Assembly (NCBI GenBank): GCA_947628755.1
Contig: CANRBC010000006.1
Span: forward strand, 1-64,000
Length of the DNA stretch: 64,000 bases
Direction: 5' to 3'
Source: an uncultured Clostridia bacterium
GTDB lineage: Bacteria; Bacillota; Clostridia; Lachnospirales; CAG-274
Part shown: positions 1-64,000 of the stretch, piece by piece
Layout: each line of letters begins with the position of its first letter
Numbering within the stretch: position 1 is the first letter of the stretch
Notes under the pieces: generated by a model
The model's database searches: none
Seen by the model: only the letters and a program-made list of their open reading frames with translations
Told to the model about the DNA's origin: nothing
Translations under genes and position numbers: made by a program

Positions 1-104
1 TTCCCATACTAAAATCCCCTTAATGTAGTTTGGAATTTTTGTTATTTCCATTGTCTACTTTAAGGGGATTATATCAAGTCATAACGCGACAGCTCTTTTA
101 TTTA

Positions 105-1475
105 TCAGCCCTTATCTACCTTTTTTCTCCAACCCTCTTTATTTTCCTGTCTGTTTCTTGCAATAGCAAGGCTGTCCTCCGGCACATTCTTTGTAATGGT
201 AGAGCCTGCGGCGGTATAAGCTCTGTCGCCTACCTCTACGGGAGCTACAAGATTGGTATTGCAGCCTATGAACACGCCGTCGCCTATCTTGCATCTGTTC
301 TTTACCTTGCCGTCGTAGTTTACCGTAACAGTACCGCAGCCGAAGTTTACGCACTTGCCTACATCGGAATCTCCCACATAAGTAAGGTGACTTACCTTAG
401 TGCCGTCGTCTATGTTGGAATTCTTTATCTCGACAAAGTCGCCTATTCTCACGTGTTCGCCTATATTGCTGTTAGGTCTGAGATATGCAAATGGACCTAC
501 GGTTGTAAAGCTCTTTATATTTGAATCTATAAGCACGCTCATCTGTATAGTAACACAGTCGTCTATACGGGAAGAGGTTATCCTTGAGTTAGGTCCTATT
601 ATGCAGCTCTTGCCTATAACGGTCTTTCCCTCAAGCATACAGCCTGGATATATAATAGTATCCCTGTCTATTTTAACATCCTTGCCTATATATGTATTGG
701 CAGGGTCGGTTATTGTAACGCCGTTTAAAATATGCTCGGTATTTATTCTTTCCTTCATAACGGCAGACGCCTGTGCCAAATGCAGCTTGGAATTTACTCC
801 CATAAATTCCTTTTCGTCCTTGGCAACCATTATACCTGCCTTGCCGCCGTTGTTCTTTATTATCTCAAGGGTATCTGTAAGATAGTATTCGCCCTGAGAA
901 TTGTTGTTGCCCAGCTTTGTGAAAGCATCGTTAAGAGCGTCGGCTTTGAAAATATAAACGCCTGTGTTTACCTCTTTTACAGCCTGCTCTTCGGCATTGG
1001 CGTCCTTCTGCTCCACAATTTTGCTAAAGGCATCGTTTTCTCTTATTATCCTGCCATAGCCGGTAGGGTCGTCAACTATCATAGAAACTACCGTTACATC
1101 ATTACCTTGGCTGCTGTGTATGCTGCACAGCTCCTTTATGGTATCGGCTGTAATAAGGGGAGTATCGCCGCAAAGAATAAGTATATTGCCTTCCTTTATG
1201 AAATCCCCTGCCTGCATTACGGCATGACCTGTGCCAAGCTGTTCTTTCTGAACGGCAAATGAAATATCCTCATACATATCCTTTATGGTATTCTTCACCA
1301 TAGCGGACTGATGTCCAACTACAACGCATATTTCATCAGCTCCTGCCTCGCGGGAAGCCTCTATAACATAGCCTACCATTGTTTTGTCCAGTACCCTGTG
1401 AAGCACCTTTGGTACTTCGGATTTCATTCTTGTGCCCTGACCGGCAGCAAGAATAACGACCTTTAAATTGTCCAT
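105..1475 (-). CDS. glmU: Bifunctional UDP-GlcNAc pyrophosphorylase / glucosamine-1-phosphate acetyltransferase GlmU
   Basis: GlmU acetylates glucosamine-1-phosphate and then uridylates it to UDP-GlcNAc, the cytoplasmic precursor of peptidoglycan. The 456-residue length matches the family. The N-terminal nucleotidyltransferase half begins with the signature LAAGQGTRMKS, followed by the K-VLH segment. From about residue 250 onward there are left-handed beta-helix hexapeptide repeats (IGKDVKIDRDTIIYPG, GEHVRIGDFVEIKNS) and the acetyltransferase region RPNSNIGEH...NYDGK. The start is supported by a GAGGTGG ribosome site. This is the only clear housekeeping gene at the left edge and so marks chromosome next to the mobile element. 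No oddity was seen. Confidence 0.97.
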   Translation of the reverse strand: MDNLKVVILAAGQGTRMKSEVPKVLHRVLDKTMVGYVIEASREAGADEICVVVGHQSAMVKNTIKDMYEDISFAVQKEQLGTGHAVMQAGDFIKEGNILILCGDTPLITADTIKELCSIHSSQGNDVTVVSMIVDDPTGYGRIIRENDAFSKIVEQKDANAEEQAVKEVNTGVYIFKADALNDAFTKLGNNNSQGEYYLTDTLEIIKNNGGKAGIMVAKDEKEFMGVNSKLHLAQASAVMKERINTEHILNGVTITDPANTYIGKDVKIDRDTIIYPGCMLEGKTVIGKSCIIGPNSRITSSRIDDCVTIQMSVLIDSNIKSFTTVGPFAYLRPNSNIGEHVRIGDFVEIKNSNIDDGTKVSHLTYVGDSDVGKCVNFGCGTVTVNYDGKVKNRCKIGDGVFIGCNTNLVAPVEVGDRAYTAAGSTITKNVPEDSLAIARNRQENKEGWRKKVDKG

Positions 1476-1512
1476 ATTTCCACCTCTGTTTTTTTATTTC
1501 TCAGCTAAGTCA

Positions 1513-1541
1513 ATAATACCTCAAAACCGCCGAAATTGCAA
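1513..1541 (-). promoter_or_regulatory. Sigma-70-type promoter of glmU
   Basis: On the minus strand a TTGCAA -35 box and a TATTAT -10 box are separated by exactly 17 bp. They lie about 40 bp upstream of the glmU start, between it and the terminator of the recombinase gene. Confidence 0.6.
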
Positions 1542-1554
1542 CATATTTAATTAC

Positions 1555-1600
1555 AAAAAAGTGCCGCCGCAAAAAATTATATCTTTTGCAACGGCACTTT
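1555..1600 (-). terminator. Intrinsic terminator after the serine recombinase
   Basis: AAAGTGCCG pairs with CGGCACTTT, with a second inner pairing GCAAAA/TTTTGC. On the minus strand a T-run follows. It separates the ICE recombinase transcript from the glmU promoter. Confidence 0.75.
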
Positions 1601-1633
1601 ACTATCGATTATTCAAAACAAACGCTTCAGAAA

Positions 1634-3325
1634 TTACTCCTGATTAGCCATCTTCTTTTCCTGCTCCTCGATCATTTTCTTAAACGTGTTAACGTGACGT
1701 AACACGTTATTTTCCTTGCTTTCAGGGCATATTTGACAAATCGACTTCTGATTTGTCCTTAAAATGACAGAAATCTCAGTTTCCCTGTCCGATACATATT
1801 GTACATAAATTCTGTCAATCATTTTGTCTACAGAAACCCTTGTCAGTTCAAGATCGCCGTTTATAAGATATTCCTTTATGGTATCTCTTATTGTCATAAG
1901 ATTTTTTGTATCTATACCTGAATTATCCTGTCGGCTGATATATTCTCTTTTTTTACTTTCAAGTTCTCTTATTTCATCGTTGAAGCGTTCATTTCTGACA
2001 GCAAACTCGGAATTACTTATATCGCCTTCAAGACTAAGCTCCAACAGCTTATCCTTCTTTGAGTTTATTTTCTCGATGCTCTTGTCAATTTCTTCAATTC
2101 TGAGGCTGTAGTCCTCACTTCTGAAGCTTTCCTTGTAACACTTCATATATATATCAATGAGCTCATCAAAGTTATTATAAGCACTCATAAGCAGGGATTT
2201 GACAATTTCTATGAGTTCTTTTTCCCTGAGATATATGGATTTACAGCTTTGACTGCCGTATTTCAGCTTGTGGCTGCACACCCAAGATGCATTATCCTCG
2301 CCTTTTCGGTTTTTTCTGGCTTTCAGATAGTAGGGAACATTATGCTCGGCGCAAAAAATCTTTCCCGTAAACAAGTTATCCGCTTTGTAAGTGCATTTCC
2401 TTGACTTGATGTTTTCGCTGACTCTCCTGAAATAGAAATTAGCTGTATTCCAAGTTTCCTCATCTATAATTGCAGGCACCGTATCGCCGTCATTGTCTTT
2501 CCACATTACCCAGTCCTCCTCATCAAGAAATTTCTGAGTTTTGTTGAACATATCAATGATCTTGACCTTGTTGCCTACATAATAGCCTTTATATTTGGGA
2601 TTTGTTATTATATGACCTATAACACCTCTGTTTATCTTTCCGCCGTTGTAGTTTCTGTAACCTTTTTCCCACAACAGTTTTTCAAGTTTAGGTGTAGAAT
2701 ATTCGCCTGTGGCATAAAGCTCAAATATCATTTTTACCATTTCGGCTTCTTTTTCATTTACCACAAGTTTTCCCTTATTCTTTTCATAGCCGTATATACG
2801 GGAGTTTCCCATGACCACACCGTTTTTGATTGCCTGCTTGTGTCCGAATTTAACTCGGCTTGACAATTTTCTGACTTCATCCTGAGCAACGCCTGCCATA
2901 ATTGTAAGTCTGAATTCGCTGTCCTCGTCAAGAGTATTTATATTGTCATTCTGAAAAAAGACACCGACACCTTTTGTCAACAGCAATCTTGTATATTGAA
3001 TACTGTCCAAAGTATTTCTTGCAAAACGGGAAATTTCTTTTGTTATGATAAAGTCAAATTCGTTGTTACAGGCATCCTCTATCATTCTATGGAAATTTTC
3101 CCTGTTCTTTGTGGTAATTGCAGATATGCCTTCGTCAATGTATCCTCTTACCAAAGTCCAGTTTATATTGTTATTGATGTAGTTTTCATAATATATCTGC
3201 TGATTTTTAAGTGAGTTAAGCTGCTCATCTTTTTCGGTAGAAACTCTCGCATAATAGGCGACCCTTAAAGGCAGCTCATTAATTGATTGGTACTTTATAA
3301 GTTCTCTTGCTTTCAGAATATCCAT
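1634..3325 (-). CDS. Large serine site-specific recombinase (ICE integrase)
   Basis: Large serine recombinases integrate and excise Tn1549/Tn4451-like elements. The resolvase catalytic domain is at the N-terminus, with the nucleophile Ser in YARVSTEKDE (about residue 29) and the conserved KEISRFARN motif. A recombinase domain follows (GYRNYNGGKINRGVIGHII). A zinc-ribbon-like segment with Cys pairs (CAEH, CSHKLKYGSQSC) and a C-terminal coiled coil complete the protein. I chose the internal ATG (MDILKAR) because AAGGAG sits just before it; the ORF-track start 24 codons upstream has no such site. It is the last gene on the left side of the element and is transcribed outward to glmU, the usual place for an integrase. 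Attachment sites could not be defined. Confidence 0.92.
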   Translation of the reverse strand: MDILKARELIKYQSINELPLRVAYYARVSTEKDEQLNSLKNQQIYYENYINNNINWTLVRGYIDEGISAITTKNRENFHRMIEDACNNEFDFIITKEISRFARNTLDSIQYTRLLLTKGVGVFFQNDNINTLDEDSEFRLTIMAGVAQDEVRKLSSRVKFGHKQAIKNGVVMGNSRIYGYEKNKGKLVVNEKEAEMVKMIFELYATGEYSTPKLEKLLWEKGYRNYNGGKINRGVIGHIITNPKYKGYYVGNKVKIIDMFNKTQKFLDEEDWVMWKDNDGDTVPAIIDEETWNTANFYFRRVSENIKSRKCTYKADNLFTGKIFCAEHNVPYYLKARKNRKGEDNASWVCSHKLKYGSQSCKSIYLREKELIEIVKSLLMSAYNNFDELIDIYMKCYKESFRSEDYSLRIEEIDKSIEKINSKKDKLLELSLEGDISNSEFAVRNERFNDEIRELESKKREYISRQDNSGIDTKNLMTIRDTIKEYLINGDLELTRVSVDKMIDRIYVQYVSDRETEISVILRTNQKSICQICPESKENNVLRHVNTFKKMIEEQEKKMANQE

Positions 3326-3420
3326 TGTAACTCCTTTCTCCGATATTCTGATTATATACCTATTGGCTTTGTTTATTCTTACATAACAAGTATACATCAG
3401 ACAGGCATTAAATTCAATAT

Positions 3421-3573
3421 TTATTTGTTGAAGTGTTGTCCAATTTTTTTGGCAACATTTAACTTCGTATTTTCATCAATAATACCATCTCTGAATAAGC
3501 TGTTGTTCAGAGCAATTAATGCCGAATATTGTAAAAGCTCTTTTGTGTTTGTCGTCATAGCTTCATTGTCCAT
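3421..3573 (-). CDS. Small 50-residue protein upstream of the recombinase
   Basis: This ORF is too short for the supplied track but is well supported. It has an ATG preceded by GGAGG at ideal spacing and 50 codons ending in TAA, and it lies about 95 bp upstream of the recombinase start on the same strand. The product begins MDNEAMTTNTKELLQYSALI and ends AKKIGQHFNK. It is mostly helical by composition, has no signal or membrane segment, and contains FRDGIIDENTK, which loosely recalls short SHOCT-type peptides. I do not recognise the family. The position suggests a recombination accessory factor (excisionase) or regulator, but that is inference only. Confidence 0.6.
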   Translation of the reverse strand: MDNEAMTTNTKELLQYSALIALNNSLFRDGIIDENTKLNVAKKIGQHFNK

Positions 3574-4036
3574 ATACTAACCTCCGATCGGCTTTGGTAA
3601 ATACATTTTTCCCACTTAAAAAAACATTATTCAATATATAACATTGCTGTATTTTTTTGGAAACAAAGAAATACCGGACGGTTTGGTAAGACCTCATAAG
3701 CATTTCAGCTTTCTCCCCTTCGTTATGGACAGAGTAGGTGGGCTACAAGTATCATTATGCGCATCTGCATATCATCGCCTATGGACTTTTACCACAGTCC
3801 ATTTTATTACAGTATATTTTACTGCTCGTACCTTTATGGGAAATAAAAAATTTCAACATTTACAATTTCCTAATGCTGCAATTAACCTTTACACATTTAT
3901 ATTTTCGTTGATAAACTATGCACAACAATAAGAAACAGGTAGTCTTGGCATATCTGTTAAACGGCTCATACAGACCTTATGTATCCGACATTTCACAATA
4001 TTCAGTTTTCAAAGTACAGTTGTTCATAATCTCTAA
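3574..4036. other. Intergenic stretch without a convincing gene
   Basis: There are about 460 bp between the small ORF and the HTH gene terminator. The plus-strand ORF at 3644-3931 has no ribosome site and no recognisable content. The middle (3690-3850) is less AT-rich than its surroundings and could be a relic or a structured RNA, but no defined fold was identified. Confidence 0.4.
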
Positions 4037-4073
4037 AAGCACACAATGTCCATAGGAGTGATTGTGTGCTTTA
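4037..4073 (-). terminator. Terminator after the HTH gene
   Basis: A perfect 12-bp stem (AAAGCACACAAT / ATTGTGTGCTTT) with a 13-nt loop lies 16 bp past the stop codon of the HTH protein gene. Confidence 0.7.
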
Positions 4074-4088
4074 CAAAAACCAAGAACA

Positions 4089-4313
4089 TTATAACCTGAA
4101 TTTACTTAAAGATAAGACGACCTTAGTGGTCAAATACTGCATTTTATCTTCATCAAACACATATCTACCATTTGAATATCCCTCATACTTACAGCAGTAG
4201 CTTTTTATGTAATTATGGTATCGTTTCAGTATGGCAGCTATTGCATCCTCATCGCCCTTGACTGCTTTCTCGATAGTTTCTCTTTTCAAAAGTTTATATT
4301 CACCCGTTTGCAT
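4089..4313 (-). CDS. Helix-turn-helix protein of conjugative elements (Tn916 Orf8-like)
   Basis: A 74-residue cytoplasmic protein with the layout of small HTH_16-type proteins that accompany a sigma-like factor in Tn916-family elements: KAVKGDEDAIAAILKRYHNYI followed by a short C-terminal part. GGAGG precedes the ATG by 9 nt. It overlaps the end of the upstream sigma-like gene by 14 nt, so the two are translationally coupled. Its probable role is regulation of excision or transfer together with that factor. The C-terminus (TTKVVLSLSKFRL) looks slightly short compared with relatives. Confidence 0.7.
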   Translation of the reverse strand: MQTGEYKLLKRETIEKAVKGDEDAIAAILKRYHNYIKSYCCKYEGYSNGRYVFDEDKMQYLTTKVVLSLSKFRL

Positions 4314-4722
4314 TATACTTTACCTCCATAGTACCTCTGATAAAATTCAATGCTCTGCACCTATACCTATTTACTTTTCTTCTATTTATTCTTAATTCAC
4401 CGGCTATTTCATTATCTGTCATTTTTGCAAAATAATATAAAAGTATAATGTTCCTTGATAACTCTGACAAAATTTCCAAAGCATTTATTATTTCTTCTCC
4501 TCTTACAGTAAAAGTCATATCATTTACTGAAAATTCCTTTTCTATAAAGAACGAAATTCCAACAGAATTAATTTCCACCAGTTCATTTGAGAATATTACA
4601 TTTTTATGCCAACTTCTTTTTTCCATACGCTCATAACTTCTTGCACCGTTTTTAACTATTCTTTTTAAGAACAAATCAAACCTCCTTTCAAGCGGCAATC
4701 CTTTGTCATCTGATTGTTTCAT
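4300..4722 (-). CDS. Sigma-70 region-4-like regulator (Tn916 Orf7-like)
   Basis: The C-terminal half carries a sigma-70 region 4 type HTH: LSELSRNIILLYYFAKMTDN, then EIAGELRINRRKVNRYRCRA. This is the pattern of the small sigma-like proteins paired with an Orf8-type HTH protein in Tn916/CTn elements, where they govern the recombination and transfer genes. I placed the start at MKQSDDKG (140 residues) because GAGGTG lies 8 nt before it; the longer ORF-track start lacks a ribosome site and has a basic, low-complexity leader. It is coupled to the downstream HTH gene by a 14-nt overlap and diverges from the mobilisation genes. Confidence 0.75.
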   Translation of the reverse strand: MKQSDDKGLPLERRFDLFLKRIVKNGARSYERMEKRSWHKNVIFSNELVEINSVGISFFIEKEFSVNDMTFTVRGEEIINALEILSELSRNIILLYYFAKMTDNEIAGELRINRRKVNRYRCRALNFIRGTMEVKYNANG

Positions 4723-4984
4723 AAAACAGCACCTCATTTTACATTTTAGATTTCTATTTTTTATTTTCTTGTTTAATAAGACGCTTATTTTTAAAATTTT
4801 GGACATTTTTATCGTAAAGTTTTTTGTTTTTTATAATCTTTGTTAAAAATAGCCAGTAAAATCGGAGAGCTTACAATAAAATGTATTAAAATTGCCTATG
4901 TTCAATTTGTTGACAAAGTTCTTAAAATTTTGTATTTTTTTAATATAGCAAGTTGTTTGTAATCTCTATCTCAAATTTTCAAAA

Positions 4985-5165
4985 AAGCTAATATGCAAGC
5001 ATAGCAAGTGGGCTCCCACTTTGCAAATTCTGAAAATCCGTTTTTACCGATTTTCATAAATTTACAAAGCGAAATTCACTTACGCTTGTCAGGGAAAATC
5101 CCTGAAACCCTCTTTGGGGAAATCCCCAATCCCCTTGTGTTTGCTTCGCAAAATCTAAAGCCTAC
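4985..5165 (+). other. Probable origin of transfer (oriT) region
   Basis: The 180 bp upstream of mobC hold three close inverted repeats: GCAAGTGGG/CCCACTTTGC (one bulged base), CAGGGA-AAA-TCCCTG, and TTGGGGA-AA-TCCCCAA. GC-rich hairpins next to a MobC/MOB-P relaxase pair, with an ACTTTGC-type motif, are the normal form of oriT in these elements. The exact nick site is not determined. The ORF-track entry at 5008-5205 overlaps this region and is judged non-coding. Confidence 0.6.
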
Positions 5166-5179
5166 AGAAAGGAAAAAAT

Positions 5180-5530
5180 ATGGAAAAGAGAATACGAAAC
5201 AATAGATTACAACTTCGCCTTTCCTACGAAGAAAAGGAATACGCAGCAAAAAAATTACAGGAAACTAATATACGCAGCTACTCCGATTTGTTTATGAGAG
5301 CAATAACAAACTCCAAAATTATTGTTATAGATACAATACCTATTCTCGCTCTTTCTGAGCAGATTTCTAAAATCGGCAACAACATAAATCAAATTGCAAG
5401 AGTAGCTAATACAACAAGTAACATTTATGAAAATGATGTTAAAGAATTGCAGGAACATATAAAGAATATTCAAAATCTAATAAACAAAGTCTTTATTACT
5501 GTATCAAATCAGCAAAGAGGTGATCAGTAA
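5180..5530 (+). CDS. mobC: MobC-type mobilisation accessory protein
   Basis: A 116-residue protein with an N-terminal ribbon-helix-helix type segment (RNNRLQLRLSYEEKEYAAKK) followed by the MobC signature region LSEQISKIGNNINQIARVAN. MobC proteins bind oriT and help the relaxase melt and nick the DNA. AGGAAA precedes the ATG. The stop codon is directly followed by the TTG start of the relaxase, so the two genes are coupled. Confidence 0.88.
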   Translation: MEKRIRNNRLQLRLSYEEKEYAAKKLQETNIRSYSDLFMRAITNSKIIVIDTIPILALSEQISKIGNNINQIARVANTTSNIYENDVKELQEHIKNIQNLINKVFITVSNQQRGDQ

Positions 5531-7120
5531 TTGGCATATATAAAAATAGTACCGATAAAAGGCGAATATCATTTACAGCGGGCACTTGCATATATTCTAA
5601 ATCCTGATAAAACTGAAAAACTCAAACTTGCTTCTTCTTATATGTGCAGCACAGAAAATGCTTATTATGAATTTGAGGAAATTCGCAATAAAGCTATTAA
5701 GAAAGGAAACAATCTCGCTCATCAGTTGTATCAATCTTTTTCTCCCGAAGATAAAATAACTCCGCAAAAAGCAATGGAAATAGGGAAGAAAATAATGGCA
5801 GAGATTTATCCTAATTATCAATATGTAATCGCAACACATACCGATAAAGAACATATTCATAACCATATAATCATCAATTCTGTAAATTTCGTTGATTTCA
5901 AAAAGCTGCACAGCAACAGTAAGAGCTTGCAAAATATCCGAGAACGAAGCGATGAATTATGTAAAAAATATGGTTTATCTGTTATAGAACCTCAACAAAA
6001 ACATTACAGAGAACAACTTAAATCCGACATCGATACTGTAGTAAAAACGGTTAATAACTTTGATGAATTTTTGTCCCGTATGCAGGAACTGGGATACGAA
6101 ATAAAGCTAGGCAAACATATAGTGTTTAAGCCAAAATCAGGGAAACAATTTCTAAGGACCAAGTCATTAGGCAGCGCCTATACAGAATACAGTATCAAGG
6201 ATAAAATTATAAATAATGCTGACATAAAAAATAAAAAAACTACTGTCTATAATGACAAAACCATAAAAAGGACAAAGAGAAAAAAACTGAAAGCAGATAT
6301 AGATGAAGCCTTAAAAATCTGCAAAACATTTGATGAATTTATTCAATATATGAAAAATAACAATTATCAAATTAAACAAGGGAATAATCTAGCTTTTCTT
6401 CCTGTTGACGGAGAAAGATTTCTAAGATCGGACTCTCTTGGCTATTCATATTCTGAAAATATGTTAAGGCTGCGTTTTGAAGACATAGAACAATACCATT
6501 CATTAATGGCAGAAAATGCAGGAAACAACGTAAATAAAATTATTAGTTCCGACAGAGCTTACAGAAACCGCTATATCGACAGCAAGAATATAAATATAAA
6601 GATACAGATGCTTAACTTTGTTGATAAAACAAACATAAAAAGCTACGCAGAATTACAGGAAAAAATATTAGAAATTCAAGCTCAAATTGATAAAGGCGAC
6701 AAAGAAGCTCGTCAGCTTAATATACAAATCTCTGAAAAGAGAAGTATAATAAATTCTATACAGACTTATTGGCAGTATAAGCCTGTTGCGGAACAATTAA
6801 GGTCTATAAAAGATACTGAAAGCAGAGAAAAATTCTCAGAAGAACACCGTAAGGAAATTTCTAGGTTTAAAGCCGCTATATGTATACTGAACGCATCAAA
6901 AGATATTGACGGAAATTTACCCAAAAAGTCAGCTCTATTATCTCAGATCAATGAACTGGAAAGACAAAGAATAAATGTCATAAATCAAAATAAGCAGCTA
7001 AAAAAAGACCTTACAAATTATCAAAATATTGAATTTAATATTATAAAATCCATAGATGTTGATAAAAACACATACCCTGCAAAGGAACAGTCCACAAATG
7101 CAATATCGAAAGATATTTAA
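5531..7120 (+). CDS. MobA/VirD2-family conjugative relaxase (MOB-P type)
   Basis: The relaxase nicks oriT, stays bound to the 5' end and pilots the strand to the coupling protein. The N-terminal domain carries the metal-binding three-His motif in HTDKEHIHNHIIIN, preceded by the ASSYMCSTENA segment where the catalytic Tyr is expected. The remainder (residues about 170-529) contains two related KADIDEAL...FDEFIQYMKNNNY / LKSDIDTVV...FDEFLSRMQELGY modules and a long coiled-coil tail. Translation starts at TTG, directly after the mobC stop, with GAGGTGATC as ribosome site. The gene ends in a strong terminator. Confidence 0.93.
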   Translation: MAYIKIVPIKGEYHLQRALAYILNPDKTEKLKLASSYMCSTENAYYEFEEIRNKAIKKGNNLAHQLYQSFSPEDKITPQKAMEIGKKIMAEIYPNYQYVIATHTDKEHIHNHIIINSVNFVDFKKLHSNSKSLQNIRERSDELCKKYGLSVIEPQQKHYREQLKSDIDTVVKTVNNFDEFLSRMQELGYEIKLGKHIVFKPKSGKQFLRTKSLGSAYTEYSIKDKIINNADIKNKKTTVYNDKTIKRTKRKKLKADIDEALKICKTFDEFIQYMKNNNYQIKQGNNLAFLPVDGERFLRSDSLGYSYSENMLRLRFEDIEQYHSLMAENAGNNVNKIISSDRAYRNRYIDSKNINIKIQMLNFVDKTNIKSYAELQEKILEIQAQIDKGDKEARQLNIQISEKRSIINSIQTYWQYKPVAEQLRSIKDTESREKFSEEHRKEISRFKAAICILNASKDIDGNLPKKSALLSQINELERQRINVINQNKQLKKDLTNYQNIEFNIIKSIDVDKNTYPAKEQSTNAISKDI

Positions 7121-7131
7121 TGTAAACACTC

Positions 7132-7182
7132 AAAAAAGCCAACTAAAACAGAGTATTCCTCTGCATTAGTTGGCTTTTTAAT
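7132..7182 (+). terminator. Intrinsic terminator after the relaxase
   Basis: AAAAAGCCAACTAA pairs with TTAGTTGGCTTTTT around an inner CAGAG/CTCTG pairing, with a T-tract at the 3' side. It closes the mobC-relaxase operon. Confidence 0.9.
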
Positions 7183-7254
7183 TATATTTGTAATTTTTAG
7201 AAATTTTGGTAATGTTTGTCATTTTTCCAAAAGTAAGATTATCGATTATACATG

Positions 7255-7392
7255 AAAAATCGAAAAGGTATACTTTTTCGAACAACTTTTTTTACACTTT
7301 TTTTTAAAAAAATATTGATTATTTTACATGATTTTGGTATAATTATAATAGAATTTTGAGTTTTTCTTAAAAATCGAAAAAGTATACTTTTT
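7255..7392 (+). promoter_or_regulatory. Promoter flanked by two AAAAAGTATACTTTTT-type palindromes
   Basis: A near-perfect sigma-70 promoter (TTGATT, 17 bp, TATAAT with an extended TGG) spans 7315-7343. Two copies of ATCGAAAA(G/A)GTATACTTTTT lie at 7255-7279 and 7371-7392. The second contains the perfect 16-bp palindrome AAAAAGTATACTTTTT; the first is a 20-bp near-palindrome ending in TCG. One site is upstream of the -35 box and the other in the transcribed leader, the geometry of paired repressor operators that can loop. Confidence 0.65.
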
Positions 7393-7405
7393 GGAGTGTT
7401 TGAAA

Positions 7406-7825
7406 ATGGTAACGCTAAAAGCTATAGATATTGATACGCTAACTAAAGATGATATTTGTGCTTGTTGCGGTAAGTTAATATTAGCAAAAATATTAATTGA
7501 GAACATTTTTATGAAAGACCATAAAAAACTTTGCAAAATTCATACAATAAGGCTGCAAAATAAAGATAAGTATATTTGTGATGCTTGTATAAAAGATTTA
7601 AAAGAGGATTTAGAGAATATAAAAGAGCCGGAAAGAGATACGACACAAGGGGCAATAAAACTTGCTGATATGAATTTATCGGGAAGGATCGTAAACAGCT
7701 TGGCTATGAAAAGAATATATACACTTGATGATTTAATGAAGCTGAGTTATTCAGAACTTCTCAATGTAAGAAGTCTTGGAAAAAAGAGTGTTGATGAAAT
7801 CTTCAAAAAAGTGTATAATAAATAA
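7406..7825 (+). CDS. Zinc-finger protein with RNA polymerase alpha-CTD-like domain
   Basis: A 139-residue cytoplasmic protein. Residues about 85-139 match the C-terminal domain of the RNA polymerase alpha subunit: ADMNLSGRIVNSLAMKRI, then LMKLSYSELLNVRSLGKKSV with the two helix-hairpin-helix elements. The N-terminal half has Cys pairs CACC and CDAC that could bind zinc. The alpha-CTD contacts UP-element DNA and activators, so this stand-alone copy may redirect transcription or bind DNA itself. The start is ATG (MVTLKA) behind GGAG rather than the TTG five codons upstream. It sits alone between the relaxase terminator and its own hairpin, under the palindromic sites described above. Confidence 0.7.
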   Translation: MVTLKAIDIDTLTKDDICACCGKLILAKILIENIFMKDHKKLCKIHTIRLQNKDKYICDACIKDLKEDLENIKEPERDTTQGAIKLADMNLSGRIVNSLAMKRIYTLDDLMKLSYSELLNVRSLGKKSVDEIFKKVYNK

Positions 7826-7855
7826 GGGCGACAAATCAATATGATTTGTCACCCT
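7826..7855 (+). terminator. Hairpin right after the alpha-CTD-like gene
   Basis: GACAAATCA pairs with TGATTTGTC, starting at the stop codon, with GGG/CCC nearby. There is no long T-run, so termination may be partial. Confidence 0.5.
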
Positions 7856-7865
7856 CAAATAATTC

Positions 7866-7899
7866 TTAATAATATGACAGTTGACTGTTATATTATTAA
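7866..7899. repeat. 34-bp near-perfect palindrome
   Basis: Two 16-bp arms (TTAATAATATGACAGT and ACTGTTATATTATTAA) around a TG centre differ by one mismatch. It has no T-tract and stands in a gene-free region, so it may be a protein-binding or recombination site rather than a terminator. Confidence 0.6.
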
Positions 7900-7906
7900 T
7901 ACTTTT

Positions 7907-7976
7907 AATACCTTTTTTATTTAGGAGTTTTACTTGCGAATATTGGAACTCCTATTTGGAAAAGGTATTTTTTTAT
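7907..7976. terminator. Nested stem-loop with T-tract (terminator or small RNA)
   Basis: An outer stem AATACCTTTT/AAAAGGTATT encloses an inner stem TAGGAGTT/AACTCCTA with a 17-nt loop, followed by seven T residues on the plus strand. It could be a plus-strand terminator or the 3' part of a small RNA. It also lies downstream of the minus-strand gene at 8018. Confidence 0.55.
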
Positions 7977-8017
7977 TAATAATCCAATGTATTTTATATT
8001 AAAATGTCTATTTTATA

Positions 8018-8251
8018 TTAAGGGCAAGGTGACCAATATGGTTCTGCCCACTCTCCTTTTGTAGCATTCCAAAGTCTCCTAAATTTTTGCCCTTCAGAGT
8101 TTTCATAATACTTATATATATAAACATCTTCTCTATTAATACTTGCATCATTTAAATATTCAGTATTAACATTGGCATAAGTGCATATATATCCATTGTA
8201 AGCACAGAAAAACACAAGTGCTAGAGTGCCAAATAATTTCATTTTTTTCAA
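8018..8251 (-). CDS. Small secreted protein after BlaR1
   Basis: A 77-residue product with a clear signal peptide (MKKMKLFGTLALVFFCAY...) and a short mature part ending KGEWAEPYWSPCP, rich in aromatic residues. The start is preceded by GAGGTGATAGG. It lies 9 bp after the M56 peptidase gene on the same strand and is presumably cotranscribed with blaI-blaR1. The core with W-N-A/T-K-G-x-W-x-x-P-Y-W resembles small secreted proteins sometimes found next to such regulators in Firmicutes, but no function is known to me. It could be the regulated output or the signal of the pair. Confidence 0.65.
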   Translation of the reverse strand: MKKMKLFGTLALVFFCAYNGYICTYANVNTEYLNDASINREDVYIYKYYENSEGQKFRRLWNATKGEWAEPYWSPCP

Positions 8252-8260
8252 CCTATCACC

Positions 8261-9430
8261 TCAATTCTCCATATAGGGTATTTTATGCGGCAAACTTTCT
8301 AAATCTGAACTTTCTATTAATTTTTTGCCATTATAGTATAATACATAGCGACCATTTTCTCTTTTTATATAAGAATTATCTGCTGTTAAATTTCCAATAA
8401 TATTTAACTCGTTTTCTAATGGTTCCTCTCTATTTTGCACTACATATTTTCCAGAGAAAAAAACATAAAATGACATAATAAATAACAATAAAATACATAT
8501 TGGAATACTAATCTTTTTTCTATCAATTACAATCTTAAATCTGTTTAACAATGTATTTTTTTTACCAACACCTATAATTGACTCGGTCAGTACATTATTG
8601 TTTTCTACATTATTTACATCTGTTTTGTATATATTATAAACACACCTTAAATAATCAATTTTTTCATCATTTTCAAGTTCTTTTGTAACAAAATCATCAA
8701 CATAAGTTTCTATCAATTCATTCATATGATTTTTAAACAGCTTTACAATAGGATTCCACCAATATACGCAGCTTAAAACAGACAAAAACAGACTGAACCA
8801 ATTTGATTTATTATGAAAATGTTCAAGCTCATGTAAAAGTATATAATATAATTCCCTGTCGTTATATTTATTACTGTTTAAAAATATAGTCTGCCTGAAA
8901 AGTCCAAATTCTGAAGGGGCATCAAAAGCCGGAAATATTACTACTTTTGTGTTAAAATTAAAACTATACTTATTTTTTATATCAGACAGAATTTTATTTA
9001 TCCGTTCCTCTTCACATGGCAACATCATATTTGCCTTTTTATATAAAAAACAATATCCTATGAAATATTTTAACAAACAAATAACAGCACCCAATATCCA
9101 TATAAAACATATAATATGAAGTACATTTATTGAGCTATCTGTATTTATGTATATAACTGATGTATTTGCCACTTCTTTTATTCTGTGCATAATTGTGTAG
9201 GAATCAATTCCCTTTGTAAAACAAAATTCAAAAGGAAGAAGAAACCTTAATCCTATTATCAATATAAAAATATATGTAAAAGCAATATTGATTTTGGGAA
9301 GGAATTTTATCCTGTCTGTTATAAATACAAGAAACAATACAACAATACTTGTAATAATTATTGTATTAATAAAAGAATACAATGTAAGCCGTGCAAAATA
9401 GTCTGTAGGAATGTATGCCACGTTATCCAT
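8261..9430 (-). CDS. BlaR1-like M56 family membrane metallopeptidase sensor
   Basis: A 389-residue membrane protein with four predicted hydrophobic segments, three N-terminal (about residues 15-35, 45-60, 100-130) and one near residue 300. The zinc protease motif is HELEH in the M56 context LLHELEHFHNKSNW. BlaR1/MecR1 proteins sense an extracellular ligand and trigger cleavage of the partner BlaI repressor. The large C-terminal penicillin-binding sensor domain of true BlaR1 is absent; only about 80 residues follow the last membrane segment, so the ligand is probably not a beta-lactam. I chose MDNVAYIP as start because AGGAG precedes it. It starts 1 nt after the blaI-like stop codon. Confidence 0.85.
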   Translation of the reverse strand: MDNVAYIPTDYFARLTLYSFINTIIITSIVVLFLVFITDRIKFLPKINIAFTYIFILIIGLRFLLPFEFCFTKGIDSYTIMHRIKEVANTSVIYINTDSSINVLHIICFIWILGAVICLLKYFIGYCFLYKKANMMLPCEEERINKILSDIKNKYSFNFNTKVVIFPAFDAPSEFGLFRQTIFLNSNKYNDRELYYILLHELEHFHNKSNWFSLFLSVLSCVYWWNPIVKLFKNHMNELIETYVDDFVTKELENDEKIDYLRCVYNIYKTDVNNVENNNVLTESIIGVGKKNTLLNRFKIVIDRKKISIPICILLLFIMSFYVFFSGKYVVQNREEPLENELNIIGNLTADNSYIKRENGRYVLYYNGKKLIESSDLESLPHKIPYMEN

Positions 9431-9431
9431 T

Positions 9432-9833
9432 TCAATTCTCCTTTTTATCATTCTGACACTCAACAAGGAATTCTTCTACTGCTTTCAGATATTCGCTGTT
9501 CTTGTTTTTATCTTTCTTTATAATGTAATTAAGCAATTCTTTCAAATCTATTGCCCTGTTGTTAAAACGGTATACCTCTTTTGTAAGGTTAGCCATATAC
9601 TCCGTTAATGATAAAGTAGGGGCATAAAGCCGACCGGGAGACTTAACAACTCGCACTCTGCCGACAACTTCTATAAATCCTCTTTGCTCCAGTTTGTTAA
9701 TAATCTTATGAACAGAGCCATCTGAAACATTTTTGGTCTTTGTTACAATTTCCGAAACAAGCATAGGTCTGTCACTATTCCACATAACTTTCATAATTTC
9801 ATATTCTTTTGAATTCAAATCCATTTTTATCAT
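9432..9833 (-). CDS. BlaI/MecI/CopY-family transcriptional repressor
   Basis: A 133-residue winged-helix repressor. The N-terminal sequence LNSKEYEIMKVMWNSDRPML and the recognition helix region SDGSVHKIINKLEQRGFIE match the Penicillinase_R family; the C-terminal helices dimerise. AGGAGG lies 5 nt before the ATG. The pair with the downstream M56 peptidase follows the standard repressor-protease order, but no beta-lactamase or penicillin-binding protein gene is adjacent. The repressor probably controls its own promoter. Confidence 0.9.
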   Translation of the reverse strand: MIKMDLNSKEYEIMKVMWNSDRPMLVSEIVTKTKNVSDGSVHKIINKLEQRGFIEVVGRVRVVKSPGRLYAPTLSLTEYMANLTKEVYRFNNRAIDLKELLNYIIKKDKNKNSEYLKAVEEFLVECQNDKKEN

Positions 9834-9908
9834 AATATCCTCCTTTCTGATATTGTCGCATTATAAATTTTAATCTTAGAAAATTTATTCAATACCCTTC
9901 TACTTGTT

Positions 9909-9937
9909 ATTATATTTAATTTTGCGTAAAAAGTCAA
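9909..9937 (-). promoter_or_regulatory. Promoter of the blaI-blaR1 operon
   Basis: On the minus strand TTGACT and TATAAT are spaced by 17 bp, about 75 bp before the blaI-like start. The surrounding DNA is very AT-rich. No clean TACA-N2-TGTA operator was identified. Confidence 0.65.
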
Positions 9938-10172
9938 TATAATTGTTGACATTTCAAAAATTATATTTTATACTTTAGAAAATAGTTAGCGTATTTTTAT
10001 TATCTATATTTTTGTTTAAAATATGAGAAATTACATTTAATCGTGAAATTACTTTGTGAATGTGAATATTCTTTGTAATCGAATACCAAAAATAAATTGA
10101 AAATTATAATATTTCTAGGTGGATTACTATACCTTACATTCTATCTTATATTACAAAAAGAGGTGATAAAGA

Positions 10173-10865
10173 ATGCTTAAAATTGCCGTTTGCACAAAAG
10201 CAACTGAAATATACAGAAAAATAAAACAAATTTGCAAAACATATTCCCAAGAAAACAATACCTTTGTATTTGTAGATAGGTTTTCTGAAATTCCTATTTT
10301 ATGGGATGACATCGAGACGGGAGGAAATTATGATTTATTAATTATAGATACATTAGATGAAGACATTAATAGTATTTATAAATTTTTCAAAACTGCAAAT
10401 ACCGTTAAATTAATAGGCTTAGTATTTATTACCAACGAAAACACAGATGTTTTAGCGTTATCTGATCTCAGACCTTTGGGCTTTATTAATGATATATCAA
10501 AAAATAAGATATATGATTTAATACAGGAATACTACAAGTTAAGCAACAATAATAAAACTTATATGAAAGTAAAAAGTGGGTTTAAAAACTTTTTCATATT
10601 GTTTACAGATATAATATACATATCCAGTAATACAAGAATGTTAGATATTGTTACTGAAAAAGAAACGTATTCTTGCTATGGCAAACTCAGTGATTACGAA
10701 AACATAGAGGGATTTATAAATATACATAAGTCTATTTTAGTAAACACAAACTACATAAAAAGTTATAATTACAAAAGCATTGAATTAAAAAACGGCGAAA
10801 TATTACCTATAAGTCAATCTCGCAGACCTTATGTAAGAAAGTTTCTTAAAAAGAATAAAATTTAA
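10173..10865 (+). CDS. LytTR-family response regulator with a degenerate receiver domain
   Basis: A 230-residue protein. The N-terminal 120 residues have a receiver-like fold (MLKIAVCTKATEIYRKI ... NYDLLIIDTLDED), but the usual acidic pair near the first strand is replaced by CTK; the Asp of LLIID remains. Residues about 130-230 form a LytTR DNA-binding domain (IYISSNTRMLDIVTEKE, INIHKSILVNTNYI, LPISQSRRPYVRKFLKK). No histidine kinase gene is next to it. GAGGTGATAAAG precedes the ATG. It lies directly upstream of, and collinear with, the large surface-protein gene at 11083, which is a candidate target. Confidence 0.82.
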   Translation: MLKIAVCTKATEIYRKIKQICKTYSQENNTFVFVDRFSEIPILWDDIETGGNYDLLIIDTLDEDINSIYKFFKTANTVKLIGLVFITNENTDVLALSDLRPLGFINDISKNKIYDLIQEYYKLSNNNKTYMKVKSGFKNFFILFTDIIYISSNTRMLDIVTEKETYSCYGKLSDYENIEGFINIHKSILVNTNYIKSYNYKSIELKNGEILPISQSRRPYVRKFLKKNKI

Positions 10866-11082
10866 CGCAATTAAATTATGGCAAATTTTGCTTAATTTTT
10901 TACAATAACGAACAAAAAAAATTTTTACATGATATATTAGCATTAGCAGGAAAATTGTGGAAATTATTTTCAAGATATGAAAGGAGGAAAGTTGTTCTAA
11001 CATTCGAATTTACAAAGTCTAAATATTTGAAATTTTCTCAAAATTGTTTTACGCATTAATAACAAAAGAAAGGAAGGATACT

Positions 11083-14000
11083 ATGAAAAGATTTTTTAGT
11101 CTGTTCTTATCAATGGCATTGGTTACCGGCAGTATGACATTTGCTTATGGTAATGATGCTATAACCAAAGAAAACATTTCGCAAGAACCTACAAAATCTG
11201 AGGGTATAGATAAGACCTCGAAATACTATAACCCTCAGTATGAAAAATTTCTTAAAGAAATCGAGGATTTACCCGAAGATGAACAGAAGGCAAAAATGGC
11301 AAATGCTCCCTCTGTATATTCATACAATGAAGAGTATGTTCCCAATAATGCCGAAAATGGCATAGCTACTATTGCTACATCATTGCCCAGTCAATACAAT
11401 AACACATTGACACCAAATCATTTATCTACATTTCAGAATGAAGTTAACAAAAAGAACGGCTGGGCATTTGCCGCTAATGCAGCTTTAGAAGCAAACATTA
11501 TGAAAAACAATGGAGATTATGTTGTTGACCTTTCAGAGCAGCATTTAAGATATGCCACTTCAAATGATATGTCAGAAGAATATGGCTATCCTAAAGGAAC
11601 AACAGATGAAGGTAATTTCAGTATAGCATTAGGCTACTGGACCAGAAGTACAATGGGGGGTCCCTCCCTTGAAAGTGATATGCCATACAAACCTGATGTT
11701 GGCTTTATATATTCTTTAGATGATATAAAGAACACTCCACGTTCAAAATACTATGTAGCCGAAACTAAGACCATTTCATCGTTGGCAGATTCAAGCGGCT
11801 CTGTAACCGCAAGAGTAAATAGTGTTAAAAACATGATTTATGACAATGGGGCAGTTTATGTATCATATCAGCATTCTGACAGTAATTTTAATTCATCTAA
11901 AACGGCTTATAATGCTGAAAAAGGTACTGAAGATAATCCGGTTGTTCTTGTTGGATGGGATGATACATACTCAAAATCAAATTTTAAACTTACACCAAGT
12001 ATAGATGGTGCATTTGTAGCTGTTGACAGTAATAATCCTCGTTGTTTTTATTTGTCATATGATATGGTAACACGTATTGGTCCATGCAGCTCTGTGTCAA
12101 AAGTTGTAAACTATGATAAATATGACCATATTTATGATTATGAAAGCCGTATAGACGATGGTTGGTATTCAAATACTGCATATAATTCAGACGGCAAAAC
12201 CAATGCTTTTGTTCATAGATATTATGCAACTTCTGACAACGAAGAAATAAGTGCTGTTTCAACATATTGTCCTGTTCCAAATGCTCGTTATAGAATATAT
12301 GTAAGTCCCGATGGAAATCGCTCTAAATTATCACCAAAAACTTTGGATGAAAACAATGCTTACGACATTACTGTTAGCAATATAGGGTATCACACTTTTG
12401 ATTTAAAGACTCCCGTTAAGATTACAGGCGATTCTTTTTGGGTAGGCATCGAGGTTACAAGTACCTTAGATACAAATTGGACCGTCCCTTGTGGAGTAGA
12501 TGGTAATGATGCAGCATATAACAACTGTTTTTATGCAGAAAATATGAATGATATAATATCTAATACAAATGTTGCAATATCAACACGCATAGTTTTAAGA
12601 GCACATACCAAGAATATTGTACCTGATGAAATGTCATGGAATTTAGCTGAAAAAGATTATTCTGAATTAGTGAAAACAGATGAAAGCGTCACAGTAAACG
12701 GTCTTACTTTCAATGTAAAACCCAATAAAACTTTTACGTATAGTGTCCAAAAAGATATAGGCGAAACTAAGTATGATCAAATATTCAGTTTAGCAGGAAA
12801 AGGATGTAAGGATTACAGAAATATATCTTTCAATATTCCAAGTGGAACAGTTGATATTGACATCTTAGCCAAATCAACTTCCGAAGGAAATGAAAGAGAA
12901 CTTGTATTAGCTACAGATGATAAAATACTTGAAACATTTAACGTAGATAAGGCTCAGCATTTTCATTGCGCATACTCCGGAAAAAATGCTAGATTATATC
13001 TCTATTCAAATGCCAATGCAATTAATATTTTTTCATTGGGCTATAAGGTAAAAGATACATCATCAACAACAGACAATGATAACAAAATATGGACATTTGA
13101 CAATGAAGATTTAAGCAGTTATTTCAACAGTACGACTGCAAAAATAACAAATGATATGACAACCTCAGATGGTCTCACTTTCAGAGCATCAGAAGAATAT
13201 CCTATTTCACCCGAAAATTACAATATTCGTGATGCCGGAAATCTTTATTACAGATATATTGACTTAGAAGGCGCATCTCACTACGGCAAGCGACAGATCT
13301 TATTTGATGTAAAAAAAGATATGGATATTTATATAACTGCTGCCCATATGGGAAGTTCTACTGAAACAAGATACTTGAATGTTGTAGGTCAATATGGTGA
13401 CACAGATATTATAGAATCTGTAGACGGTGTTGCCGGTCACATGGTTCCTATTACACACCAATTAAAAACCTACAAAATTAAATATGTAGGCGACGGCGAT
13501 AAGATAATGATACATTCTAAGGACAATGGCATGAGAATATATAAAATTGCCATTGCATATAGAAATGATGCCTCTGTTAATAATGACTTTGTGTTCAATG
13601 TAGATGACAATTACGATACTGCCGGCTATAACTATAAAACATTAGATTTTAATGGCGGCAGCGTTATGGCAACATCTAATTCAGGTTACAATGTTGTTTC
13701 TTCACCAATCGAATATAACGGAAAGGAATACAATTTTGGTCTCAGACTTGCAACTCCATATCCGTCTTACAGAGAATCTCGTTCCATTAAATTTATGGCA
13801 AGCAAGGGTTCAAGAATCCATTGTTTAGTTGCAGGAACAGGAAAAGTGTATTTAGCTGATGATTACAGCATTATTAATGAATATGATATAAGTGATATAT
13901 CCAACTTGAACATCCCGTATGAAGGAAATACAAGGAACTTATATTTATTTACAAGCAATACTGCTACAATCTATTCTGTAACATCAGATACATCTGATAT

Positions 14001-14334
14001 TTCTCCATATAGTCTGGAAACTGACATTATGGAAATTTCTAATGAAATAACATCAGAAGAAACCACAGAAGAAACCACAGAAAAGGCAACAACGGAGAGC
14101 GAAACTGTGGAAAAACCAATTGTTGAAGAAACCAATTCCACAGAAGCAGATACCGAAGGCACGACTATGGAAGATTTAAACGAGGCTATTGAAGAAAATC
14201 CCACAATTGTAACTGAAGAAAAACAGAATATAGATGAAAGTGAAATTATTATTTCTCAAAATGAAACAGATGAAAATCTGCCATCAATGCCGGAAAGCAA
14301 TACTGAAAATGAAAGTATTGAAACTGCAGAATGA
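11083..14334 (+). CDS. Secreted surface protein with a catalytically dead C1A papain-like domain and lectin-like modules
   Basis: A 1083-residue exported protein with signal peptide MKRFFSLFLSMALVTGSMTF. Residues about 100-350 follow the C1A peptidase pattern with Lectin_like domain seen in Clostridia, but every catalytic position is changed: WAF is preceded by Gly (about residue 126) not Cys, the VGWDD motif has NPVVLVGWDD with Asn (about 285) instead of His, and the N-S-W-G segment reads VDSNN. A lectin-like domain (about 350-510) and three beta-sandwich modules follow, then a Thr/Glu-rich tail (TEETTEKATTE) that ends without an LPXTG or SLH anchor. It is probably a binding protein, not a protease. 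The start has AAGGAAGG and removes 13 track residues. Confidence 0.78.
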   Translation: MKRFFSLFLSMALVTGSMTFAYGNDAITKENISQEPTKSEGIDKTSKYYNPQYEKFLKEIEDLPEDEQKAKMANAPSVYSYNEEYVPNNAENGIATIATSLPSQYNNTLTPNHLSTFQNEVNKKNGWAFAANAALEANIMKNNGDYVVDLSEQHLRYATSNDMSEEYGYPKGTTDEGNFSIALGYWTRSTMGGPSLESDMPYKPDVGFIYSLDDIKNTPRSKYYVAETKTISSLADSSGSVTARVNSVKNMIYDNGAVYVSYQHSDSNFNSSKTAYNAEKGTEDNPVVLVGWDDTYSKSNFKLTPSIDGAFVAVDSNNPRCFYLSYDMVTRIGPCSSVSKVVNYDKYDHIYDYESRIDDGWYSNTAYNSDGKTNAFVHRYYATSDNEEISAVSTYCPVPNARYRIYVSPDGNRSKLSPKTLDENNAYDITVSNIGYHTFDLKTPVKITGDSFWVGIEVTSTLDTNWTVPCGVDGNDAAYNNCFYAENMNDIISNTNVAISTRIVLRAHTKNIVPDEMSWNLAEKDYSELVKTDESVTVNGLTFNVKPNKTFTYSVQKDIGETKYDQIFSLAGKGCKDYRNISFNIPSGTVDIDILAKSTSEGNERELVLATDDKILETFNVDKAQHFHCAYSGKNARLYLYSNANAINIFSLGYKVKDTSSTTDNDNKIWTFDNEDLSSYFNSTTAKITNDMTTSDGLTFRASEEYPISPENYNIRDAGNLYYRYIDLEGASHYGKRQILFDVKKDMDIYITAAHMGSSTETRYLNVVGQYGDTDIIESVDGVAGHMVPITHQLKTYKIKYVGDGDKIMIHSKDNGMRIYKIAIAYRNDASVNNDFVFNVDDNYDTAGYNYKTLDFNGGSVMATSNSGYNVVSSPIEYNGKEYNFGLRLATPYPSYRESRSIKFMASKGSRIHCLVAGTGKVYLADDYSIINEYDISDISNLNIPYEGNTRNLYLFTSNTATIYSVTSDTSDISPYSLETDIMEISNEITSEETTEETTEKATTESETVEKPIVEETNSTEADTEGTTMEDLNEAIEENPTIVTEEKQNIDESEIIISQNETDENLPSMPESNTENESIETAE

Positions 14335-14378
14335 CATAATTTTTACTCATTTTAAGCAAATAATAAATAGCTGTGAAA

Positions 14379-14402
14379 AGGCAAGGGAATACCCTTGCCT
14401 TA
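14379..14402 (+). terminator. Terminator after the pseudo-C1A surface protein gene
   Basis: AGGCAAGGG pairs with CCCTTGCCT around a 4-nt loop, 45 bp after the stop codon. Only a short T-tract follows. Confidence 0.6.
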
Positions 14403-14500
14403 AAGCAGGTTAAGACTAACTATTAAAAGTCAAGACAAAATCATTAAAATCCAAAAAAATATTTTAAATCAAAAGAACATTGAAAACTGTATGACAAAAA

Positions 14501-14519
14501 GAGCATCAAAAGGTGCTCG
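14501..14519 (-). terminator. Terminator after the IS110 transposase
   Basis: GAGCA pairs with TGCTC around an 8-nt loop, followed on the minus strand by TTTTTG, 26 bp past the transposase stop. Confidence 0.6.
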
Positions 14520-14544
14520 AAAGAAGGAGTTTAAAAATTAACGA

Positions 14545-15714
14545 TTATTTTGCATAAAGCTCACCTGTTTTTACAAGATGAAAAATAACTCTTACAAGCT
14601 TTTTGGCTGCATGAGATATGGCAACATTATAATGCTTACCTTCGGCACGTTTTTTGGCAAGATAAGCGGCAAAGGTAGGATCCCATATGCAAACATATTT
14701 TGCAGCATTAAAGATGGCATACCGCAGGTATCTGGAACCTCTTTTCTCCATTTTTGAATGAGAGGACATAAGTTGTCCCGATTGGTAAGTGGATGGAGAA
14801 AGACCTGCATAAGCAAGTATCTTATCGGGAGAATCAAATCTGTTGAAATCACCGATTTCAGCAAGTATCATTGCTCCCATACGGTAGTTGATACCGGGGA
14901 TGCTTAAAATAGGAGAATCGATCTCATTCATGATATTAAATATTTCGGCTTCTATTTCATCTATTTCGTTATTAAGTTCTTGTATAAGCTTTATGGTATG
15001 CTTTAACTCAAGAGATTTTGCAGGCATAGATGAGCCTATTGAGTTTATGGCAGCTTCTTTTACATTCAAAGCAAAGTCTTTAGTATGTCTTCCCTTTGAA
15101 GCCTTTATCAATAAGTTTGAAAGCCTTGTGATATTGGCATTGGCAATAAGAGAAGCACCGGGAAATTCGCAAAGCAAAGCATATACCGAAGCTGAATGGA
15201 TAGTTGAAACAAGCTTTTCAAGCTCAGGGAAGAGTATGGTAACAAGTCTTGAAACAGACTGCTTAAGCTTGGCACGTTCAGAAACTTTATCAAAACGATA
15301 ACGAGTTAGTGACTTTAGCTCTTGGTTGTGGTATAATGTATCTGAGTAGGACTTAAGGTCTACATCAGACATTAACATCATAGCAATAGTGCGAGCGTCT
15401 ACCTTATCGGTTTTCGTCTTTCTAAGGCTTAGACTTTTTCTGTAAAGATTAGTATGTAGTGGGTTGATAACATACGCAGATAAACCCTTATTGAGAAGAT
15501 ACTCCAGAATGTTATAGCTGTAATGTCCCGTAGCCTCAAGTCCTACTTTTATATTGGACAAATCAACAGCAACGGAAGTAATTTTCTCATAGAGCTTATC
15601 AAAACCCACTTTGTTGTTTTCTATGGTGAATACATCAGAAAGGATTTCACCGTCAGAATTGATAATAAAGCAGTCATGCTTATTCTTAGCAACATCGATA
15701 CCTACAAAAATCAT
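14545..15714 (-). CDS. IS110-family DEDD transposase (RNA-guided recombinase type)
   Basis: A 389-residue protein. The N-terminal RuvC-like DEDD domain starts FVGIDVAKNKHDCFI with the first Asp; further acidic positions lie in GLEATGHYSYN and KTDKVDARTIA. The C-terminal Transposase_20 domain contains SIPGINYRMGAMILAEIGD and the conserved Ser region GLSPSTYQSGQ. The ATG at MIFVGID is preceded by AAAGGAG; the ORF-track start is too early. IS110 enzymes are guided by a bridge RNA encoded in their own flank, and a structured region suitable for it lies just upstream of this gene. Confidence 0.92.
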   Translation of the reverse strand: MIFVGIDVAKNKHDCFIINSDGEILSDVFTIENNKVGFDKLYEKITSVAVDLSNIKVGLEATGHYSYNILEYLLNKGLSAYVINPLHTNLYRKSLSLRKTKTDKVDARTIAMMLMSDVDLKSYSDTLYHNQELKSLTRYRFDKVSERAKLKQSVSRLVTILFPELEKLVSTIHSASVYALLCEFPGASLIANANITRLSNLLIKASKGRHTKDFALNVKEAAINSIGSSMPAKSLELKHTIKLIQELNNEIDEIEAEIFNIMNEIDSPILSIPGINYRMGAMILAEIGDFNRFDSPDKILAYAGLSPSTYQSGQLMSSHSKMEKRGSRYLRYAIFNAAKYVCIWDPTFAAYLAKKRAEGKHYNVAISHAAKKLVRVIFHLVKTGELYAK

Positions 15715-15901
15715 ACAGAAAAACTCCTTTAAAATAAATTTGATACTGTTTAGAGCCACAGGTACTCCTTGCGATTGTAACCTCGTTCTAAATAAACCGT
15801 CATGCGGTATCTAACTAATTAACAAGTGTACAAAGAGACTGTGGTCAGAGCCTTATATTAAACCATCATGTGGTAGGAGGTATTCACTGATCCACAGTAT
15901 C
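15715..15901 (-). ncRNA. Probable IS110 bridge RNA region
   Basis: The minus-strand leader of the transposase holds two hairpins with the same loop, ACCGTCATGCGGT (15796-15808) and ACCATCATGTGGT (15862-15874). The second lies inside a larger stem, ACTGTGGTCAG with CTGATCCACAGT (15838-15898). The other half is bracketed by GTAC repeats. A TATAAT box lies immediately upstream. Two similar stem-loops 5' of the transposase match the two-loop organisation known for IS110 bridge RNAs. Target and donor guide bases were not assigned. Confidence 0.6.
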
Positions 15902-15973
15902 TTATACATTATAACATAAGTCCTGATTCAGGGCTTTAAACACTATAACTATATAATACGAGGAGGTAATCTT

Positions 15974-18900
15974 ATGAAATCAAAAAAATTATTATCAGGT
16001 TGTTTGGCATTAATGATAACATTATCGGCAATGTCCTTTACACCCTTTGCCCAGGAGAAACAGCTTGCTTTTCCCTGTGCAGAGGGTGGCGGTATGTACT
16101 CCCAGGGCGCAAGAGCATCATCAAATTTTACCGTTTACCATGTTACCAATCTTTACGACAGCGGTTCAGGCTCTTTCAGAGACGCCGTGTCACAGGGCAA
16201 CAGAATAATTGTGTTTGATGTAGCAGGAAATATTATGCTTGAAAGCTCCTTACAGATAAGAAGCAGCAATCTTACCATATTGGGACAGACTGCTCCCGGC
16301 GAGGGTATATGTGTAGGCGGAAATGATGTGCGTTTCAGCAATGCAAACAACATCATAATGCGGTATATGCGTTTTCGTATGGGCGATATATCAGACTCTC
16401 AGGAGGACGGCTTGGGCGTAAGGAACTGCACAGAGGTCATACTTGACCATTGCAGCGTGAGCTGGAGTATAGATGAATGTCTTTCCGCCTACGAAAACAA
16501 GAACTTTACGGCTCAATATTGTATAATAAGCGAAAGCCTTAATCAGTCACACCATGCCAAAGGCGATCATGGCTACGGCGGTATATGGGGCGGTACTAAT
16601 GCCAGCTTCCACCACAATCTTATAGCTACCCACAACAGCAGAACACCGAGAATAGGTACAAATCAGACAGTACACAGTTATAATGACAGACCCGATTACG
16701 AAAGCCTTATAGACGTAAGGAATAATGTAATATATAACTGGGGAAATCAGAGCGCTTACGGCGGTGAACTGAATACAAGAGTAAATTTCGTAAACAACTA
16801 TTATAAGCCTACTGCCATTTCAAAGGTAAAATATATATACGACATATACAGAGGCGACAATATTACAGGCTATACCGGCACAACTCTCCATGTAAGCGGA
16901 AATGTTATGGAGGGAGAGGAAGGTATAACAAATGACAACTGGACAGGTGTTGCAGTTCACTATGACGATACATCATGGACGAAGTGCGAAAGCATTTCCG
17001 ACGGCTATACAGATGAAAGCGGTAAACTATGGGCAAACGACCAGTACATATATGATTATCCCGTAAATACCACAGACGCAAATACTGCTTATAAGGATGT
17101 GCTTGAAAAGGCAGGCGCAAGCCATTTCAGAGATGAAATTGATACAAGAGTTATAAACGATGTCAGAAACGGCACTATGCCTACAGGCAGCAAGTCAGGA
17201 GAGGGTCTTATCGATTCTCAGAACGATGTAGGCGGTTGGGTATCCCTATACGGACAAAAGCCGGAGGATAAGGATAATGACGGTATGGCGGACCAATGGG
17301 AAAGAGCCAACGGTCTTGATACATCAAAGAATGACAGTACAGCTATCGCTTCAAACGGCTATACCAATATAGAGAACTATGCTGAATCTATACTTGAAAC
17401 GGAATATGAGGGCTATGAAGCTGACAGCTCTCTTCTAAAGGCTGAAATAGATATTGCAAAAGCATTAATCGAAACCGATTACAGCAGAGAGGATTGGGAG
17501 ATGCTGCAAGGGAAAATAGCAATGGCTGAATTGACCTACTTTAAGTCAGCGCCTACTCAGGCTGAATTGGACAATGCATATAAAAATCTTAAAGACTTTG
17601 TGGACAGTCTTGCAATAGACCATTCTGACTTGCTCAAAAATGCAATACAGAGAGCAAAGTCTATAGATTTGAACAGATATACAAAGGAAAGCGTTGATAT
17701 ACTCAATCAAGCCGTTGCCAAAGGAGAGGCTGACCTTGAAGCGGGAAATTCAGACAGCTATAAGGCGGATGCGGAGGCTATAGATGCTGCCATAGAGGGA
17801 CTTAAGGAAGGATACAAGGTCAAGCTGAAAAAAGTCATAGACTTTGTAAACTCTATGGATCTGAGCAATATTACTTATGAATCAAAAATGAGTATAAAGG
17901 AACAGCTTGATAAGGCTCAGACTGTATATAAAGATACCGATGCCACAAAAGAGGACACAGACTCAGCTATTCAGACGGTATATGATATTGTTGCCCAAGG
18001 AAATTACAACACCCTTAAAAAAGGAAGAGTAGTAGACGAGGTGGATTTTGAAAACGGCTACAACGACGAATTTATTTTTTCAATGGGTGGAAGTTATGTA
18101 GAAAATCCAATTTCTATTGTAAAAGGATATGGAACAAATAATACCAATGTAATAACTCTTAAAGACAATTATGATGACATTATAGATGGGATAAGGAATT
18201 TCGGTAATGAAAACGAAGCACTTTCTCACTATATTATTTCATGTGATGTTATATTTGAAAGTCCGACTTATATAAATTTGTTGGGACATAGTGATGGTTT
18301 ATACCCAAAATATTCCTTCGAATATAATCCTAGGGGTTGGGATGCAAAGGCTGACCAAAAATGGTTGAATGATGAGGATTACAACGGTTTTATGGATTTG
18401 AGCAGATGGACAGAGCTTGCTCTTGAAATAGACAGGGATAATGGAGAAATAACTTATTATATCAACAAACTGCCTGTATTCAGAAGTGAATATAAAGATG
18501 ATAATTATTCCTATGGCTTTATGCTTGGAAATAAAGCGGAAACAGTTTATTACGATAACTTTACCGTAACGGATATGACAGAAAGCAGTAGCAGTATTTT
18601 AGGCGATGTGGATTGTGACGGAGATGTGGATGCAGCAGATGTTTCATGCCTTCTTAACAAAGTACTCAGCGGAGGAGAAACCATAATTGAGCAAAGTATG
18701 GGCAGTTCTGCTATGCAATATATTGATATGGACTGTAATGGAGTTATAGATTCTGCCGATGTGGCACAGCTGCTTCAAAAGATACTTGACAGTTCTTACA
18801 AAACTCCTGCGGATAGGAACTTTGAAATAACTACAGAGAATATATCTGAGGAAAGCACAGAAATAACCACAGAGGAGTCTACAGAAACCACTACTGCCGA

Positions 18901-19477
18901 TCCAAATATTATTTATTATCCTGTAGAGGGTGGAGAGATACTTATAAACAGAGCTGACGGAACAGTAACAGGTTATAATGGCAGTCCTACAAATGTAATT
19001 ATACCGTCGGAAGCTGAGGGTGTTACTGTTTCCGCTATAAGTCCTATTGCTTTCAGATATAGCAGAACTCTTGAAAGTATATATATACCATCGACTATAA
19101 AGACAATAGCAGAAGGCACATTCCAAAATCTCGGACTGAGAACGGTAACTATCGAAAACGGTGTTGAAACAATAGAAAGACGTGCATTTCAGTACACAGC
19201 CATAGGCGAGATAACTATTCCGGCAAGCGTAAGAACAATAGGAGATTACGCATTTATGGGCTGTATGAATCTAAGAAATGTTGTAATTGAAGATGGTGTT
19301 GAAGAAATAGGCAGAGATGCCTTTGGTATGTGTGGTTTTGATAGCATACTTATACCCGATTCAGTTACATCAATAGGAAAGTGGTCACAATTCAAGGCAA
19401 CTATACTTTGTCATGAAGGCTCCTATGCTCAGCAGTATGCCATTGACAACAATTATAAATATGAAATTATTCAGTAA
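15974..19477 (+). CDS. Secreted pectate lyase (PL1-like beta-helix) with dockerin and BspA-type LRR domains
   Basis: A 1167-residue exported enzyme with signal peptide (MKSKKLLSGCLALMITLSAM). Residues about 35-430 form a right-handed beta-helix pectate lyase: FPCAEGGGMYSQGARA, NIIMRYMRFRMGD, VILDHCSVSWSIDE and NSRTPRIG are typical of PL1-type lyases that cleave polygalacturonate. Then follow FIVAR-like three-helix repeats (about 480-670), a laminin-G-like beta-sandwich (about 690-860), a dockerin with two calcium-binding F-hand repeats (GDVDCDGDVDAADVSCLLNK and DMDCNGVIDSADVAQLL), a Thr/Glu linker and a C-terminal LRR_5 (BspA-like) domain. GAGGAGGT precedes the ATG. The dockerin implies docking onto a cohesin such as the one encoded at 39304. 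Confidence 0.88.
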   Translation: MKSKKLLSGCLALMITLSAMSFTPFAQEKQLAFPCAEGGGMYSQGARASSNFTVYHVTNLYDSGSGSFRDAVSQGNRIIVFDVAGNIMLESSLQIRSSNLTILGQTAPGEGICVGGNDVRFSNANNIIMRYMRFRMGDISDSQEDGLGVRNCTEVILDHCSVSWSIDECLSAYENKNFTAQYCIISESLNQSHHAKGDHGYGGIWGGTNASFHHNLIATHNSRTPRIGTNQTVHSYNDRPDYESLIDVRNNVIYNWGNQSAYGGELNTRVNFVNNYYKPTAISKVKYIYDIYRGDNITGYTGTTLHVSGNVMEGEEGITNDNWTGVAVHYDDTSWTKCESISDGYTDESGKLWANDQYIYDYPVNTTDANTAYKDVLEKAGASHFRDEIDTRVINDVRNGTMPTGSKSGEGLIDSQNDVGGWVSLYGQKPEDKDNDGMADQWERANGLDTSKNDSTAIASNGYTNIENYAESILETEYEGYEADSSLLKAEIDIAKALIETDYSREDWEMLQGKIAMAELTYFKSAPTQAELDNAYKNLKDFVDSLAIDHSDLLKNAIQRAKSIDLNRYTKESVDILNQAVAKGEADLEAGNSDSYKADAEAIDAAIEGLKEGYKVKLKKVIDFVNSMDLSNITYESKMSIKEQLDKAQTVYKDTDATKEDTDSAIQTVYDIVAQGNYNTLKKGRVVDEVDFENGYNDEFIFSMGGSYVENPISIVKGYGTNNTNVITLKDNYDDIIDGIRNFGNENEALSHYIISCDVIFESPTYINLLGHSDGLYPKYSFEYNPRGWDAKADQKWLNDEDYNGFMDLSRWTELALEIDRDNGEITYYINKLPVFRSEYKDDNYSYGFMLGNKAETVYYDNFTVTDMTESSSSILGDVDCDGDVDAADVSCLLNKVLSGGETIIEQSMGSSAMQYIDMDCNGVIDSADVAQLLQKILDSSYKTPADRNFEITTENISEESTEITTEESTETTTADPNIIYYPVEGGEILINRADGTVTGYNGSPTNVIIPSEAEGVTVSAISPIAFRYSRTLESIYIPSTIKTIAEGTFQNLGLRTVTIENGVETIERRAFQYTAIGEITIPASVRTIGDYAFMGCMNLRNVVIEDGVEEIGRDAFGMCGFDSILIPDSVTSIGKWSQFKATILCHEGSYAQQYAIDNNYKYEIIQ

Positions 19478-19601
19478 ACGTCAGCACCGAGCGTTTAAGG
19501 GATAATTGCATATAAAGCTCAATAGTAACAGGCATTATGTAAAAACGCATATCAGACTGTTATTATCAGAGCGTTCGACAGCGGTTAACCAAACTGTCAA
19601 A

Positions 19602-19642
19602 AAAATCCCCTGTGATGGGTGCATAACATCGCAGGGGATTTT
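19602..19642 (+). terminator. Terminator after the pectate lyase gene
   Basis: AAATCCCCTGTGATG pairs with CATCGCAGGGGATTT with one mismatch, followed by a T-rich tail. Confidence 0.8.
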
Positions 19643-19730
19643 GTTGTTAATAATTTCTTTATCTGTAATAATATTGTAATTGTATTTTTAATAACAATGT
19701 AGTATAATATAAATAAGTTATATGATTAGT

Positions 19731-19785
19731 ATATTTCGACTAATTTCGATTAATTTCGATTAATTTCGATTAATTTCGATTAATT
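19731..19785. repeat. Tandem 10-bp repeat (TAATTTCGAT) upstream of the cyclase cassette
   Basis: Four perfect consecutive copies of TAATTTCGAT at 19741-19780 are flanked by one diverged copy on each side. The period of 10 bp places each copy on the same DNA face. It lies about 30 bp upstream of the -35 box of the cassette promoter. Confidence 0.85.
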
Positions 19786-19812
19786 ATGTCGAATTAAATG
19801 CAAACTACAGTA

Positions 19813-19840
19813 TTGACATATTTATAACTTATGATAAAAT
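19813..19840 (+). promoter_or_regulatory. Promoter of the ImmA-cyclase-effector cassette
   Basis: TTGACA is followed after 16 bp by TAAAAT. The leader to the first start codon is about 110 nt, and a GTTCGT motif occurs twice in it. Confidence 0.55.
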
Positions 19841-19957
19841 AGACTTAAAGTTGTTGCATTTTTTATACTGCACTTCATATAATTAAATAAGATTTTGGGT
19901 GAAAGGCACTGAATTAGGTTTTAAGTTCGTTAGACACCGAGTTCGTGAAAAAAAAAT

Positions 19958-20479
19958 ATGATCATAAATAAAAAAATGCAAGAATATATAGAAGAAATTG
20001 CAAAAAGTTCTAGAGCGGCATTGCCAGAATTTGAAAAACGCAAAACTCTTTCTTTTGAAGATGTAAAAGAGTACATTAAGCACTTTGCTGGAGAAATTAA
20101 ATTGAAAAATACTGAGCATAGTGAAGTGAGAAAAAATAAAGATGGTACTTTTATTATATTCTTAAACGAAAATTTAAGTGAAGAGGAAAGAATTAAAAGC
20201 GCTCTGCATGAACTAGGACATGTTTTTTTACATTGGGAATCTGTTCCAGGAGTTGATGAGGAAGGGCTAGCATTAAATGATGCAGATATTATAGATTTAA
20301 AAGAAGTATCTGCAACTTATTTTGTAAGAGCGTTCCTTATGCCAAAATTTCTTTTTTTACAATCTGTTTTTGAGAGCACATATCACAATATATGTAATTA
20401 CAAAAAAATTTCTCAGGACTTTAAGGTTGATGAATATAATGTTATTAGCCGCGGTAAAGATTTAAACTTGTGGGAGTAA
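19958..20479 (+). CDS. ImmA/IrrE-family metallopeptidase, first gene of the cyclase cassette
   Basis: A 173-residue soluble protein with the zinc peptidase motif HELGH at residues 84-88 and a third-ligand Glu near 116 in KEVSATYFVRAFLMP, the ImmA/IrrE pattern. Family members cleave HTH repressors after a stress or mobile-element signal. There is no DNA-binding domain and no good ribosome site before the ATG; the leader is A-rich. Its end overlaps the region just before the cyclase start, so the genes form one operon. Its presence suggests that cassette activation or repression depends on proteolysis. That role is inferred. Confidence 0.8.
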   Translation: MIINKKMQEYIEEIAKSSRAALPEFEKRKTLSFEDVKEYIKHFAGEIKLKNTEHSEVRKNKDGTFIIFLNENLSEEERIKSALHELGHVFLHWESVPGVDEEGLALNDADIIDLKEVSATYFVRAFLMPKFLFLQSVFESTYHNICNYKKISQDFKVDEYNVISRGKDLNLWE

Positions 20480-20487
20480 TAATAAAC

Positions 20488-22158
20488 ATGGAAACAAATG
20501 ACTTTGTACAAAATAGGCAAAAGATTATAACAGATGCAGAAAAATATAAACCAAAAGATGGAAAAAAACAAATATCAAATGAAACAAAACAGAATTACTT
20601 ATTTGTTTCATTTGATATTTGTAATTCTACGGAATTAAAAAAAAGATCAAAATACTGGTTTGATATAATAAGAACATTTTTAACCTCAAATGATTTCCTT
20701 ACAAGTATGCGTTGTTGGAAATTAAATGGAGATGAAATACTTTATATAGCCGAAATTTCTTCTATTAAAGAGATAATCGAAACATTAGAAGAGATAGAGG
20801 ATTGCTTGTATCGACTAAAAGAACGTCTTATTGATACCATAAAGGGTCTTGTTAAAGATAAAAACAATAGTGATATAAAATTTGAACTTTTAAATATTAA
20901 TATTAAAGGAGCAATATGGATAGCACAAACAGATTTTAATGGTTTTAGAGATAAATCTATATTAAATTACAAATTCAAATTAAATAATACCATAGATTTT
21001 TCTGGAATAAATGTAGATGAAGGATTCAGGTTAAGAGTTTGGGCTTCAAAACAAAAAGTAGTTGTTGATCCTAAAATAGTTGCACTTCTTTATATTGCAT
21101 ACGGAATTTTAGATGAAAATTTAAATAACAATTACATCAAAGAGCTTATTGATAATGATTTTGATGAAATCAAGTCAAAAGTTACTGAAGATATCAAAAA
21201 AGATTATACTAAAAAAATTAGAACTGTTCTAATGAATTTCAAATTATTAGGATATGAACATTGCAAAGGTATTTGGAATGATAGATTATACCCTATTATT
21301 TGTTATTCAAAAGATTGGGATAAACTAAGTAAAACTATAGAGTACGATGAAAAATTTGATGGAAAATATGTCCGAGACATTATAAATGAGCATATTGAAG
21401 AATCAAAAGAAAAAGAAACACAGTTTGAAAAAATAAATAATTTAATTTCTGTACTTAGTCAAGTTGATGAAATTGATACAGTTAAAAAAATTGCTGATAA
21501 AATTAAATTTGAGCCTATTCCTGGAACAGAATCTACAGAAACACGAATCCTTAATAGTAAGGCAAATTTATACTATATGGTAGTTTGTGTAAATCCTAAG
21601 ACCAATAGAGTATTAATTTTCCAAAGGAGTGAGAATAGAAAACATCTTAAAAAAGTGTGGGATTTTGGAAATGTAAAACATTTAACTGTAGAAAGCAAAC
21701 CAATGAAAGAAATTATTGTTGATGAATATAATAAGATGTTCGATTTAGAAATTGAAGTAATTACAGATTCATCAAGGAATAATGATTTTGTAAAACCATA
21801 TGCTTTGTGTACAGTACCAAGATATGGTGTTCACCATAATGGTATATTATGTTATGCTAAAATTTTAAATAATCTTACAGAAGAAGAAATTTTAGAAAAA
21901 GTAAAAAATAAATTAAACACAACAAAGCAAGATTATAAAGAAGTATATAGATATAATGATGCAATGTTTATAGATGAAACTATTTTCGATGAATTAAAAT
22001 TTCATGAAATGACGTTTGATGAAATAAAAGAAGATTCTCTTCTTGCCGGATTTAATGCGGCTATGCCCGCAGAAAGTAATTATGTATGTATTGACAATTT
22101 CAAAGTTTCTATAAAAGATGCTATTAAAGAAATAAAAAGGCTTGAAAACAATGCTTGA
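20488..22158 (+). CDS. Pycsar-like class III nucleotide cyclase fused to a Nudix-like domain
   Basis: A 556-residue soluble protein. Residues about 35-210 match pyrimidine cyclases of the Pycsar defence family: LFVSFDICNSTELKKRSKYW with the first metal-binding Asp (about 43), and CWKLNGDEILYIAE with the second (about 82). These enzymes make cCMP or cUMP on phage infection. Residues about 347-500 resemble a Nudix fold (MVVCVNPKTNRVLIFQRSE, then VWDFGNVKH), but the catalytic Nudix box is degenerate (KEIIVDEYNKMFD). The domain may sense a nucleotide instead of hydrolysing it. The start is ATG after GGGAG; the ORF-track GTG is six codons earlier. The stop overlaps the start of the membrane effector gene by 8 nt. 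Confidence 0.8.
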   Translation: METNDFVQNRQKIITDAEKYKPKDGKKQISNETKQNYLFVSFDICNSTELKKRSKYWFDIIRTFLTSNDFLTSMRCWKLNGDEILYIAEISSIKEIIETLEEIEDCLYRLKERLIDTIKGLVKDKNNSDIKFELLNINIKGAIWIAQTDFNGFRDKSILNYKFKLNNTIDFSGINVDEGFRLRVWASKQKVVVDPKIVALLYIAYGILDENLNNNYIKELIDNDFDEIKSKVTEDIKKDYTKKIRTVLMNFKLLGYEHCKGIWNDRLYPIICYSKDWDKLSKTIEYDEKFDGKYVRDIINEHIEESKEKETQFEKINNLISVLSQVDEIDTVKKIADKIKFEPIPGTESTETRILNSKANLYYMVVCVNPKTNRVLIFQRSENRKHLKKVWDFGNVKHLTVESKPMKEIIVDEYNKMFDLEIEVITDSSRNNDFVKPYALCTVPRYGVHHNGILCYAKILNNLTEEEILEKVKNKLNTTKQDYKEVYRYNDAMFIDETIFDELKFHEMTFDEIKEDSLLAGFNAAMPAESNYVCIDNFKVSIKDAIKEIKRLENNA

Positions 22159-22672
22159 TGAATTAAAAGATATATACAAAGACAACATAAATTGGTTAAC
22201 TTTTGCCGAATTAAAAAATGGTGTAATAATTACAGTATCTGGAGTATTTCTAGGTATTATCAATACATGCATAAAAAACAATTATATAAAAAGTTGTTTT
22301 TTTATACTGTGTGTCATTACAATTCTTATAAGTGGTATGTCATTTATTCCTTTTTTAAATAATAGCAAATTAATCAAAAACATAGCAAAAAAGCATTATA
22401 TTAAGTGCGGAAATAAGAATTGCAAAGACTCTGAGAATATAATTTTTTACATAGCTGTATTTTTATCTACAATGGAGATATACATAAGTTCTTTAAAAGA
22501 AATATTAATTGGCTCTAATACATATGAGTTAACTGGTTTAGAAAAAAATTATGTTACTCAAATTTATCAAATTTCAACAATTGCATCTATTAAATATTAT
22601 TTTTTTAAATGTGCATGCTATGTTTTTGCTATAATGCTCTTCTTATTTATTTTAATAACAATCATTGGTTAG
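22151..22672 (+). CDS. Membrane effector of Pycsar type (PycTM/DUF5706-like)
   Basis: A 173-residue protein with an N-terminal amphipathic helix and three hydrophobic segments (about residues 22-40, 48-70 and 148-172). The arrangement NWLTFAELKNGVIITVSGVF, then a second segment ending SFIPFL, then QISTIASIKYYFFKCACY before the last segment fits the Pycsar transmembrane effector family, which damages the membrane after binding a cyclic pyrimidine nucleotide and kills the infected cell. It has no separate cyclic-nucleotide domain, so sensing must reside in its cytoplasmic parts. ATG overlaps the cyclase stop (ATGCTTGATGA), which keeps the two proteins in fixed ratio. Confidence 0.75.
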   Translation: MLDELKDIYKDNINWLTFAELKNGVIITVSGVFLGIINTCIKNNYIKSCFFILCVITILISGMSFIPFLNNSKLIKNIAKKHYIKCGNKNCKDSENIIFYIAVFLSTMEIYISSLKEILIGSNTYELTGLEKNYVTQIYQISTIASIKYYFFKCACYVFAIMLFLFILITIIG

Positions 22673-22708
22673 TATACTGTGTAAATTATAAATAATGCTA
22701 TTATAAAA

Positions 22709-22740
22709 CCACCTTTCATTTTTTATGGAAGGTGGCTTTA
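22709..22740. terminator. Bidirectional terminator after the cyclase cassette
   Basis: CCACCTTTC pairs with GGAAGGTGG with a T/A-rich loop between convergent genes. TTTT follows on the minus strand and TTTAT on the plus strand. Confidence 0.65.
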
Positions 22741-22757
22741 TAATAAATTAAGAAATT

Positions 22758-23354
22758 TTATTTAAGTTGTTCTAATTGCTCACACTTATTAAAGAAAGTA
22801 GACGGTGGCAGATTACATTCTGCGGCTGCCTGTTTGAGAGTGATTTCTCCGTTTCTCCATTTTTTATGCACATCATAAAAATTTGGTGGCAGAGAACGGA
22901 TCGGTCTGCCGAATTTTACTCCTCTTGCTTTAGCAGCAGCTATGCCCTCTGCCTGCCTTTGCTTTAGGTTATCCCTTTCGTTTTCCGCAACAAAGCTAAG
23001 CACTTGCAACACAATGTCGCTTAAAAAAGTACCCATCAGGTCCTTTCCTCGCCTTGTATCCAAAATAGGCATATCAATAACCATTATATCTGCTTTCTTT
23101 GTTTTTGTGATATACCTCCATTGTTCGATTATTTCCTCATAATTTCTGCCAAGTCTGTCGATGCTTTTAACTATAAGCAGATCATCTTCTTTGAGTTTTT
23201 TCATTACCTTTTTATATTGCCGTCTGTTAAAATCTTTGCCGCTTTCCTTATCCATATAGATATTTCCCTCGGCAACATTATATTCTTTTAGGGCAATAAA
23301 CTGTCTGTCTTCATTTTGTTCTCTTGTCGATACCCTTATATATCCATATACCAT
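22758..23354 (-). CDS. Small serine recombinase (resolvase/invertase family)
   Basis: A 198-residue protein with the catalytic Ser in YIRVSTREQNEDRQ, the motif IVKSIDRLGRNYEEI, and a C-terminal HTH (EITLKQAAAECNLPPSTF). The size and GVKFGRP linker are those of resolvases and DNA invertases of transposons and plasmids. AGGAGG precedes the ATG. It is distinct from the large integrase at 1634 and lies at the end of the cargo region, so it may have brought in the neighbouring cassette or resolve cointegrates. Confidence 0.92.
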   Translation of the reverse strand: MVYGYIRVSTREQNEDRQFIALKEYNVAEGNIYMDKESGKDFNRRQYKKVMKKLKEDDLLIVKSIDRLGRNYEEIIEQWRYITKTKKADIMVIDMPILDTRRGKDLMGTFLSDIVLQVLSFVAENERDNLKQRQAEGIAAAKARGVKFGRPIRSLPPNFYDVHKKWRNGEITLKQAAAECNLPPSTFFNKCEQLEQLK

Positions 23355-23432
23355 ATATATGCCTCCTATATTATTGTTTCAATGTAATACACTAATTTTA
23401 ACGGTAATTATTACTGTTTGCACAAAAAGAAA

Positions 23433-23459
23433 GCCCAGGCTTGGAAACCAAGTCCGGGC
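23433..23459 (-). terminator. Terminator after the PP-loop gene
   Basis: GCCCAGGCTTGG pairs with CCAAGTCCGGGC around an AAA loop, with one internal mismatch. On the minus strand it is followed by TTTCTTTTTG. Confidence 0.75.
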
Positions 23460-23534
23460 AAAAATTTATTATAAAATAAGAAAAACAGCAATCTATTCTC
23501 TGTGTAAAATCATTTAAATTTTATAATTTAAACA

Positions 23535-24344
23535 TTACTTTATCCACCAGTTAAATACATCTTCGGCAGTCTGCCATCCTAAATTTGTGTCCAAGCCACG
23601 TTCCTTTCTTATGGTAAGCATTCTGTCAAAAGCCTTTAAATACATTTCTTTATATTTAGGGAAAACCTCAAATTCAGTAATCCTGTTTTTTCCTGCCATT
23701 GGACAGCCTATACAACCGCATCTCTTGAAGCCAAGCTCATAGAAAGGATTATGGAATTGACACTCATTTGAATAAAAGTCCCATACTTCCTCATCTGTAA
23801 AATCAATTATAGGATTACAGACTGTCTTAGCCTGTATCTCACAGCGTTCAATAAGCCTGCGTTTTTCGTCATTGTCATTCATCAGGCATATTTTTTTATC
23901 CTTATTTTTATTAATGTCCTCGTAAATACCTCTTTTCCTGCGCTTGACGCTTTCTCCCCATCTGACACCTGTGGCTATCATTCTGCTTTTGCAGCTGTTC
24001 TCCTTTAGTGTAGTACAGCAGTATCTTATCAGACGGGTAGGCGGAAACAGCTTATAAGGTATAAGCTGCCACATTGACATCGCAGGATATTCGATGGTAC
24101 ACTTTACACCTTCATTTTCAAGCTTTCTGAATGTATTTCTTATGTGATATACAGTTTGCGGTGCATCCGCTGTTGTATGGCTGTGATGTACTTCAAAGAG
24201 TATTCCACTGCGTTTTGCAAGTTCAAGGAGGACTTCGCTGTCCTTGCCACCGCTATATGTAATAATTAAAGGCTGTTCATAAAAAGAGAGGCTCATTTCC
24301 GAAGCCTCCCTGAGTCGTAATATCGCTTTCTTTTCTTTATCCAT
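23535..24344 (-). CDS. Phosphoadenosine-phosphosulfate-reductase-family PP-loop protein
   Basis: A 269-residue cytoplasmic protein with the PP-loop ITYSGGKDSEVLLELAKRSG, an ATP pyrophosphatase signature shared by PAPS reductases and DndC-type enzymes. Cysteines in RYCCTTLKE and in RCGCIGCPMAGK could hold a metal or Fe-S cluster. Copies of this kind are common in Clostridia phages and ICEs without sulfate-assimilation genes nearby, so a role in DNA or RNA sulfur chemistry is possible but unproven. AAGGAGG precedes the ATG. It is the last gene after the helicase/methylase. Confidence 0.78.
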   Translation of the reverse strand: MDKEKKAILRLREASEMSLSFYEQPLIITYSGGKDSEVLLELAKRSGILFEVHHSHTTADAPQTVYHIRNTFRKLENEGVKCTIEYPAMSMWQLIPYKLFPPTRLIRYCCTTLKENSCKSRMIATGVRWGESVKRRKRGIYEDINKNKDKKICLMNDNDEKRRLIERCEIQAKTVCNPIIDFTDEEVWDFYSNECQFHNPFYELGFKRCGCIGCPMAGKNRITEFEVFPKYKEMYLKAFDRMLTIRKERGLDTNLGWQTAEDVFNWWIK

Positions 24345-24397
24345 AGAACTCCCTCCTTATAAATAATACTTTTTTTGCTGAAAAAGCTATAAAACTC

Positions 24398-24436
24398 AAA
24401 AAGCCAATCCGCAAGAATTTTGCAGATTGGCTTTAA
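24398..24436 (-). terminator. Hairpin between helicase/methylase and PP-loop genes
   Basis: AAAGCCAATCCGCAA pairs with TTGCAGATTGGCTTT with one mismatch, in the 158-bp gap between the two same-strand genes. T-tracts are possible on both sides. Confidence 0.75.
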
Positions 24437-24502
24437 AACACCTGTTTGTTTAAATATTTTTGAATTTATTATAGTTTTAAAATCTTATATGTTTATACCT
24501 GA

Positions 24503-27500
24503 TTACAAAGCAAAATCAGAGCTTTTGCTATGCTCTTTTTCGGATTTATTTGTATCTTCAACATTATCCGTTGCCAGCTCCTCATTAAGTTTACTCAGGC
24601 GAGTCTCCTTTTCCCTCAATTCATCAAGCTGCAGAAATGGCTTATTTACTTCCTCTTTAGCAACAGCAAGGGAATGTTCAATGTCGTTGAGTTTAGTCTT
24701 GCTTTGTTCAAGTTTCTTTGGTATACCGTTTATAGCGTTTTCAATACGGGTAATATTACCAAACACGTCTTGTCCAACATCTATTACATAGCTCATATTG
24801 CTTTTCAATGTAACCTCAAAATTCTTGGTAAATGTATTGAATGATGCTGACATATGGAAACCTCTGTATTCGCCTATGTACTTGCTGTCCTGTCCCGGAC
24901 GTATACTCCTGACACTTTCAAGAAAGGCAGTACCCGCTTCTTTCTTATCGGTATAGGTTTTTTCTCCTACTGTCATACCATTGAATTCTTCGGTCTTATT
25001 GTTTTCAGCTAATGCCATATCCTTTGTAAGTCCTGAAATATCGTTATTTAGTTTTTGTATCTGTGAAGGATATGTCTGAGCTATGTTTTGCTGTAATGTA
25101 CGTTTGTTTTCCTGATAGCCTGCAAAGACTGTCCTAAGCCTGTTGACCTCTATGTCCAAATCCATTTTTTCTTTGATTTTCGGATTTCCTGCTGCAAGTG
25201 CCTTGATCTGCGCATAACTCAGGACAGTTTCGTCTATATCTTCCGCTGAACGTGCAGGGGATTTAGATGTCATTATCTGACTTATAAAACGCTGCTTATT
25301 TTCAACAAGCTGATATAAATAGCTGTCAAAAGTGCCTTTTGTAACGTAGTTATATATATCTGCCTCTAAATTCTCATTACCCTGTCTGATTATTCTGCCG
25401 TTTCTCTGTTCCAAGTCAGACGGCTTCCAAGGACAGTCCAAGTGATGTAAGGCTGTCAGTTTATCCTGACAGTTTGCGCCTGTACCCATTTTACCTGTTG
25501 AGCCAAGTAAAATTCTTACTTCTCCGTTGCGTACCTTAGTAAATAATGACAATTTCTGCTCATCTGTTTTGCAGTCGTGTATATATGCAATCTCGTTTTC
25601 GGGAACACCTTTATTTATCAGCTTTTCTTTAATATCGTCATATACATTGAAAGTGCCGTCAAAGTGCGGAGTGGAAAGGTCGCAGAATATCATTTGTGTG
25701 CCTTTTGTATCCGCTGTGTTCTTCCATACCTCATATACATTATTCATACAAGCGTTTACCTTGCTGTTTTCATCATCAGGCAGAAGTGGATTAGCCAGTC
25801 TTTGGTCGAGAGCCAATTTTCTGCCATCATTTGTTACGTTAAGCATATTGTCAACATCTGCCGATACCATTCTTTTGCGGATATTGTTGGCTCTTTCTGC
25901 AAGACCGTCTACCATTTCCTTTTGGTATTCACTTGCATCCGTAACAACAGTATGATGATTTGCCTTTGGAACAGGCAAATTCAAAACATCGGCAGTCTTA
26001 ATGTCGGCTATTTCCTTAAACATTGACATTAACTCAGGCAGATTGAAAAACTTGGCAAATCTTGTTTTCATCTGGTAGCCCTTTCCTTCGGGAGCAAGCT
26101 CAAGAGATAATTGCGTTTCTCCAAAGGTAGAAGCCCAAGCATCAAAGTGGTTTAAATTTCTCCTTTTAAGCTCATCGTGCTGCAAGTATGACTGCATAAC
26201 ATATAACTCGGTCATGCTGTTGCTTATAGGCGTACCGGTGGCAAAAACAATACCCTTGCTGTCGGTCTTTTCATCAAGGTAACGGCATTTCTGTAAAAGG
26301 TCTGTGGCTCTTTGTGATGCTGAAGAAGCGTTTATCCCCGCTACGTTTCTTCCCATTTTAGTATTAAAATACAGATTTTTATACATATGTGCTTCATCAA
26401 TATAGAGCTTGTCGATGCCCATTTCCTCAAAGGTTATTGTTGTATCCCGCCTGTCGGCATTATTCAGCTTTTCAAGCCTTGTTTCCAAGTTCTTTTTTGT
26501 TGTTTCAAGCTGTTTTACCGTAAAACCTTTGTTGCCTTCTTTAAATCTCAGAGTCTCAATAAAGTTTGTTATTTCCTCAATTTCTTCTTCAATAAACTTG
26601 ACTTGTCTTTCGGTTGATAAAGGTATTTTTTCAAATTGATTGTGGGAAATAATAATGGCATCATAATTGCCTGTAGCTATTCTGCTGCAAAATCTTTCTC
26701 TGTTATCTTTTGAGAAATCCTTTTCGTTAGGGACAAGAATATTAGCAGCGGGATAAAGCTGTAAAAATTCTTTCGCCACCTGATTTAATATGTGTTTTGG
26801 AACAACTATCATACTTTTTGAGCATAAGCCAAGCCTTTTGCTTTCCATTGCAGAGGCTACCATTTCAAATGTCTTGCCTGCGCCTACGGAATGTGCCAGT
26901 AAAGTATTACCGCCGTATAAAGTATGAGCTATAGCGTCTATCTGATGTTTCCGTAGCTTTATTTCATGATTTATTCCTCCGAAGGTTATATGTGATCCGT
27001 CATATTCCCTCGGTCTAACAGAATTGAATTTTTCATTATAGATTTTACACAAATCCTGTGTCCTTTCATAATCGTCAAAAAGCCATTCCTTGAACTTATT
27101 TTTTATAGCATTCTGCTTTTCCTGTGCAAGCAAGGTTTCCTTTTCATTCAGAACAGCCACCTTTTTGCCCTCAAAATTTTCTACATAGTCCATAACCTTA
27201 ACGGTTTTCATATTCAGAGTTTCCTCTAAAATCTTATAAGCATTCATTCTGTCAGTACCATAGGTCTTACTTGCTTTAATATTGTTTTTAGAAGCGGAAT
27301 AATTGGATTTATTGCTTATACCGTAAGCGCAGTTATATTCATCATAATCTATGATTATTGTTTCATTATCGCTGCCTGCTCCGCTGCGGAAAGGATTTCT
27401 ATCCGTATCTCGCCAAGAACAATTACCTCTGCAATAATATGGTGTGTCTAACAATTCATACATAAACTCCTGATAGTAGTGAGTGGGTATCCATGTTGAG

Positions 27501-30500
27501 CCTAACTGTGCTGTTATCTCCGATGGCTGTAAATCCTCCGGCTGCACGTTTTCAAGTGCATTGACATTTACGGCATATCTTGTATCCTTTTCGGCATACT
27601 GCTTGGCAAGCTCCAGTTTATGCCTTACATTTCCTGAAAGATATTCCTCTGCCGTTTCATATTTATTGGTAACGGGATTTTCAAAAATCACTCCTTCAAG
27701 GTCTTTTATAACTTCGTCTACAGGCTTTGAACATAAATGTGCCATAAAATCAAGGTCTACCTTTGCTCTTTCTGCTATTGATACAGCCAATGCCTCGCTA
27801 GATGTATCTACGCTTTCAACAGGAATATATGGTATGATCGTTCTCTTTGTAAATATGTCTGCCTTGCTTTCCAGTTCTCCTGTTTTTTCATTAATATTTT
27901 CAAGAGATAATAAAAGCTGCGCTGTGTCATCTTCCCTGAATACCGATTTATTGAGCCTGTCATTGAGTAATCCGTACTCGGAAACAAAATCCTCATAAAC
28001 TTTGTTTAATTCCTGTTGTTTTTTAGTAATTTCCTCATCAGGATAATTATCCCGCTGAAAGGAAATCAAATCCCTCAATACTTCGCTTATCGCCACCATT
28101 TTTTTAACTCTTTCAGCTTTTTTACCGTCAAAGTTCTGTTTGACCATTTTATCATTTTCACGATAATATATATCATTGTCAATAACGGCATAGCAGAAAT
28201 TACGGTAGTTTTCGGCGGCAATATTCAAATCGTTATCTTCTTCATCAAGCACTTCCACAACAACGTCATTTATAGGTATTTTACCTCTTATATTCTCAAC
28301 GGCACTATCAAGCAATACCGATAGGTCTGTATCTTTAAATGGCTTGCAAGTTGTTTCCGGACCGAACCGCCCTGATACTTCTTCCATTGTACCGAGTATC
28401 ATCTGTGGATGTGAAATAAAGTAATTGTTTATTTCAATACCATTTTCATTTTCTGATACATTTACCCACTCAGGTACTTTTTCCTGTGTCAAATCCCTCA
28501 ATCTATCTCTTTTCTGCAAGAATATAATGTCTGTTGTTACTTCTGTGCCTGCTGTGCTGAAAGCATTGTTGGGTAAACGTACAGCTCCCATAAGGTCGGC
28601 TCGCTCTGCAAGATATTTTCTTACAGAGTTGTTTTTCTTATCCAAAGTACCCTTTGTTGTTATAAATGCCATTACACCGCCCGGTCTGATTTTATCAAGG
28701 CTCTTTTTGAAGAAGTAATCGTGTATAAGATTGCTCTCCTTGAATTCATTGTCATTGACATAGTAATTCCCAAAAGGCACATTTCCTACGGCAATATCAA
28801 ATGAATTGCTGTTAAAGTTTGTTTTCTCAAATCCCTTTACCTGAATATAGGCATTGGGATAAATTTTCTGAGCGATCCTGCCCGTTATGCTGTCAAGCTC
28901 AACGCCGTACAGTTTAGACTGCTGCATTTCCTGTGGCAGATATGCAAAAAAATTGCCTATTCCCATTGACGGTTCAAGTATTTTGCCTTCTCGGAAACCC
29001 ATATTGCTTAAAGCTTTATATATGGAATTTATTATTTCAGGAGGTGTATAATGTGCATTAAGAGTAGAAGAACGAGCTGCATTGTAGTCGCTTGGAGCAA
29101 GCAATTCCTTTAGCTCTGAATACTCCTTTTCCCACGCAGTCTTTGAGCTGTCAAAAACATCAGCCAAACCGCCCCATCCTACATACTTTTTAAGTATCGC
29201 CTTTTCTTCGGCAGTTGCCTCTCTGCTTTCATTGTCAATCTTATAGAGAGTTTTTATAGCTTCAATATTATTGCGGTACTTTTCTTTATTGCTTATTCTT
29301 TCATTATAATCCCGTGTAGGTTCTGTATCTGTTTCTATATCTGATGTGGGTAAATCACTTAATTCTGCCGTTCCCAAAGCTTTGTTTTTTTCTATGCTCT
29401 CTTTGGTCTGTTCATAAGTATTTACTTTATAGCCTTCATTTTCAAGAATTTCAGTATACTTACTTAAAACGTGTTGGGGAATACCTATCATAACCGAATT
29501 ATCTCTATTGACCATATGAAGATTCAAAACTTCGGCAGCTCTTTCAGCCTCTTGGCCAAAAGCCTCATAAAAATCTCCATATCGGTATAAATTTATGTCT
29601 GTGATTTCCGTTTCATCGGTTATGGGAATATTCTCTGTTTCCTGTTCGGAGAGCGTAAGGCTTTCTGCCTTCTGCTGCAAATATTTCTCTGCATTTGACA
29701 GATAGCTTTCAAGAGTACCGCTTTCATCGGGTCTTATCGGATCAATGTCAATCTTTACACCGTCAATGAAATCAAAGTTATTCTCCTCATCATTAAGAAC
29801 ATTAAAGAGCATATCTTCTTTGTAATCGCCCTCATACGCCAATACAATGTCCAGATCGGAGTTATCGTTTTCAATACCTCTGCTTCGGCTACCTGATATG
29901 ATTACGTCTTTGATTTGTATGTCTATTTCATTTTCAGCAACAAAGTCGGCAATTCTGTCTTTTATTATTTGTTCTATTTCAGATGCTGAATAGCCTTGTA
30001 TCGGTCTGAAATACATATCCGTTTCCTGACGATAATGGCTGACGGTATCATTTTCCTGTTCGGATTTTTCGGTTTCTTTGTTTTCAAGATACCTCTCCCA
30101 ATCCTCTGTTTCTATGCCGAAAATACCGTCAAACTCCTCAATATCCAACCTTGTTTCAGCCATACTCTCTGTTTCATCTTCATACAGACGATATACAGAA
30201 AATATATCCTCATCATAAAATTCAAGAGCCTTTTCCTTATTTATAGGCAGCAAGTGATTGTCTGTATAACCGTATTCGTTACGTTCGTCAATAGAAATAG
30301 TGTCGTCAGGCATATTGTCAAGCACTAAATTTGACAATGTGTATTCAGATGTTTCGTTGCGCTTGAAATCAGCCTTATCTGTTGTATAAAGGTCGTTTTC
30401 TATCAACTTTCCTATTGCTTTTTCAATCTTTGACCAACTTAATGTAATTTTTTCAGCATTCTCATAATCTTGGTCCTTTACTTTGGTTATAGCAATACCC

Positions 30501-32782
30501 TTGCTATCATAATTGATCCACCCTCTACAACCATCGGCGAAATCTATGCTTTGTCCGCCTATACCGTATTCATTTTTGAGAAAAACAGCTCTTTCCTTTG
30601 CATTACCAATAGTCCCATAAGCCTTAAAAATTCTTTCTTTTGAGTTTTCAAAATTCGATCCGAAACTTAATATTTCATCAATATCCTCCTGTGTTATTTC
30701 GGGAGCTGAATTTTCGGTACGGCTTTCCTTCGTATTGTCCACAGGATTTTCGTTCTTTCTTTGAATATCATTTACTGTAGGATTTTCGGCTTTTATTATT
30801 TCTTCAACTCTTTCAATGTCGTTACGGCTGAATGTAAGAGTAGTATCATTTTCATTGATTTTTCCGCTATATTTTATACCCGCTGCATTAAATGCCTCTG
30901 CAATTTTCAAAGCCGTATCCTTATTGAACTTTCTGTATGTTTTCTTGGGAATATAGCGATAGGGCGTATTACCTATTATGTTCTTTTCCTTTTGAGCAAC
31001 TTCTTTATCAGCAGACAAAGCTGTTTCGGCAGCTTTGTCTGCTGTAGATACAGATTCTTCTTTAGCTTTTTCTTTTTTTGTTGCTCTGTGGTTCACAAGC
31101 ATACCGTCACCATTAAGCATTAGTGAACATTCCGCTGCTATCCTGCCCATATGGATAAAGCTTTCATAGGATTCGTCAAGAGTTTTTCCTGTTGCAAAGG
31201 GAATTATGCCGTTTTCGGTCAATAACCCTATATCGAGATATATGCCCTCGCTTTCCCCAAAGTTGACATTACAGTTAAAGTTATAAAAATCCGGCAATTC
31301 TTCATACTCATTTATTGAAGGAATAAAATAATCATTGGGTAAAAGATTGTTATCTTCAAGATGTTGCCTGATCTGCTCAAAAATATCTTTTGCGTTGGCA
31401 TTGCCTATTTTTTTAACTCTATGGTTTTCGTCAGGCTCGCTATATAAAGTAGTTTCGATAGTTTTTACTGCATTTGAAAAGGCAGAGGATTTTTCCTCTG
31501 CCTTTGGTTGCTCATTGTTTAGATGTATATCAACTCTCTGTAAATTATCTCCCAAACCCTGTTCTTTATGCTGTTCCTCCGAGCTACCCATTCCATCTGA
31601 TCTGACTTCTTGAGAGCCTCTGTTACTCCTTCGGCTTTGCTCATTTCTTCCATCAACCTGTCCTCCATATTGTTTGCCGCTTTGTCTGTTTCTATAAGGT
31701 GCTTTGTCAGACCGCTTATCATCAGAGCTGAGTATGTTCCCTTTTTCTCTGTTTTCAGATACTCCAGCCTTTTCCTGCCCCACATTCCCATTTCGTAAGG
31801 TTCTTCTTCCTCCTGTTCCAACATCGGAATGTATGTCATTGTTTCCCTGTCCAGTTCGTATGTCAGACCGTTCTCCTCTGTGTACCGAGGAAGGTATGTT
31901 TTCAGTTCTTCGCTGTATATGTGCAGCATTCCGTTGATTTCCTTTGTCATTTCGTTCTTCATATGTAACATTCTCCCTTTCATATAAGTCATATAAATTC
32001 AGGTTACGGCTCTTGTTTTGGGAAATTTCCTTTTCGTAAGCTCTGACCTCCTTTTCGATTTCCCTAAGTACAATGCCTGAAATTTCAGCAGTTGCCTGTC
32101 CAAGCTGAGTTATTACCTCCTTTGTGTTAAAATCTGCAACACCTCTGAAATCAGCGGCATTAAAGTCAGATTCTATACCGCATCTGTTTAATATGGTATA
32201 CATTACACTATTTTTGAGCAATCTTGTGAACGTAGTTTCAATATTCAGGTCATCGAGTTCCTCTAAAAAGCTGCCCTCCTTATTTTCAATAGTTTCAAGT
32301 GCATATCCGTATGTGTAATCAAGTAAGCTGTCAACTCTGCTTTCAATAATATCCTCTAAACTGCTGCTGTAGCTGACGTTATTACTTATTCCGAGTCTGT
32401 CCTTTATTACATTGATATATTCGTCTTTCATTTCCCACAGACTTACTCTTTTTGAATAGTTGTTGGTTTCTGTATCGGACACATCATATACATAAGTCAG
32501 TTTTTTAACTCCGTCTTTCTCTCTGAGTAACGGTATGCCCTTAGAGCCTTGCTTTATATGTCTTTTCAGGCTGCCTGTCCATAAATTGAATGAGGCACAC
32601 ATTGTTGCATCAGGTCTTTGAGAAGTAATAAGCACTTGGTCTGTAAAGCTATATTTATAAAATCTTGCAGAGTTTATTAAAAACTGCTGCCAATTTTCGA
32701 TGTTTTTTGTCAAATCAAGAGTACGATTTTCCAAAAAGTCCTCGATCCTTACTATTTTCTCGGCTTTTGTTTCCATAAGCAT
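24503..32782 (-). CDS. Giant ICE helicase / N6-adenine methylase fusion protein
   Basis: A 2759-residue cytoplasmic protein of the type found once per Tn1549-like element. Visible in order: an ArdC-like N-terminal DNA-binding region (about 15-110, WQQFLINSARFYKYSFTDQV); a long charged linker (about 263-421) that is coded over an alternate-frame ORF; a small domain at about 680-790; a nucleotidyltransferase-like motif GSRSRGIENDNSDLDIVL (about 960); a MutS-N/YodL-like segment LYRYGDFYEAFGQEAERAAE (about 1065); an N6 methylase with LEPSMGIGNFFA and NVPF (about 1265-1330); and an SNF2/DEAH helicase with Walker A HSVGAGKTFEM (about 1960), DEAH (about 2125) and IRQGNENLEADIYNYV (about 2465). A coiled coil ends it. 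AGGAGG precedes MLMETK. It probably protects or processes DNA in the recipient. Confidence 0.88.
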   Translation of the reverse strand: MLMETKAEKIVRIEDFLENRTLDLTKNIENWQQFLINSARFYKYSFTDQVLITSQRPDATMCASFNLWTGSLKRHIKQGSKGIPLLREKDGVKKLTYVYDVSDTETNNYSKRVSLWEMKDEYINVIKDRLGISNNVSYSSSLEDIIESRVDSLLDYTYGYALETIENKEGSFLEELDDLNIETTFTRLLKNSVMYTILNRCGIESDFNAADFRGVADFNTKEVITQLGQATAEISGIVLREIEKEVRAYEKEISQNKSRNLNLYDLYERENVTYEERNDKGNQRNAAHIQRRTENIPSSVHRGERSDIRTGQGNNDIHSDVGTGGRRTLRNGNVGQEKAGVSENREKGNILSSDDKRSDKAPYRNRQSGKQYGGQVDGRNEQSRRSNRGSQEVRSDGMGSSEEQHKEQGLGDNLQRVDIHLNNEQPKAEEKSSAFSNAVKTIETTLYSEPDENHRVKKIGNANAKDIFEQIRQHLEDNNLLPNDYFIPSINEYEELPDFYNFNCNVNFGESEGIYLDIGLLTENGIIPFATGKTLDESYESFIHMGRIAAECSLMLNGDGMLVNHRATKKEKAKEESVSTADKAAETALSADKEVAQKEKNIIGNTPYRYIPKKTYRKFNKDTALKIAEAFNAAGIKYSGKINENDTTLTFSRNDIERVEEIIKAENPTVNDIQRKNENPVDNTKESRTENSAPEITQEDIDEILSFGSNFENSKERIFKAYGTIGNAKERAVFLKNEYGIGGQSIDFADGCRGWINYDSKGIAITKVKDQDYENAEKITLSWSKIEKAIGKLIENDLYTTDKADFKRNETSEYTLSNLVLDNMPDDTISIDERNEYGYTDNHLLPINKEKALEFYDEDIFSVYRLYEDETESMAETRLDIEEFDGIFGIETEDWERYLENKETEKSEQENDTVSHYRQETDMYFRPIQGYSASEIEQIIKDRIADFVAENEIDIQIKDVIISGSRSRGIENDNSDLDIVLAYEGDYKEDMLFNVLNDEENNFDFIDGVKIDIDPIRPDESGTLESYLSNAEKYLQQKAESLTLSEQETENIPITDETEITDINLYRYGDFYEAFGQEAERAAEVLNLHMVNRDNSVMIGIPQHVLSKYTEILENEGYKVNTYEQTKESIEKNKALGTAELSDLPTSDIETDTEPTRDYNERISNKEKYRNNIEAIKTLYKIDNESREATAEEKAILKKYVGWGGLADVFDSSKTAWEKEYSELKELLAPSDYNAARSSTLNAHYTPPEIINSIYKALSNMGFREGKILEPSMGIGNFFAYLPQEMQQSKLYGVELDSITGRIAQKIYPNAYIQVKGFEKTNFNSNSFDIAVGNVPFGNYYVNDNEFKESNLIHDYFFKKSLDKIRPGGVMAFITTKGTLDKKNNSVRKYLAERADLMGAVRLPNNAFSTAGTEVTTDIIFLQKRDRLRDLTQEKVPEWVNVSENENGIEINNYFISHPQMILGTMEEVSGRFGPETTCKPFKDTDLSVLLDSAVENIRGKIPINDVVVEVLDEEDNDLNIAAENYRNFCYAVIDNDIYYRENDKMVKQNFDGKKAERVKKMVAISEVLRDLISFQRDNYPDEEITKKQQELNKVYEDFVSEYGLLNDRLNKSVFREDDTAQLLLSLENINEKTGELESKADIFTKRTIIPYIPVESVDTSSEALAVSIAERAKVDLDFMAHLCSKPVDEVIKDLEGVIFENPVTNKYETAEEYLSGNVRHKLELAKQYAEKDTRYAVNVNALENVQPEDLQPSEITAQLGSTWIPTHYYQEFMYELLDTPYYCRGNCSWRDTDRNPFRSGAGSDNETIIIDYDEYNCAYGISNKSNYSASKNNIKASKTYGTDRMNAYKILEETLNMKTVKVMDYVENFEGKKVAVLNEKETLLAQEKQNAIKNKFKEWLFDDYERTQDLCKIYNEKFNSVRPREYDGSHITFGGINHEIKLRKHQIDAIAHTLYGGNTLLAHSVGAGKTFEMVASAMESKRLGLCSKSMIVVPKHILNQVAKEFLQLYPAANILVPNEKDFSKDNRERFCSRIATGNYDAIIISHNQFEKIPLSTERQVKFIEEEIEEITNFIETLRFKEGNKGFTVKQLETTKKNLETRLEKLNNADRRDTTITFEEMGIDKLYIDEAHMYKNLYFNTKMGRNVAGINASSASQRATDLLQKCRYLDEKTDSKGIVFATGTPISNSMTELYVMQSYLQHDELKRRNLNHFDAWASTFGETQLSLELAPEGKGYQMKTRFAKFFNLPELMSMFKEIADIKTADVLNLPVPKANHHTVVTDASEYQKEMVDGLAERANNIRKRMVSADVDNMLNVTNDGRKLALDQRLANPLLPDDENSKVNACMNNVYEVWKNTADTKGTQMIFCDLSTPHFDGTFNVYDDIKEKLINKGVPENEIAYIHDCKTDEQKLSLFTKVRNGEVRILLGSTGKMGTGANCQDKLTALHHLDCPWKPSDLEQRNGRIIRQGNENLEADIYNYVTKGTFDSYLYQLVENKQRFISQIMTSKSPARSAEDIDETVLSYAQIKALAAGNPKIKEKMDLDIEVNRLRTVFAGYQENKRTLQQNIAQTYPSQIQKLNNDISGLTKDMALAENNKTEEFNGMTVGEKTYTDKKEAGTAFLESVRSIRPGQDSKYIGEYRGFHMSASFNTFTKNFEVTLKSNMSYVIDVGQDVFGNITRIENAINGIPKKLEQSKTKLNDIEHSLAVAKEEVNKPFLQLDELREKETRLSKLNEELATDNVEDTNKSEKEHSKSSDFAL
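31519..31962 (-). CDS. TnpV-family ORF nested out of frame inside the helicase gene
   Basis: A 147-residue frame on the same strand as the helicase but in another phase. It carries the features of the TnpV family (known from Tn4451-type transposons): YTEENGLTYELDRETMTYIP, GMWGRKRLEYLKTEKKGTYS, MISGLTKHLIETDKAAN and the C-terminal block SDQMEWVARRNSIKNRVWEI followed by a terminal LIYI. The conserved family core is intact, and AAGGGAG lies 10 nt before ATG (MKNEM), while AAGGAA precedes the internal MLHIYS start. In the helicase phase the same DNA encodes only a low-complexity charged linker. Whether TnpV is made as a separate protein is not proven; its function is also unknown. Confidence 0.65.
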   Translation of the reverse strand: MKNEMTKEINGMLHIYSEELKTYLPRYTEENGLTYELDRETMTYIPMLEQEEEEPYEMGMWGRKRLEYLKTEKKGTYSALMISGLTKHLIETDKAANNMEDRLMEEMSKAEGVTEALKKSDQMEWVARRNSIKNRVWEIIYRELIYI

Positions 32783-32920
32783 TTTCCTCCTTAGTCAATT
32801 ATTTCAATATCTGCTTATGGACATATATACAAGCCTGACGGCTTGAAAATCCATAAACCGACATTGCTTGTATTGCTATATTTATCCGAGAGTTTTCTTT
32901 TCCCACTCTCATTATACTAT

Positions 32921-33019
32921 ATAGTCGGATATATAGCAAGCATTTTTTTGTAAAATATTTCACATTTTTCTCATATTAACATACAACAATTTTATAAAAC
33001 CTGCTATATAGCCGACTAT
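32921..33019. promoter_or_regulatory. Paired inverted repeats between the helicase and RHH genes
   Basis: ATAGTCGGATATATAGCA (32921-32938) recurs inverted as TGCTATATAGCCGACTAT (33002-33019), 17 of 18 positions alike. The left copy also lies in its own palindrome, CTATATA-GTCGGA-TATATAG. They lie in the divergent promoter region, so they are likely operators for the adjacent ribbon-helix-helix protein. Confidence 0.65.
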
Positions 33020-33069
33020 TATGTTGTATGTTATAATTATTTTTATAATATATGGAAAGGATTGATATT

Positions 33070-33273
33070 GTGGCAGGACATACTTCCTCACCGGCAGCTC
33101 GCAGCAGAGCCGTTACAAAGTTCATAAAAGAAAAATATGACAGGATAGAGATACGCTATACCAAAGAAAGCGGTATGAAACAAGCTATTACAGAACACGC
33201 TGCTTTGCACAACGAAGATGTAAGCACTTTTGTCAAAAGGGCAATTAAAGAAACAATGGAAAGGGATAAATAG
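33070..33273 (+). CDS. Ribbon-helix-helix DNA-binding protein
   Basis: A 67-residue protein in which YDRIEIRYTKESGMKQAITE followed by HAALHNEDVSTFVKRAIKET gives the beta strand plus two helices of the Arc/MetJ (RHH) fold. I placed the start at GTG, 8 nt after GGAAAGGA; the ORF-track ATG six codons earlier overlaps that ribosome site. A TATAAT box sits about 35 bp upstream. It diverges from the giant helicase gene and the shared upstream region has matching inverted repeats, so autoregulation and control of the helicase operon are likely. Confidence 0.7.
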   Translation: MAGHTSSPAARSRAVTKFIKEKYDRIEIRYTKESGMKQAITEHAALHNEDVSTFVKRAIKETMERDK

Positions 33274-33285
33274 CAGAAACCTATT

Positions 33286-33633
33286 TTAAAACAAATCTGA
33301 ATAGGTATCCTCAAATTTATATTCTTCCTTTGAGCAACTTTTGTTTTCAGCAGCGGATAGGTTTTTAATTTTAGACTGCACAAAAACATCATACATTTCA
33401 GGACTGAGTTTATTGTTCTGATATAAACCCAGTATAGAATACCATTCGCCCAAAAAATCTTTTATTTTGCCTTGTCTGAAACTTATATACGTTGTATTGT
33501 TCTTTTGAGCAAGGCTTATGTTGTTATTCTTTGACTGATCCAAAATGTATGCTATTATCATATCTTCAATATCGGTTTTGACAAAATCGGTATCTTTTAT
33601 GCTTTCTGCTTCTTTCTTTTTAAAAGAAATCAT
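33286..33633 (-). CDS. Unrecognised ICE protein of 115 residues
   Basis: A small acidic/basic mixed cytoplasmic protein, MISFKKKEAESIKDTD at the N-terminus and KFEDTYSDLF at the end. GGGAG lies 8 nt before the chosen ATG; the ORF-track start 14 codons earlier reads through the terminator of the upstream gene. No signal peptide, membrane segment or known motif is visible. It lies after the large SLH surface-protein gene on the same strand and converges with the RHH gene. I cannot assign a function. Confidence 0.6.
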   Translation of the reverse strand: MISFKKKEAESIKDTDFVKTDIEDMIIAYILDQSKNNNISLAQKNNTTYISFRQGKIKDFLGEWYSILGLYQNNKLSPEMYDVFVQSKIKNLSAAENKSCSKEEYKFEDTYSDLF

Positions 33634-33650
33634 AATATCATCTCCCATAA

Positions 33651-33682
33651 AAAAGGGGACAGAGAAAATCCCCATCCCCTTT
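33651..33682 (-). terminator. Terminator after the SLH surface-protein gene
   Basis: AAGGGGA pairs with TCCCCTT across a 15-nt loop, with TTTTTT on the minus strand. It lies between two same-strand genes and just before the ribosome site of the next gene. Confidence 0.7.
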
Positions 33683-33689
33683 GTGAAGT

Positions 33690-36600
33690 TTACTGTGTAA
33701 TATAGTTATAAATGATAGTTGCCATTTCAGCTCTTGTTATTTCCGCAGAAGGATTGATATTTCCGTTATCCCCAACAATAATGCCTGCTTCGACCAATGC
33801 TGCCGTATATGGCTTTGCCCATTCAGATACAGTATGACCGTCAGCAAAATCATCAAGTGCAGATAAATCTACCTTGTCAATATCTGTATTGTTCAGTTTT
33901 GCGATTATAACAAACATTTCTTCACGAGTGATTGTTTTTTCGGGCTTGAATTCCCCGTTGCCATATCCTATAAACAAATCTCTCCTTGAACAGTTTGCAA
34001 TAGCTTCTGCATAATAGCTGTCCGCAGGAACATCTGTGAAGTCAAGAGCATCTACACTTGTAATATTGTCAAGTTCAAGCATTCTGTCAAGAACAAGAGC
34101 AAAATCACCTCTCTTGGTAGATATATCAGGCATAAATAAATCATCTGTTACACCTTTGAAAATACCCTTATCGTGAAGATATTCTATGTAATCTTCTGCC
34201 CAGTGATCGCTTATATCATCAAACTCACTATCGCCTGAGTCAGTATTACCCGTACCCTGTTCCGTACCTTGTTCTGCTTTGGTATCGGTTTCTGTATCAG
34301 GCTCGGTTTTTGTATCTGTCTCAGACTTGATGTCGGTTTTGTCTTTAGCATCGCCGGTCGTTGATTCTGTTGTGATTTCTGTCTTAGGCTTTCTTCCTGC
34401 ACCACCGCCGGAATGGTTACCTGAGCTTGTTGTAGTTTCTGTTGTGGTTTCTCTTGCAGATACAGTTATGTCAATATCGGCTTCTGCTCCGTCTGCTACA
34501 ACAGTGACCTTTGTATCCTCCTGAGTAAGCGGTTTATTGTCTTTCACAACAATATCCTCATCTTTAACGGTTTCCTTGCTGCCGTCGTTATATGTTACTT
34601 CAACGGCTGTACCGTTCTTATCAAATTTCTCGCCTTCGGTATATTCTGTTCTTGGATATTCAACTACCTTTGCAGAAACAGCTTTCCTTGCAATAACTGT
34701 AATAGGCACATTTATTTTCTCTGTACCGTTTTTATACTCATAATATACAACACCATATATATCGCTGAGAGTAAGCGGAATATCACTTACATAAACGCCG
34801 TTTTCATCAATATATGTCTTAGTACCGTCATTCCAAAGAACTTCAATTAAAATACCTGCCGGATCAAATATCTGTCCTTCAACATAATTCGTCTTGTCAG
34901 GAAGATTAATTATTCTGATACCTTCGGAATTGCTATTACTATTCTCTGTTGTAGTGCTTTCAGAATTACCATTTCTATTCTCTGTTGTAGTTTCTGTGCT
35001 GTTGTCACAGTCTGATGAAGTGGTCTGCTCTCCTGCGCTGTCAGTTGTGGTTTGTTCATTTGTAGTTTCAGCAGTTGTGTGTTCATCTGAGCTATTGGCT
35101 GTAGTTGTTTCCGTATCTTCCTCGCTACCTACAATTACCTTTTTGATTACAGTAACAGGCTGTTCTGCTTTGTGTCCCTCAAAGTTGATTTCAACTGCCG
35201 TATCGGTTATTTCAAGCGGTCTTTCGGGATATGTATAATCAGTAACGACCTCTCTTGTATTATCCTTGTATACAGCTTCGACTGTCATACCATTATCGTC
35301 AAAATACTGACCTTCCACATACTGTGTCTTTTCGGGAGCTTTCACTATTTCTATATGGTCAATAGTGGTATGCCTGTAATGGGTATTGAGTATCCATATA
35401 ACATCAAGCATATTTATATCTCCGTCATCATTGGCATCGGCGTTAAGCTCATAAACTGTATCCATATCCCACATATTGAGTATAGCCTTATTTATAAGGT
35501 CTGTATCAACCTCTGAAACAATACCGTCACCGTTAATATCGGCATTTATAAGTGATGCTTCGCTTAAATTTGCATTGCCGTTGATATAATTGTTTATAAG
35601 CACAATATCATCATTTGTAAGATTACCGTCATTGTCCGTATCTCCTGTGTGAACAGCCTTTTTTGCAAAATCTGTTACTTTGCCGAGATACTTTGTAAGT
35701 ATGCCTGCATCTGTGAGATCCACAGCACCATCTCTGTTGACATCGCCGTTGTGTTCTTTGATGAAACTGTTTAAGTTTTTTATTGCAAGAGTAATAGGCA
35801 CAACATCATAAAATCCCTTGTACTCTATTGTTACATACATATCTCCTGCTTTGAAAGGCTCTTCAGAGTAAGTATAGTCTGAAATCTCGGAACTGCTATT
35901 GTCATTATAGTATGCTGTTACGACCATACCTTCAACATCAAATATTTCGCCTTCTGTATATTCGACCTTATCAGGCTGCCTTGTAACTTTAATACCGACA
36001 ACTTCCTTATGTACTACTGTAATAGGTGTAGTATCTGTTTTACCGTCTTTTCTTACTGTAATTATGCTATCATATACTGTTAATGGAGTATTGGGAATAA
36101 TCTCATAGCTTTCCAGTATTCCTGTGCTGCCATCGTCATATTTAGCCTTGACCACCATTCCTGTTCTGTCAAAACTTTCACCCTCCACATAATTTGTTTT
36201 AGAAGGCGGTGTTATTATCTCAATTTCCGTTATTGACTTTGCAATAACATTAATAGGTGTTGTAGTATAAAGTCCGTTATAAGTAATATATACCTTATCC
36301 GTTCCTACTGAGAGCCTATTGCTGTCTACAACATAGTCCTTTACTTCTGTCTGAGTACCGTCATTGTATGTTGCTGTAATAACCATACCCGTCTTATCAA
36401 ATACATCATTTTCAATGTATGTGGTTTTCTTAGGCGGTTTGGTAACAGCAATACTTGTCATAAGTTTTTCGGTTACAATAATTCTTATAATATCTGTCTT
36501 GCCGTCTTTGGTTACGATTATTTTATCTGTATCGGCAGTAATTACATCGGGAGAAAAGGTATAATCCCTTATCTCGCTTTCCGTACCGTCATTGTAGTGT

Positions 36601-39302
36601 GCAGTTACTATCATACCCGTATCATCAAAATGCTGACCTACAATATAATCAATCTTATCAGGCTCTTTTGTGATATTAATATATGATATAACCTTTTCTA
36701 CAACAGTAATAGAAACATTTGTTGTTTTGCTGCCTGCGGATATGGTAATATTTTTATCACTTAATGTAAGAGGAGCAGAGGAAAAAGTATACTCGCTTGG
36801 TGCAAGGGCTGAACGTGTACCGTCTGAGTATGTTGCCATAACGACCATACCATAGTCATTAAATACCTCGCCTTCTACATAATTTGTTTTCTTCGGCTGA
36901 GTTGTAACTGTAATACTTGTAATTGTCTTTTCGGCAACACTTATATCTACAGTAACGAAGAAATTTTTATAGGTTATATATATCTTATTTGTGCCTCCGC
37001 TTAAAGGACTTCTGCTATAGTCATAATCGTTGATAACTTTTTCCGTACCGTCACTATATAAGGCTTTTACCTCCATTCCGCTGTTATCAAAAGTATCGCC
37101 TGCTATATAACTTACTTTACTTGGCTGCTTGGTAACCTTAATACCTGTAAGTATAACTGTGTCTTTTACGGTAACATCTACTGTTGTATAAAGGTTGTTA
37201 TAAGTAATATATACCTTACTTTGTCCTGACTTCAATACATTATCAACAATTACATAATCAGATATAGGCGCAGAAGTACCGTCATTATAGGTAGCGGTAA
37301 CTACCATTCCTGCCTTGTTAAAGGTATCGCCCTCATTATATGACAGTTTGTTTGGCTGCTTAGTAACAGCAATGCTTGTTACTGCTTTATTCACAACAGT
37401 AATAGGTGTTGTAGCTGTCTTTCCTGACTTGCTTACAGTAATTGTTTTTGTGTTATCCTCAATAATATGCGGCTCATAGGTATAATCGGAGATTTCTGCC
37501 TTTGAACCATCATTGTAAGTTGCCGTAACACGCATACCCTCTGTTGCAAAAGCCTGTCCTACTATGTATTCGGTCTTTTTCGGAGGATATGTGACTTCTA
37601 TACCCGTAATTGTCTTTGCAACTACATTAACAGCAACACTTGCTGTCTTATTGCCTGCAGATACGGTAACATTTTTATTGCCTGTTGTAAGTGCCGTTGC
37701 AGGATATGTATATTCGTATTTCTTTAATACACCTTTAGAGCCGTCATTATATGTGGCTGTAACGACCATACCTTCATCATCAAACTTTTCGCCTTCTACA
37801 TATGAAGTTTTCTTTGGCTGAGTCGTTATTGCTATACTTGAAATCTCTTTGTCGGCAACAGATACATCTACAGTATCATAATAATCGCCATAAGTTACAT
37901 ATACCTTGTTCTGACCTGACTTCAATATATTGTCCTCTATAACATAATTTGTTATAGGAGCTGTGGTGCCATCATTATATGTGGCTGTAACGACCATTCC
38001 GTTCTTATCAAAGGTTTGTCCTACAATATAACTTACCTTGCTTGGCTGATTGGTAACTTCAATACCTACTATTTCTTTAGGCACAACTTTAATAGGTACG
38101 GTTGCCGTATAGAAAATATCTGTGCCTGAGTTAAGAAAGCCGTAATATACTTCCATTTCCGTGTCAGCAGTAGTCAAAGCTCTGTTTTCCTGATATACTT
38201 TGGAATCACTTGTTAAATCATAAGTAGTAGACGGTTTAAAAGTGGATTTTTCCCAGTCAAAATTATTGATATTGTTGTCATCTGCAAGTGAAATCTCTTT
38301 TGAGCCAAATGTTGTTGCGGAAATTACCATTCCTGCTTTGTTAAATTTCTGCCCCTCAACGTATGTTGTCTTTGTCGGAGGAGTAGTAACAGAATAGTCA
38401 GCAAACGGATAGCCGTTAGAGCACAGGTCTATGCCACCATCGGCAATGCTGTTGCCTTGCGCACCAAAACAGTCATAGCTGCCTGAAAATCCTCCATAAT
38501 TGTATGTATAACGTAATTTGAAATAATTGACAACTGCATTATCCCAGCTTGCATATTTTGTAGCCTTTGGGGCTTCCTCTGTGATTTCACAATCGATATT
38601 TAATTTTTCGGGATTTATCGCTATTTCATCGGTTGTACCTTCAATTTTGGCTAATATTCCAAAATTTTTGTTATGGGAACTACCGTTGGAAAATTTACCG
38701 TTGTAATATGATTTAAAGGCTTTTATAAGGCTTTGCTTTGCATCGTCCATTAAACCATACGCATAAAAATCAGCCACTACAAGTCTTAAATTAGGAGCTA
38801 TTTTTATTGAAGTACAATGGGTTTCATCTGCCGGAACAACTTGATTAATCGGCACATCAAATTTTACTGTTTTGTCATATCTTGTACCGTCGGAAAATGT
38901 TTCATTTTCAATGAAATACTTATAGGTATATTCAAGAAAATCATCATTTTCCATTGTGTTATAATCCACATAATTCTTAGCAGGAGTTATATGTTCTCCC
39001 AATACAGATGTTGTTTCAAGAGTTGTACCATCTTTAAAATGCAGAGTTAATGTTACCTTTGACAAATATTCTTCAACTCTGCTGCGCAAATGATCTCTTG
39101 TAATCATTTCGCCATCATACAATGTAGGTATAGGGCAATACTCTGTAGGATGTGGAGTTGCTGTAATGCTTGTTATCTCCTGACTGTATGTAGGTCTGTT
39201 TTCGCCATAAGCAAATACGTTTACCGCATTCACTATTCCTATGCTTGAAAAAGCCATAACACACGCAAGAAAAGTTGCAAAAAAACTTTTAATTCTGTTC
39301 AT
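33690..39302 (-). CDS. SLH-anchored surface protein with about 14 Ig-like (Big_3) repeats and two dockerins
   Basis: An 1870-residue exported protein; signal peptide MNRIKSFFATFLACVMAFSS. A folded N-terminal region (about 20-300) is followed by about ten Big_3-type repeats of roughly 80 residues, each starting like ITSIAVTKQPNKLSYNEG and containing GMVVTATYNDGT. Residues about 1175-1310 hold two dockerin modules with four F-hand loops (NGDVNRDGAVDLTDAG, DTDNDGNLTNDD, DINGDGIVSEVD, DANDDGDINMLD). Three more Ig-like repeats, a Thr-rich linker and three C-terminal SLH domains (DHWAEDYIEYLHDKGIFKG) that bind secondary wall polymers complete it. GGAGG precedes the chosen ATG. It is likely a scaffold or adhesin on the cell surface, cotranscribed with the cohesin-like gene. 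Confidence 0.88.
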   Translation of the reverse strand: MNRIKSFFATFLACVMAFSSIGIVNAVNVFAYGENRPTYSQEITSITATPHPTEYCPIPTLYDGEMITRDHLRSRVEEYLSKVTLTLHFKDGTTLETTSVLGEHITPAKNYVDYNTMENDDFLEYTYKYFIENETFSDGTRYDKTVKFDVPINQVVPADETHCTSIKIAPNLRLVVADFYAYGLMDDAKQSLIKAFKSYYNGKFSNGSSHNKNFGILAKIEGTTDEIAINPEKLNIDCEITEEAPKATKYASWDNAVVNYFKLRYTYNYGGFSGSYDCFGAQGNSIADGGIDLCSNGYPFADYSVTTPPTKTTYVEGQKFNKAGMVISATTFGSKEISLADDNNINNFDWEKSTFKPSTTYDLTSDSKVYQENRALTTADTEMEVYYGFLNSGTDIFYTATVPIKVVPKEIVGIEVTNQPSKVSYIVGQTFDKNGMVVTATYNDGTTAPITNYVIEDNILKSGQNKVYVTYGDYYDTVDVSVADKEISSIAITTQPKKTSYVEGEKFDDEGMVVTATYNDGSKGVLKKYEYTYPATALTTGNKNVTVSAGNKTASVAVNVVAKTITGIEVTYPPKKTEYIVGQAFATEGMRVTATYNDGSKAEISDYTYEPHIIEDNTKTITVSKSGKTATTPITVVNKAVTSIAVTKQPNKLSYNEGDTFNKAGMVVTATYNDGTSAPISDYVIVDNVLKSGQSKVYITYNNLYTTVDVTVKDTVILTGIKVTKQPSKVSYIAGDTFDNSGMEVKALYSDGTEKVINDYDYSRSPLSGGTNKIYITYKNFFVTVDISVAEKTITSITVTTQPKKTNYVEGEVFNDYGMVVMATYSDGTRSALAPSEYTFSSAPLTLSDKNITISAGSKTTNVSITVVEKVISYINITKEPDKIDYIVGQHFDDTGMIVTAHYNDGTESEIRDYTFSPDVITADTDKIIVTKDGKTDIIRIIVTEKLMTSIAVTKPPKKTTYIENDVFDKTGMVITATYNDGTQTEVKDYVVDSNRLSVGTDKVYITYNGLYTTTPINVIAKSITEIEIITPPSKTNYVEGESFDRTGMVVKAKYDDGSTGILESYEIIPNTPLTVYDSIITVRKDGKTDTTPITVVHKEVVGIKVTRQPDKVEYTEGEIFDVEGMVVTAYYNDNSSSEISDYTYSEEPFKAGDMYVTIEYKGFYDVVPITLAIKNLNSFIKEHNGDVNRDGAVDLTDAGILTKYLGKVTDFAKKAVHTGDTDNDGNLTNDDIVLINNYINGNANLSEASLINADINGDGIVSEVDTDLINKAILNMWDMDTVYELNADANDDGDINMLDVIWILNTHYRHTTIDHIEIVKAPEKTQYVEGQYFDDNGMTVEAVYKDNTREVVTDYTYPERPLEITDTAVEINFEGHKAEQPVTVIKKVIVGSEEDTETTTANSSDEHTTAETTNEQTTTDSAGEQTTSSDCDNSTETTTENRNGNSESTTTENSNSNSEGIRIINLPDKTNYVEGQIFDPAGILIEVLWNDGTKTYIDENGVYVSDIPLTLSDIYGVVYYEYKNGTEKINVPITVIARKAVSAKVVEYPRTEYTEGEKFDKNGTAVEVTYNDGSKETVKDEDIVVKDNKPLTQEDTKVTVVADGAEADIDITVSARETTTETTTSSGNHSGGGAGRKPKTEITTESTTGDAKDKTDIKSETDTKTEPDTETDTKAEQGTEQGTGNTDSGDSEFDDISDHWAEDYIEYLHDKGIFKGVTDDLFMPDISTKRGDFALVLDRMLELDNITSVDALDFTDVPADSYYAEAIANCSRRDLFIGYGNGEFKPEKTITREEMFVIIAKLNNTDIDKVDLSALDDFADGHTVSEWAKPYTAALVEAGIIVGDNGNINPSAEITRAEMATIIYNYITQ

Positions 39303-39303
39303 A

Positions 39304-39933
39304 TTACTGTACCTCCTCATAGTCAACAGTATTTTCTGCGGTTTCATTTACAGGCTGAAATTCGTTATCAGAAACATCGTCAGTAGATGATACTTCAACC
39401 GCAGCTCCGCTTGAAACATTATCACTTACAAAAGGCACAAACGCCTTTGAAACATTGTTGTTTACTTTATAACTGCTTGAATAGCTGTATTCACCGCCAG
39501 CCATTACATCGGAATACCTTGCTATCTGATATATTTTTGTATCAACCTTTGTGTCCTGCGTTTTCGTATCGGACAACACTTCAAACTCAATATGAGCCAA
39601 TTTATTGTTATCTTCAAGGCTGTAAAAATCCTTGTCAGCCCAACCTACAATTATTTTGCCTTTAGAAGTCTTGTCGGCAGTTAAATATCCTCTGTCAATA
39701 TCATTTACGGCATAGCAATCCTCGCCTAAAATATCAGTATCCGAAAGGACCGGCGATAATACCGTCGGATCATAACTTATCTCGGCAACATAACCATTTA
39801 CGGTATTTGTAATAGCAGAATCCATTGTTATCGGTACAGAAATCCTGCTGCTTTCTGCCATTGTATTTGTACCAACACAAGTCATAGTCATTATTGCTGC
39901 ACATAAGGCAGTTACAACACTTTTAATTCTCAT
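39304..39933 (-). CDS. Secreted cohesin-like protein
   Basis: A 209-residue exported protein with signal peptide (MRIKSVVTALCAAIMTMTC). Residues about 30-140 follow the cohesin pattern: ISVPITMDSA, VNGYVAEISYDPTVLSPVLS, GKIIVGWADKDFYSL, KLAHIEFEVLSD. Cohesins bind dockerins through calcium-dependent contacts. The C-terminal 50 residues are acidic and disordered, without an anchor, so the protein is released or held by partners. It ends 1 bp before the start of the dockerin/SLH gene and has GGAGG at its own start. Identification rests on pattern, not on alignment. Confidence 0.65.
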   Translation of the reverse strand: MRIKSVVTALCAAIMTMTCVGTNTMAESSRISVPITMDSAITNTVNGYVAEISYDPTVLSPVLSDTDILGEDCYAVNDIDRGYLTADKTSKGKIIVGWADKDFYSLEDNNKLAHIEFEVLSDTKTQDTKVDTKIYQIARYSDVMAGGEYSYSSSYKVNNNVSKAFVPFVSDNVSSGAAVEVSSTDDVSDNEFQPVNETAENTVDYEEVQ

Positions 39934-39946
39934 AGAATAGTCCTCC

Positions 39947-40678
39947 TTATTTCGCATATTTTTCTTTATAGCCCCAGTTAGTAAGTATCAGGTCATTTGT
40001 CAGATAACATCTGTACCTTGCGTTAGGAAAGCCTGTCTTATCTAACCTAAGACCATTTGTTATATCAATATTAAGCCATCTGTCGTTTATATAAACCTTG
40101 TTCCATTCGTGCGATAAATCCTTGCTTACAACAATTTTGCAAGGAATATCAAGGTATTCCATAACTTTTCTGAAAGCTAACGAAAATGAACAGCACGTTC
40201 CTTTGTTTTCGGAAAACAGACTGTATATGTCATAATTTTTATATGTGCCGTCATACTCAAAATGGTCTATAAAATAGTCGTAAACCATTTTTACTTTCTC
40301 AGGATTTGAGCAGCCTTTTGTAATATCGGCTATATCAGTTATACAGTCATTGACCTCCTCATTTTTCTTAGCTGTTTCTTCAGCGGAAAATATGTAACGG
40401 AAACTTATTTTTTCAATAATGCTGTCATTATTGCTGTCGTAAGTTACAAAATTATTCTCCATAGAGAAGGTATTAATGTCCTCGCTGAATATCTCTGTCA
40501 TTGCCTCCGCAACTTTATTTGATGTAAGCGAAAACTCCTCAATTTCAACAGATGGGTAATGATTATCTATTGCATATATGATTTTGTTCTTTATGTTGCT
40601 GTCAATCTCTCCACAATAGACCGTAGTGCTAAAACCAAGCAGTAAAAGAACAAAAATCAGTAAAAAACTCTTTTTCAT
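39947..40678 (-). CDS. Secreted transglutaminase-like protein
   Basis: A 243-residue exported protein with a hydrophobic signal segment (MKKSFLLIFVLLLLGFSTTV). The C-terminal part fits the transglutaminase-like (Cys-His-Asp) superfamily: the Cys in NKGTCCSFSLAFRKVMEYLD, the His in LSHEWNKVYINDRWLNIDIT and the Asp in NIDIT. Such proteins act as peptidases or cross-linkers at the cell wall. GGGAGG lies before the ATG. The gene runs into the cohesin-like gene with overlapping ends, so the three surface genes form one operon. Confidence 0.78.
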   Translation of the reverse strand: MKKSFLLIFVLLLLGFSTTVYCGEIDSNIKNKIIYAIDNHYPSVEIEEFSLTSNKVAEAMTEIFSEDINTFSMENNFVTYDSNNDSIIEKISFRYIFSAEETAKKNEEVNDCITDIADITKGCSNPEKVKMVYDYFIDHFEYDGTYKNYDIYSLFSENKGTCCSFSLAFRKVMEYLDIPCKIVVSKDLSHEWNKVYINDRWLNIDITNGLRLDKTGFPNARYRCYLTNDLILTNWGYKEKYAK

Positions 40679-40690
40679 ATTTTCCTCCCA

Positions 40691-40714
40691 TTAAAAAAAG
40701 CTCTTTTCAGAGCC
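40691..40714 (-). terminator. Terminator just before the transglutaminase-like gene
   Basis: GGCTCTGAAAAGAGC followed by TTTTTTT on the minus strand. It lies between the DUF3789-like ORF and the ribosome site of the next gene. Confidence 0.7.
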
Positions 40715-40765
40715 AAATACAGTAGATTTATATATAGCTATGGCGGTATACCCAAAAGCAACATA

Positions 40766-40864
40766 TTAAACATCTCCTTTCTTAGTTGCCTGCATAAGAC
40801 ACATAATAATCACACCTACAACTCCGCCTACAATACCACCCGATAAAAAAATCAAAATATCCAT
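40766..40864 (-). CDS. DUF3789-like 32-residue membrane peptide
   Basis: Too short for the ORF track. An ATG behind GGAGG starts MDILIFLSGGIVGGVVGVII, and the peptide ends MQATKKGDV. One glycine-rich transmembrane helix fills most of it. Peptides of this size and pattern (DUF3789) are common in Clostridia conjugative elements. It starts 12 bp after the topoisomerase stop codon on the same strand. Function unknown. Confidence 0.65.
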   Translation of the reverse strand: MDILIFLSGGIVGGVVGVIIMCLMQATKKGDV

Positions 40865-40876
40865 ATTTACCTCCAC

Positions 40877-42943
40877 TTATTTATTTTTGGCAAAATCAAG
40901 CCTGAAAGCCGCTGTACCGTTATTTATTTCAAGGACTATATCCGCCTCGTATGTCTTGTCTGTTTTAGGGGAATATAAATCCTTGTAGTGTATCTTTCCC
41001 TTTTCTAATAATGCTTTTGCAGCACTTTTGGTGATAGTTTTTCTCTTTGTTTCAAAAAACTTGTTATTTTTCCATAGTGCAAAGTTACACTCTTTATTGG
41101 AACAGTAGAAATTGGATTTCCCTTCGTATATGTTGCTTTTACACACAGGACACACACCTATTACTTCTTTTTTATTGATGTCGGGCAATTGGGCATTTAC
41201 CTCTGTATTTGAGATGAAATCTGTTACAAAGTCCTTTATAGAATTCATAAAATCGGTACTGTCGGCTTTGCCTTTTGATATAAGCACAAGTTTATTTTCC
41301 CATTCGGCAGTTAATTTTGCCGATTTCAGCTTTTCGGGAATACTCTGTATAAGTGCTTGTCCTTTGCTTGTAGATATAAGACTTCTCTTTTCCCTCTCTA
41401 CATAACCTCGCTTTATGATTGTTTCAATAATAGCTGCCCTTGTTGCAGGAGTGCCAAGACCCTTTCGCTCCACTTCATCAGTAACATATTCATTATTGCC
41501 TGCCTTTTCCATTGCAGATAAAAGAGTATCTTCTGTATATGGCTTTGGCGGTGATGTATAATGGCTGACAATTTTTGATGTTACGGCAAATTCCTGTTCA
41601 ACTTTAAGTCCTGACGGTAAGGATTTTTCATTTTCCGTTTCTTCCTCGGTTTTAATGCTTGCTCTGAAATTTCTCTCAATATCTCTGTATCCATATTCAA
41701 CAACGGCATTTCCCGTAGCAGTAAAGTTTATACCCTTACAGCTTAAACTTACATCTGTATGCTCATATTCATACTCTGACGATACAGCGGATAACAGTCT
41801 GTTTGCAATAAGACAGAGTATTTTCCTGTCGGTATCCATAAGGGTCGTAAAATCACATTCCAAAATATTGACTGTAGGGATAATTGCGTGATGATCCGAA
41901 ACACCGTTGTTATTTATTACCTTCTTTATATCGGGTCGGAAATCAACGCCATTTGCAAAGTCTGTTTTCTCAATAACGGCACTTATAACACTATTCACAG
42001 TATTTCCCATATCCTCTGTAATATATCTGCTATCGGTACGAGGATAAGTAGATAACTTGTTTTCATAAAGTCTTTGTGCTGCTTCAAGGGTCTGCTGAGC
42101 TGAAAAGCCGAATACCTTGTTTGCATCTCTTTGAAGTGCGGTAAGGTCATACAACTTTGGCGGTAATGACTTTTTCCTGCTTTTATCCACCTTTATAATA
42201 GTAGCTCTTGCAATATTGCACATCTGCTCTACAGCCTTTGCTTCTGTCAAATCTGTATATTTCCCATTCTCTGCCGTAAACTCTCCACAGTTTATTTCTA
42301 CGGTATAATATTTTTCTTTGATGAAGTTTTTAATTGCCTCATCTCTTTCGACAATCATAGCAAGCGTAGGTGTCTGTACTCTGCCAATACTCAAAGGAAA
42401 ACGGCTGTTATACAAAGTAGTAAAAAAGCGGGTAGCATTTATACCTACAAGCCAGTCGGCTCTTTCTCTGCAAAGAGCCGAGTTATAAAGGTTATCATAG
42501 TCATATCCGTCTTTAAGCTCAGAAAATCCTTTTAATATGGCGCTGTCCTCTAAAGAAGATACCCACAGTCTTTTAAAAGGCTTACTGCACTTAGTCATGT
42601 TGTAGACGTGACGGAATATAAGCTCTCCTTCTCTGCCTGCATCGGTTGCGCAAATAATACTCCCGATCCTGCTGTCGTGCATAAGTTTCTTTAAAGTGTT
42701 GTACTGTCCTTTTGTAGCAGCCTTTACAGTATAATTCCAATAATCGGGTATTATAGGCAGAACGCTCCAATCCTTGTACTGCTCTCCATAGCTTTCAGGC
42801 TCTGCCAAAGTCAGAAGATGACCGATACACCAACTTACTATGTATTTGTCATTTTCATAATACCCGTTTTTCTTTTCCGATACTCCCAATACTTTGGCTA
42901 TAGTCAAGGCTACGGAAGGTTTTTCTGTTACGATAAGTTCCAT
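40877..42943 (-). CDS. topB: DNA topoisomerase III
   Basis: A 688-residue type IA topoisomerase. The Toprim domain begins MELIVTEKPSVALTIAKVLG and contains CATDAGREGELIFRHVY; the catalytic Tyr is in TYPRTDSRYI, and IGRVQTPTLAMIVERD precedes it. A C-terminal zinc finger has CPVCKSNIYEG and CSNKECNFALW. ICE-borne copies assist transfer and replication of the element. GGAGG precedes the chosen ATG. A T-tailed hairpin separates it from the upstream DUF4315-like gene. Confidence 0.95.
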   Translation of the reverse strand: MELIVTEKPSVALTIAKVLGVSEKKNGYYENDKYIVSWCIGHLLTLAEPESYGEQYKDWSVLPIIPDYWNYTVKAATKGQYNTLKKLMHDSRIGSIICATDAGREGELIFRHVYNMTKCSKPFKRLWVSSLEDSAILKGFSELKDGYDYDNLYNSALCRERADWLVGINATRFFTTLYNSRFPLSIGRVQTPTLAMIVERDEAIKNFIKEKYYTVEINCGEFTAENGKYTDLTEAKAVEQMCNIARATIIKVDKSRKKSLPPKLYDLTALQRDANKVFGFSAQQTLEAAQRLYENKLSTYPRTDSRYITEDMGNTVNSVISAVIEKTDFANGVDFRPDIKKVINNNGVSDHHAIIPTVNILECDFTTLMDTDRKILCLIANRLLSAVSSEYEYEHTDVSLSCKGINFTATGNAVVEYGYRDIERNFRASIKTEEETENEKSLPSGLKVEQEFAVTSKIVSHYTSPPKPYTEDTLLSAMEKAGNNEYVTDEVERKGLGTPATRAAIIETIIKRGYVEREKRSLISTSKGQALIQSIPEKLKSAKLTAEWENKLVLISKGKADSTDFMNSIKDFVTDFISNTEVNAQLPDINKKEVIGVCPVCKSNIYEGKSNFYCSNKECNFALWKNNKFFETKRKTITKSAAKALLEKGKIHYKDLYSPKTDKTYEADIVLEINNGTAAFRLDFAKNK

Positions 42944-42960
42944 AGTTACCTCCATTCAAT

Positions 42961-42984
42961 AAAAAAAGATACATTTCTGTATCT
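42961..42984 (-). terminator. Terminator between the DUF4315-like gene and topB
   Basis: AGATACA pairs with TGTATCT around a 4-nt loop, followed by seven T residues on the minus strand and then by the ribosome site of topB. Confidence 0.7.
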
Positions 42985-42985
42985 G

Positions 42986-43228
42986 TTATACAATGTGTTC
43001 CGTTGTATCCTTTGATTTTTCCTTGCTTTCTGAATTTGCATCTATCAGATTTAAAAAAGCGCCAAGACTTAAATTGCTCTTATTAAGTGCTTCTCCCAAA
43101 GTTCTTAAATAGTAGGTTTCTCTTTTATTCTCTGTTTTTCTTAGTTCACTTTTGAGCTTTGCGATTTTATCGTCATAGGCTTTTATTGTTTTAAGGGCTT
43201 TTTCCGAAAAATTTTCTGTATTATCCAA
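42986..43228 (-). CDS. Small coiled-coil protein (DUF4315-like)
   Basis: An 80-residue charged helical protein. The start is TTG, with AAAGGAG 8 nt before it; the ORF track extended the frame into the preceding M23 gene. Residues about 10-60 form a coiled coil (KTIKAYDDKIAKLKSELRKT). Proteins of this size between the M23 hydrolase and topB in Tn1549-like elements are usually annotated DUF4315. Its role in transfer is unknown. Confidence 0.6.
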   Translation of the reverse strand: MDNTENFSEKALKTIKAYDDKIAKLKSELRKTENKRETYYLRTLGEALNKSNLSLGAFLNLIDANSESKEKSKDTTEHIV

Positions 43229-43241
43229 ACAATCACTCCTT

Positions 43242-46200
43242 TCATTTATATTTTTCTTTGGAATAGTCAAAGAACAATTCGGGAGCAAGTACATTTTTCT
43301 CAATATCTGCCGTATCGGAAAAATTACAGGGCAGTTGATACATTTCAATATGGATATGACTGTATTCAGGCTCAGGCTCGTCAAATTCGTTGCTGCTTAA
43401 ATAGTGATAGCCTGTTCCCGTACAGCAAGGGAAAAGTTTGTCGGCAAATGTGCTTTCGGGCTTTTTATAATTAACAGTAACATTTTTGGCTACAGTTCCC
43501 AATAAATCACCTTTTCGTACCATAGTGTAAGTACCTACCGGCAAAGCAGATGTCTTTGCACAGGATATTTTTACAACATATCCCTTCTTGGTATAGTCAA
43601 AATTACTGCCATTATAGGCAGTTGAAATAACAAACTCATATCCTCGGTCTGACGTATTCGTTACCTTACATAAGCCGTTGATAGGCGAGTATATATTTTC
43701 ATTTTCCTCTGCCAACAGGTCATTTGCATAATGATAACCGACTGAGCTATTTACATTTCCATATACATTATCATCGTCATCAGGCTCATCAGGCGGTATA
43801 TATTGCAGAACAAGCTGCTTGCCAAAGTGCTTTACGATCCTGTCCGATATTTTTTCATCACCGCTTAGTTCTAGCGGAAACATAAAATTTCCAACTGCCA
43901 AATTACCATATTGACAAACATATTTGAATTGTTCTTTGAGCCTTTCATTTACTGCATTGTCACTATCAAAGCGTACCATATCATTTTCAATAAGATATTT
44001 TACACTGTATTTCCTGCCAAAATAATAATAACTGTATTCGCTGTCATTACTGTAGCTTACAGAATATATAGGGCTTTGATATGTATATGTGACAGTATCA
44101 TCAGAGTGATCTGTGTATTTTTCCACTATGCTGTGGTCGTATGTAAGCCTGTGCAGCTCTTTTGCATCACTTCTGAGCTGAATATCTCCTACAAATCCAA
44201 AGGTTGAAGCAAACCAACCTAAGTTTTCATTTTTAACTTGTAAATATGCAAGAGCAGCTCTGTAATCGTCTGTTGTCCATCTGAATGTTTCCAACATATC
44301 ATCGGAGGAATCAAAGGATTTATTAAAACCTCTGTATATTGGTCTGAGTTCACTACCTCTTAAAGACTGTCCTGTTTTTACAAGGCAATGTATAGAGCTT
44401 TCATTTGGTATACTTCCATCAACAGGCTCAACATCATCGGGAACGTCAACAGCAAGCAAATAGTGATAGCTTTTATACTTGCTGCCGTGTTCATTTGCTC
44501 TATCTATGGCTATGTTTGTCAAGCCTTTTGAAAACCACGCCGACTGCTGATTGTAGTCCAATTCCGATATGTACTTTACTATCTGTGTAGTATCAAGGTC
44601 GGAGGAAGTCTGCCATAATATACTTCCAATGGCAGCGACAACAGCACCTATTATAATTATGAGCATTACTATCCAACCCATAGTTGACGATAATAAATCT
44701 ATGACTGCCAATTTGACTGCCGTTCCTATTATTTTTGCCATAGCAGAAACAGCACTTTTAGCAGGACTGTCACTATATTTATTATTTCTTTTTTTCCTAA
44801 TACGACCCCACATCTGAGTTTTTCTTATTCTATTTTTAAGCCTGTCGGTTGAACTTCTGACATTATGAGAAGTGATTGCAGCTTTTTCAGACTTAATATC
44901 TTTTGGGTTTATGGCAGAAATCCAATTTTTTATTACTCCCATAGAATATGTGATCTTTATGGCATCATCAACAGCCTTGATTGATAAATCATTCTCGGTT
45001 TCTTCCTCTGTTTTACGATGTATACTTTTCATAATAGCATAGTTACCGTACTGAAAAACCTTTTTTGCCTTGTGATCGGTTTGAAGAACAGAACGGCTCA
45101 GCACATTTCTGACTTCTGACTTAATACCATATCTTTTTATGTTACCCTCGACCTTTGCCTTGTCAATGTTTTTGTTCCGTCTGTTGCCCTTTGTGATTCT
45201 TGGACTGTTATTATTGCTTTCAGGCAGCACATTTGTTTCTGCTTTGTATGGAACCGAAGTCTGTGTATTTATGTTATTTGTAGAAACAATATCCTGTCTT
45301 TGAGAATTGCTATTTTCATTGGCATATCTATATGACAGAGTTTTGAAACCCTTTGACCTATAAAAATTTCTGTTTCCTTCCTTAACAGTTCTTATATCAG
45401 AAATACTTAGACTAGAATTAGAGGATATTTCAGCAGCATTTACAATCTCTGTCTTATTCTCAGGCTTTTCGGAAATACAAGATGTTTCAGACTTTACAAC
45501 ATCCCCATATTTATCTGAGGCGGATATATAAGTTGCTGCACAACTTTCATCAATATAACTACCCTTTGGTAAATTTCTTTCAATAACAAGCTGTGATATA
45601 CCTTTAATTGTATGCCTGCGAGCAACAGAAGTAATATTCATATATTTTGATTTTTCCTGCGCTGTTGCAGGCTGTTTTACATATTCTTGTGCTGTTGCAG
45701 ACAATAACTGACTGTACTTTGGTTCAGATACTTCAATTTTAAGACTTTTGGTATCAACAATTACCCCATTTGGCTTTTCATTGCTTACCTCTTCCTTATC
45801 CTGACTGTATCTGTATGGTAAATTTTTGTCTTGTCTGTAAGAAATCGCACTGTTGAATTGCTCTTTACTTTCAGGGTATGCATATTTCTCATAAGTTGTA
45901 TAGCTATCTTTAATAGCGGTATTTCTGTCCTTTATGGCAGTAGACCTTTTCTCCTTGACAATATCCGAGAAAGTTGTTTTACCTTTGACAACATTGTCTT
46001 TGGGGGCTACCTTGCTATCCGAGGATATAGCCTTTTGAGAAATTCCTTTTATACTTTGGTTTACATCGGCTTCGTTATGCCTAAAAGCTGTGGTCATATC
46101 AGTAGACTTTATATCATCTGCTATTTTGTCAGACTTCACAACCGCAGCATTGTCCTTTGGCTTAACAATATCGTTTTCGGATATAGGTACTTTCCCATCT

Positions 46201-46412
46201 GACAAATTATCATATTTTATTCTGCCCGAATAATCTCTGTAATACACTTTCGGCTCATTTTCGTCAGACTTTGCCTTTAATACCTTTGCTATATACGGAT
46301 TTTTTTCAATTGATTTTTTCTGACTTTCCTCCACTTGTTCCTTGTTAAGCTCTGTGTTTTCTTCATTAACAAGCTGAACAGCATTATCCTCTAATATCAT
46401 ATCTTTTGACAT
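43242..46412 (-). CDS. M23-type cell wall hydrolase of the conjugation apparatus (CD1108-like)
   Basis: A 1056-residue protein. The first 550 residues are a charged, low-complexity cytoplasmic region. One membrane helix (about 570-595, WIVMLIIIIGAVVAAIGSIL) follows. An extracellular region ends in a LytM/M23 peptidase-like domain, with HYAND (about 890) as the H-x3-D motif and HIHIEM (about 1020) as the H-x-H motif. VirB1/CD1108-family hydrolases open the peptidoglycan for the transfer channel. The start codon overlaps the virB4 stop by 1 nt (TAATG), so translation is coupled. The long N-terminal repeat-like part is unusual. Confidence 0.78.
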   Translation of the reverse strand: MSKDMILEDNAVQLVNEENTELNKEQVEESQKKSIEKNPYIAKVLKAKSDENEPKVYYRDYSGRIKYDNLSDGKVPISENDIVKPKDNAAVVKSDKIADDIKSTDMTTAFRHNEADVNQSIKGISQKAISSDSKVAPKDNVVKGKTTFSDIVKEKRSTAIKDRNTAIKDSYTTYEKYAYPESKEQFNSAISYRQDKNLPYRYSQDKEEVSNEKPNGVIVDTKSLKIEVSEPKYSQLLSATAQEYVKQPATAQEKSKYMNITSVARRHTIKGISQLVIERNLPKGSYIDESCAATYISASDKYGDVVKSETSCISEKPENKTEIVNAAEISSNSSLSISDIRTVKEGNRNFYRSKGFKTLSYRYANENSNSQRQDIVSTNNINTQTSVPYKAETNVLPESNNNSPRITKGNRRNKNIDKAKVEGNIKRYGIKSEVRNVLSRSVLQTDHKAKKVFQYGNYAIMKSIHRKTEEETENDLSIKAVDDAIKITYSMGVIKNWISAINPKDIKSEKAAITSHNVRSSTDRLKNRIRKTQMWGRIRKKRNNKYSDSPAKSAVSAMAKIIGTAVKLAVIDLLSSTMGWIVMLIIIIGAVVAAIGSILWQTSSDLDTTQIVKYISELDYNQQSAWFSKGLTNIAIDRANEHGSKYKSYHYLLAVDVPDDVEPVDGSIPNESSIHCLVKTGQSLRGSELRPIYRGFNKSFDSSDDMLETFRWTTDDYRAALAYLQVKNENLGWFASTFGFVGDIQLRSDAKELHRLTYDHSIVEKYTDHSDDTVTYTYQSPIYSVSYSNDSEYSYYYFGRKYSVKYLIENDMVRFDSDNAVNERLKEQFKYVCQYGNLAVGNFMFPLELSGDEKISDRIVKHFGKQLVLQYIPPDEPDDDDNVYGNVNSSVGYHYANDLLAEENENIYSPINGLCKVTNTSDRGYEFVISTAYNGSNFDYTKKGYVVKISCAKTSALPVGTYTMVRKGDLLGTVAKNVTVNYKKPESTFADKLFPCCTGTGYHYLSSNEFDEPEPEYSHIHIEMYQLPCNFSDTADIEKNVLAPELFFDYSKEKYK

Positions 46413-48982
46413 TAATGCTGTTCCTCTCTTTTGACAACTTCGTCAAGCTTTGTTGTCATCATCTGATAGAGCTTTGTATCGGCAGGGAATTTATCAATAA
46501 AGGGAATAATGCTGTTGCCTGCAAAGAGCAGTCCTTGTCCTGCATTTGCATTGGTAACAAAGGACAACTGAGTAGGGGATATATTAAGTATTTCCCCTAA
46601 TTTCTTTCTGTCGGCAGTAGCCTGATTAAGCATCATTATGTAATCTGAATTTGACAGCATTTTTCTTGCCAAGTCACTTTCAAGCAAGTCCTCCACGTTC
46701 TGTGTGATACCCGTACATATTCCGCCGTATTTCCTCGCCCTTTTCCACAAGCTGCTTAAAAATTGAGCCGAGAATGGATTTGAAAACAGCAGATGTGCTT
46801 CATCTACCACTATCCACGTTCTTCTGCCTATAAGTCTGTTTGATGTTACTCTGTTCCATATCTGATCGAGTATGACGAGCATACCAAGCGTCTTTATCTG
46901 CTCTCCAAGCTCTTTGATGTCAAAGACAACAAATCTGTTCAGTATATCCACATTTGTCCTATGAGCAAACAGATTGAAAGAACCTGTTGTGTAAAGACCG
47001 AGTACCTTTAACAGATTTTCTTTTTCCCTCTGTAATTCGGGGGCTTTTATTTTTTTAAGCTCATTGCAGAAGTCAATTAAAGTAGGCGTCTGAGCATTGG
47101 CGCTTTTGAAAAAAGACTTATATGTATTTGCAAGAGTAAGATCAACAAGTGTTCTTTCAGCACCCGAAAGCCCCATACCGTTTTCCTTTGTAACAATTAC
47201 ATCAAGCAGAGAGAACATAAACTCTGTCTTGAAAACAAGAGGACTTTCGTTTTTGTCATCATCATTTCCACCCGAATAATCTGATGTGATGTCCAAAGGA
47301 TTGAAATAGGTGTCGGTATCCGTAGATATTTTGACCACCTCACCGCCAAAGTTCTGAGCTATATTGCCATACTCACTTTCAGGGTCTATTACAAGTACCT
47401 CATCATCAGCCGAAGAAAGCAGTATATTTACAAGCTCTCTTTTAGTAGCGAATGATTTACCGCTGCCGGGAGTACCAAGCACAAATCCCGCAGGATTTTT
47501 AAGAGCCTTGCGGTCAAAAAATATCAGATTACGGGATAAGGCATTAAGACCGTAGTACATACCGCCTTTGTCAAAAAGCTCCTGCGTAGTAAATGGTATA
47601 AATATTGCCTGTGCTGCCGTTGTAAGAGTTCGTCTTATTTTTATAGTATTCATTGCAAAGGGTAAAGTGGCATTAAGTCCTGCCTCCTGTTCACAGGCTA
47701 TTGGCATAAGCTCACAACTGTTTGCACGAGCAACGCCTTTCAGCTTTTCAACATTTTCATTAAGCTCTTTTAATGTTTTGGCAGATGTAAATACCAATAT
47801 CGCACCTTTGAAAATCCTCTGATTTTTGTTCTGAACATCATCAAGAAGTAAATTGGTTTCGGAAATATTCCGTTTCAAAGACTGTGGTATCATTTCAGGA
47901 TCGGCAAGCTGCTGTATCAGCTTTTGCTGTTTATTCATCTTGTCTTGTTCCATAAATGCCAGTTTTGTCTTTATCATTTCCAAAGACTTGGCATTATCCG
48001 TTGAGTTGGAATGAATATTTATGGTAGTGTTACAGGGGATTTCCGAAAGAGCATTAAGCAGCTTATCGGACAAGTCTGTAGGAAATTTCTTTATCATAAG
48101 GACCTGTCCGAAATAATCCCCGAATTCAAATACTGTCCTTCTATTATCCACCTTGAAATCAAAGAAATACGGGCATACAAAATCCTTTGTAGACAATCCT
48201 GTTCCCACAAGATAATCATAATCAAACTTGAGGTTTTCGGAAGGATTGAGAATACTGTTCATATAGCTCAATCTTTCTTCACCGCTTACGCTCATAACAT
48301 CGCAGCCCAAAGATTTAAAAAGGCTTGTAACATCGGTTTCAAGTCGCATAAGCGCAGGATAGGCAGCATCATAATTTTCCGCTTCAATACCAAAGGTTAT
48401 GTATTTTTCTCTTATAAGAGAGTTCTGTCCCTGTAAAGCCTTTGTTTCAAGCATTTTGTTATATTCTGCTCTAAGCTCATTCTTATCATCATCAAGCATA
48501 GGCAATAACATCTGATTTTCAAATTCAGCCTTATCAATACGTCTGTTGTGAACGCTTATCTGAATATTAACCGAAGAATCAAAGTAGTTGAGAAGTTCAC
48601 AATATTTTGAAAAAATCTCTATCTGCTCGTCACGCTGTGCAACCTGATAATTTATATCCGAAAACTTCAACATTTTGGAGAAAAAGTTATCTCCTACCTG
48701 ACATATACCATTCTGAAAAAGATATTTATAATTCAGGGTCTGCTGACAACTCTTTGGTGTAGCGTTCATTTTAAGCTGTTTTTTCTTCTTTTTGTTTTTT
48801 CTCTCTATGGTATCCTTCTGCAGCTTTAATGCTTTTGTACGCTGCCTTTCTCTTTCTTTTAATGCTTTTCGCTGAGATTTCAGCAAGGTCATATTCATAC
48901 CTTGCTGTTGCTTTAACTTTTCTATTTTGACATTTCTTTTTGAATAAAACAAATTTCTCACCTCTTTTCTTTTTATTTGCAT
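46412..48982 (-). CDS. VirB4/TraE-family conjugative ATPase
   Basis: The ATPase that powers the type IV secretion channel, acting at the inner face of the membrane. Walker A is GTPGSGKSFATK, Walker B WIVVDEAHLL, and the N-terminal domain contains the usual INYQVAQRDEQIEIF...FDSSVNIQISV segment. The track ORF starts far upstream and overlaps PrgI by 212 nt. The overlapped N-terminus (KSQRKALKERERQRTKALKL) is basic and resembles the leader of relatives, so a start inside prgI is possible; the alternative is MNATPKS just past the prgI stop. It is coupled to the M23 gene downstream. Confidence 0.93.
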   Translation of the reverse strand: MQIKRKEVRNLFYSKRNVKIEKLKQQQGMNMTLLKSQRKALKERERQRTKALKLQKDTIERKNKKKKKQLKMNATPKSCQQTLNYKYLFQNGICQVGDNFFSKMLKFSDINYQVAQRDEQIEIFSKYCELLNYFDSSVNIQISVHNRRIDKAEFENQMLLPMLDDDKNELRAEYNKMLETKALQGQNSLIREKYITFGIEAENYDAAYPALMRLETDVTSLFKSLGCDVMSVSGEERLSYMNSILNPSENLKFDYDYLVGTGLSTKDFVCPYFFDFKVDNRRTVFEFGDYFGQVLMIKKFPTDLSDKLLNALSEIPCNTTINIHSNSTDNAKSLEMIKTKLAFMEQDKMNKQQKLIQQLADPEMIPQSLKRNISETNLLLDDVQNKNQRIFKGAILVFTSAKTLKELNENVEKLKGVARANSCELMPIACEQEAGLNATLPFAMNTIKIRRTLTTAAQAIFIPFTTQELFDKGGMYYGLNALSRNLIFFDRKALKNPAGFVLGTPGSGKSFATKRELVNILLSSADDEVLVIDPESEYGNIAQNFGGEVVKISTDTDTYFNPLDITSDYSGGNDDDKNESPLVFKTEFMFSLLDVIVTKENGMGLSGAERTLVDLTLANTYKSFFKSANAQTPTLIDFCNELKKIKAPELQREKENLLKVLGLYTTGSFNLFAHRTNVDILNRFVVFDIKELGEQIKTLGMLVILDQIWNRVTSNRLIGRRTWIVVDEAHLLFSNPFSAQFLSSLWKRARKYGGICTGITQNVEDLLESDLARKMLSNSDYIMMLNQATADRKKLGEILNISPTQLSFVTNANAGQGLLFAGNSIIPFIDKFPADTKLYQMMTTKLDEVVKREEQH

Positions 48983-49367
48983 TGCTCGCTGCCTGCTTTA
49001 TTTCCTCTTTTTGCACAACTTGTATTGCAGCTCTGTATTCCTCAACCTCTATGGGCAGAACATTTTCATCGGGATTACTTTCATATCCTCGCTGCGGTTT
49101 ACTTAAAAGATTATAAAGCCTTATTTTGAGATATGTTTCAAAGTTATAGCCGTCTTTCTTTATAAAGCCCACACAAAAAGCAGGAACAACCACTATCATT
49201 GTTGAATATGTTGCTAAATCGGCATTGATATTTTTTAGAAGAAGAAATGTAGGTATTCCGCATAACAAGGCAATTCCGCTGCACACAAGCTGTCTTACAG
49301 ATAAACCTGCAACTATGCTTTCCTTGTAGTCCTCTATTTCCTCCGGAACTCGTACTTCTATTGACAT
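48771..49367 (-). CDS. PrgI-family conjugation membrane protein
   Basis: A 198-residue protein starting MSIEVRVPEEIEDYKESIVA, with two hydrophobic segments (about 28-45 and 52-68) as in PrgI/TrsC-type channel subunits. GGAGGTG precedes the ATG. The C-terminal 80 residues are highly basic (KRKRKAAYKSIKAAEG) and extend beyond the usual family length, overlapping the start region of virB4 in another frame. Confidence 0.85.
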   Translation of the reverse strand: MSIEVRVPEEIEDYKESIVAGLSVRQLVCSGIALLCGIPTFLLLKNINADLATYSTMIVVVPAFCVGFIKKDGYNFETYLKIRLYNLLSKPQRGYESNPDENVLPIEVEEYRAAIQVVQKEEIKQAASNANKKKRGEKFVLFKKKCQNRKVKATARYEYDLAEISAKSIKRKRKAAYKSIKAAEGYHREKKQKEEKTA

Positions 49368-49382
49368 ATATCACACCTCCCT

Positions 49383-50228
49383 CTACACAGCATTCATTAT
49401 CTGCTTTATGATTCTGCCGCTTGAAAATACCGAAACAGCAAGAACCGCCGTATATATGATGTTTTGAAGCAGAAATGAATTTATAAACTTACTTATATCT
49501 GTTGCAGGATCATAATCAATTATAAATGATGCAATAAGAGCATGATATATCATAAAACAAGCAATTATTGCTGTTCCCTGCAAGGATACGGCAGTGAAAT
49601 TTTTGATAAAATTCAATGCCGTAGGTCTGAATTCCTGACTTACAAATGTTGAAAGGGGAATAGGTGAGAACAGCAGTAACAGCCAAAGCTCAAAAATCCT
49701 GAAAACAGTAGTAATGCTTATTATCGCTTCTACAAGGTGTATAAAAATCCAACACACAAACACAACTATGTATGTAAATATCTTATTAAAAAAGTCAAGA
49801 TTATCGATAGCATTCGCTATCATTGTTACCTGACTTGTGCTTACTCCCACACCAAATGTATATGTTGCACCCGTAATCATACCATTGCCCACATTGACGG
49901 CTGTTTCCTCAATAGCTGTTAAAATCTGAGGTATATGACAGAATAAAAAGGCGAATATGCCAAACTTAATAAGTATATTGACGGGAAGTTTTATACTTCC
50001 AAGTCCGTTATCGCCTGATGACCTGTTTACCATAGCTACAAGTTCTATAAGCATAAACAATGTAAGCAGAGATGCACCAATAGCAAACACGCTGTTTTTC
50101 ATAAGATTTATTATTGTGTTATTTGTAGTTGGATTGTACTGTGCAAGCGTCTTAGTCAAAGAACCTGCAAATCCGGCTTCCAATGCAAGATTACAAAGGT
50201 CTGAAATCATAGTTTCTATAAAACTCAT
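49383..50228 (-). CDS. VirB6/TrbL-like polytopic channel protein (CD1112-like)
   Basis: A 281-residue membrane protein with about six hydrophobic segments, from SVFAIGASLLTLFMLIELVA to the C-terminal YTAVLAVSVFSSGRII. The motif region FRIFELWLLLLFSPIPLSTF is typical of this family in Clostridia ICEs. GGAGG lies 5 nt before the chosen ATG; the track start is four codons earlier. It stands between PrgI and the Maff2-like gene, the standard order. Confidence 0.87.
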   Translation of the reverse strand: MSFIETMISDLCNLALEAGFAGSLTKTLAQYNPTTNNTIINLMKNSVFAIGASLLTLFMLIELVAMVNRSSGDNGLGSIKLPVNILIKFGIFAFLFCHIPQILTAIEETAVNVGNGMITGATYTFGVGVSTSQVTMIANAIDNLDFFNKIFTYIVVFVCWIFIHLVEAIISITTVFRIFELWLLLLFSPIPLSTFVSQEFRPTALNFIKNFTAVSLQGTAIIACFMIYHALIASFIIDYDPATDISKFINSFLLQNIIYTAVLAVSVFSSGRIIKQIMNAV

Positions 50229-50273
50229 AATTACCTCCATAATTAGCCTTACATAAAGTTAAGGCAATGCAAA

Positions 50274-50615
50274 CTATGCAGTTATAGATAAATCCAAAGC
50301 CGCTACCGCTGCTCCTGCTGCAATAATAATTGCACCGCCTATGATCTGCCATATAGCTCCCTGTATACCGGGACCATTGTGGTCCTTTATACCGATACCG
50401 AGCTGAACAAGTCCCCATACAGCCCATAAACCGCCGCCTGCGGTCGCACCCTTTGATAAAAGGCTTTTAGCCGTATTTATAGCATCTGCGCCACTTGCAG
50501 CAAAGCAATAGGATATTCCTGCCGATACGGTCATAACTGCTGTCATAACTATACTTCTGAGCATAGCACTTAATCTTTTCTTGTTTCTCTTTTCATTGAT
50601 TAAAAACTTTTTCAT
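50274..50615 (-). CDS. Maff2/VirB2-like small membrane protein
   Basis: A 113-residue protein with a cleavable-looking N-terminal segment (SIVMTAVMTVSAGISYCFA) and two hydrophobic helices, including GGGLWAVWGLVQLGIG and the glycine/alanine-rich IIGGAIIIAAGAAVAAL. This is the pattern of Maff2-type, pilin-like channel subunits. GGAGGG precedes the ATG, directly after a T-tailed hairpin; the track start is nine codons too early. Confidence 0.8.
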   Translation of the reverse strand: MKKFLINEKRNKKRLSAMLRSIVMTAVMTVSAGISYCFAASGADAINTAKSLLSKGATAGGGLWAVWGLVQLGIGIKDHNGPGIQGAIWQIIGGAIIIAAGAAVAALDLSITA

Positions 50616-50630
50616 ATAATCCCTCCAAAT

Positions 50631-50658
50631 AAAAAAGAGCAATCTTTTTTGATTGCTC
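50631..50658 (-). terminator. Terminator before the Maff2-like gene
   Basis: GAGCAATC pairs with GATTGCTC around a 6-nt loop, followed by TTTTTT and then by the Maff2-like ribosome site on the minus strand. Confidence 0.75.
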
Positions 50659-50666
50659 CCAATATC

Positions 50667-51536
50667 TTAATTATTATTTTTTTCATTGTCTGCATCTATA
50701 ACGCCCTCAATGGTATTTACAACAACTTCATTAAGCTGTATTGCATTTTCCGATGTTATAACAGACTTTCCTGTTGAGCTTTCTATTTCCTTTCTTGCAT
50801 TTCCTGCTATATTGCCTCCCTGACGGGCTACATCAACATTTTCTTTAAAGGATTTTGGATCGGCAACCTTTGAAAGCTCTGTTGTGGTTGCTTCCGCAAG
50901 CATATTGAGTACCAATTCCATATCGCTCATGTTGTCACGCAAATTTTCTTTTTTCAAACCTTTCAATCTTTTATACTCACGGGTTCGCATTCCTGACCAA
51001 GCCTTTGTTATTTCGTCTGTCAGAATAGCATATTCTCTGCCTTTTGTTACACCGTGCTTGTCCCATTCCTCGGTAAGATTGTTTCTTATCCGTATGGACA
51101 ACAGCCTTTGCTGTATCCACTCATTACTGTACCCTTTTTTCTGATATGTAAGAAAAGCCCTGTCCATTGCAAGCTCAGGGTCAATGGTTTCCTCTATTCT
51201 TTCTCTGCCTACCTGTGCGAGCCACATTTTGAAAGGCTCTGCCTTTGGTGACGGTATTGACTGGATAATACGGAGAAGCTGTTCTGTATCGGCTACATCG
51301 GTTTTATAATATTTACCGTCAGATGACTTCATTTTCAGTTGTACGATTTTTTCGTACAACTGACTTCCTTCCATTTTCAGTTTTCGCTTTAAGTCGCTCC
51401 AGTACCTTCTTGGATTTTCGGAATTTGTCAGAACACCGACAACATCTACAACAGAAAAATACCATTCTTCCTTTTCCTCATCCCAAGCGGTTCTTATTGC
51501 CTTATCCTCAAAAAGCTGAATAGAATTATTACTCAT
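50667..51536 (-). CDS. Bro-N domain protein (DinD/antirepressor-like)
   Basis: A 289-residue protein whose N-terminal domain begins IRTAWDEEKEEWYFSVVDVV with the Bro-N/antirepressor fold found in phage KilA-N/Bro and DinD-like proteins. The C-terminal part has RDNMSDMELVLNMLAEATTT and ARQGGNIAGNARKEIE, the usual DinD-like tail. Such proteins bind DNA and respond to damage. GAGAGGTG precedes the ATG. It is an odd member among transfer genes, lying between the coupling protein and the pilin-like gene, and is separated from the latter by a terminator. Confidence 0.8.
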   Translation of the reverse strand: MSNNSIQLFEDKAIRTAWDEEKEEWYFSVVDVVGVLTNSENPRRYWSDLKRKLKMEGSQLYEKIVQLKMKSSDGKYYKTDVADTEQLLRIIQSIPSPKAEPFKMWLAQVGRERIEETIDPELAMDRAFLTYQKKGYSNEWIQQRLLSIRIRNNLTEEWDKHGVTKGREYAILTDEITKAWSGMRTREYKRLKGLKKENLRDNMSDMELVLNMLAEATTTELSKVADPKSFKENVDVARQGGNIAGNARKEIESSTGKSVITSENAIQLNEVVVNTIEGVIDADNEKNNN

Positions 51537-51659
51537 AATACACCTCTCATCTAAGCCCGATTATATTTTATATCATTATACCACATATCCTAAAACATTT
51601 CAATCGGACTGATATTTGTTATATATAGCAACTTCACTCAACATAATTTCAGAGTATGT

Positions 51660-53507
51660 TTATAACAAGCCCTGAATTTCAAGGATTTCTAAATCCTTAT
51701 CATCAAGTATGTATTCCTCAATGTTAAAGTTTTCATTATCTGATTTCTCTTTTTCGGCTAATTGTTTATTGTATTCCACTATATCAAACAGCTTGCTTTT
51801 ATCGTAGTCGGCGGATTTTTTGTAGTTTGGATGTGATTTTATATTGTACTTTCTTGACTTGAAAGGCTTTAAGCCTCGTATGAATAAAATACACTCCTCA
51901 TTATCAAGCCTGCCTACTTCATCAGCAGTTATAAGATCTCGCCCTAAAATTTGGTCTTGCAGACTGTAACTGCCTTGCTGCCCTTTGGTAGTGCTTGTTC
52001 CCCTGTGGTCTATAGTTGTTTTTCCAACTCTCTCGGATATGGACTTCATTGTCTTGTCCTCTCCGCTGCCAAGAAACAGAGTAGTATCACAGTTACCAAC
52101 AAGAGTTCCTGCTTGCTTGTCGTATATGGCTTCTATCTGTGCCATATTCTGCACAATTACATCTACAGATATTTCCCTTGAACGGATTATAGATATGATC
52201 TTCTCAAAGTTCGGTATCTGTCCTATATTTGCAAATTCGTCAAGCATACATCTTACATGAACAGGCAGTCTTCCGCCATATACATTGTCGGCTTTATCGC
52301 ATAATTCTTTGAAAAGCTGTGAATACATCATAGCTGCAAGGAAATTAAACGTAGATACCTTATCATCGATTATTATGAATAAGGCTGTTTTTCTGTCGCC
52401 TATGCTGCTTAATTCCATTTCATCATACATTGTCATATCTCTTACTTGCTTTACATCAAAGGCAGCCAGTCTGACACCGCACGAAATAAGTATTGACTTT
52501 GCTGTCTTTCCTGCGGCAAGTTTGTATTTTTTGTATTGAGAAAGGGCAAAGTGTTCGGGTTGCGGAGGCTTTATCTCTCTGTCAGGCTCAATTTGCAGTT
52601 CATATTTTCTGCAAAACTCCTCTGTTCCGATCTCCAGTTCCTCAAACATATAGTCAACAGGATTTTTAAAGGTTTCGTCATCCTCCCGTACTTCCATAGA
52701 GTTTATCATACGAATAAGCGATGCAAAGTTATGTTCTTCCTCGTTCAGTTCATAGTATATATAGCCGATAAGAGCCATATACAAAAGCCTTTCGGAGTTT
52801 TCCCAAAACTGGTCGGCAGACTTTTCGCCTTTTTCCTTTGTGCTTGTTATAAGCAAGTCTGTAAAAACCTTTATATCTGCCTCGCTTTTAATAAATCCGA
52901 ATGGATTATAGTGCATCGACTTATTGAAATCCACAGTATTGAATGTTTTTATGACATATCCGTTATCTGCAAAAAGCTTTCCTACTTCGTTCAATACCGT
53001 ACCTTTCGGATCGGTTATCACATAGCTTGAATGGAGCTGCATAAGATTTGGCTTTAAGAAAAACCTTGTTTTACCGCTGCCTGAGCCGCCTATTACAAGA
53101 ACATTGTTGTTACGCATTGTTTTCCTTGTATTAAGGCTCATTCTTTCGGTCATTGTGAAGAGCATATTGTTCTGAAAAGACTTATCTATGTATTTGCCAA
53201 TGTCAGATGCTGTTCCCCATTTTGCAGAGCCGTGTTCTATACCCTGCATATAGTTTTTTCTGCCGAATATATAATATACGACAGCTAGGAAATAGCAAAA
53301 AACACCGACAAAACCGCATAGCATCGCATTTTTTTCATAACTTATATACGGTTTGCTAAACATAACATTGTAGTTTTCCACCATATCGTTCAGCTTATCA
53401 AGCATTGTGGTGTATGCCGATAGAGAATATATCTCGTAACATCGGTCAGCCACATAAAAGACCAAAAGGGCAATAACAGCTAAAAATATGATATTGCTTT
53501 TTTTCAT
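51660..53507 (-). CDS. VirD4/TraG-family type IV coupling protein
   Basis: A 615-residue membrane-anchored ATPase that brings the relaxase-DNA complex to the channel. Two N-terminal membrane helices (about 5-22 and 62-82) precede the ATPase domain with Walker A VIGGSGSGKTRFF and the downstream ITDPKGTVLNEVG; Walker B is RCMLDEFANIGQIPNF. The start codon overlaps the PcfB stop (ATGA). Confidence 0.95.
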   Translation of the reverse strand: MKKSNIIFLAVIALLVFYVADRCYEIYSLSAYTTMLDKLNDMVENYNVMFSKPYISYEKNAMLCGFVGVFCYFLAVVYYIFGRKNYMQGIEHGSAKWGTASDIGKYIDKSFQNNMLFTMTERMSLNTRKTMRNNNVLVIGGSGSGKTRFFLKPNLMQLHSSYVITDPKGTVLNEVGKLFADNGYVIKTFNTVDFNKSMHYNPFGFIKSEADIKVFTDLLITSTKEKGEKSADQFWENSERLLYMALIGYIYYELNEEEHNFASLIRMINSMEVREDDETFKNPVDYMFEELEIGTEEFCRKYELQIEPDREIKPPQPEHFALSQYKKYKLAAGKTAKSILISCGVRLAAFDVKQVRDMTMYDEMELSSIGDRKTALFIIIDDKVSTFNFLAAMMYSQLFKELCDKADNVYGGRLPVHVRCMLDEFANIGQIPNFEKIISIIRSREISVDVIVQNMAQIEAIYDKQAGTLVGNCDTTLFLGSGEDKTMKSISERVGKTTIDHRGTSTTKGQQGSYSLQDQILGRDLITADEVGRLDNEECILFIRGLKPFKSRKYNIKSHPNYKKSADYDKSKLFDIVEYNKQLAEKEKSDNENFNIEEYILDDKDLEILEIQGLL

Positions 53508-53959
53508 CGGCTGTTCTTCTCCCTTTGCTTGGTATGATCTGCCCTGTTGTGCTGCGGTTTAATTTTCTGATAGCTTTGCAGGAGCTTGTTAAGTGGACTT
53601 TTAGACTTCATTTGCTTTGCCAATACTCTGTTAAGGCTGTCATTGACCAATGAGCTGTCCTTCTTTTGGTATAATAATTGATACCCATTTTCAGTCTTTT
53701 TTATTGCAAAGGCTATGTTTTGCCGCTTACATTGACTGCATATAGCTTTCAGTTTTTCTTTGGATTCAATTTCCTGTGTCAGTTCCAAGTCACGCCCTTT
53801 CCTGACCAGATTTTTAACACTCTTTTTTCCTGTTTCGGAATAGTGTGTTACAGCCTTTCGGGTTGAATATCTTATAATATTCCCTGTATGTCTGCTTAAA
53901 AATCTCAATAAGTTTTTAGCCGAGTTAGTTAATAAGCTGTTACCTTGTTCTTCCAACAA
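53504..53959 (-). CDS. PcfB-family (DUF3801) conjugation protein
   Basis: A 151-residue basic protein with SRHTGNIIRYSTRKAV and the core KNLVRKGRDLELTQEIESKE, followed by AFAIKKTENGYQLLYQKKDS, as in PcfB/DUF3801 proteins that link relaxase and coupling protein. The start is TTG 7 nt after AAGGAGG (the ORF-track GTG lies inside the ribosome site). The stop overlaps the coupling protein start by 3-4 nt. The C-terminus is long and basic. Confidence 0.8.
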   Translation of the reverse strand: MLEEQGNSLLTNSAKNLLRFLSRHTGNIIRYSTRKAVTHYSETGKKSVKNLVRKGRDLELTQEIESKEKLKAICSQCKRQNIAFAIKKTENGYQLLYQKKDSSLVNDSLNRVLAKQMKSKSPLNKLLQSYQKIKPQHNRADHTKQREKNSR

Positions 53960-54032
53960 AGTAATCACCTCCTTGTAATATTGTTTCAGGGTGGTCTAAT
54001 GACACGCATTTCATCATTTCCTTTCTTCAAAT

Positions 54033-54066
54033 AAAAAAACACTTTCGGATTTTTCCAAAAGTGTTC
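54033..54066 (-). terminator. Terminator after the Rpn fragment
   Basis: AACACTTT pairs with AAAGTGTT around a 12-nt loop, with seven T residues on the minus strand. Confidence 0.7.
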
Positions 54067-54145
54067 ATAAAATCACGTTATTTTTGATGTGTATAAAAAG
54101 CAAAGCAGAACATTATATTATTATGCTCTGCCCTATTGCGCTCTT

Positions 54146-54437
54146 TTATTTGAGCAATTCCTCATACTTTGCATAGTCGGACTTTGGAACATTTAAAGCC
54201 TCCAAAGCCTTGTCTAATGACATTCCCAAATTTTTCATAATACTCATAATATCTGCCAATTTAGCATTTTCTATACCCTGTGCCATACCTTGAGCTATAC
54301 CCTTTTCAACACCTCTATCATATACACCTAAGCTGTAATCACACATTTCATACACCTCCGTTTGCATTTCTTCACTCATCTTTATATCATATTCACTTTC
54401 AAACACCTGTTTCTTGGTGTCTATGCTTACACTTTAA
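54146..54437 (-). pseudogene. C-terminal fragment of a duplicated Rpn nuclease gene
   Basis: The frame MFESEYDIKMSEEMQTEVYE...NVPKSDYAKYEELLK is almost the same as the last 90 residues of the intact gene at 54484-55488, but with two MAQG units instead of five and a changed linker. The DNA repeat extends to about 54437, then homology ends, so the catalytic N-terminus is missing. A direct tandem duplication followed by loss explains this. Confidence 0.8.
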
Positions 54438-54483
54438 GATATAAAGTAAGGCAGAACATACTGCCCTGCCTTTTGGTGTTCTT

Positions 54484-55488
54484 TTATTTGAGCAATTCCT
54501 CATACTTTGCATAGTCGGACTTTGGAACATTCAAAGCCTCCAAAGCCTTGTCTAATGACATTCCCAAATTTTTCATAATGCTCTTGATATTTTCCAGTAA
54601 GTTTTGCTCTATACCTTGAGCCATACCTTGAGCCATACCCTGAGCCATACCCTGAGCCATACCTTGAGCTATACCCTTCTCAACACCTCTATCATATACA
54701 CCTAAGCTGTAATCACACATTTCATACACCTCCGTTTGCATTTCTTCACTCATTTTTATATTATATTCATTTTCCAAAATTTTTTTCTTTGCATCTATGC
54801 TTACGCTTTCGGAAAACAGAACGTCAAGCATTTTGAGAAGTCCCGAATAGTTGTCGTCCTTCTCGCTGCCGAGACCGACAAGGATAACCTCGTCTGTGTC
54901 GTAATATTCTCTGAGGTTCGGCGCATTACCCACCAAATTTTTTTCCGTAAGATAGATCCTCTTAATTGTATTTCTCATTTCCACACGGGGATTAGTAAGC
55001 ACCCATATGGAAAATACCTTCTTGATATTTTCGTATTCGCTTTTTACAAACTCTCTGCCGTACTGATGTGAAAGCATACGAGCGCAGTAGTATCTTGCAC
55101 GTCTGAGAAGATTATCCAGAGATGATATTCTACTCTGCGCTTCTACATTAATTATAAACTTTACTTGCTCATTTGATACGGGGACAAATACATCAAAAAG
55201 AATATCATATCTTGCCGTACCCTCGTCTATGGAGCTGTCATCGGTGTTTTTGCCGTCTATCACGATGCCTTCGTCTTGATGTACGGCTTCTTTCGATACA
55301 AGAGGTTTTCCCTCAATATACTTTTCCGCTATGTCGTTTACATCTATGTCCTTAAATTCCTCAAGACAGCCCTTCAGAATGTGAGCCAGTATTATTTTGA
55401 AGGACAAAACCTTTTTGCAGGCTTCGTCAAGTTTTGGATTTCTGTAGGCTGTATCTATTGTTTTTGAAACAGGTGTGTTTGTTTCCAT
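54484..55488 (-). CDS. Rpn/PD-(D/E)XK-type transposase-like nuclease
   Basis: A 334-residue protein of the Rpn / PD-(D/E)XK transposase-like family. The nuclease core reads RYDILFDVFVP, then FIINVEAQSRISSL, giving the conserved Asp and the E-x-Q of the active site. The C-terminal part holds an array of five MAQG-type units (GIAQGMAQGMAQ, 12-bp repeat) that may expand or contract by slippage, then a helical tail. Such genes are abundant in Firmicutes and promote recombination in E. coli. It lies between transfer genes, so it is probably an insertion. Neighbour 54146 is its truncated copy. Confidence 0.87.
   Translation of the reverse strand: METNTPVSKTIDTAYRNPKLDEACKKVLSFKIILAHILKGCLEEFKDIDVNDIAEKYIEGKPLVSKEAVHQDEGIVIDGKNTDDSSIDEGTARYDILFDVFVPVSNEQVKFIINVEAQSRISSLDNLLRRARYYCARMLSHQYGREFVKSEYENIKKVFSIWVLTNPRVEMRNTIKRIYLTEKNLVGNAPNLREYYDTDEVILVGLGSEKDDNYSGLLKMLDVLFSESVSIDAKKKILENEYNIKMSEEMQTEVYEMCDYSLGVYDRGVEKGIAQGMAQGMAQGMAQGMAQGIEQNLLENIKSIMKNLGMSLDKALEALNVPKSDYAKYEELLK
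54610..54672. repeat. 12-bp tandem repeat encoding MAQG
   Basis: About five copies of the 12-bp unit GAGCCATACCYT in the Rpn gene, keeping the frame. Copy number differs from the neighbouring fragment (two), which shows that it has changed. Confidence 0.85.
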
Positions 55489-55620
55489 ATTTTTACCCTC
55501 ATATAACTGTATTCTTCTGTATATTTATTTTATTATAAGTACGATGAAATGTCAAGATATGTTGAATGGCTTTATATTGCAAGCCCTTAGCAAATGTTGT
55601 ATATATAAAAGATTTTTTGT

Positions 55621-56073
55621 TTAAGTATGCTTCGGCATAGATTTAAGCAGAGAAGTTATACTTGGCTTTTTGTTTCTCTTTGAAGTATTGCTGCCTGTAA
55701 AATTAAAATCATCTATATGGGTAAAGAGAGAAATATCGTTCTCCGCTTCTGCCATTATTGCATCATAATCATATACACCGTCTTTAAGGCTTGCGAGTTT
55801 GTTTATAAGCTCCTTGACCTTTGTAATGTTGTTGATTTTATCAGCATACTCCCGTATGAAATTCATATCGTCATCGGGTATAATATACTCCTCCTCGTTA
55901 TACCTTGTGTTTGTATGTATATACCACTTTTCACTTATTTCTTGTGTGTATTCCGAAAAATATCTCGGAAACTCTATGAGATGCAGCAATATCTCAGTCT
56001 TATCCACAATATTTTCAGCTTTGTTAAGCAGGTATTCTATATTTCGTGTTATTAAAAAATCTATGCTGAACAA
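55621..56073 (-). CDS. Unrecognised ICE protein of 150 residues
   Basis: A cytoplasmic, mostly helical protein, starting MFSIDFLITRNIEYLLNKAE and ending SLLKSMPKHT, with an acidic middle (EEEYIIPDDDMN). The start is TTG behind AAGGAGG at 7 nt. It follows the DUF6017-type replication gene on the same strand. I do not recognise a family. It may belong to the replication or regulatory module, but that rests on position only. Confidence 0.6.
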   Translation of the reverse strand: MFSIDFLITRNIEYLLNKAENIVDKTEILLHLIEFPRYFSEYTQEISEKWYIHTNTRYNEEEYIIPDDDMNFIREYADKINNITKVKELINKLASLKDGVYDYDAIMAEAENDISLFTHIDDFNFTGSNTSKRNKKPSITSLLKSMPKHT

Positions 56074-56110
56074 GCCAACACCTCCTTGTAATTTTTGTAT
56101 TCAGGGCAAG

Positions 56111-56998
56111 TCAAGTAGACTTTGCTCCGAATAAGTTCCTCTGTATTTCCGTACTGTAATAATTTGCTCTTGTAGACTTGGCATTGTATAATGTTGCCAG
56201 TAGATATGCTTTTATATTGCCTATTTTTGAGGTACAGCGTGAAAGGGCTATCAAAACATACTGAATATCTTCAAAGTCCAGTTTAAGCAATCTGTTCTTT
56301 ACGACCTCTGCCGGAATTGGGCTGCCGTCTATGAATACAGGCTTTTTCTTAAAGGCAACTGTTTCAGCCATAATGCTGACAATCTCATCTACCCTTTCTT
56401 TGTCGCTCTGATTTTCGTGAGAAGTAAGAGCTGCATAGTCAATATTCTGTTTGATCAGCTCGGTATACTTTTCTATCATATCTATCCCATCAGGATAAGA
56501 TAAGATAGATTGGTTATTTGATACTTCAGTATTTGATTTATCAGTATTTGATATATTAATATTTAATTGTGTGCTGTTTTCCGACAACGGATTTCCCGTT
56601 GACGGATTATCCGTTATCGGAAAATCGCATGACGGTGAAACCTCCGTTGTGTGATTTTCGCATAACGGTTGTATATCCTTATTTTCCGAAAGCTTTGGCT
56701 CTTTTTGGGGAATTTCATAAACATTGTATACATTCTTGTCAAAGAGTCCTTTGCTATCTCTGCTCTGCATCCTGACTATGTATCCGGCAGCCTCCAGTTC
56801 ATTTATGCCTGCTCTCACAGAAGCAACTCCGTCTTTGGATATTACTGCTAAGCCTGTAAGGGTATAATCCCAGTTATCGGGTAGAGATAATATAGTTGAC
56901 AATATCCCGCGAGCCTTATATGATAGGCTTGTATCTTTCAGATGATAGTTTGACATTACCGTGTAATTCTTGGTCTTTTCCACTCTGAATACTGACAT
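56111..56998 (-). CDS. Replication initiation-like HTH protein (DUF6017 type)
   Basis: A 295-residue protein. The N-terminal winged helix (MSNYHLKDTSLSYKARGILS, then TLTGLAVISKDGVASVRAGI) is like the replisome-organiser/DnaD group; a low-complexity Asn/Ser middle follows; the C-terminal 100 residues (VAFKKKPVFIDGSPIPAEVV, SKIGNIKAYLLATLYNAKST) fit DUF6017. Such genes stand at the start of the transfer operon of Tn1549-like elements. GGAGG precedes the ATG. It begins 1-2 nt after the stop of the small protein upstream. Confidence 0.8.
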   Translation of the reverse strand: MSVFRVEKTKNYTVMSNYHLKDTSLSYKARGILSTILSLPDNWDYTLTGLAVISKDGVASVRAGINELEAAGYIVRMQSRDSKGLFDKNVYNVYEIPQKEPKLSENKDIQPLCENHTTEVSPSCDFPITDNPSTGNPLSENSTQLNINISNTDKSNTEVSNNQSILSYPDGIDMIEKYTELIKQNIDYAALTSHENQSDKERVDEIVSIMAETVAFKKKPVFIDGSPIPAEVVKNRLLKLDFEDIQYVLIALSRCTSKIGNIKAYLLATLYNAKSTRANYYSTEIQRNLFGAKST

Positions 56999-56999
56999 A

Positions 57000-57239
57000 T
57001 CACTGCCTCCTTGCCATCTGCGGTATTTTTTCTTTGTTTACAGCATACTTACCCTCTATACTGAGTACATAGCCTTTTTCCATAAGACTAGCCAATATCC
57101 TGTTGATTTTTTCAACACTATCTGTGCTTAGTTCAGCAAGATACTCGGCTGTTGCGTAATCAGCCACAGGCAGATTTATCATTGTTGCAACAACACCCAT
57201 TTCCTCAAGTGTCAGGTCTTTGTCCATCTGTAAAATCAT
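57000..57239 (-). CDS. Small winged-helix-like protein at the head of the transfer operon
   Basis: A 79-residue protein, MILQMDKDLTLEEMGVVATM ... EGKYAVNKEKIPQMARRQ. The order of helices and a terminal beta-wing (KGYVLSIEGKYAVN) suggests a small winged helix. It lies tightly upstream of the replication-like gene, with GGAGG before its ATG, and a T-tailed hairpin in its leader. It may regulate the operon or take part in replication; not identified to a family. Confidence 0.6.
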   Translation of the reverse strand: MILQMDKDLTLEEMGVVATMINLPVADYATAEYLAELSTDSVEKINRILASLMEKGYVLSIEGKYAVNKEKIPQMARRQ

Positions 57240-57270
57240 AATTGCCTCCTATAATCATAAAAATTTGTAT

Positions 57271-57302
57271 AAAAAAAGAGCAACTATACTACATAATTGC
57301 TC
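57271..57302 (-). terminator. Leader terminator before the transfer operon
   Basis: GAGCAA pairs with TTGCTC around a 13-nt AT-rich loop, followed by TTTTTTT on the minus strand, about 35 bp before the first start codon. There is no gene upstream for it to end, so it may act as an attenuator. Confidence 0.65.
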
Positions 57303-57475
57303 TTATCACTAAAAATTAATATTAAGTTGTAAAAAATGTCAAATCAAAGCTCTTTCAAAAAATGGTGTAGTAAGCACATTATTTTATAATGAAACCCTTG
57401 TATTTACATATATTTTCAAGACTAACTATTGTTTTTGGATAAAAACCAAATTACATAAATAAGCAAATCCACTCT
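57303..57475. other. Gene-free gap, possible right end of the ICE
   Basis: AT-rich DNA between the transfer operon leader and a DUF4143 ATPase gene. It must contain either the operon promoter or an attachment site. No direct repeat with the left end near 1.6 kb could be recognised by eye. Confidence 0.4.
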
Positions 57476-58705
57476 TTATGACAGTAGCCAGTCAATAATA
57501 TTCAGAGCTTTTATTCCGTCATAGGAATTTATATAGCTTCTGTCCATTGACAGTACTATTTTTTCATAGTTGTCGGCTATCATACGCAGAGGACGCAGTT
57601 CACGCTCTCTTGTTTCGGGAGTCTGCATACTTTCGGTAACTTGTATATACAGCTTATCATCAGGCTTTTCAGCAACAAAGTCAACCTCTGTTTCTCCCAC
57701 CTTGCCTATATATACACGGTAGTCCCGACGAATAAGCTCCAGAAATACAATATTTTCAAGAATATGCCCTCTGTCAGCATCCCTGTAGCCCAGAAGCATA
57801 TTGCGAAAGCCCAGATCTACAATGTAATTTTTACCAAGTGTTTTAAGGAGTTGTTTTCCCTTTACATCATATCGCCCAACGGAATAAAATACAAATGCGC
57901 TGCGCAGCATAGATATATATTTATCCACGGTTTTGCCTGCAACATTTTTCCTTTTGCCTTTCCGAATATCTCCCTCATCATAAAGAATATTGCCAATGCT
58001 ATTGGGAGATGTAATGCTACCTAAATTGGAACAAAGAAAAAGTATTATCTTATGCAGAGTATTTTGGTCGACCTGATTGTTGCGCTGTAGAATATCTCTC
58101 AGTATAACTGTGGAATAAATGCCCTCCAGCGCCTGATTGCTCCTTGCCTCGTTAAACCGATACTCTCTTAGTATGGGCATACCGCCGAACTGCAAATACT
58201 TCTGAAACTTCTCCTCTACCGTTATCTCGGGGGCAAATTCATAGAAAGTCAGGAACTCTTTGAAAGACAAGGGCAACACCTTTATCTCTACATATCTGCC
58301 CGAAAGCAATGTAGAAAACTCTGTGGACAGGAGGTAGGCATTGGAGCCTGTTATATATATATCCACATCAAAATCAAGACGGAAGGATTCTACCGCCTTT
58401 TCCCAATGCTCCACAGCCTGAAGCTCATCAAATATAAGATATGTCTTGCCTGTATCTGAAATAAGTATGCTTACATAATCGTAAAAGGATAAATAGTCTG
58501 TCAGATTTCTGTATTGAAGGGATTCCATATTCATATGGATAATATTTTTCTCAGGAACACCTGTTTCCACAAGATACCTATGAAATAAATCCAAAAGTGA
58601 AGACTTTCCGCATCTGCGTATGCCTGTAACTATCTTTACAAGATCCACATCCTTGTTCTGTATAAGCTGCCTTAAATATTGCGGACGGTCAATAAGCTCT
58701 GCCAT
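57476..58705 (-). CDS. DUF4143 AAA-type ATPase, copy A
   Basis: A 409-residue P-loop protein: Walker A GIRRCGKSSLLDLF, Walker B LIFDELQ, sensor ITGSNAYLLSTEFSTLLSGR, then a DUF4143 domain with a C-terminal nuclease-like part (GETEVDFVAEKPDDKLYIQV). Members are widespread ATPases of unknown duty, often linked to mobile DNA. GAGGTG precedes MAELID. It is about 90-95% like the gene at 60896, so the two are recent duplicates flanking a spore-protein gene. Confidence 0.88.
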   Translation of the reverse strand: MAELIDRPQYLRQLIQNKDVDLVKIVTGIRRCGKSSLLDLFHRYLVETGVPEKNIIHMNMESLQYRNLTDYLSFYDYVSILISDTGKTYLIFDELQAVEHWEKAVESFRLDFDVDIYITGSNAYLLSTEFSTLLSGRYVEIKVLPLSFKEFLTFYEFAPEITVEEKFQKYLQFGGMPILREYRFNEARSNQALEGIYSTVILRDILQRNNQVDQNTLHKIILFLCSNLGSITSPNSIGNILYDEGDIRKGKRKNVAGKTVDKYISMLRSAFVFYSVGRYDVKGKQLLKTLGKNYIVDLGFRNMLLGYRDADRGHILENIVFLELIRRDYRVYIGKVGETEVDFVAEKPDDKLYIQVTESMQTPETRERELRPLRMIADNYEKIVLSMDRSYINSYDGIKALNIIDWLLS

Positions 58706-58731
58706 AATACACCTCACGAAATTTTTATTTC

Positions 58732-58815
58732 ATTATAATCTAAGAGTTAAAAAAAGTCAATAGTTTTCGACTTATAATTCTAAAACTTTCAAAATAATAT
58801 ATTTTCCGACTTATA
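58732..58815 (-). promoter_or_regulatory. Promoter and direct repeats upstream of ATPase copy A
   Basis: TTGACT and TATAAT are spaced by 17 bp (58732-58760). Upstream lie two direct repeats of GAATTATAAGTCGRAAA (minus strand). The same pair precedes copy C, so they are likely operators for a shared regulator. Confidence 0.6.
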
Positions 58816-58830
58816 ATTCCAAAATTTAAA

Positions 58831-58856
58831 GGAGCAATTTTGATATAATTGCTCCC
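58831..58856 (-). terminator. Terminator after the spore protein gene
   Basis: GGAGCAATT pairs with AATTGCTCC around a 7-nt loop, with a weak T-run. Confidence 0.65.
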
Positions 58857-58901
58857 CAAATTTATAGATATATAATCAAATATCAGTGACAAATATGTCT
58901 G

Positions 58902-59189
58902 TTACATTTCCTGTGCATACTGCATAAACACTACATTACATATGTAATTTACAGAATAAACTTCGCCGTTTACGCACCCTGTAGTTCGTTGAAATTCCTT
59001 GCTCCGTCTCGTTAACACGTTATTGACCATATAACCGCCTACATAGCCGTTCTGAGCAGATGTTAAGTCGCCATTGTAACCCTTCTTTAAAGGTACGCCG
59101 ATCTCGCTTGCGACCTCATACTTAAACTTATCCATAGCTTCTCTTGCTTCAGGAATGTTTACCTTGTTACTGCTTGAACTAGATGACAT
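58902..59189 (-). CDS. Alpha/beta-type small acid-soluble spore protein
   Basis: SASP coat the DNA in the spore core and protect it from UV and heat. The core NIPEAREAMDKFKYEVASEI plus GVPLKKGYNG and SAQNGYVGGYMV matches the family, including the GPR protease site region (KYEVASEIG). The C-terminal 40 residues (VLTRRSKEFQRTTGCVNGEV...) do not look like the usual short helix and include Cys and aromatic residues; the frames either side end in stops, so a simple frameshift is not visible. GGAGGTAA precedes the ATG. It shows that the host sporulates. Confidence 0.88.
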   Translation of the reverse strand: MSSSSSSNKVNIPEAREAMDKFKYEVASEIGVPLKKGYNGDLTSAQNGYVGGYMVNNVLTRRSKEFQRTTGCVNGEVYSVNYICNVVFMQYAQEM

Positions 59190-59334
59190 ATTATTTACCT
59201 CCTTATTTGTATTAGTAACTGTGTTACAATATTATTTTGTCATATAAGAGGCTTTTTAATCTGAAAAAATTTAACAGACAATTTTGAAAACGCAGCAAGC
59301 CCATATCCCCTTTGTAAATCTTGGCAAAATCATA

Positions 59335-59363
59335 AAAAGAGCAGCCATAATGCGACTGCTCTT
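59335..59363 (-). terminator. Terminator after ATPase B
   Basis: AAGAGCAG pairs with CTGCTCTT around a 12-nt loop, with a T-rich end on the minus strand. Confidence 0.7.
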
Positions 59364-59383
59364 GCTTTTACAATATACTTATT

Positions 59384-60679
59384 TTATATACAAAACGCCG
59401 CATAAAGAGGAACGGTCTTTTTACCATTCTCGAAGCCGAAATTTTTGGCGGACAGCTTTATAGCATAAGGCGGCTTATAGGTATCCATATATACCTTAAG
59501 GCTTTTTGCCTTTGTATTATCTGCGGACTTTACCTCAATGGGTATGAGCTTACCCTCGCGCTGTATTACAAAGTCTATTTCCGCTGCGCGTCCCGATTCC
59601 CAATAATAGGTTCTGTATCCATTTACGGTAAGCTGTACGTTTACATAATTTTCTGCAAGTCCGCCCTTGAAATCATTTAATTCTTCTGTCATATAGAGAA
59701 TATCGTTTGCCGTCAAATCCTTTTTTGCGGCAAGCAGACCCAAATCGGAAACATATATTTTAAATGCGTCAATATCCCTATAATTTTCAAGAGGCTTTTT
59801 AATTTGCTCTACCTTAAATACCTGAGATACTATACCCGAAAGACAAAGCCATTCAATAGCGTTTTCAAATTCCGAAGCGCGTCCGCCTTTTTTAATGAGC
59901 TTGTATTGAAAACGGGTATTCTTTTTGGAGAGCTGAACGGTGATATTGTCGTATACAAGGCGTGTTTTCTTTATTTCATTGAGATTGTTGTACTTGCTCA
60001 TATCGTTGAGATAACTTGTCAATATGGTATCCTGAATATGGCGTATGAGAACATAGTCCCCCGTTTCGGCAAACTGTTTTACACATTCGGGCATACCGCC
60101 TACGACATTATACCGGCGGTAAAGCTCCATTGACTTGTTGTGCAAAGCGGAGGGCATAGGCGTATCGGTCTGAAAGCATTTTCTGATATTATTTACAAGA
60201 GCTTCCTCGCCCAAAGCTATCATGAACTCCTCCATATCCATGGGATAGAGGGTCTTTATATCCACCTTTCCCACAGGAAAAGAAAATTTTGCTCTGTTGA
60301 CGGCAACGCCCAGCAAGCTTCCTGCCACAATAATGTGATATTCAGGGGCTTCCTCGCAAAAATATTTTAATGAAGTAAGAGCTCTTTCACACAGCTGTAC
60401 CTCGTCAAAGACAATAAGAGTTTTTTCCTTGAATATAGTCTGTCCCGCAATATGGGAAAGAATAGGAATAAGATACTCCGGACTTATATTTTCTTCAAAT
60501 GTATCGCTAAGTCTTGGATCGGTCTCAAAATTAAAATATGCCGTATTTTCATAGTAAGTACGACCGAACTCCAGTATAGAATAGGTCTTACCGACCTGCC
60601 TTGCTCCCTGGAGTATAAGAGGCTTACGGTGTTTACTTTCCTTCCAGTCTTCTAAAAATTTCGTTATTTTTCTGTACAT
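59384..60679 (-). CDS. DUF4143 AAA-type ATPase B (divergent type)
   Basis: A 431-residue P-loop ATPase with DUF4143: Walker A LQGARQVGKTYSILEFG, Walker B LIVFDEVQLCERALTSLKYF, sensor IIVAGSLLGVAV, and C-terminal YYWESGRAAEIDFVIQREGK with the PD-(D/E)XK-like E-x-D...E-x-K pattern. It is of another clade than copies A and C. I used MYRKITKFL as start because GGGAGG lies upstream; the track ORF adds 32 unsupported residues. Confidence 0.87.
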   Translation of the reverse strand: MYRKITKFLEDWKESKHRKPLILQGARQVGKTYSILEFGRTYYENTAYFNFETDPRLSDTFEENISPEYLIPILSHIAGQTIFKEKTLIVFDEVQLCERALTSLKYFCEEAPEYHIIVAGSLLGVAVNRAKFSFPVGKVDIKTLYPMDMEEFMIALGEEALVNNIRKCFQTDTPMPSALHNKSMELYRRYNVVGGMPECVKQFAETGDYVLIRHIQDTILTSYLNDMSKYNNLNEIKKTRLVYDNITVQLSKKNTRFQYKLIKKGGRASEFENAIEWLCLSGIVSQVFKVEQIKKPLENYRDIDAFKIYVSDLGLLAAKKDLTANDILYMTEELNDFKGGLAENYVNVQLTVNGYRTYYWESGRAAEIDFVIQREGKLIPIEVKSADNTKAKSLKVYMDTYKPPYAIKLSAKNFGFENGKKTVPLYAAFCI

Positions 60680-60709
60680 ACAAAAGCCTCCCTTTTTATA
60701 TTTATCTAT

Positions 60710-60738
60710 ATCATAACAAACATTCGTGTAAAAATCAA
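60710..60738 (-). promoter_or_regulatory. Promoter of ATPase B
   Basis: TTGATT, 17 bp, TATGAT on the minus strand. ATTCGTGTA within it recurs inverted as TACACGAAT about 75 bp upstream, which may be a binding site pair. Confidence 0.55.
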
Positions 60739-60895
60739 TATATTTTTTACATTTTTCTGCATTATAATTCACCAATATTTTGTAAAAAGTTTCATTTTTC
60801 TACACGAATCGTTCCCAAAAACTCCCAAAATTTCTGAATTTTCGGCTTAAAATACAAAAAAATAACAAAGGCGGCTATTAATGAAATAACCCTTT

Positions 60896-62125
60896 TCACG
60901 ACAGCAGCCAATCAATAACATTCAGTGATTTTATTCCATCGTAGGAATTAATATAGCTTCTATCCATTGACAGCACTATTTTTTCATAGTTGTCGGCTAT
61001 CATACGCAGAGGGCGCAGCTCACGCTCTCTTGTTTCGGGAGTCTGCATACTCTCGGTGACCTGTATATACAGCTTGTCATCCGGCTTTTCCGCAACAAAG
61101 TCAACCTCTGTTTCTCCAACCTTGCCTATATAGACACGGTAGTCTCGACGAATAAGCTCCAGAAATACGATATTTTCAAGAATATGCCCTCTGTCGGCGT
61201 CTCTGTATCCCAGAAGCATATTGCGAAAGCCCAAATCTACAATGTAATTTTTACCAAGTGTTTTAAGGAGCTGTTTTCCCTTTACATCATATCGCCCTAC
61301 GGAATAGAACACAAATGCGCTGCGCAGCATGGATATATATTTATCCACGGTTTTGCCTGCAACATTTTTTCTTTTACCTCTCTGAATATCCCCCTCATCG
61401 TAAAGCACATTGCCAATGCTGTTGGGAGATGTTATGCTGCCTAAATTTGAGCAAAGAAAAAGTATTATCTTATGCAGAGTATTCTGGTCCAATTGATTAC
61501 TTCGCTGTAAAATATCCCTCAGTATAACTGTGGAATAAATGCCCTCCAAGGCTTGATTGCTCCTTACTTCGTTAAACTGATACTCTCTTAGTATGGGCAT
61601 ACCGCCGAACTGCAAATACTTTTGAAACTTCTCCTCTACCGTTATCTCGGGGGCAAATTCATAAAAGGTCAGGAACTCCTTGAAGGACAAGGGCAACACC
61701 TTTATCTCTACATATCTGCCCGAAAGCAATGTAGAAAACTCTGTGGACAGGAGGTAGGCATTGGAGCCTGTTATATATATATCCACATCAAAATCAAGGC
61801 GGAAGGATTCTACCGCCTTTTCCCAATGCTCCACAGCCTGAAGCTCGTCAAATATAAGGTATGTTTTATCCTGCCTTGAAACATGACTGCTGATATAATC
61901 GTAAAAATCAATGTAGCCTGTAAGTTTTCTGTACTGCAGGGATTCCATATTTATATGAATGATATTTTCTTCCGGAATGCCTGTTTCCGTGAGATACCTA
62001 TGAAACAAATCCAGAAGCGAGGATTTTCCGCATCTGCGTATACCCGTAACTATCTTTACCAAGTCCACATCCTTGTTTTCTATAAGCTGTTTTAAATATT
62101 GAGGACGCTCGATAAGCTCTGCCAT
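60896..62125 (-). CDS. DUF4143 AAA-type ATPase, copy C
   Basis: A 409-residue paralogue of copy A with the same motifs (GIRRCGKSSLLDLFHRYL, SNAYLLSTEFSTLLSGRYVE). Differences cluster near residues 50-75 (HVSRQDKTYLIFDELQ versus LISDTGKTYLIFDEL). AGGTG precedes MAELIE; the ORF-track start is 13 codons earlier. High identity, including the upstream repeats, means a recent duplication. Confidence 0.88.
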   Translation of the reverse strand: MAELIERPQYLKQLIENKDVDLVKIVTGIRRCGKSSLLDLFHRYLTETGIPEENIIHINMESLQYRKLTGYIDFYDYISSHVSRQDKTYLIFDELQAVEHWEKAVESFRLDFDVDIYITGSNAYLLSTEFSTLLSGRYVEIKVLPLSFKEFLTFYEFAPEITVEEKFQKYLQFGGMPILREYQFNEVRSNQALEGIYSTVILRDILQRSNQLDQNTLHKIILFLCSNLGSITSPNSIGNVLYDEGDIQRGKRKNVAGKTVDKYISMLRSAFVFYSVGRYDVKGKQLLKTLGKNYIVDLGFRNMLLGYRDADRGHILENIVFLELIRRDYRVYIGKVGETEVDFVAEKPDDKLYIQVTESMQTPETRERELRPLRMIADNYEKIVLSMDRSYINSYDGIKSLNVIDWLLS

Positions 62126-62152
62126 AATACACCTCCAAATTTTATTAATTTT

Positions 62153-62240
62153 ATTATACCTCAAAAGTCTAAAAAGTCAAGAGTTTTCGACTTATAATTC
62201 CAAAACTTCTAAAATAATAGTTTTTTCGACACATAATTCC
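62153..62240 (-). promoter_or_regulatory. Promoter and direct repeats upstream of ATPase copy C
   Basis: TTGACT, 16 bp, TATAAT (62153-62180), preceded by two GGAATTATA(A/T)GTCGAAAA-like repeats as at copy A. Confidence 0.6.
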
Positions 62241-62247
62241 AAAATTT

Positions 62248-62285
62248 AAAAGCACTTTTAGAGATTTCTCTAAAAGTGCTTTTAA
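62248..62285. terminator. Bidirectional terminator after higA
   Basis: A 17-bp perfect stem, AAAAGCACTTTTAGAGA with TCTCTAAAAGTGCTTTT, and a 2-nt loop, with T-tracts on both sides. Confidence 0.85.
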
Positions 62286-62289
62286 AAAA

Positions 62290-63357
62290 TTACGCTATTT
62301 CATATCGCTCTTTTAAATTGTTAAACATATTAAATTTAATATACCCTTCTTTCTGAAGTCTGCCTACAACAATTCCGGGAGCAATACCAACTTTATATGC
62401 GAAAGTCCTTATTCCACATTCTGTAAAATTATTGTTTCTGCAAAAAATATCTAACTCTGACTGTGGGATTAATATATCTCTTGCAAAAGAATCTGCCAAT
62501 TTCTCTTGGTCATTTTTGTCGACCTTATTTTTTTCATTAAAAATATCACCATTTAATATATGCCCCAGTTCATGAAAAAGACTAAACCAAAAACGATCCG
62601 CATCTTTTCCTCTGACAGTCAAGCCTAAAACTATGTGCTTTGAATCAACAAATGAAGCACCGTGTAAAAAAGAACCTTTTAAATGTGGGAGAAAAACTAA
62701 AACTATGCCACAATTTAAAAGTAATTCTCTTAATTTATCACAAAATTCTTCGGGAGGGCGTACAGTTAATGCACGAATTTCTCCAAGAATTTCTTTCAAT
62801 TTCTTTATATTTATAGGCGGTGCATCTATTTTTCTTGCCTGCAATCTGGCAGCTTGTGCCCAGATTGCCAAAGCATAGTCGTTATGTTCATCTTTATTTA
62901 CTGCACGATAAGCTATACCGGGAATTGCCAGATTATTTATATTCTTTAGTAATGCCACTTCAAAGAAACGCCTTAATTCAATAACCTTTTCCTCAGAATT
63001 TCTTGTGACCTTAACCCATGCATTTTTTGCTGCTTCGTTGTAAGGAAAAAGCCTTAATAGCGCAATATCCTCTTGTATTTCATTTTCATACTTAACACGT
63101 TCAAGATTAATTCGATATTCTGCTTCAAGATTAAGCCAGAATTTTGCCGATAATCCTAAAACACTTTCTAATCTTACAGCTAAACCGGGAGTTAATTCTA
63201 CATATCCGTTAATTAATCTACTAATATGTTTTTCTGAATATCCCATACGTTCTGCAAATTCCTTCTGAGTTAATCCTCTATTCTTTAACTGTTCTTTAAT
63301 AGTTTCACCCGGAGGAATTGCTATATACTTATTGCCATACTGAATATTTACATCCAT
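62290..63357 (-). CDS. HigA-type antitoxin fused to an ImmA/IrrE metallopeptidase domain
   Basis: A 355-residue protein. The N-terminal HTH of the HigA/XRE type (ETIKEQLKNRGLTQKEFAER, then GYSEKHISRLINGYVELTPG) binds operator DNA; the C-terminal half is an ImmA/IrrE peptidase with HELGH in FSLFHELGHILNGDIF and the third-ligand region EKLADSFARDILIP. Such long antitoxins pair with HigB-like toxins. It starts 16 bp after the toxin stop; the pair shares one promoter. Confidence 0.88.
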   Translation of the reverse strand: MDVNIQYGNKYIAIPPGETIKEQLKNRGLTQKEFAERMGYSEKHISRLINGYVELTPGLAVRLESVLGLSAKFWLNLEAEYRINLERVKYENEIQEDIALLRLFPYNEAAKNAWVKVTRNSEEKVIELRRFFEVALLKNINNLAIPGIAYRAVNKDEHNDYALAIWAQAARLQARKIDAPPINIKKLKEILGEIRALTVRPPEEFCDKLRELLLNCGIVLVFLPHLKGSFLHGASFVDSKHIVLGLTVRGKDADRFWFSLFHELGHILNGDIFNEKNKVDKNDQEKLADSFARDILIPQSELDIFCRNNNFTECGIRTFAYKVGIAPGIVVGRLQKEGYIKFNMFNNLKERYEIA

Positions 63358-63373
63358 TTCTTACAACTCCTTC

Positions 63374-63685
63374 CTAATGATAATCTTCAATAGCCTCTAT
63401 TCTTACGGTTACAACACTTTCATCTTGTTCTGTAAAAACAAGTCGGAATGGATGAATTAAATCCATAGCATACTCGTTTTTTCTATTCCCCATAAGTCGA
63501 TGGCAGCGACCAACTGAATATCTTATTAACTCCTGTATATTCTCAGCCGCAGTTAATTGACTGATGCGCATAAATATCAATTTTGCCATATCAAGATTAT
63601 ATGCTTTCACAGCTACGTTATATTGCGTACATTGATTTCTTAATTTTTTCGATTTGTACTTTACTACCAGTTGCCGCACCTCCAT
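63374..63685 (-). CDS. HigB-type toxin (RelE superfamily)
   Basis: A 103-residue protein: VVKYKSKKLRNQCTQYNVAV at the start and RYSVGRCHRLMGNRKNEYAM, then DLIHPFRLVFT, match HigB/plasmid-killer-like toxins that cleave mRNA on the ribosome. The ribosome site GGAGG lies inside the ATG-started frame, so translation may start at a CTG or near codon 6 instead of the annotated ATG. It is the first gene of the toxin-antitoxin operon. Confidence 0.85.
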   Translation of the reverse strand: MEVRQLVVKYKSKKLRNQCTQYNVAVKAYNLDMAKLIFMRISQLTAAENIQELIRYSVGRCHRLMGNRKNEYAMDLIHPFRLVFTEQDESVVTVRIEAIEDYH

Positions 63686-63690
63686 TCACC

Positions 63691-63745
63691 AATAAATTTA
63701 CCTTACAGGTAAATTTATTATACTATGCAAATACTATTCTGTCAA
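63691..63745 (-). promoter_or_regulatory. Promoter and palindromic operator of the HigBA operon
   Basis: TTGACA, 17 bp, TATAAT on the minus strand (63717-63745). The perfect palindrome AATAAATTTACCT-TAC-AGGTAAATTTATT (63691-63719) overlaps the -10 box and start point, a classic place for repression by HigA. Confidence 0.85.
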
Positions 63746-64000
63746 GTATTCTCTCAATGTTATTTTTACATAACCACTCCTCAGATTCATATAAATATAA
63801 TCAATATCAATTACAAATATATTTTTTATCACATAAAGCCAAATTGATATATGTAATTTACGGAATTTGGGTTCGTTATATATCCTAAAAACCTTCATTT
63901 ATATATCCGCATACATAATCTCCGTTTTTTTCACTATTATAATATACTCTCTGCTATAAAAATGCCTGTCTAAATTGTATATATCTAACAAAAATTATTA
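63746..64000. other. Right edge without a supported gene
   Basis: AT-rich DNA. A minus-strand frame ending GDYVCGYINEGF at about 63890 has an in-frame stop about 20 codons upstream and cannot be called a gene. The plus ORF 63583-63888 runs over the toxin gene and promoter and is a shadow. Confidence 0.4.

Follow-up and report, generated by a model that had tools for sequence, protein, structure and literature searches.

Does a long helicase gene of an uncultured Clostridia bacterium contain a second complete gene, read from the same strand in another frame? In the window (the whole stretch of DNA analysed, 64,000 nucleotides), the list of open reading frames includes a 157-codon frame at 31519-31992 on the minus strand that lies fully within a 2759-aa helicase ORF (24503-32782, minus strand). 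The initial annotation described this frame as a TnpV-like gene and offered two readings of it, either that the helicase captured a tnpV gene which it now reads out of phase as a linker, or that both proteins are made. Comparison of related sequences favours the second and speaks against a relic. We consider it highly likely that two working genes are truly nested here on one strand, and TnpV and the helicase are very probably both made. The features discussed here are as follows.

24503-32782, minus strand: ICE helicase of 2759 aa, with ArdC-like N-domain, MutS_I, methyltransferase-like and SNF2/Helicase_C domains
32027-32713, minus strand: helicase N-terminal domain, partly ArdC-like, used as the query for the TnpV-independent survey
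31519-31962, minus strand: tnpV, 147 codons, ATG at 31962, TAA at 31521-31519, in the helicase +1 frame; assigned from Pfam, homology and selection
31519-31962, minus strand: helicase linker on the tnpV bases, residues ~274-422, R/S/G/N-rich, weakly constrained
31963-31992, minus strand: in-frame extension upstream of tnpV with alternative ATGs, begun at 31992 in the initial annotation; unconserved
31973-31980, minus strand: Shine-Dalgarno-like AAAGGGAG, 10 nt before ATG 31962

The nested frame and its host helicase

The Pfam TnpV family (PF14198) matches the nested frame at 105.7 bits (E = 1.6e-30, gathering cut-off 27), and the match covers positions 8-111 of the 111 in the profile, that is, nearly its full length. 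The frame itself runs from 31519 to 31992 as first annotated, but the start of the 147-aa protein is best placed at ATG 31962, which we picked using the homologues L003, L009 and L012. Close homologues, including the free-standing copy L003 (~75% identical), start at the equivalent position, and the extension to 31992 is not conserved. Read in the helicase frame, the same bases give a sequence rich in R/S/G/N/E, which agrees with the disordered, R/S/G/N-rich linker described initially.

The frame is not an accident of the linker's codons. When the helicase linker was recoded synonymously 20,000 times, the frame stayed open in 259 cases. Among 2,000 of the recodings, the top TnpV score was 67.7 bits, compared with 155.3 for the real sequence. 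A chance origin of the nested TnpV frame is thereby excluded. The genome has three TnpV matches, namely the window copy, a second nested copy in another helicase (L001/L237) and the free-standing L003.

The host helicase is part of an ICE, since the neighbouring genes on the minus strand encode a TraG-type P-loop ATPase, PrgI, TrbL, a coupling protein, a topoisomerase and a resolvase. At its beginning, the N-domain of the helicase aligns to ArdC-like ssDNA-binding proteins, and the domain is identical in two rabbit-gut Clostridia MAG contigs (L151, L152). Elsewhere in the window, positions 33690-39957 hold ICE cargo in which a 1885-aa Big_3/dockerin/SLH surface protein adjoins one with a cohesin domain, so that the mobile element carries a cohesin-dockerin pair, and three consecutive related AAA_14/DUF4143 ATPase genes (57476-62164) are found at the window end.

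Nesting and start signals in related helicases

The initial annotation had suggested asking whether the linkers of related helicases also encode TnpV in the same shifted frame. To avoid selecting loci by TnpV, we found helicases in genome contigs by the N-domain alone, and 78 of the 80 loci recovered have a nested TnpV at the same place and in the same helicase +1 frame, always in one phase and one position immediately 3' of the N-domain. One of the exceptions, L180, is on a contig that ends 135 nt past the N-domain, and the other, L181 (Lutispora thermophila), has a single in-frame helicase nonsense codon (4820-4822, inside the overlap) with TnpV intact. A second survey, made across the class in 291 genomes, agreed with this apart from helicases that were cut or broken and a single clear absence, L110/L256, a helicase of the family that lacks TnpV both in the linker and near it and has a second ArdC-domain gene immediately upstream.

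Nested TnpV-like ORFs preceded by a Shine-Dalgarno sequence are also found in divergent helicases of Enterococcus faecalis pMP8-1, Streptococcus agalactiae, Anaerococcus prevotii pAPRE01, Streptococcus suis pID32563 and Virgibacillus. On these five ORFs Pfam scores three above the cut-off, one at 24.9 (of 27 bits) and one at 15.9, and across the distant nested relatives the scores run from 145 bits (L191, L005) down to the sub-cut-off L252 (24.9) and L250 (15.9). The TnpV gene is absent from the annotation of these divergent plasmid and element records, the PLSDB gene tables being incomplete. Records with a broken helicase (Cohnella, Monoglobus) do annotate it, and NCBI annotation rules discourage embedded genes (PMC8665328). 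Taken as a whole, the surveys indicate that nested tnpV is a real and conserved but unannotated gene, apparently family-wide in these helicases, and this family-wide nature went beyond what had been seen from the window. Other arrangements were also observed. At L096 (G134:C216) there are two distinct TnpV ORFs in tandem, one within a truncated helicase and one directly after it, and at L258 (1556-1759) tnpV is just upstream of the helicase rather than inside.

A gene inside another gene's codons needs a start of its own, and the Shine-Dalgarno proposed initially is present in the window as AAAGGGAG, although it is slightly off the family consensus, which is AAAGGAG at a spacing of 8 nt. At the family level, we chose starts by protein motif alone (n = 95) and used as controls 3,730 other +1-frame ATGs of the same helicase ORFs. 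A Shine-Dalgarno match of >=6 nt precedes 84 of the 95 motif-chosen starts (88%) but only 1.1% of the control ATGs, and the Arg codon that overlies the Shine-Dalgarno in the helicase frame is AGG in 94% of cases, compared with 11% outside the overlap. An earlier version of the Shine-Dalgarno and Arg-codon test was discarded as circular, the start having been chosen there by the Shine-Dalgarno itself, and was replaced by the motif-chosen starts. The nested tnpV thus seems to own its translation start signals, clearly so across the family and more weakly in the window itself.

These signals bear on whether TnpV might instead be made by programmed frameshifting, as the C-terminal part of a fusion of the helicase N-domain with TnpV that lacks a start of its own. 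The median open stretch upstream of tnpV in its frame is 15 codons, which would leave a window for a shift in many loci, but in 18 nested loci a TnpV-frame stop lies 0-3 codons from the ATG (in L112 immediately before it). Given this, the conserved Shine-Dalgarno and ATG, and the start of free-standing L003 at the same place, we judge frameshifting very unlikely.

Selection in the two frames

Whether one or both frames are maintained can be read from substitutions, because helicase codon position 1 is TnpV position 3 and the hypotheses of TnpV constraint and helicase constraint predict opposite patterns. The codon-position comparison proposed initially was therefore made, with a fixed transition bias, on close pairs, of which only 12 are free-standing; the elements share history, so the cells are not fully independent. 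In 51 nested pairs, the ratio of TnpV-silent, helicase-altering changes to the reverse (SN/NS) is 3.1 (95% interval 2.8-3.5), which points to TnpV as the constrained protein of the overlap. Free-standing tnpV, analysed with a dummy host frame, gives a similar SN/NS of 4.2 (12 pairs). The peak of substitution is at position 3 in helicase codons on both sides of the overlap, and within the overlap it is at TnpV position 3, which is helicase position 1. Residue divergence is 12.8% for TnpV, 21.6% for the linker encoded by the same bases and 12.2% for the helicase N-domain.

These results can be set against the proposal that a captured tnpV is now read only as linker and that its own frame is a decaying fossil. 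The helicase-frame linker does look disordered and tolerant of change, as would suit such a relic, but constraint in the overlap falls more heavily on TnpV residues than on the linker residues that share their bases, the Shine-Dalgarno and ATG are conserved, and the TnpV frame is intact in 78/80 loci and survives even in loci with a broken helicase (L181, L071, L231, L232). Neither stops nor drift in the TnpV frame nor loss of the profile match, outcomes that the initial annotation named as telling against its reading, was found. We regard a relic as extremely improbable.

The opposite possibility is that only TnpV matters, with no helicase made across the linker and the helicase frame open by accident. 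Changes that are silent in TnpV and create a helicase stop occur at 0.053 (0.026-0.079) of the SN rate in nested copies versus 0.92 (0.66-1.25) in free-standing tnpV, so that stop-creating changes are depleted about 20-fold in nested copies and not in free-standing ones, which argues that both frames are kept. The helicase domains on both sides have normal codon-position constraint, and the helicase-phase frame is open in none of the 36 free-standing tnpV copies listed, all being closed by stops. Weak constraint on the linker residues is what would be expected if TnpV alone mattered, but against these observations we find the idea scarcely credible. The linker is not wholly free either, the NN/NS ratio for its residues being 1.15 in nested and 1.61 in free-standing copies, a mild residual constraint. 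Selection appears to act in both frames, with TnpV residues protected, the helicase frame kept free of stops and linker residues weakly constrained, the linker sequence being in large part a by-product of TnpV and of little importance to the helicase.

Two working genes could operate from one mRNA, in which the long helicase ORF carries a complete tnpV, with its own Shine-Dalgarno and ATG, inside the linker codons in the +1 frame. Ribosomes beginning at the helicase start would make the helicase, and those beginning at the internal start would yield the compact TnpV (about 115-180 aa), so a single transcript might supply useful levels of both. Nesting would also couple the supply of TnpV to the helicase, and the element could not lose one alone.

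Origin, possible function and significance

Across 155 loci, TnpV and N-domain distances are closely correlated (Mantel r = 0.908, against at most 0.145 in permutations), so TnpV and the helicase are inherited together. In a midpoint-rooted TnpV tree of 119 columns, the backbone on either side of the root is made up of nested lineages, well-supported branches force at least seven changes between nested and free states, and free copies fall within nested clades (L003 beside L002, L141 beside L016). Direct capture of a free-standing tnpV by the helicase is not favoured, because the listed free copies would have interrupted the helicase with their helicase-phase stops. Repeated, independent nesting at a single site and in a single phase is unlikely, and the free-standing tnpV genes found in other elements have therefore most likely escaped from nested copies. 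Some mobilizable elements of Streptococcus suis that target the snf2 gene of an ICE for insertion carry a free-standing tnpV themselves (PMC9815147).

A birth of the TnpV family de novo, by overprinting of the helicase linker in its +1 frame and with several later escapes into transposons, would fit the nested lineages on both sides of the root, the number of state changes and the free copies inside nested clades, and we rate it as possible but somewhat less likely than not. Capture of an older tnpV gene is a possible alternative to such a birth. In L257 (7124-7136) and L259 (2599-2646), a naturally un-nested tnpV precedes the helicase by 12-47 nt, and the linker of that helicase is nearly absent, suggesting that the helicase can dispense with the linker and that TnpV stays by the helicase.

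The AlphaFold model of TnpV (pLDDT 94.4) is confident and has beta hairpins followed by five helices. Foldseek found no match to it in PDB or BFVD at E <= 0.001, a search in which small folds can be missed, and a PDB sequence search returned only a designed protein (E 0.021). PADLOC gave no defence match, and the PHROGs match is to a family lacking an assigned function. The TnpV of Tn4451 has been postulated to act in excision, by similarity to lambda Xis (PMC3158075), and a role as excisionase (RDF) for the element's recombinase would be compatible with two working nested genes. Free-standing tnpV does adjoin recombinases in a Streptococcus suis element and in L055, but the Foldseek comparison recovered no Xis-like fold, only one of ten free-standing copies has a recombinase among its mixed neighbours, and nested copies track the helicase, so we hold this role to be somewhat unlikely. 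Given the tight linkage of TnpV to the helicase, we favour an accessory part in the DNA processing or transfer of the element.

Long same-strand nested genes are regarded as rare oddities in bacteria. The nested gene comS is a single small gene of about 46 codons, whereas nested tnpV encodes a family protein of 110-180 codons that is conserved in very many elements of several classes. Like nested tnpV, comS lies out of frame on the same strand of a larger gene, srfA of Bacillus subtilis (PMC12350097). Long full overlaps have also been proposed for olg1 and olg2 of Pseudomonas aeruginosa (PMC12350097) and for pop, antisense to ompA (PMC7103648), but these are described from single species, while tnpV has homologues outside the overlap, which permits comparison of nested and free copies. 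The same-strand nested gene is thus a known kind, and what is new here is a very widespread variant of it. The protein shares its family, size and C-terminal core ending LIY(I/S) with tnpV of Tn4451 and Tn6104-6106 (PF14198), although known copies are described as separate transposon genes and here the gene is inside another gene in another frame. The host is the same type of gene as snf2, the SNF2/methyltransferase helicase of ICESa2603-family ICEs and their relatives, and nested TnpV-like ORFs are found in streptococcal and enterococcal members of these helicases. A literature search found no description of a second gene in snf2 nor of a nested tnpV, and annotation rules discard long same-strand nested genes (PMC8665328).

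If both proteins are made, conjugative-element helicases throughout Bacillota carry, as an entire family, a nested gene for which free-standing homologues are a built-in control, and what dual coding costs and how it arose would become measurable. A missing gene would be added to a very common class of resistance-spreading elements, and knock-outs, insertions or recoding of snf2 would also hit tnpV.
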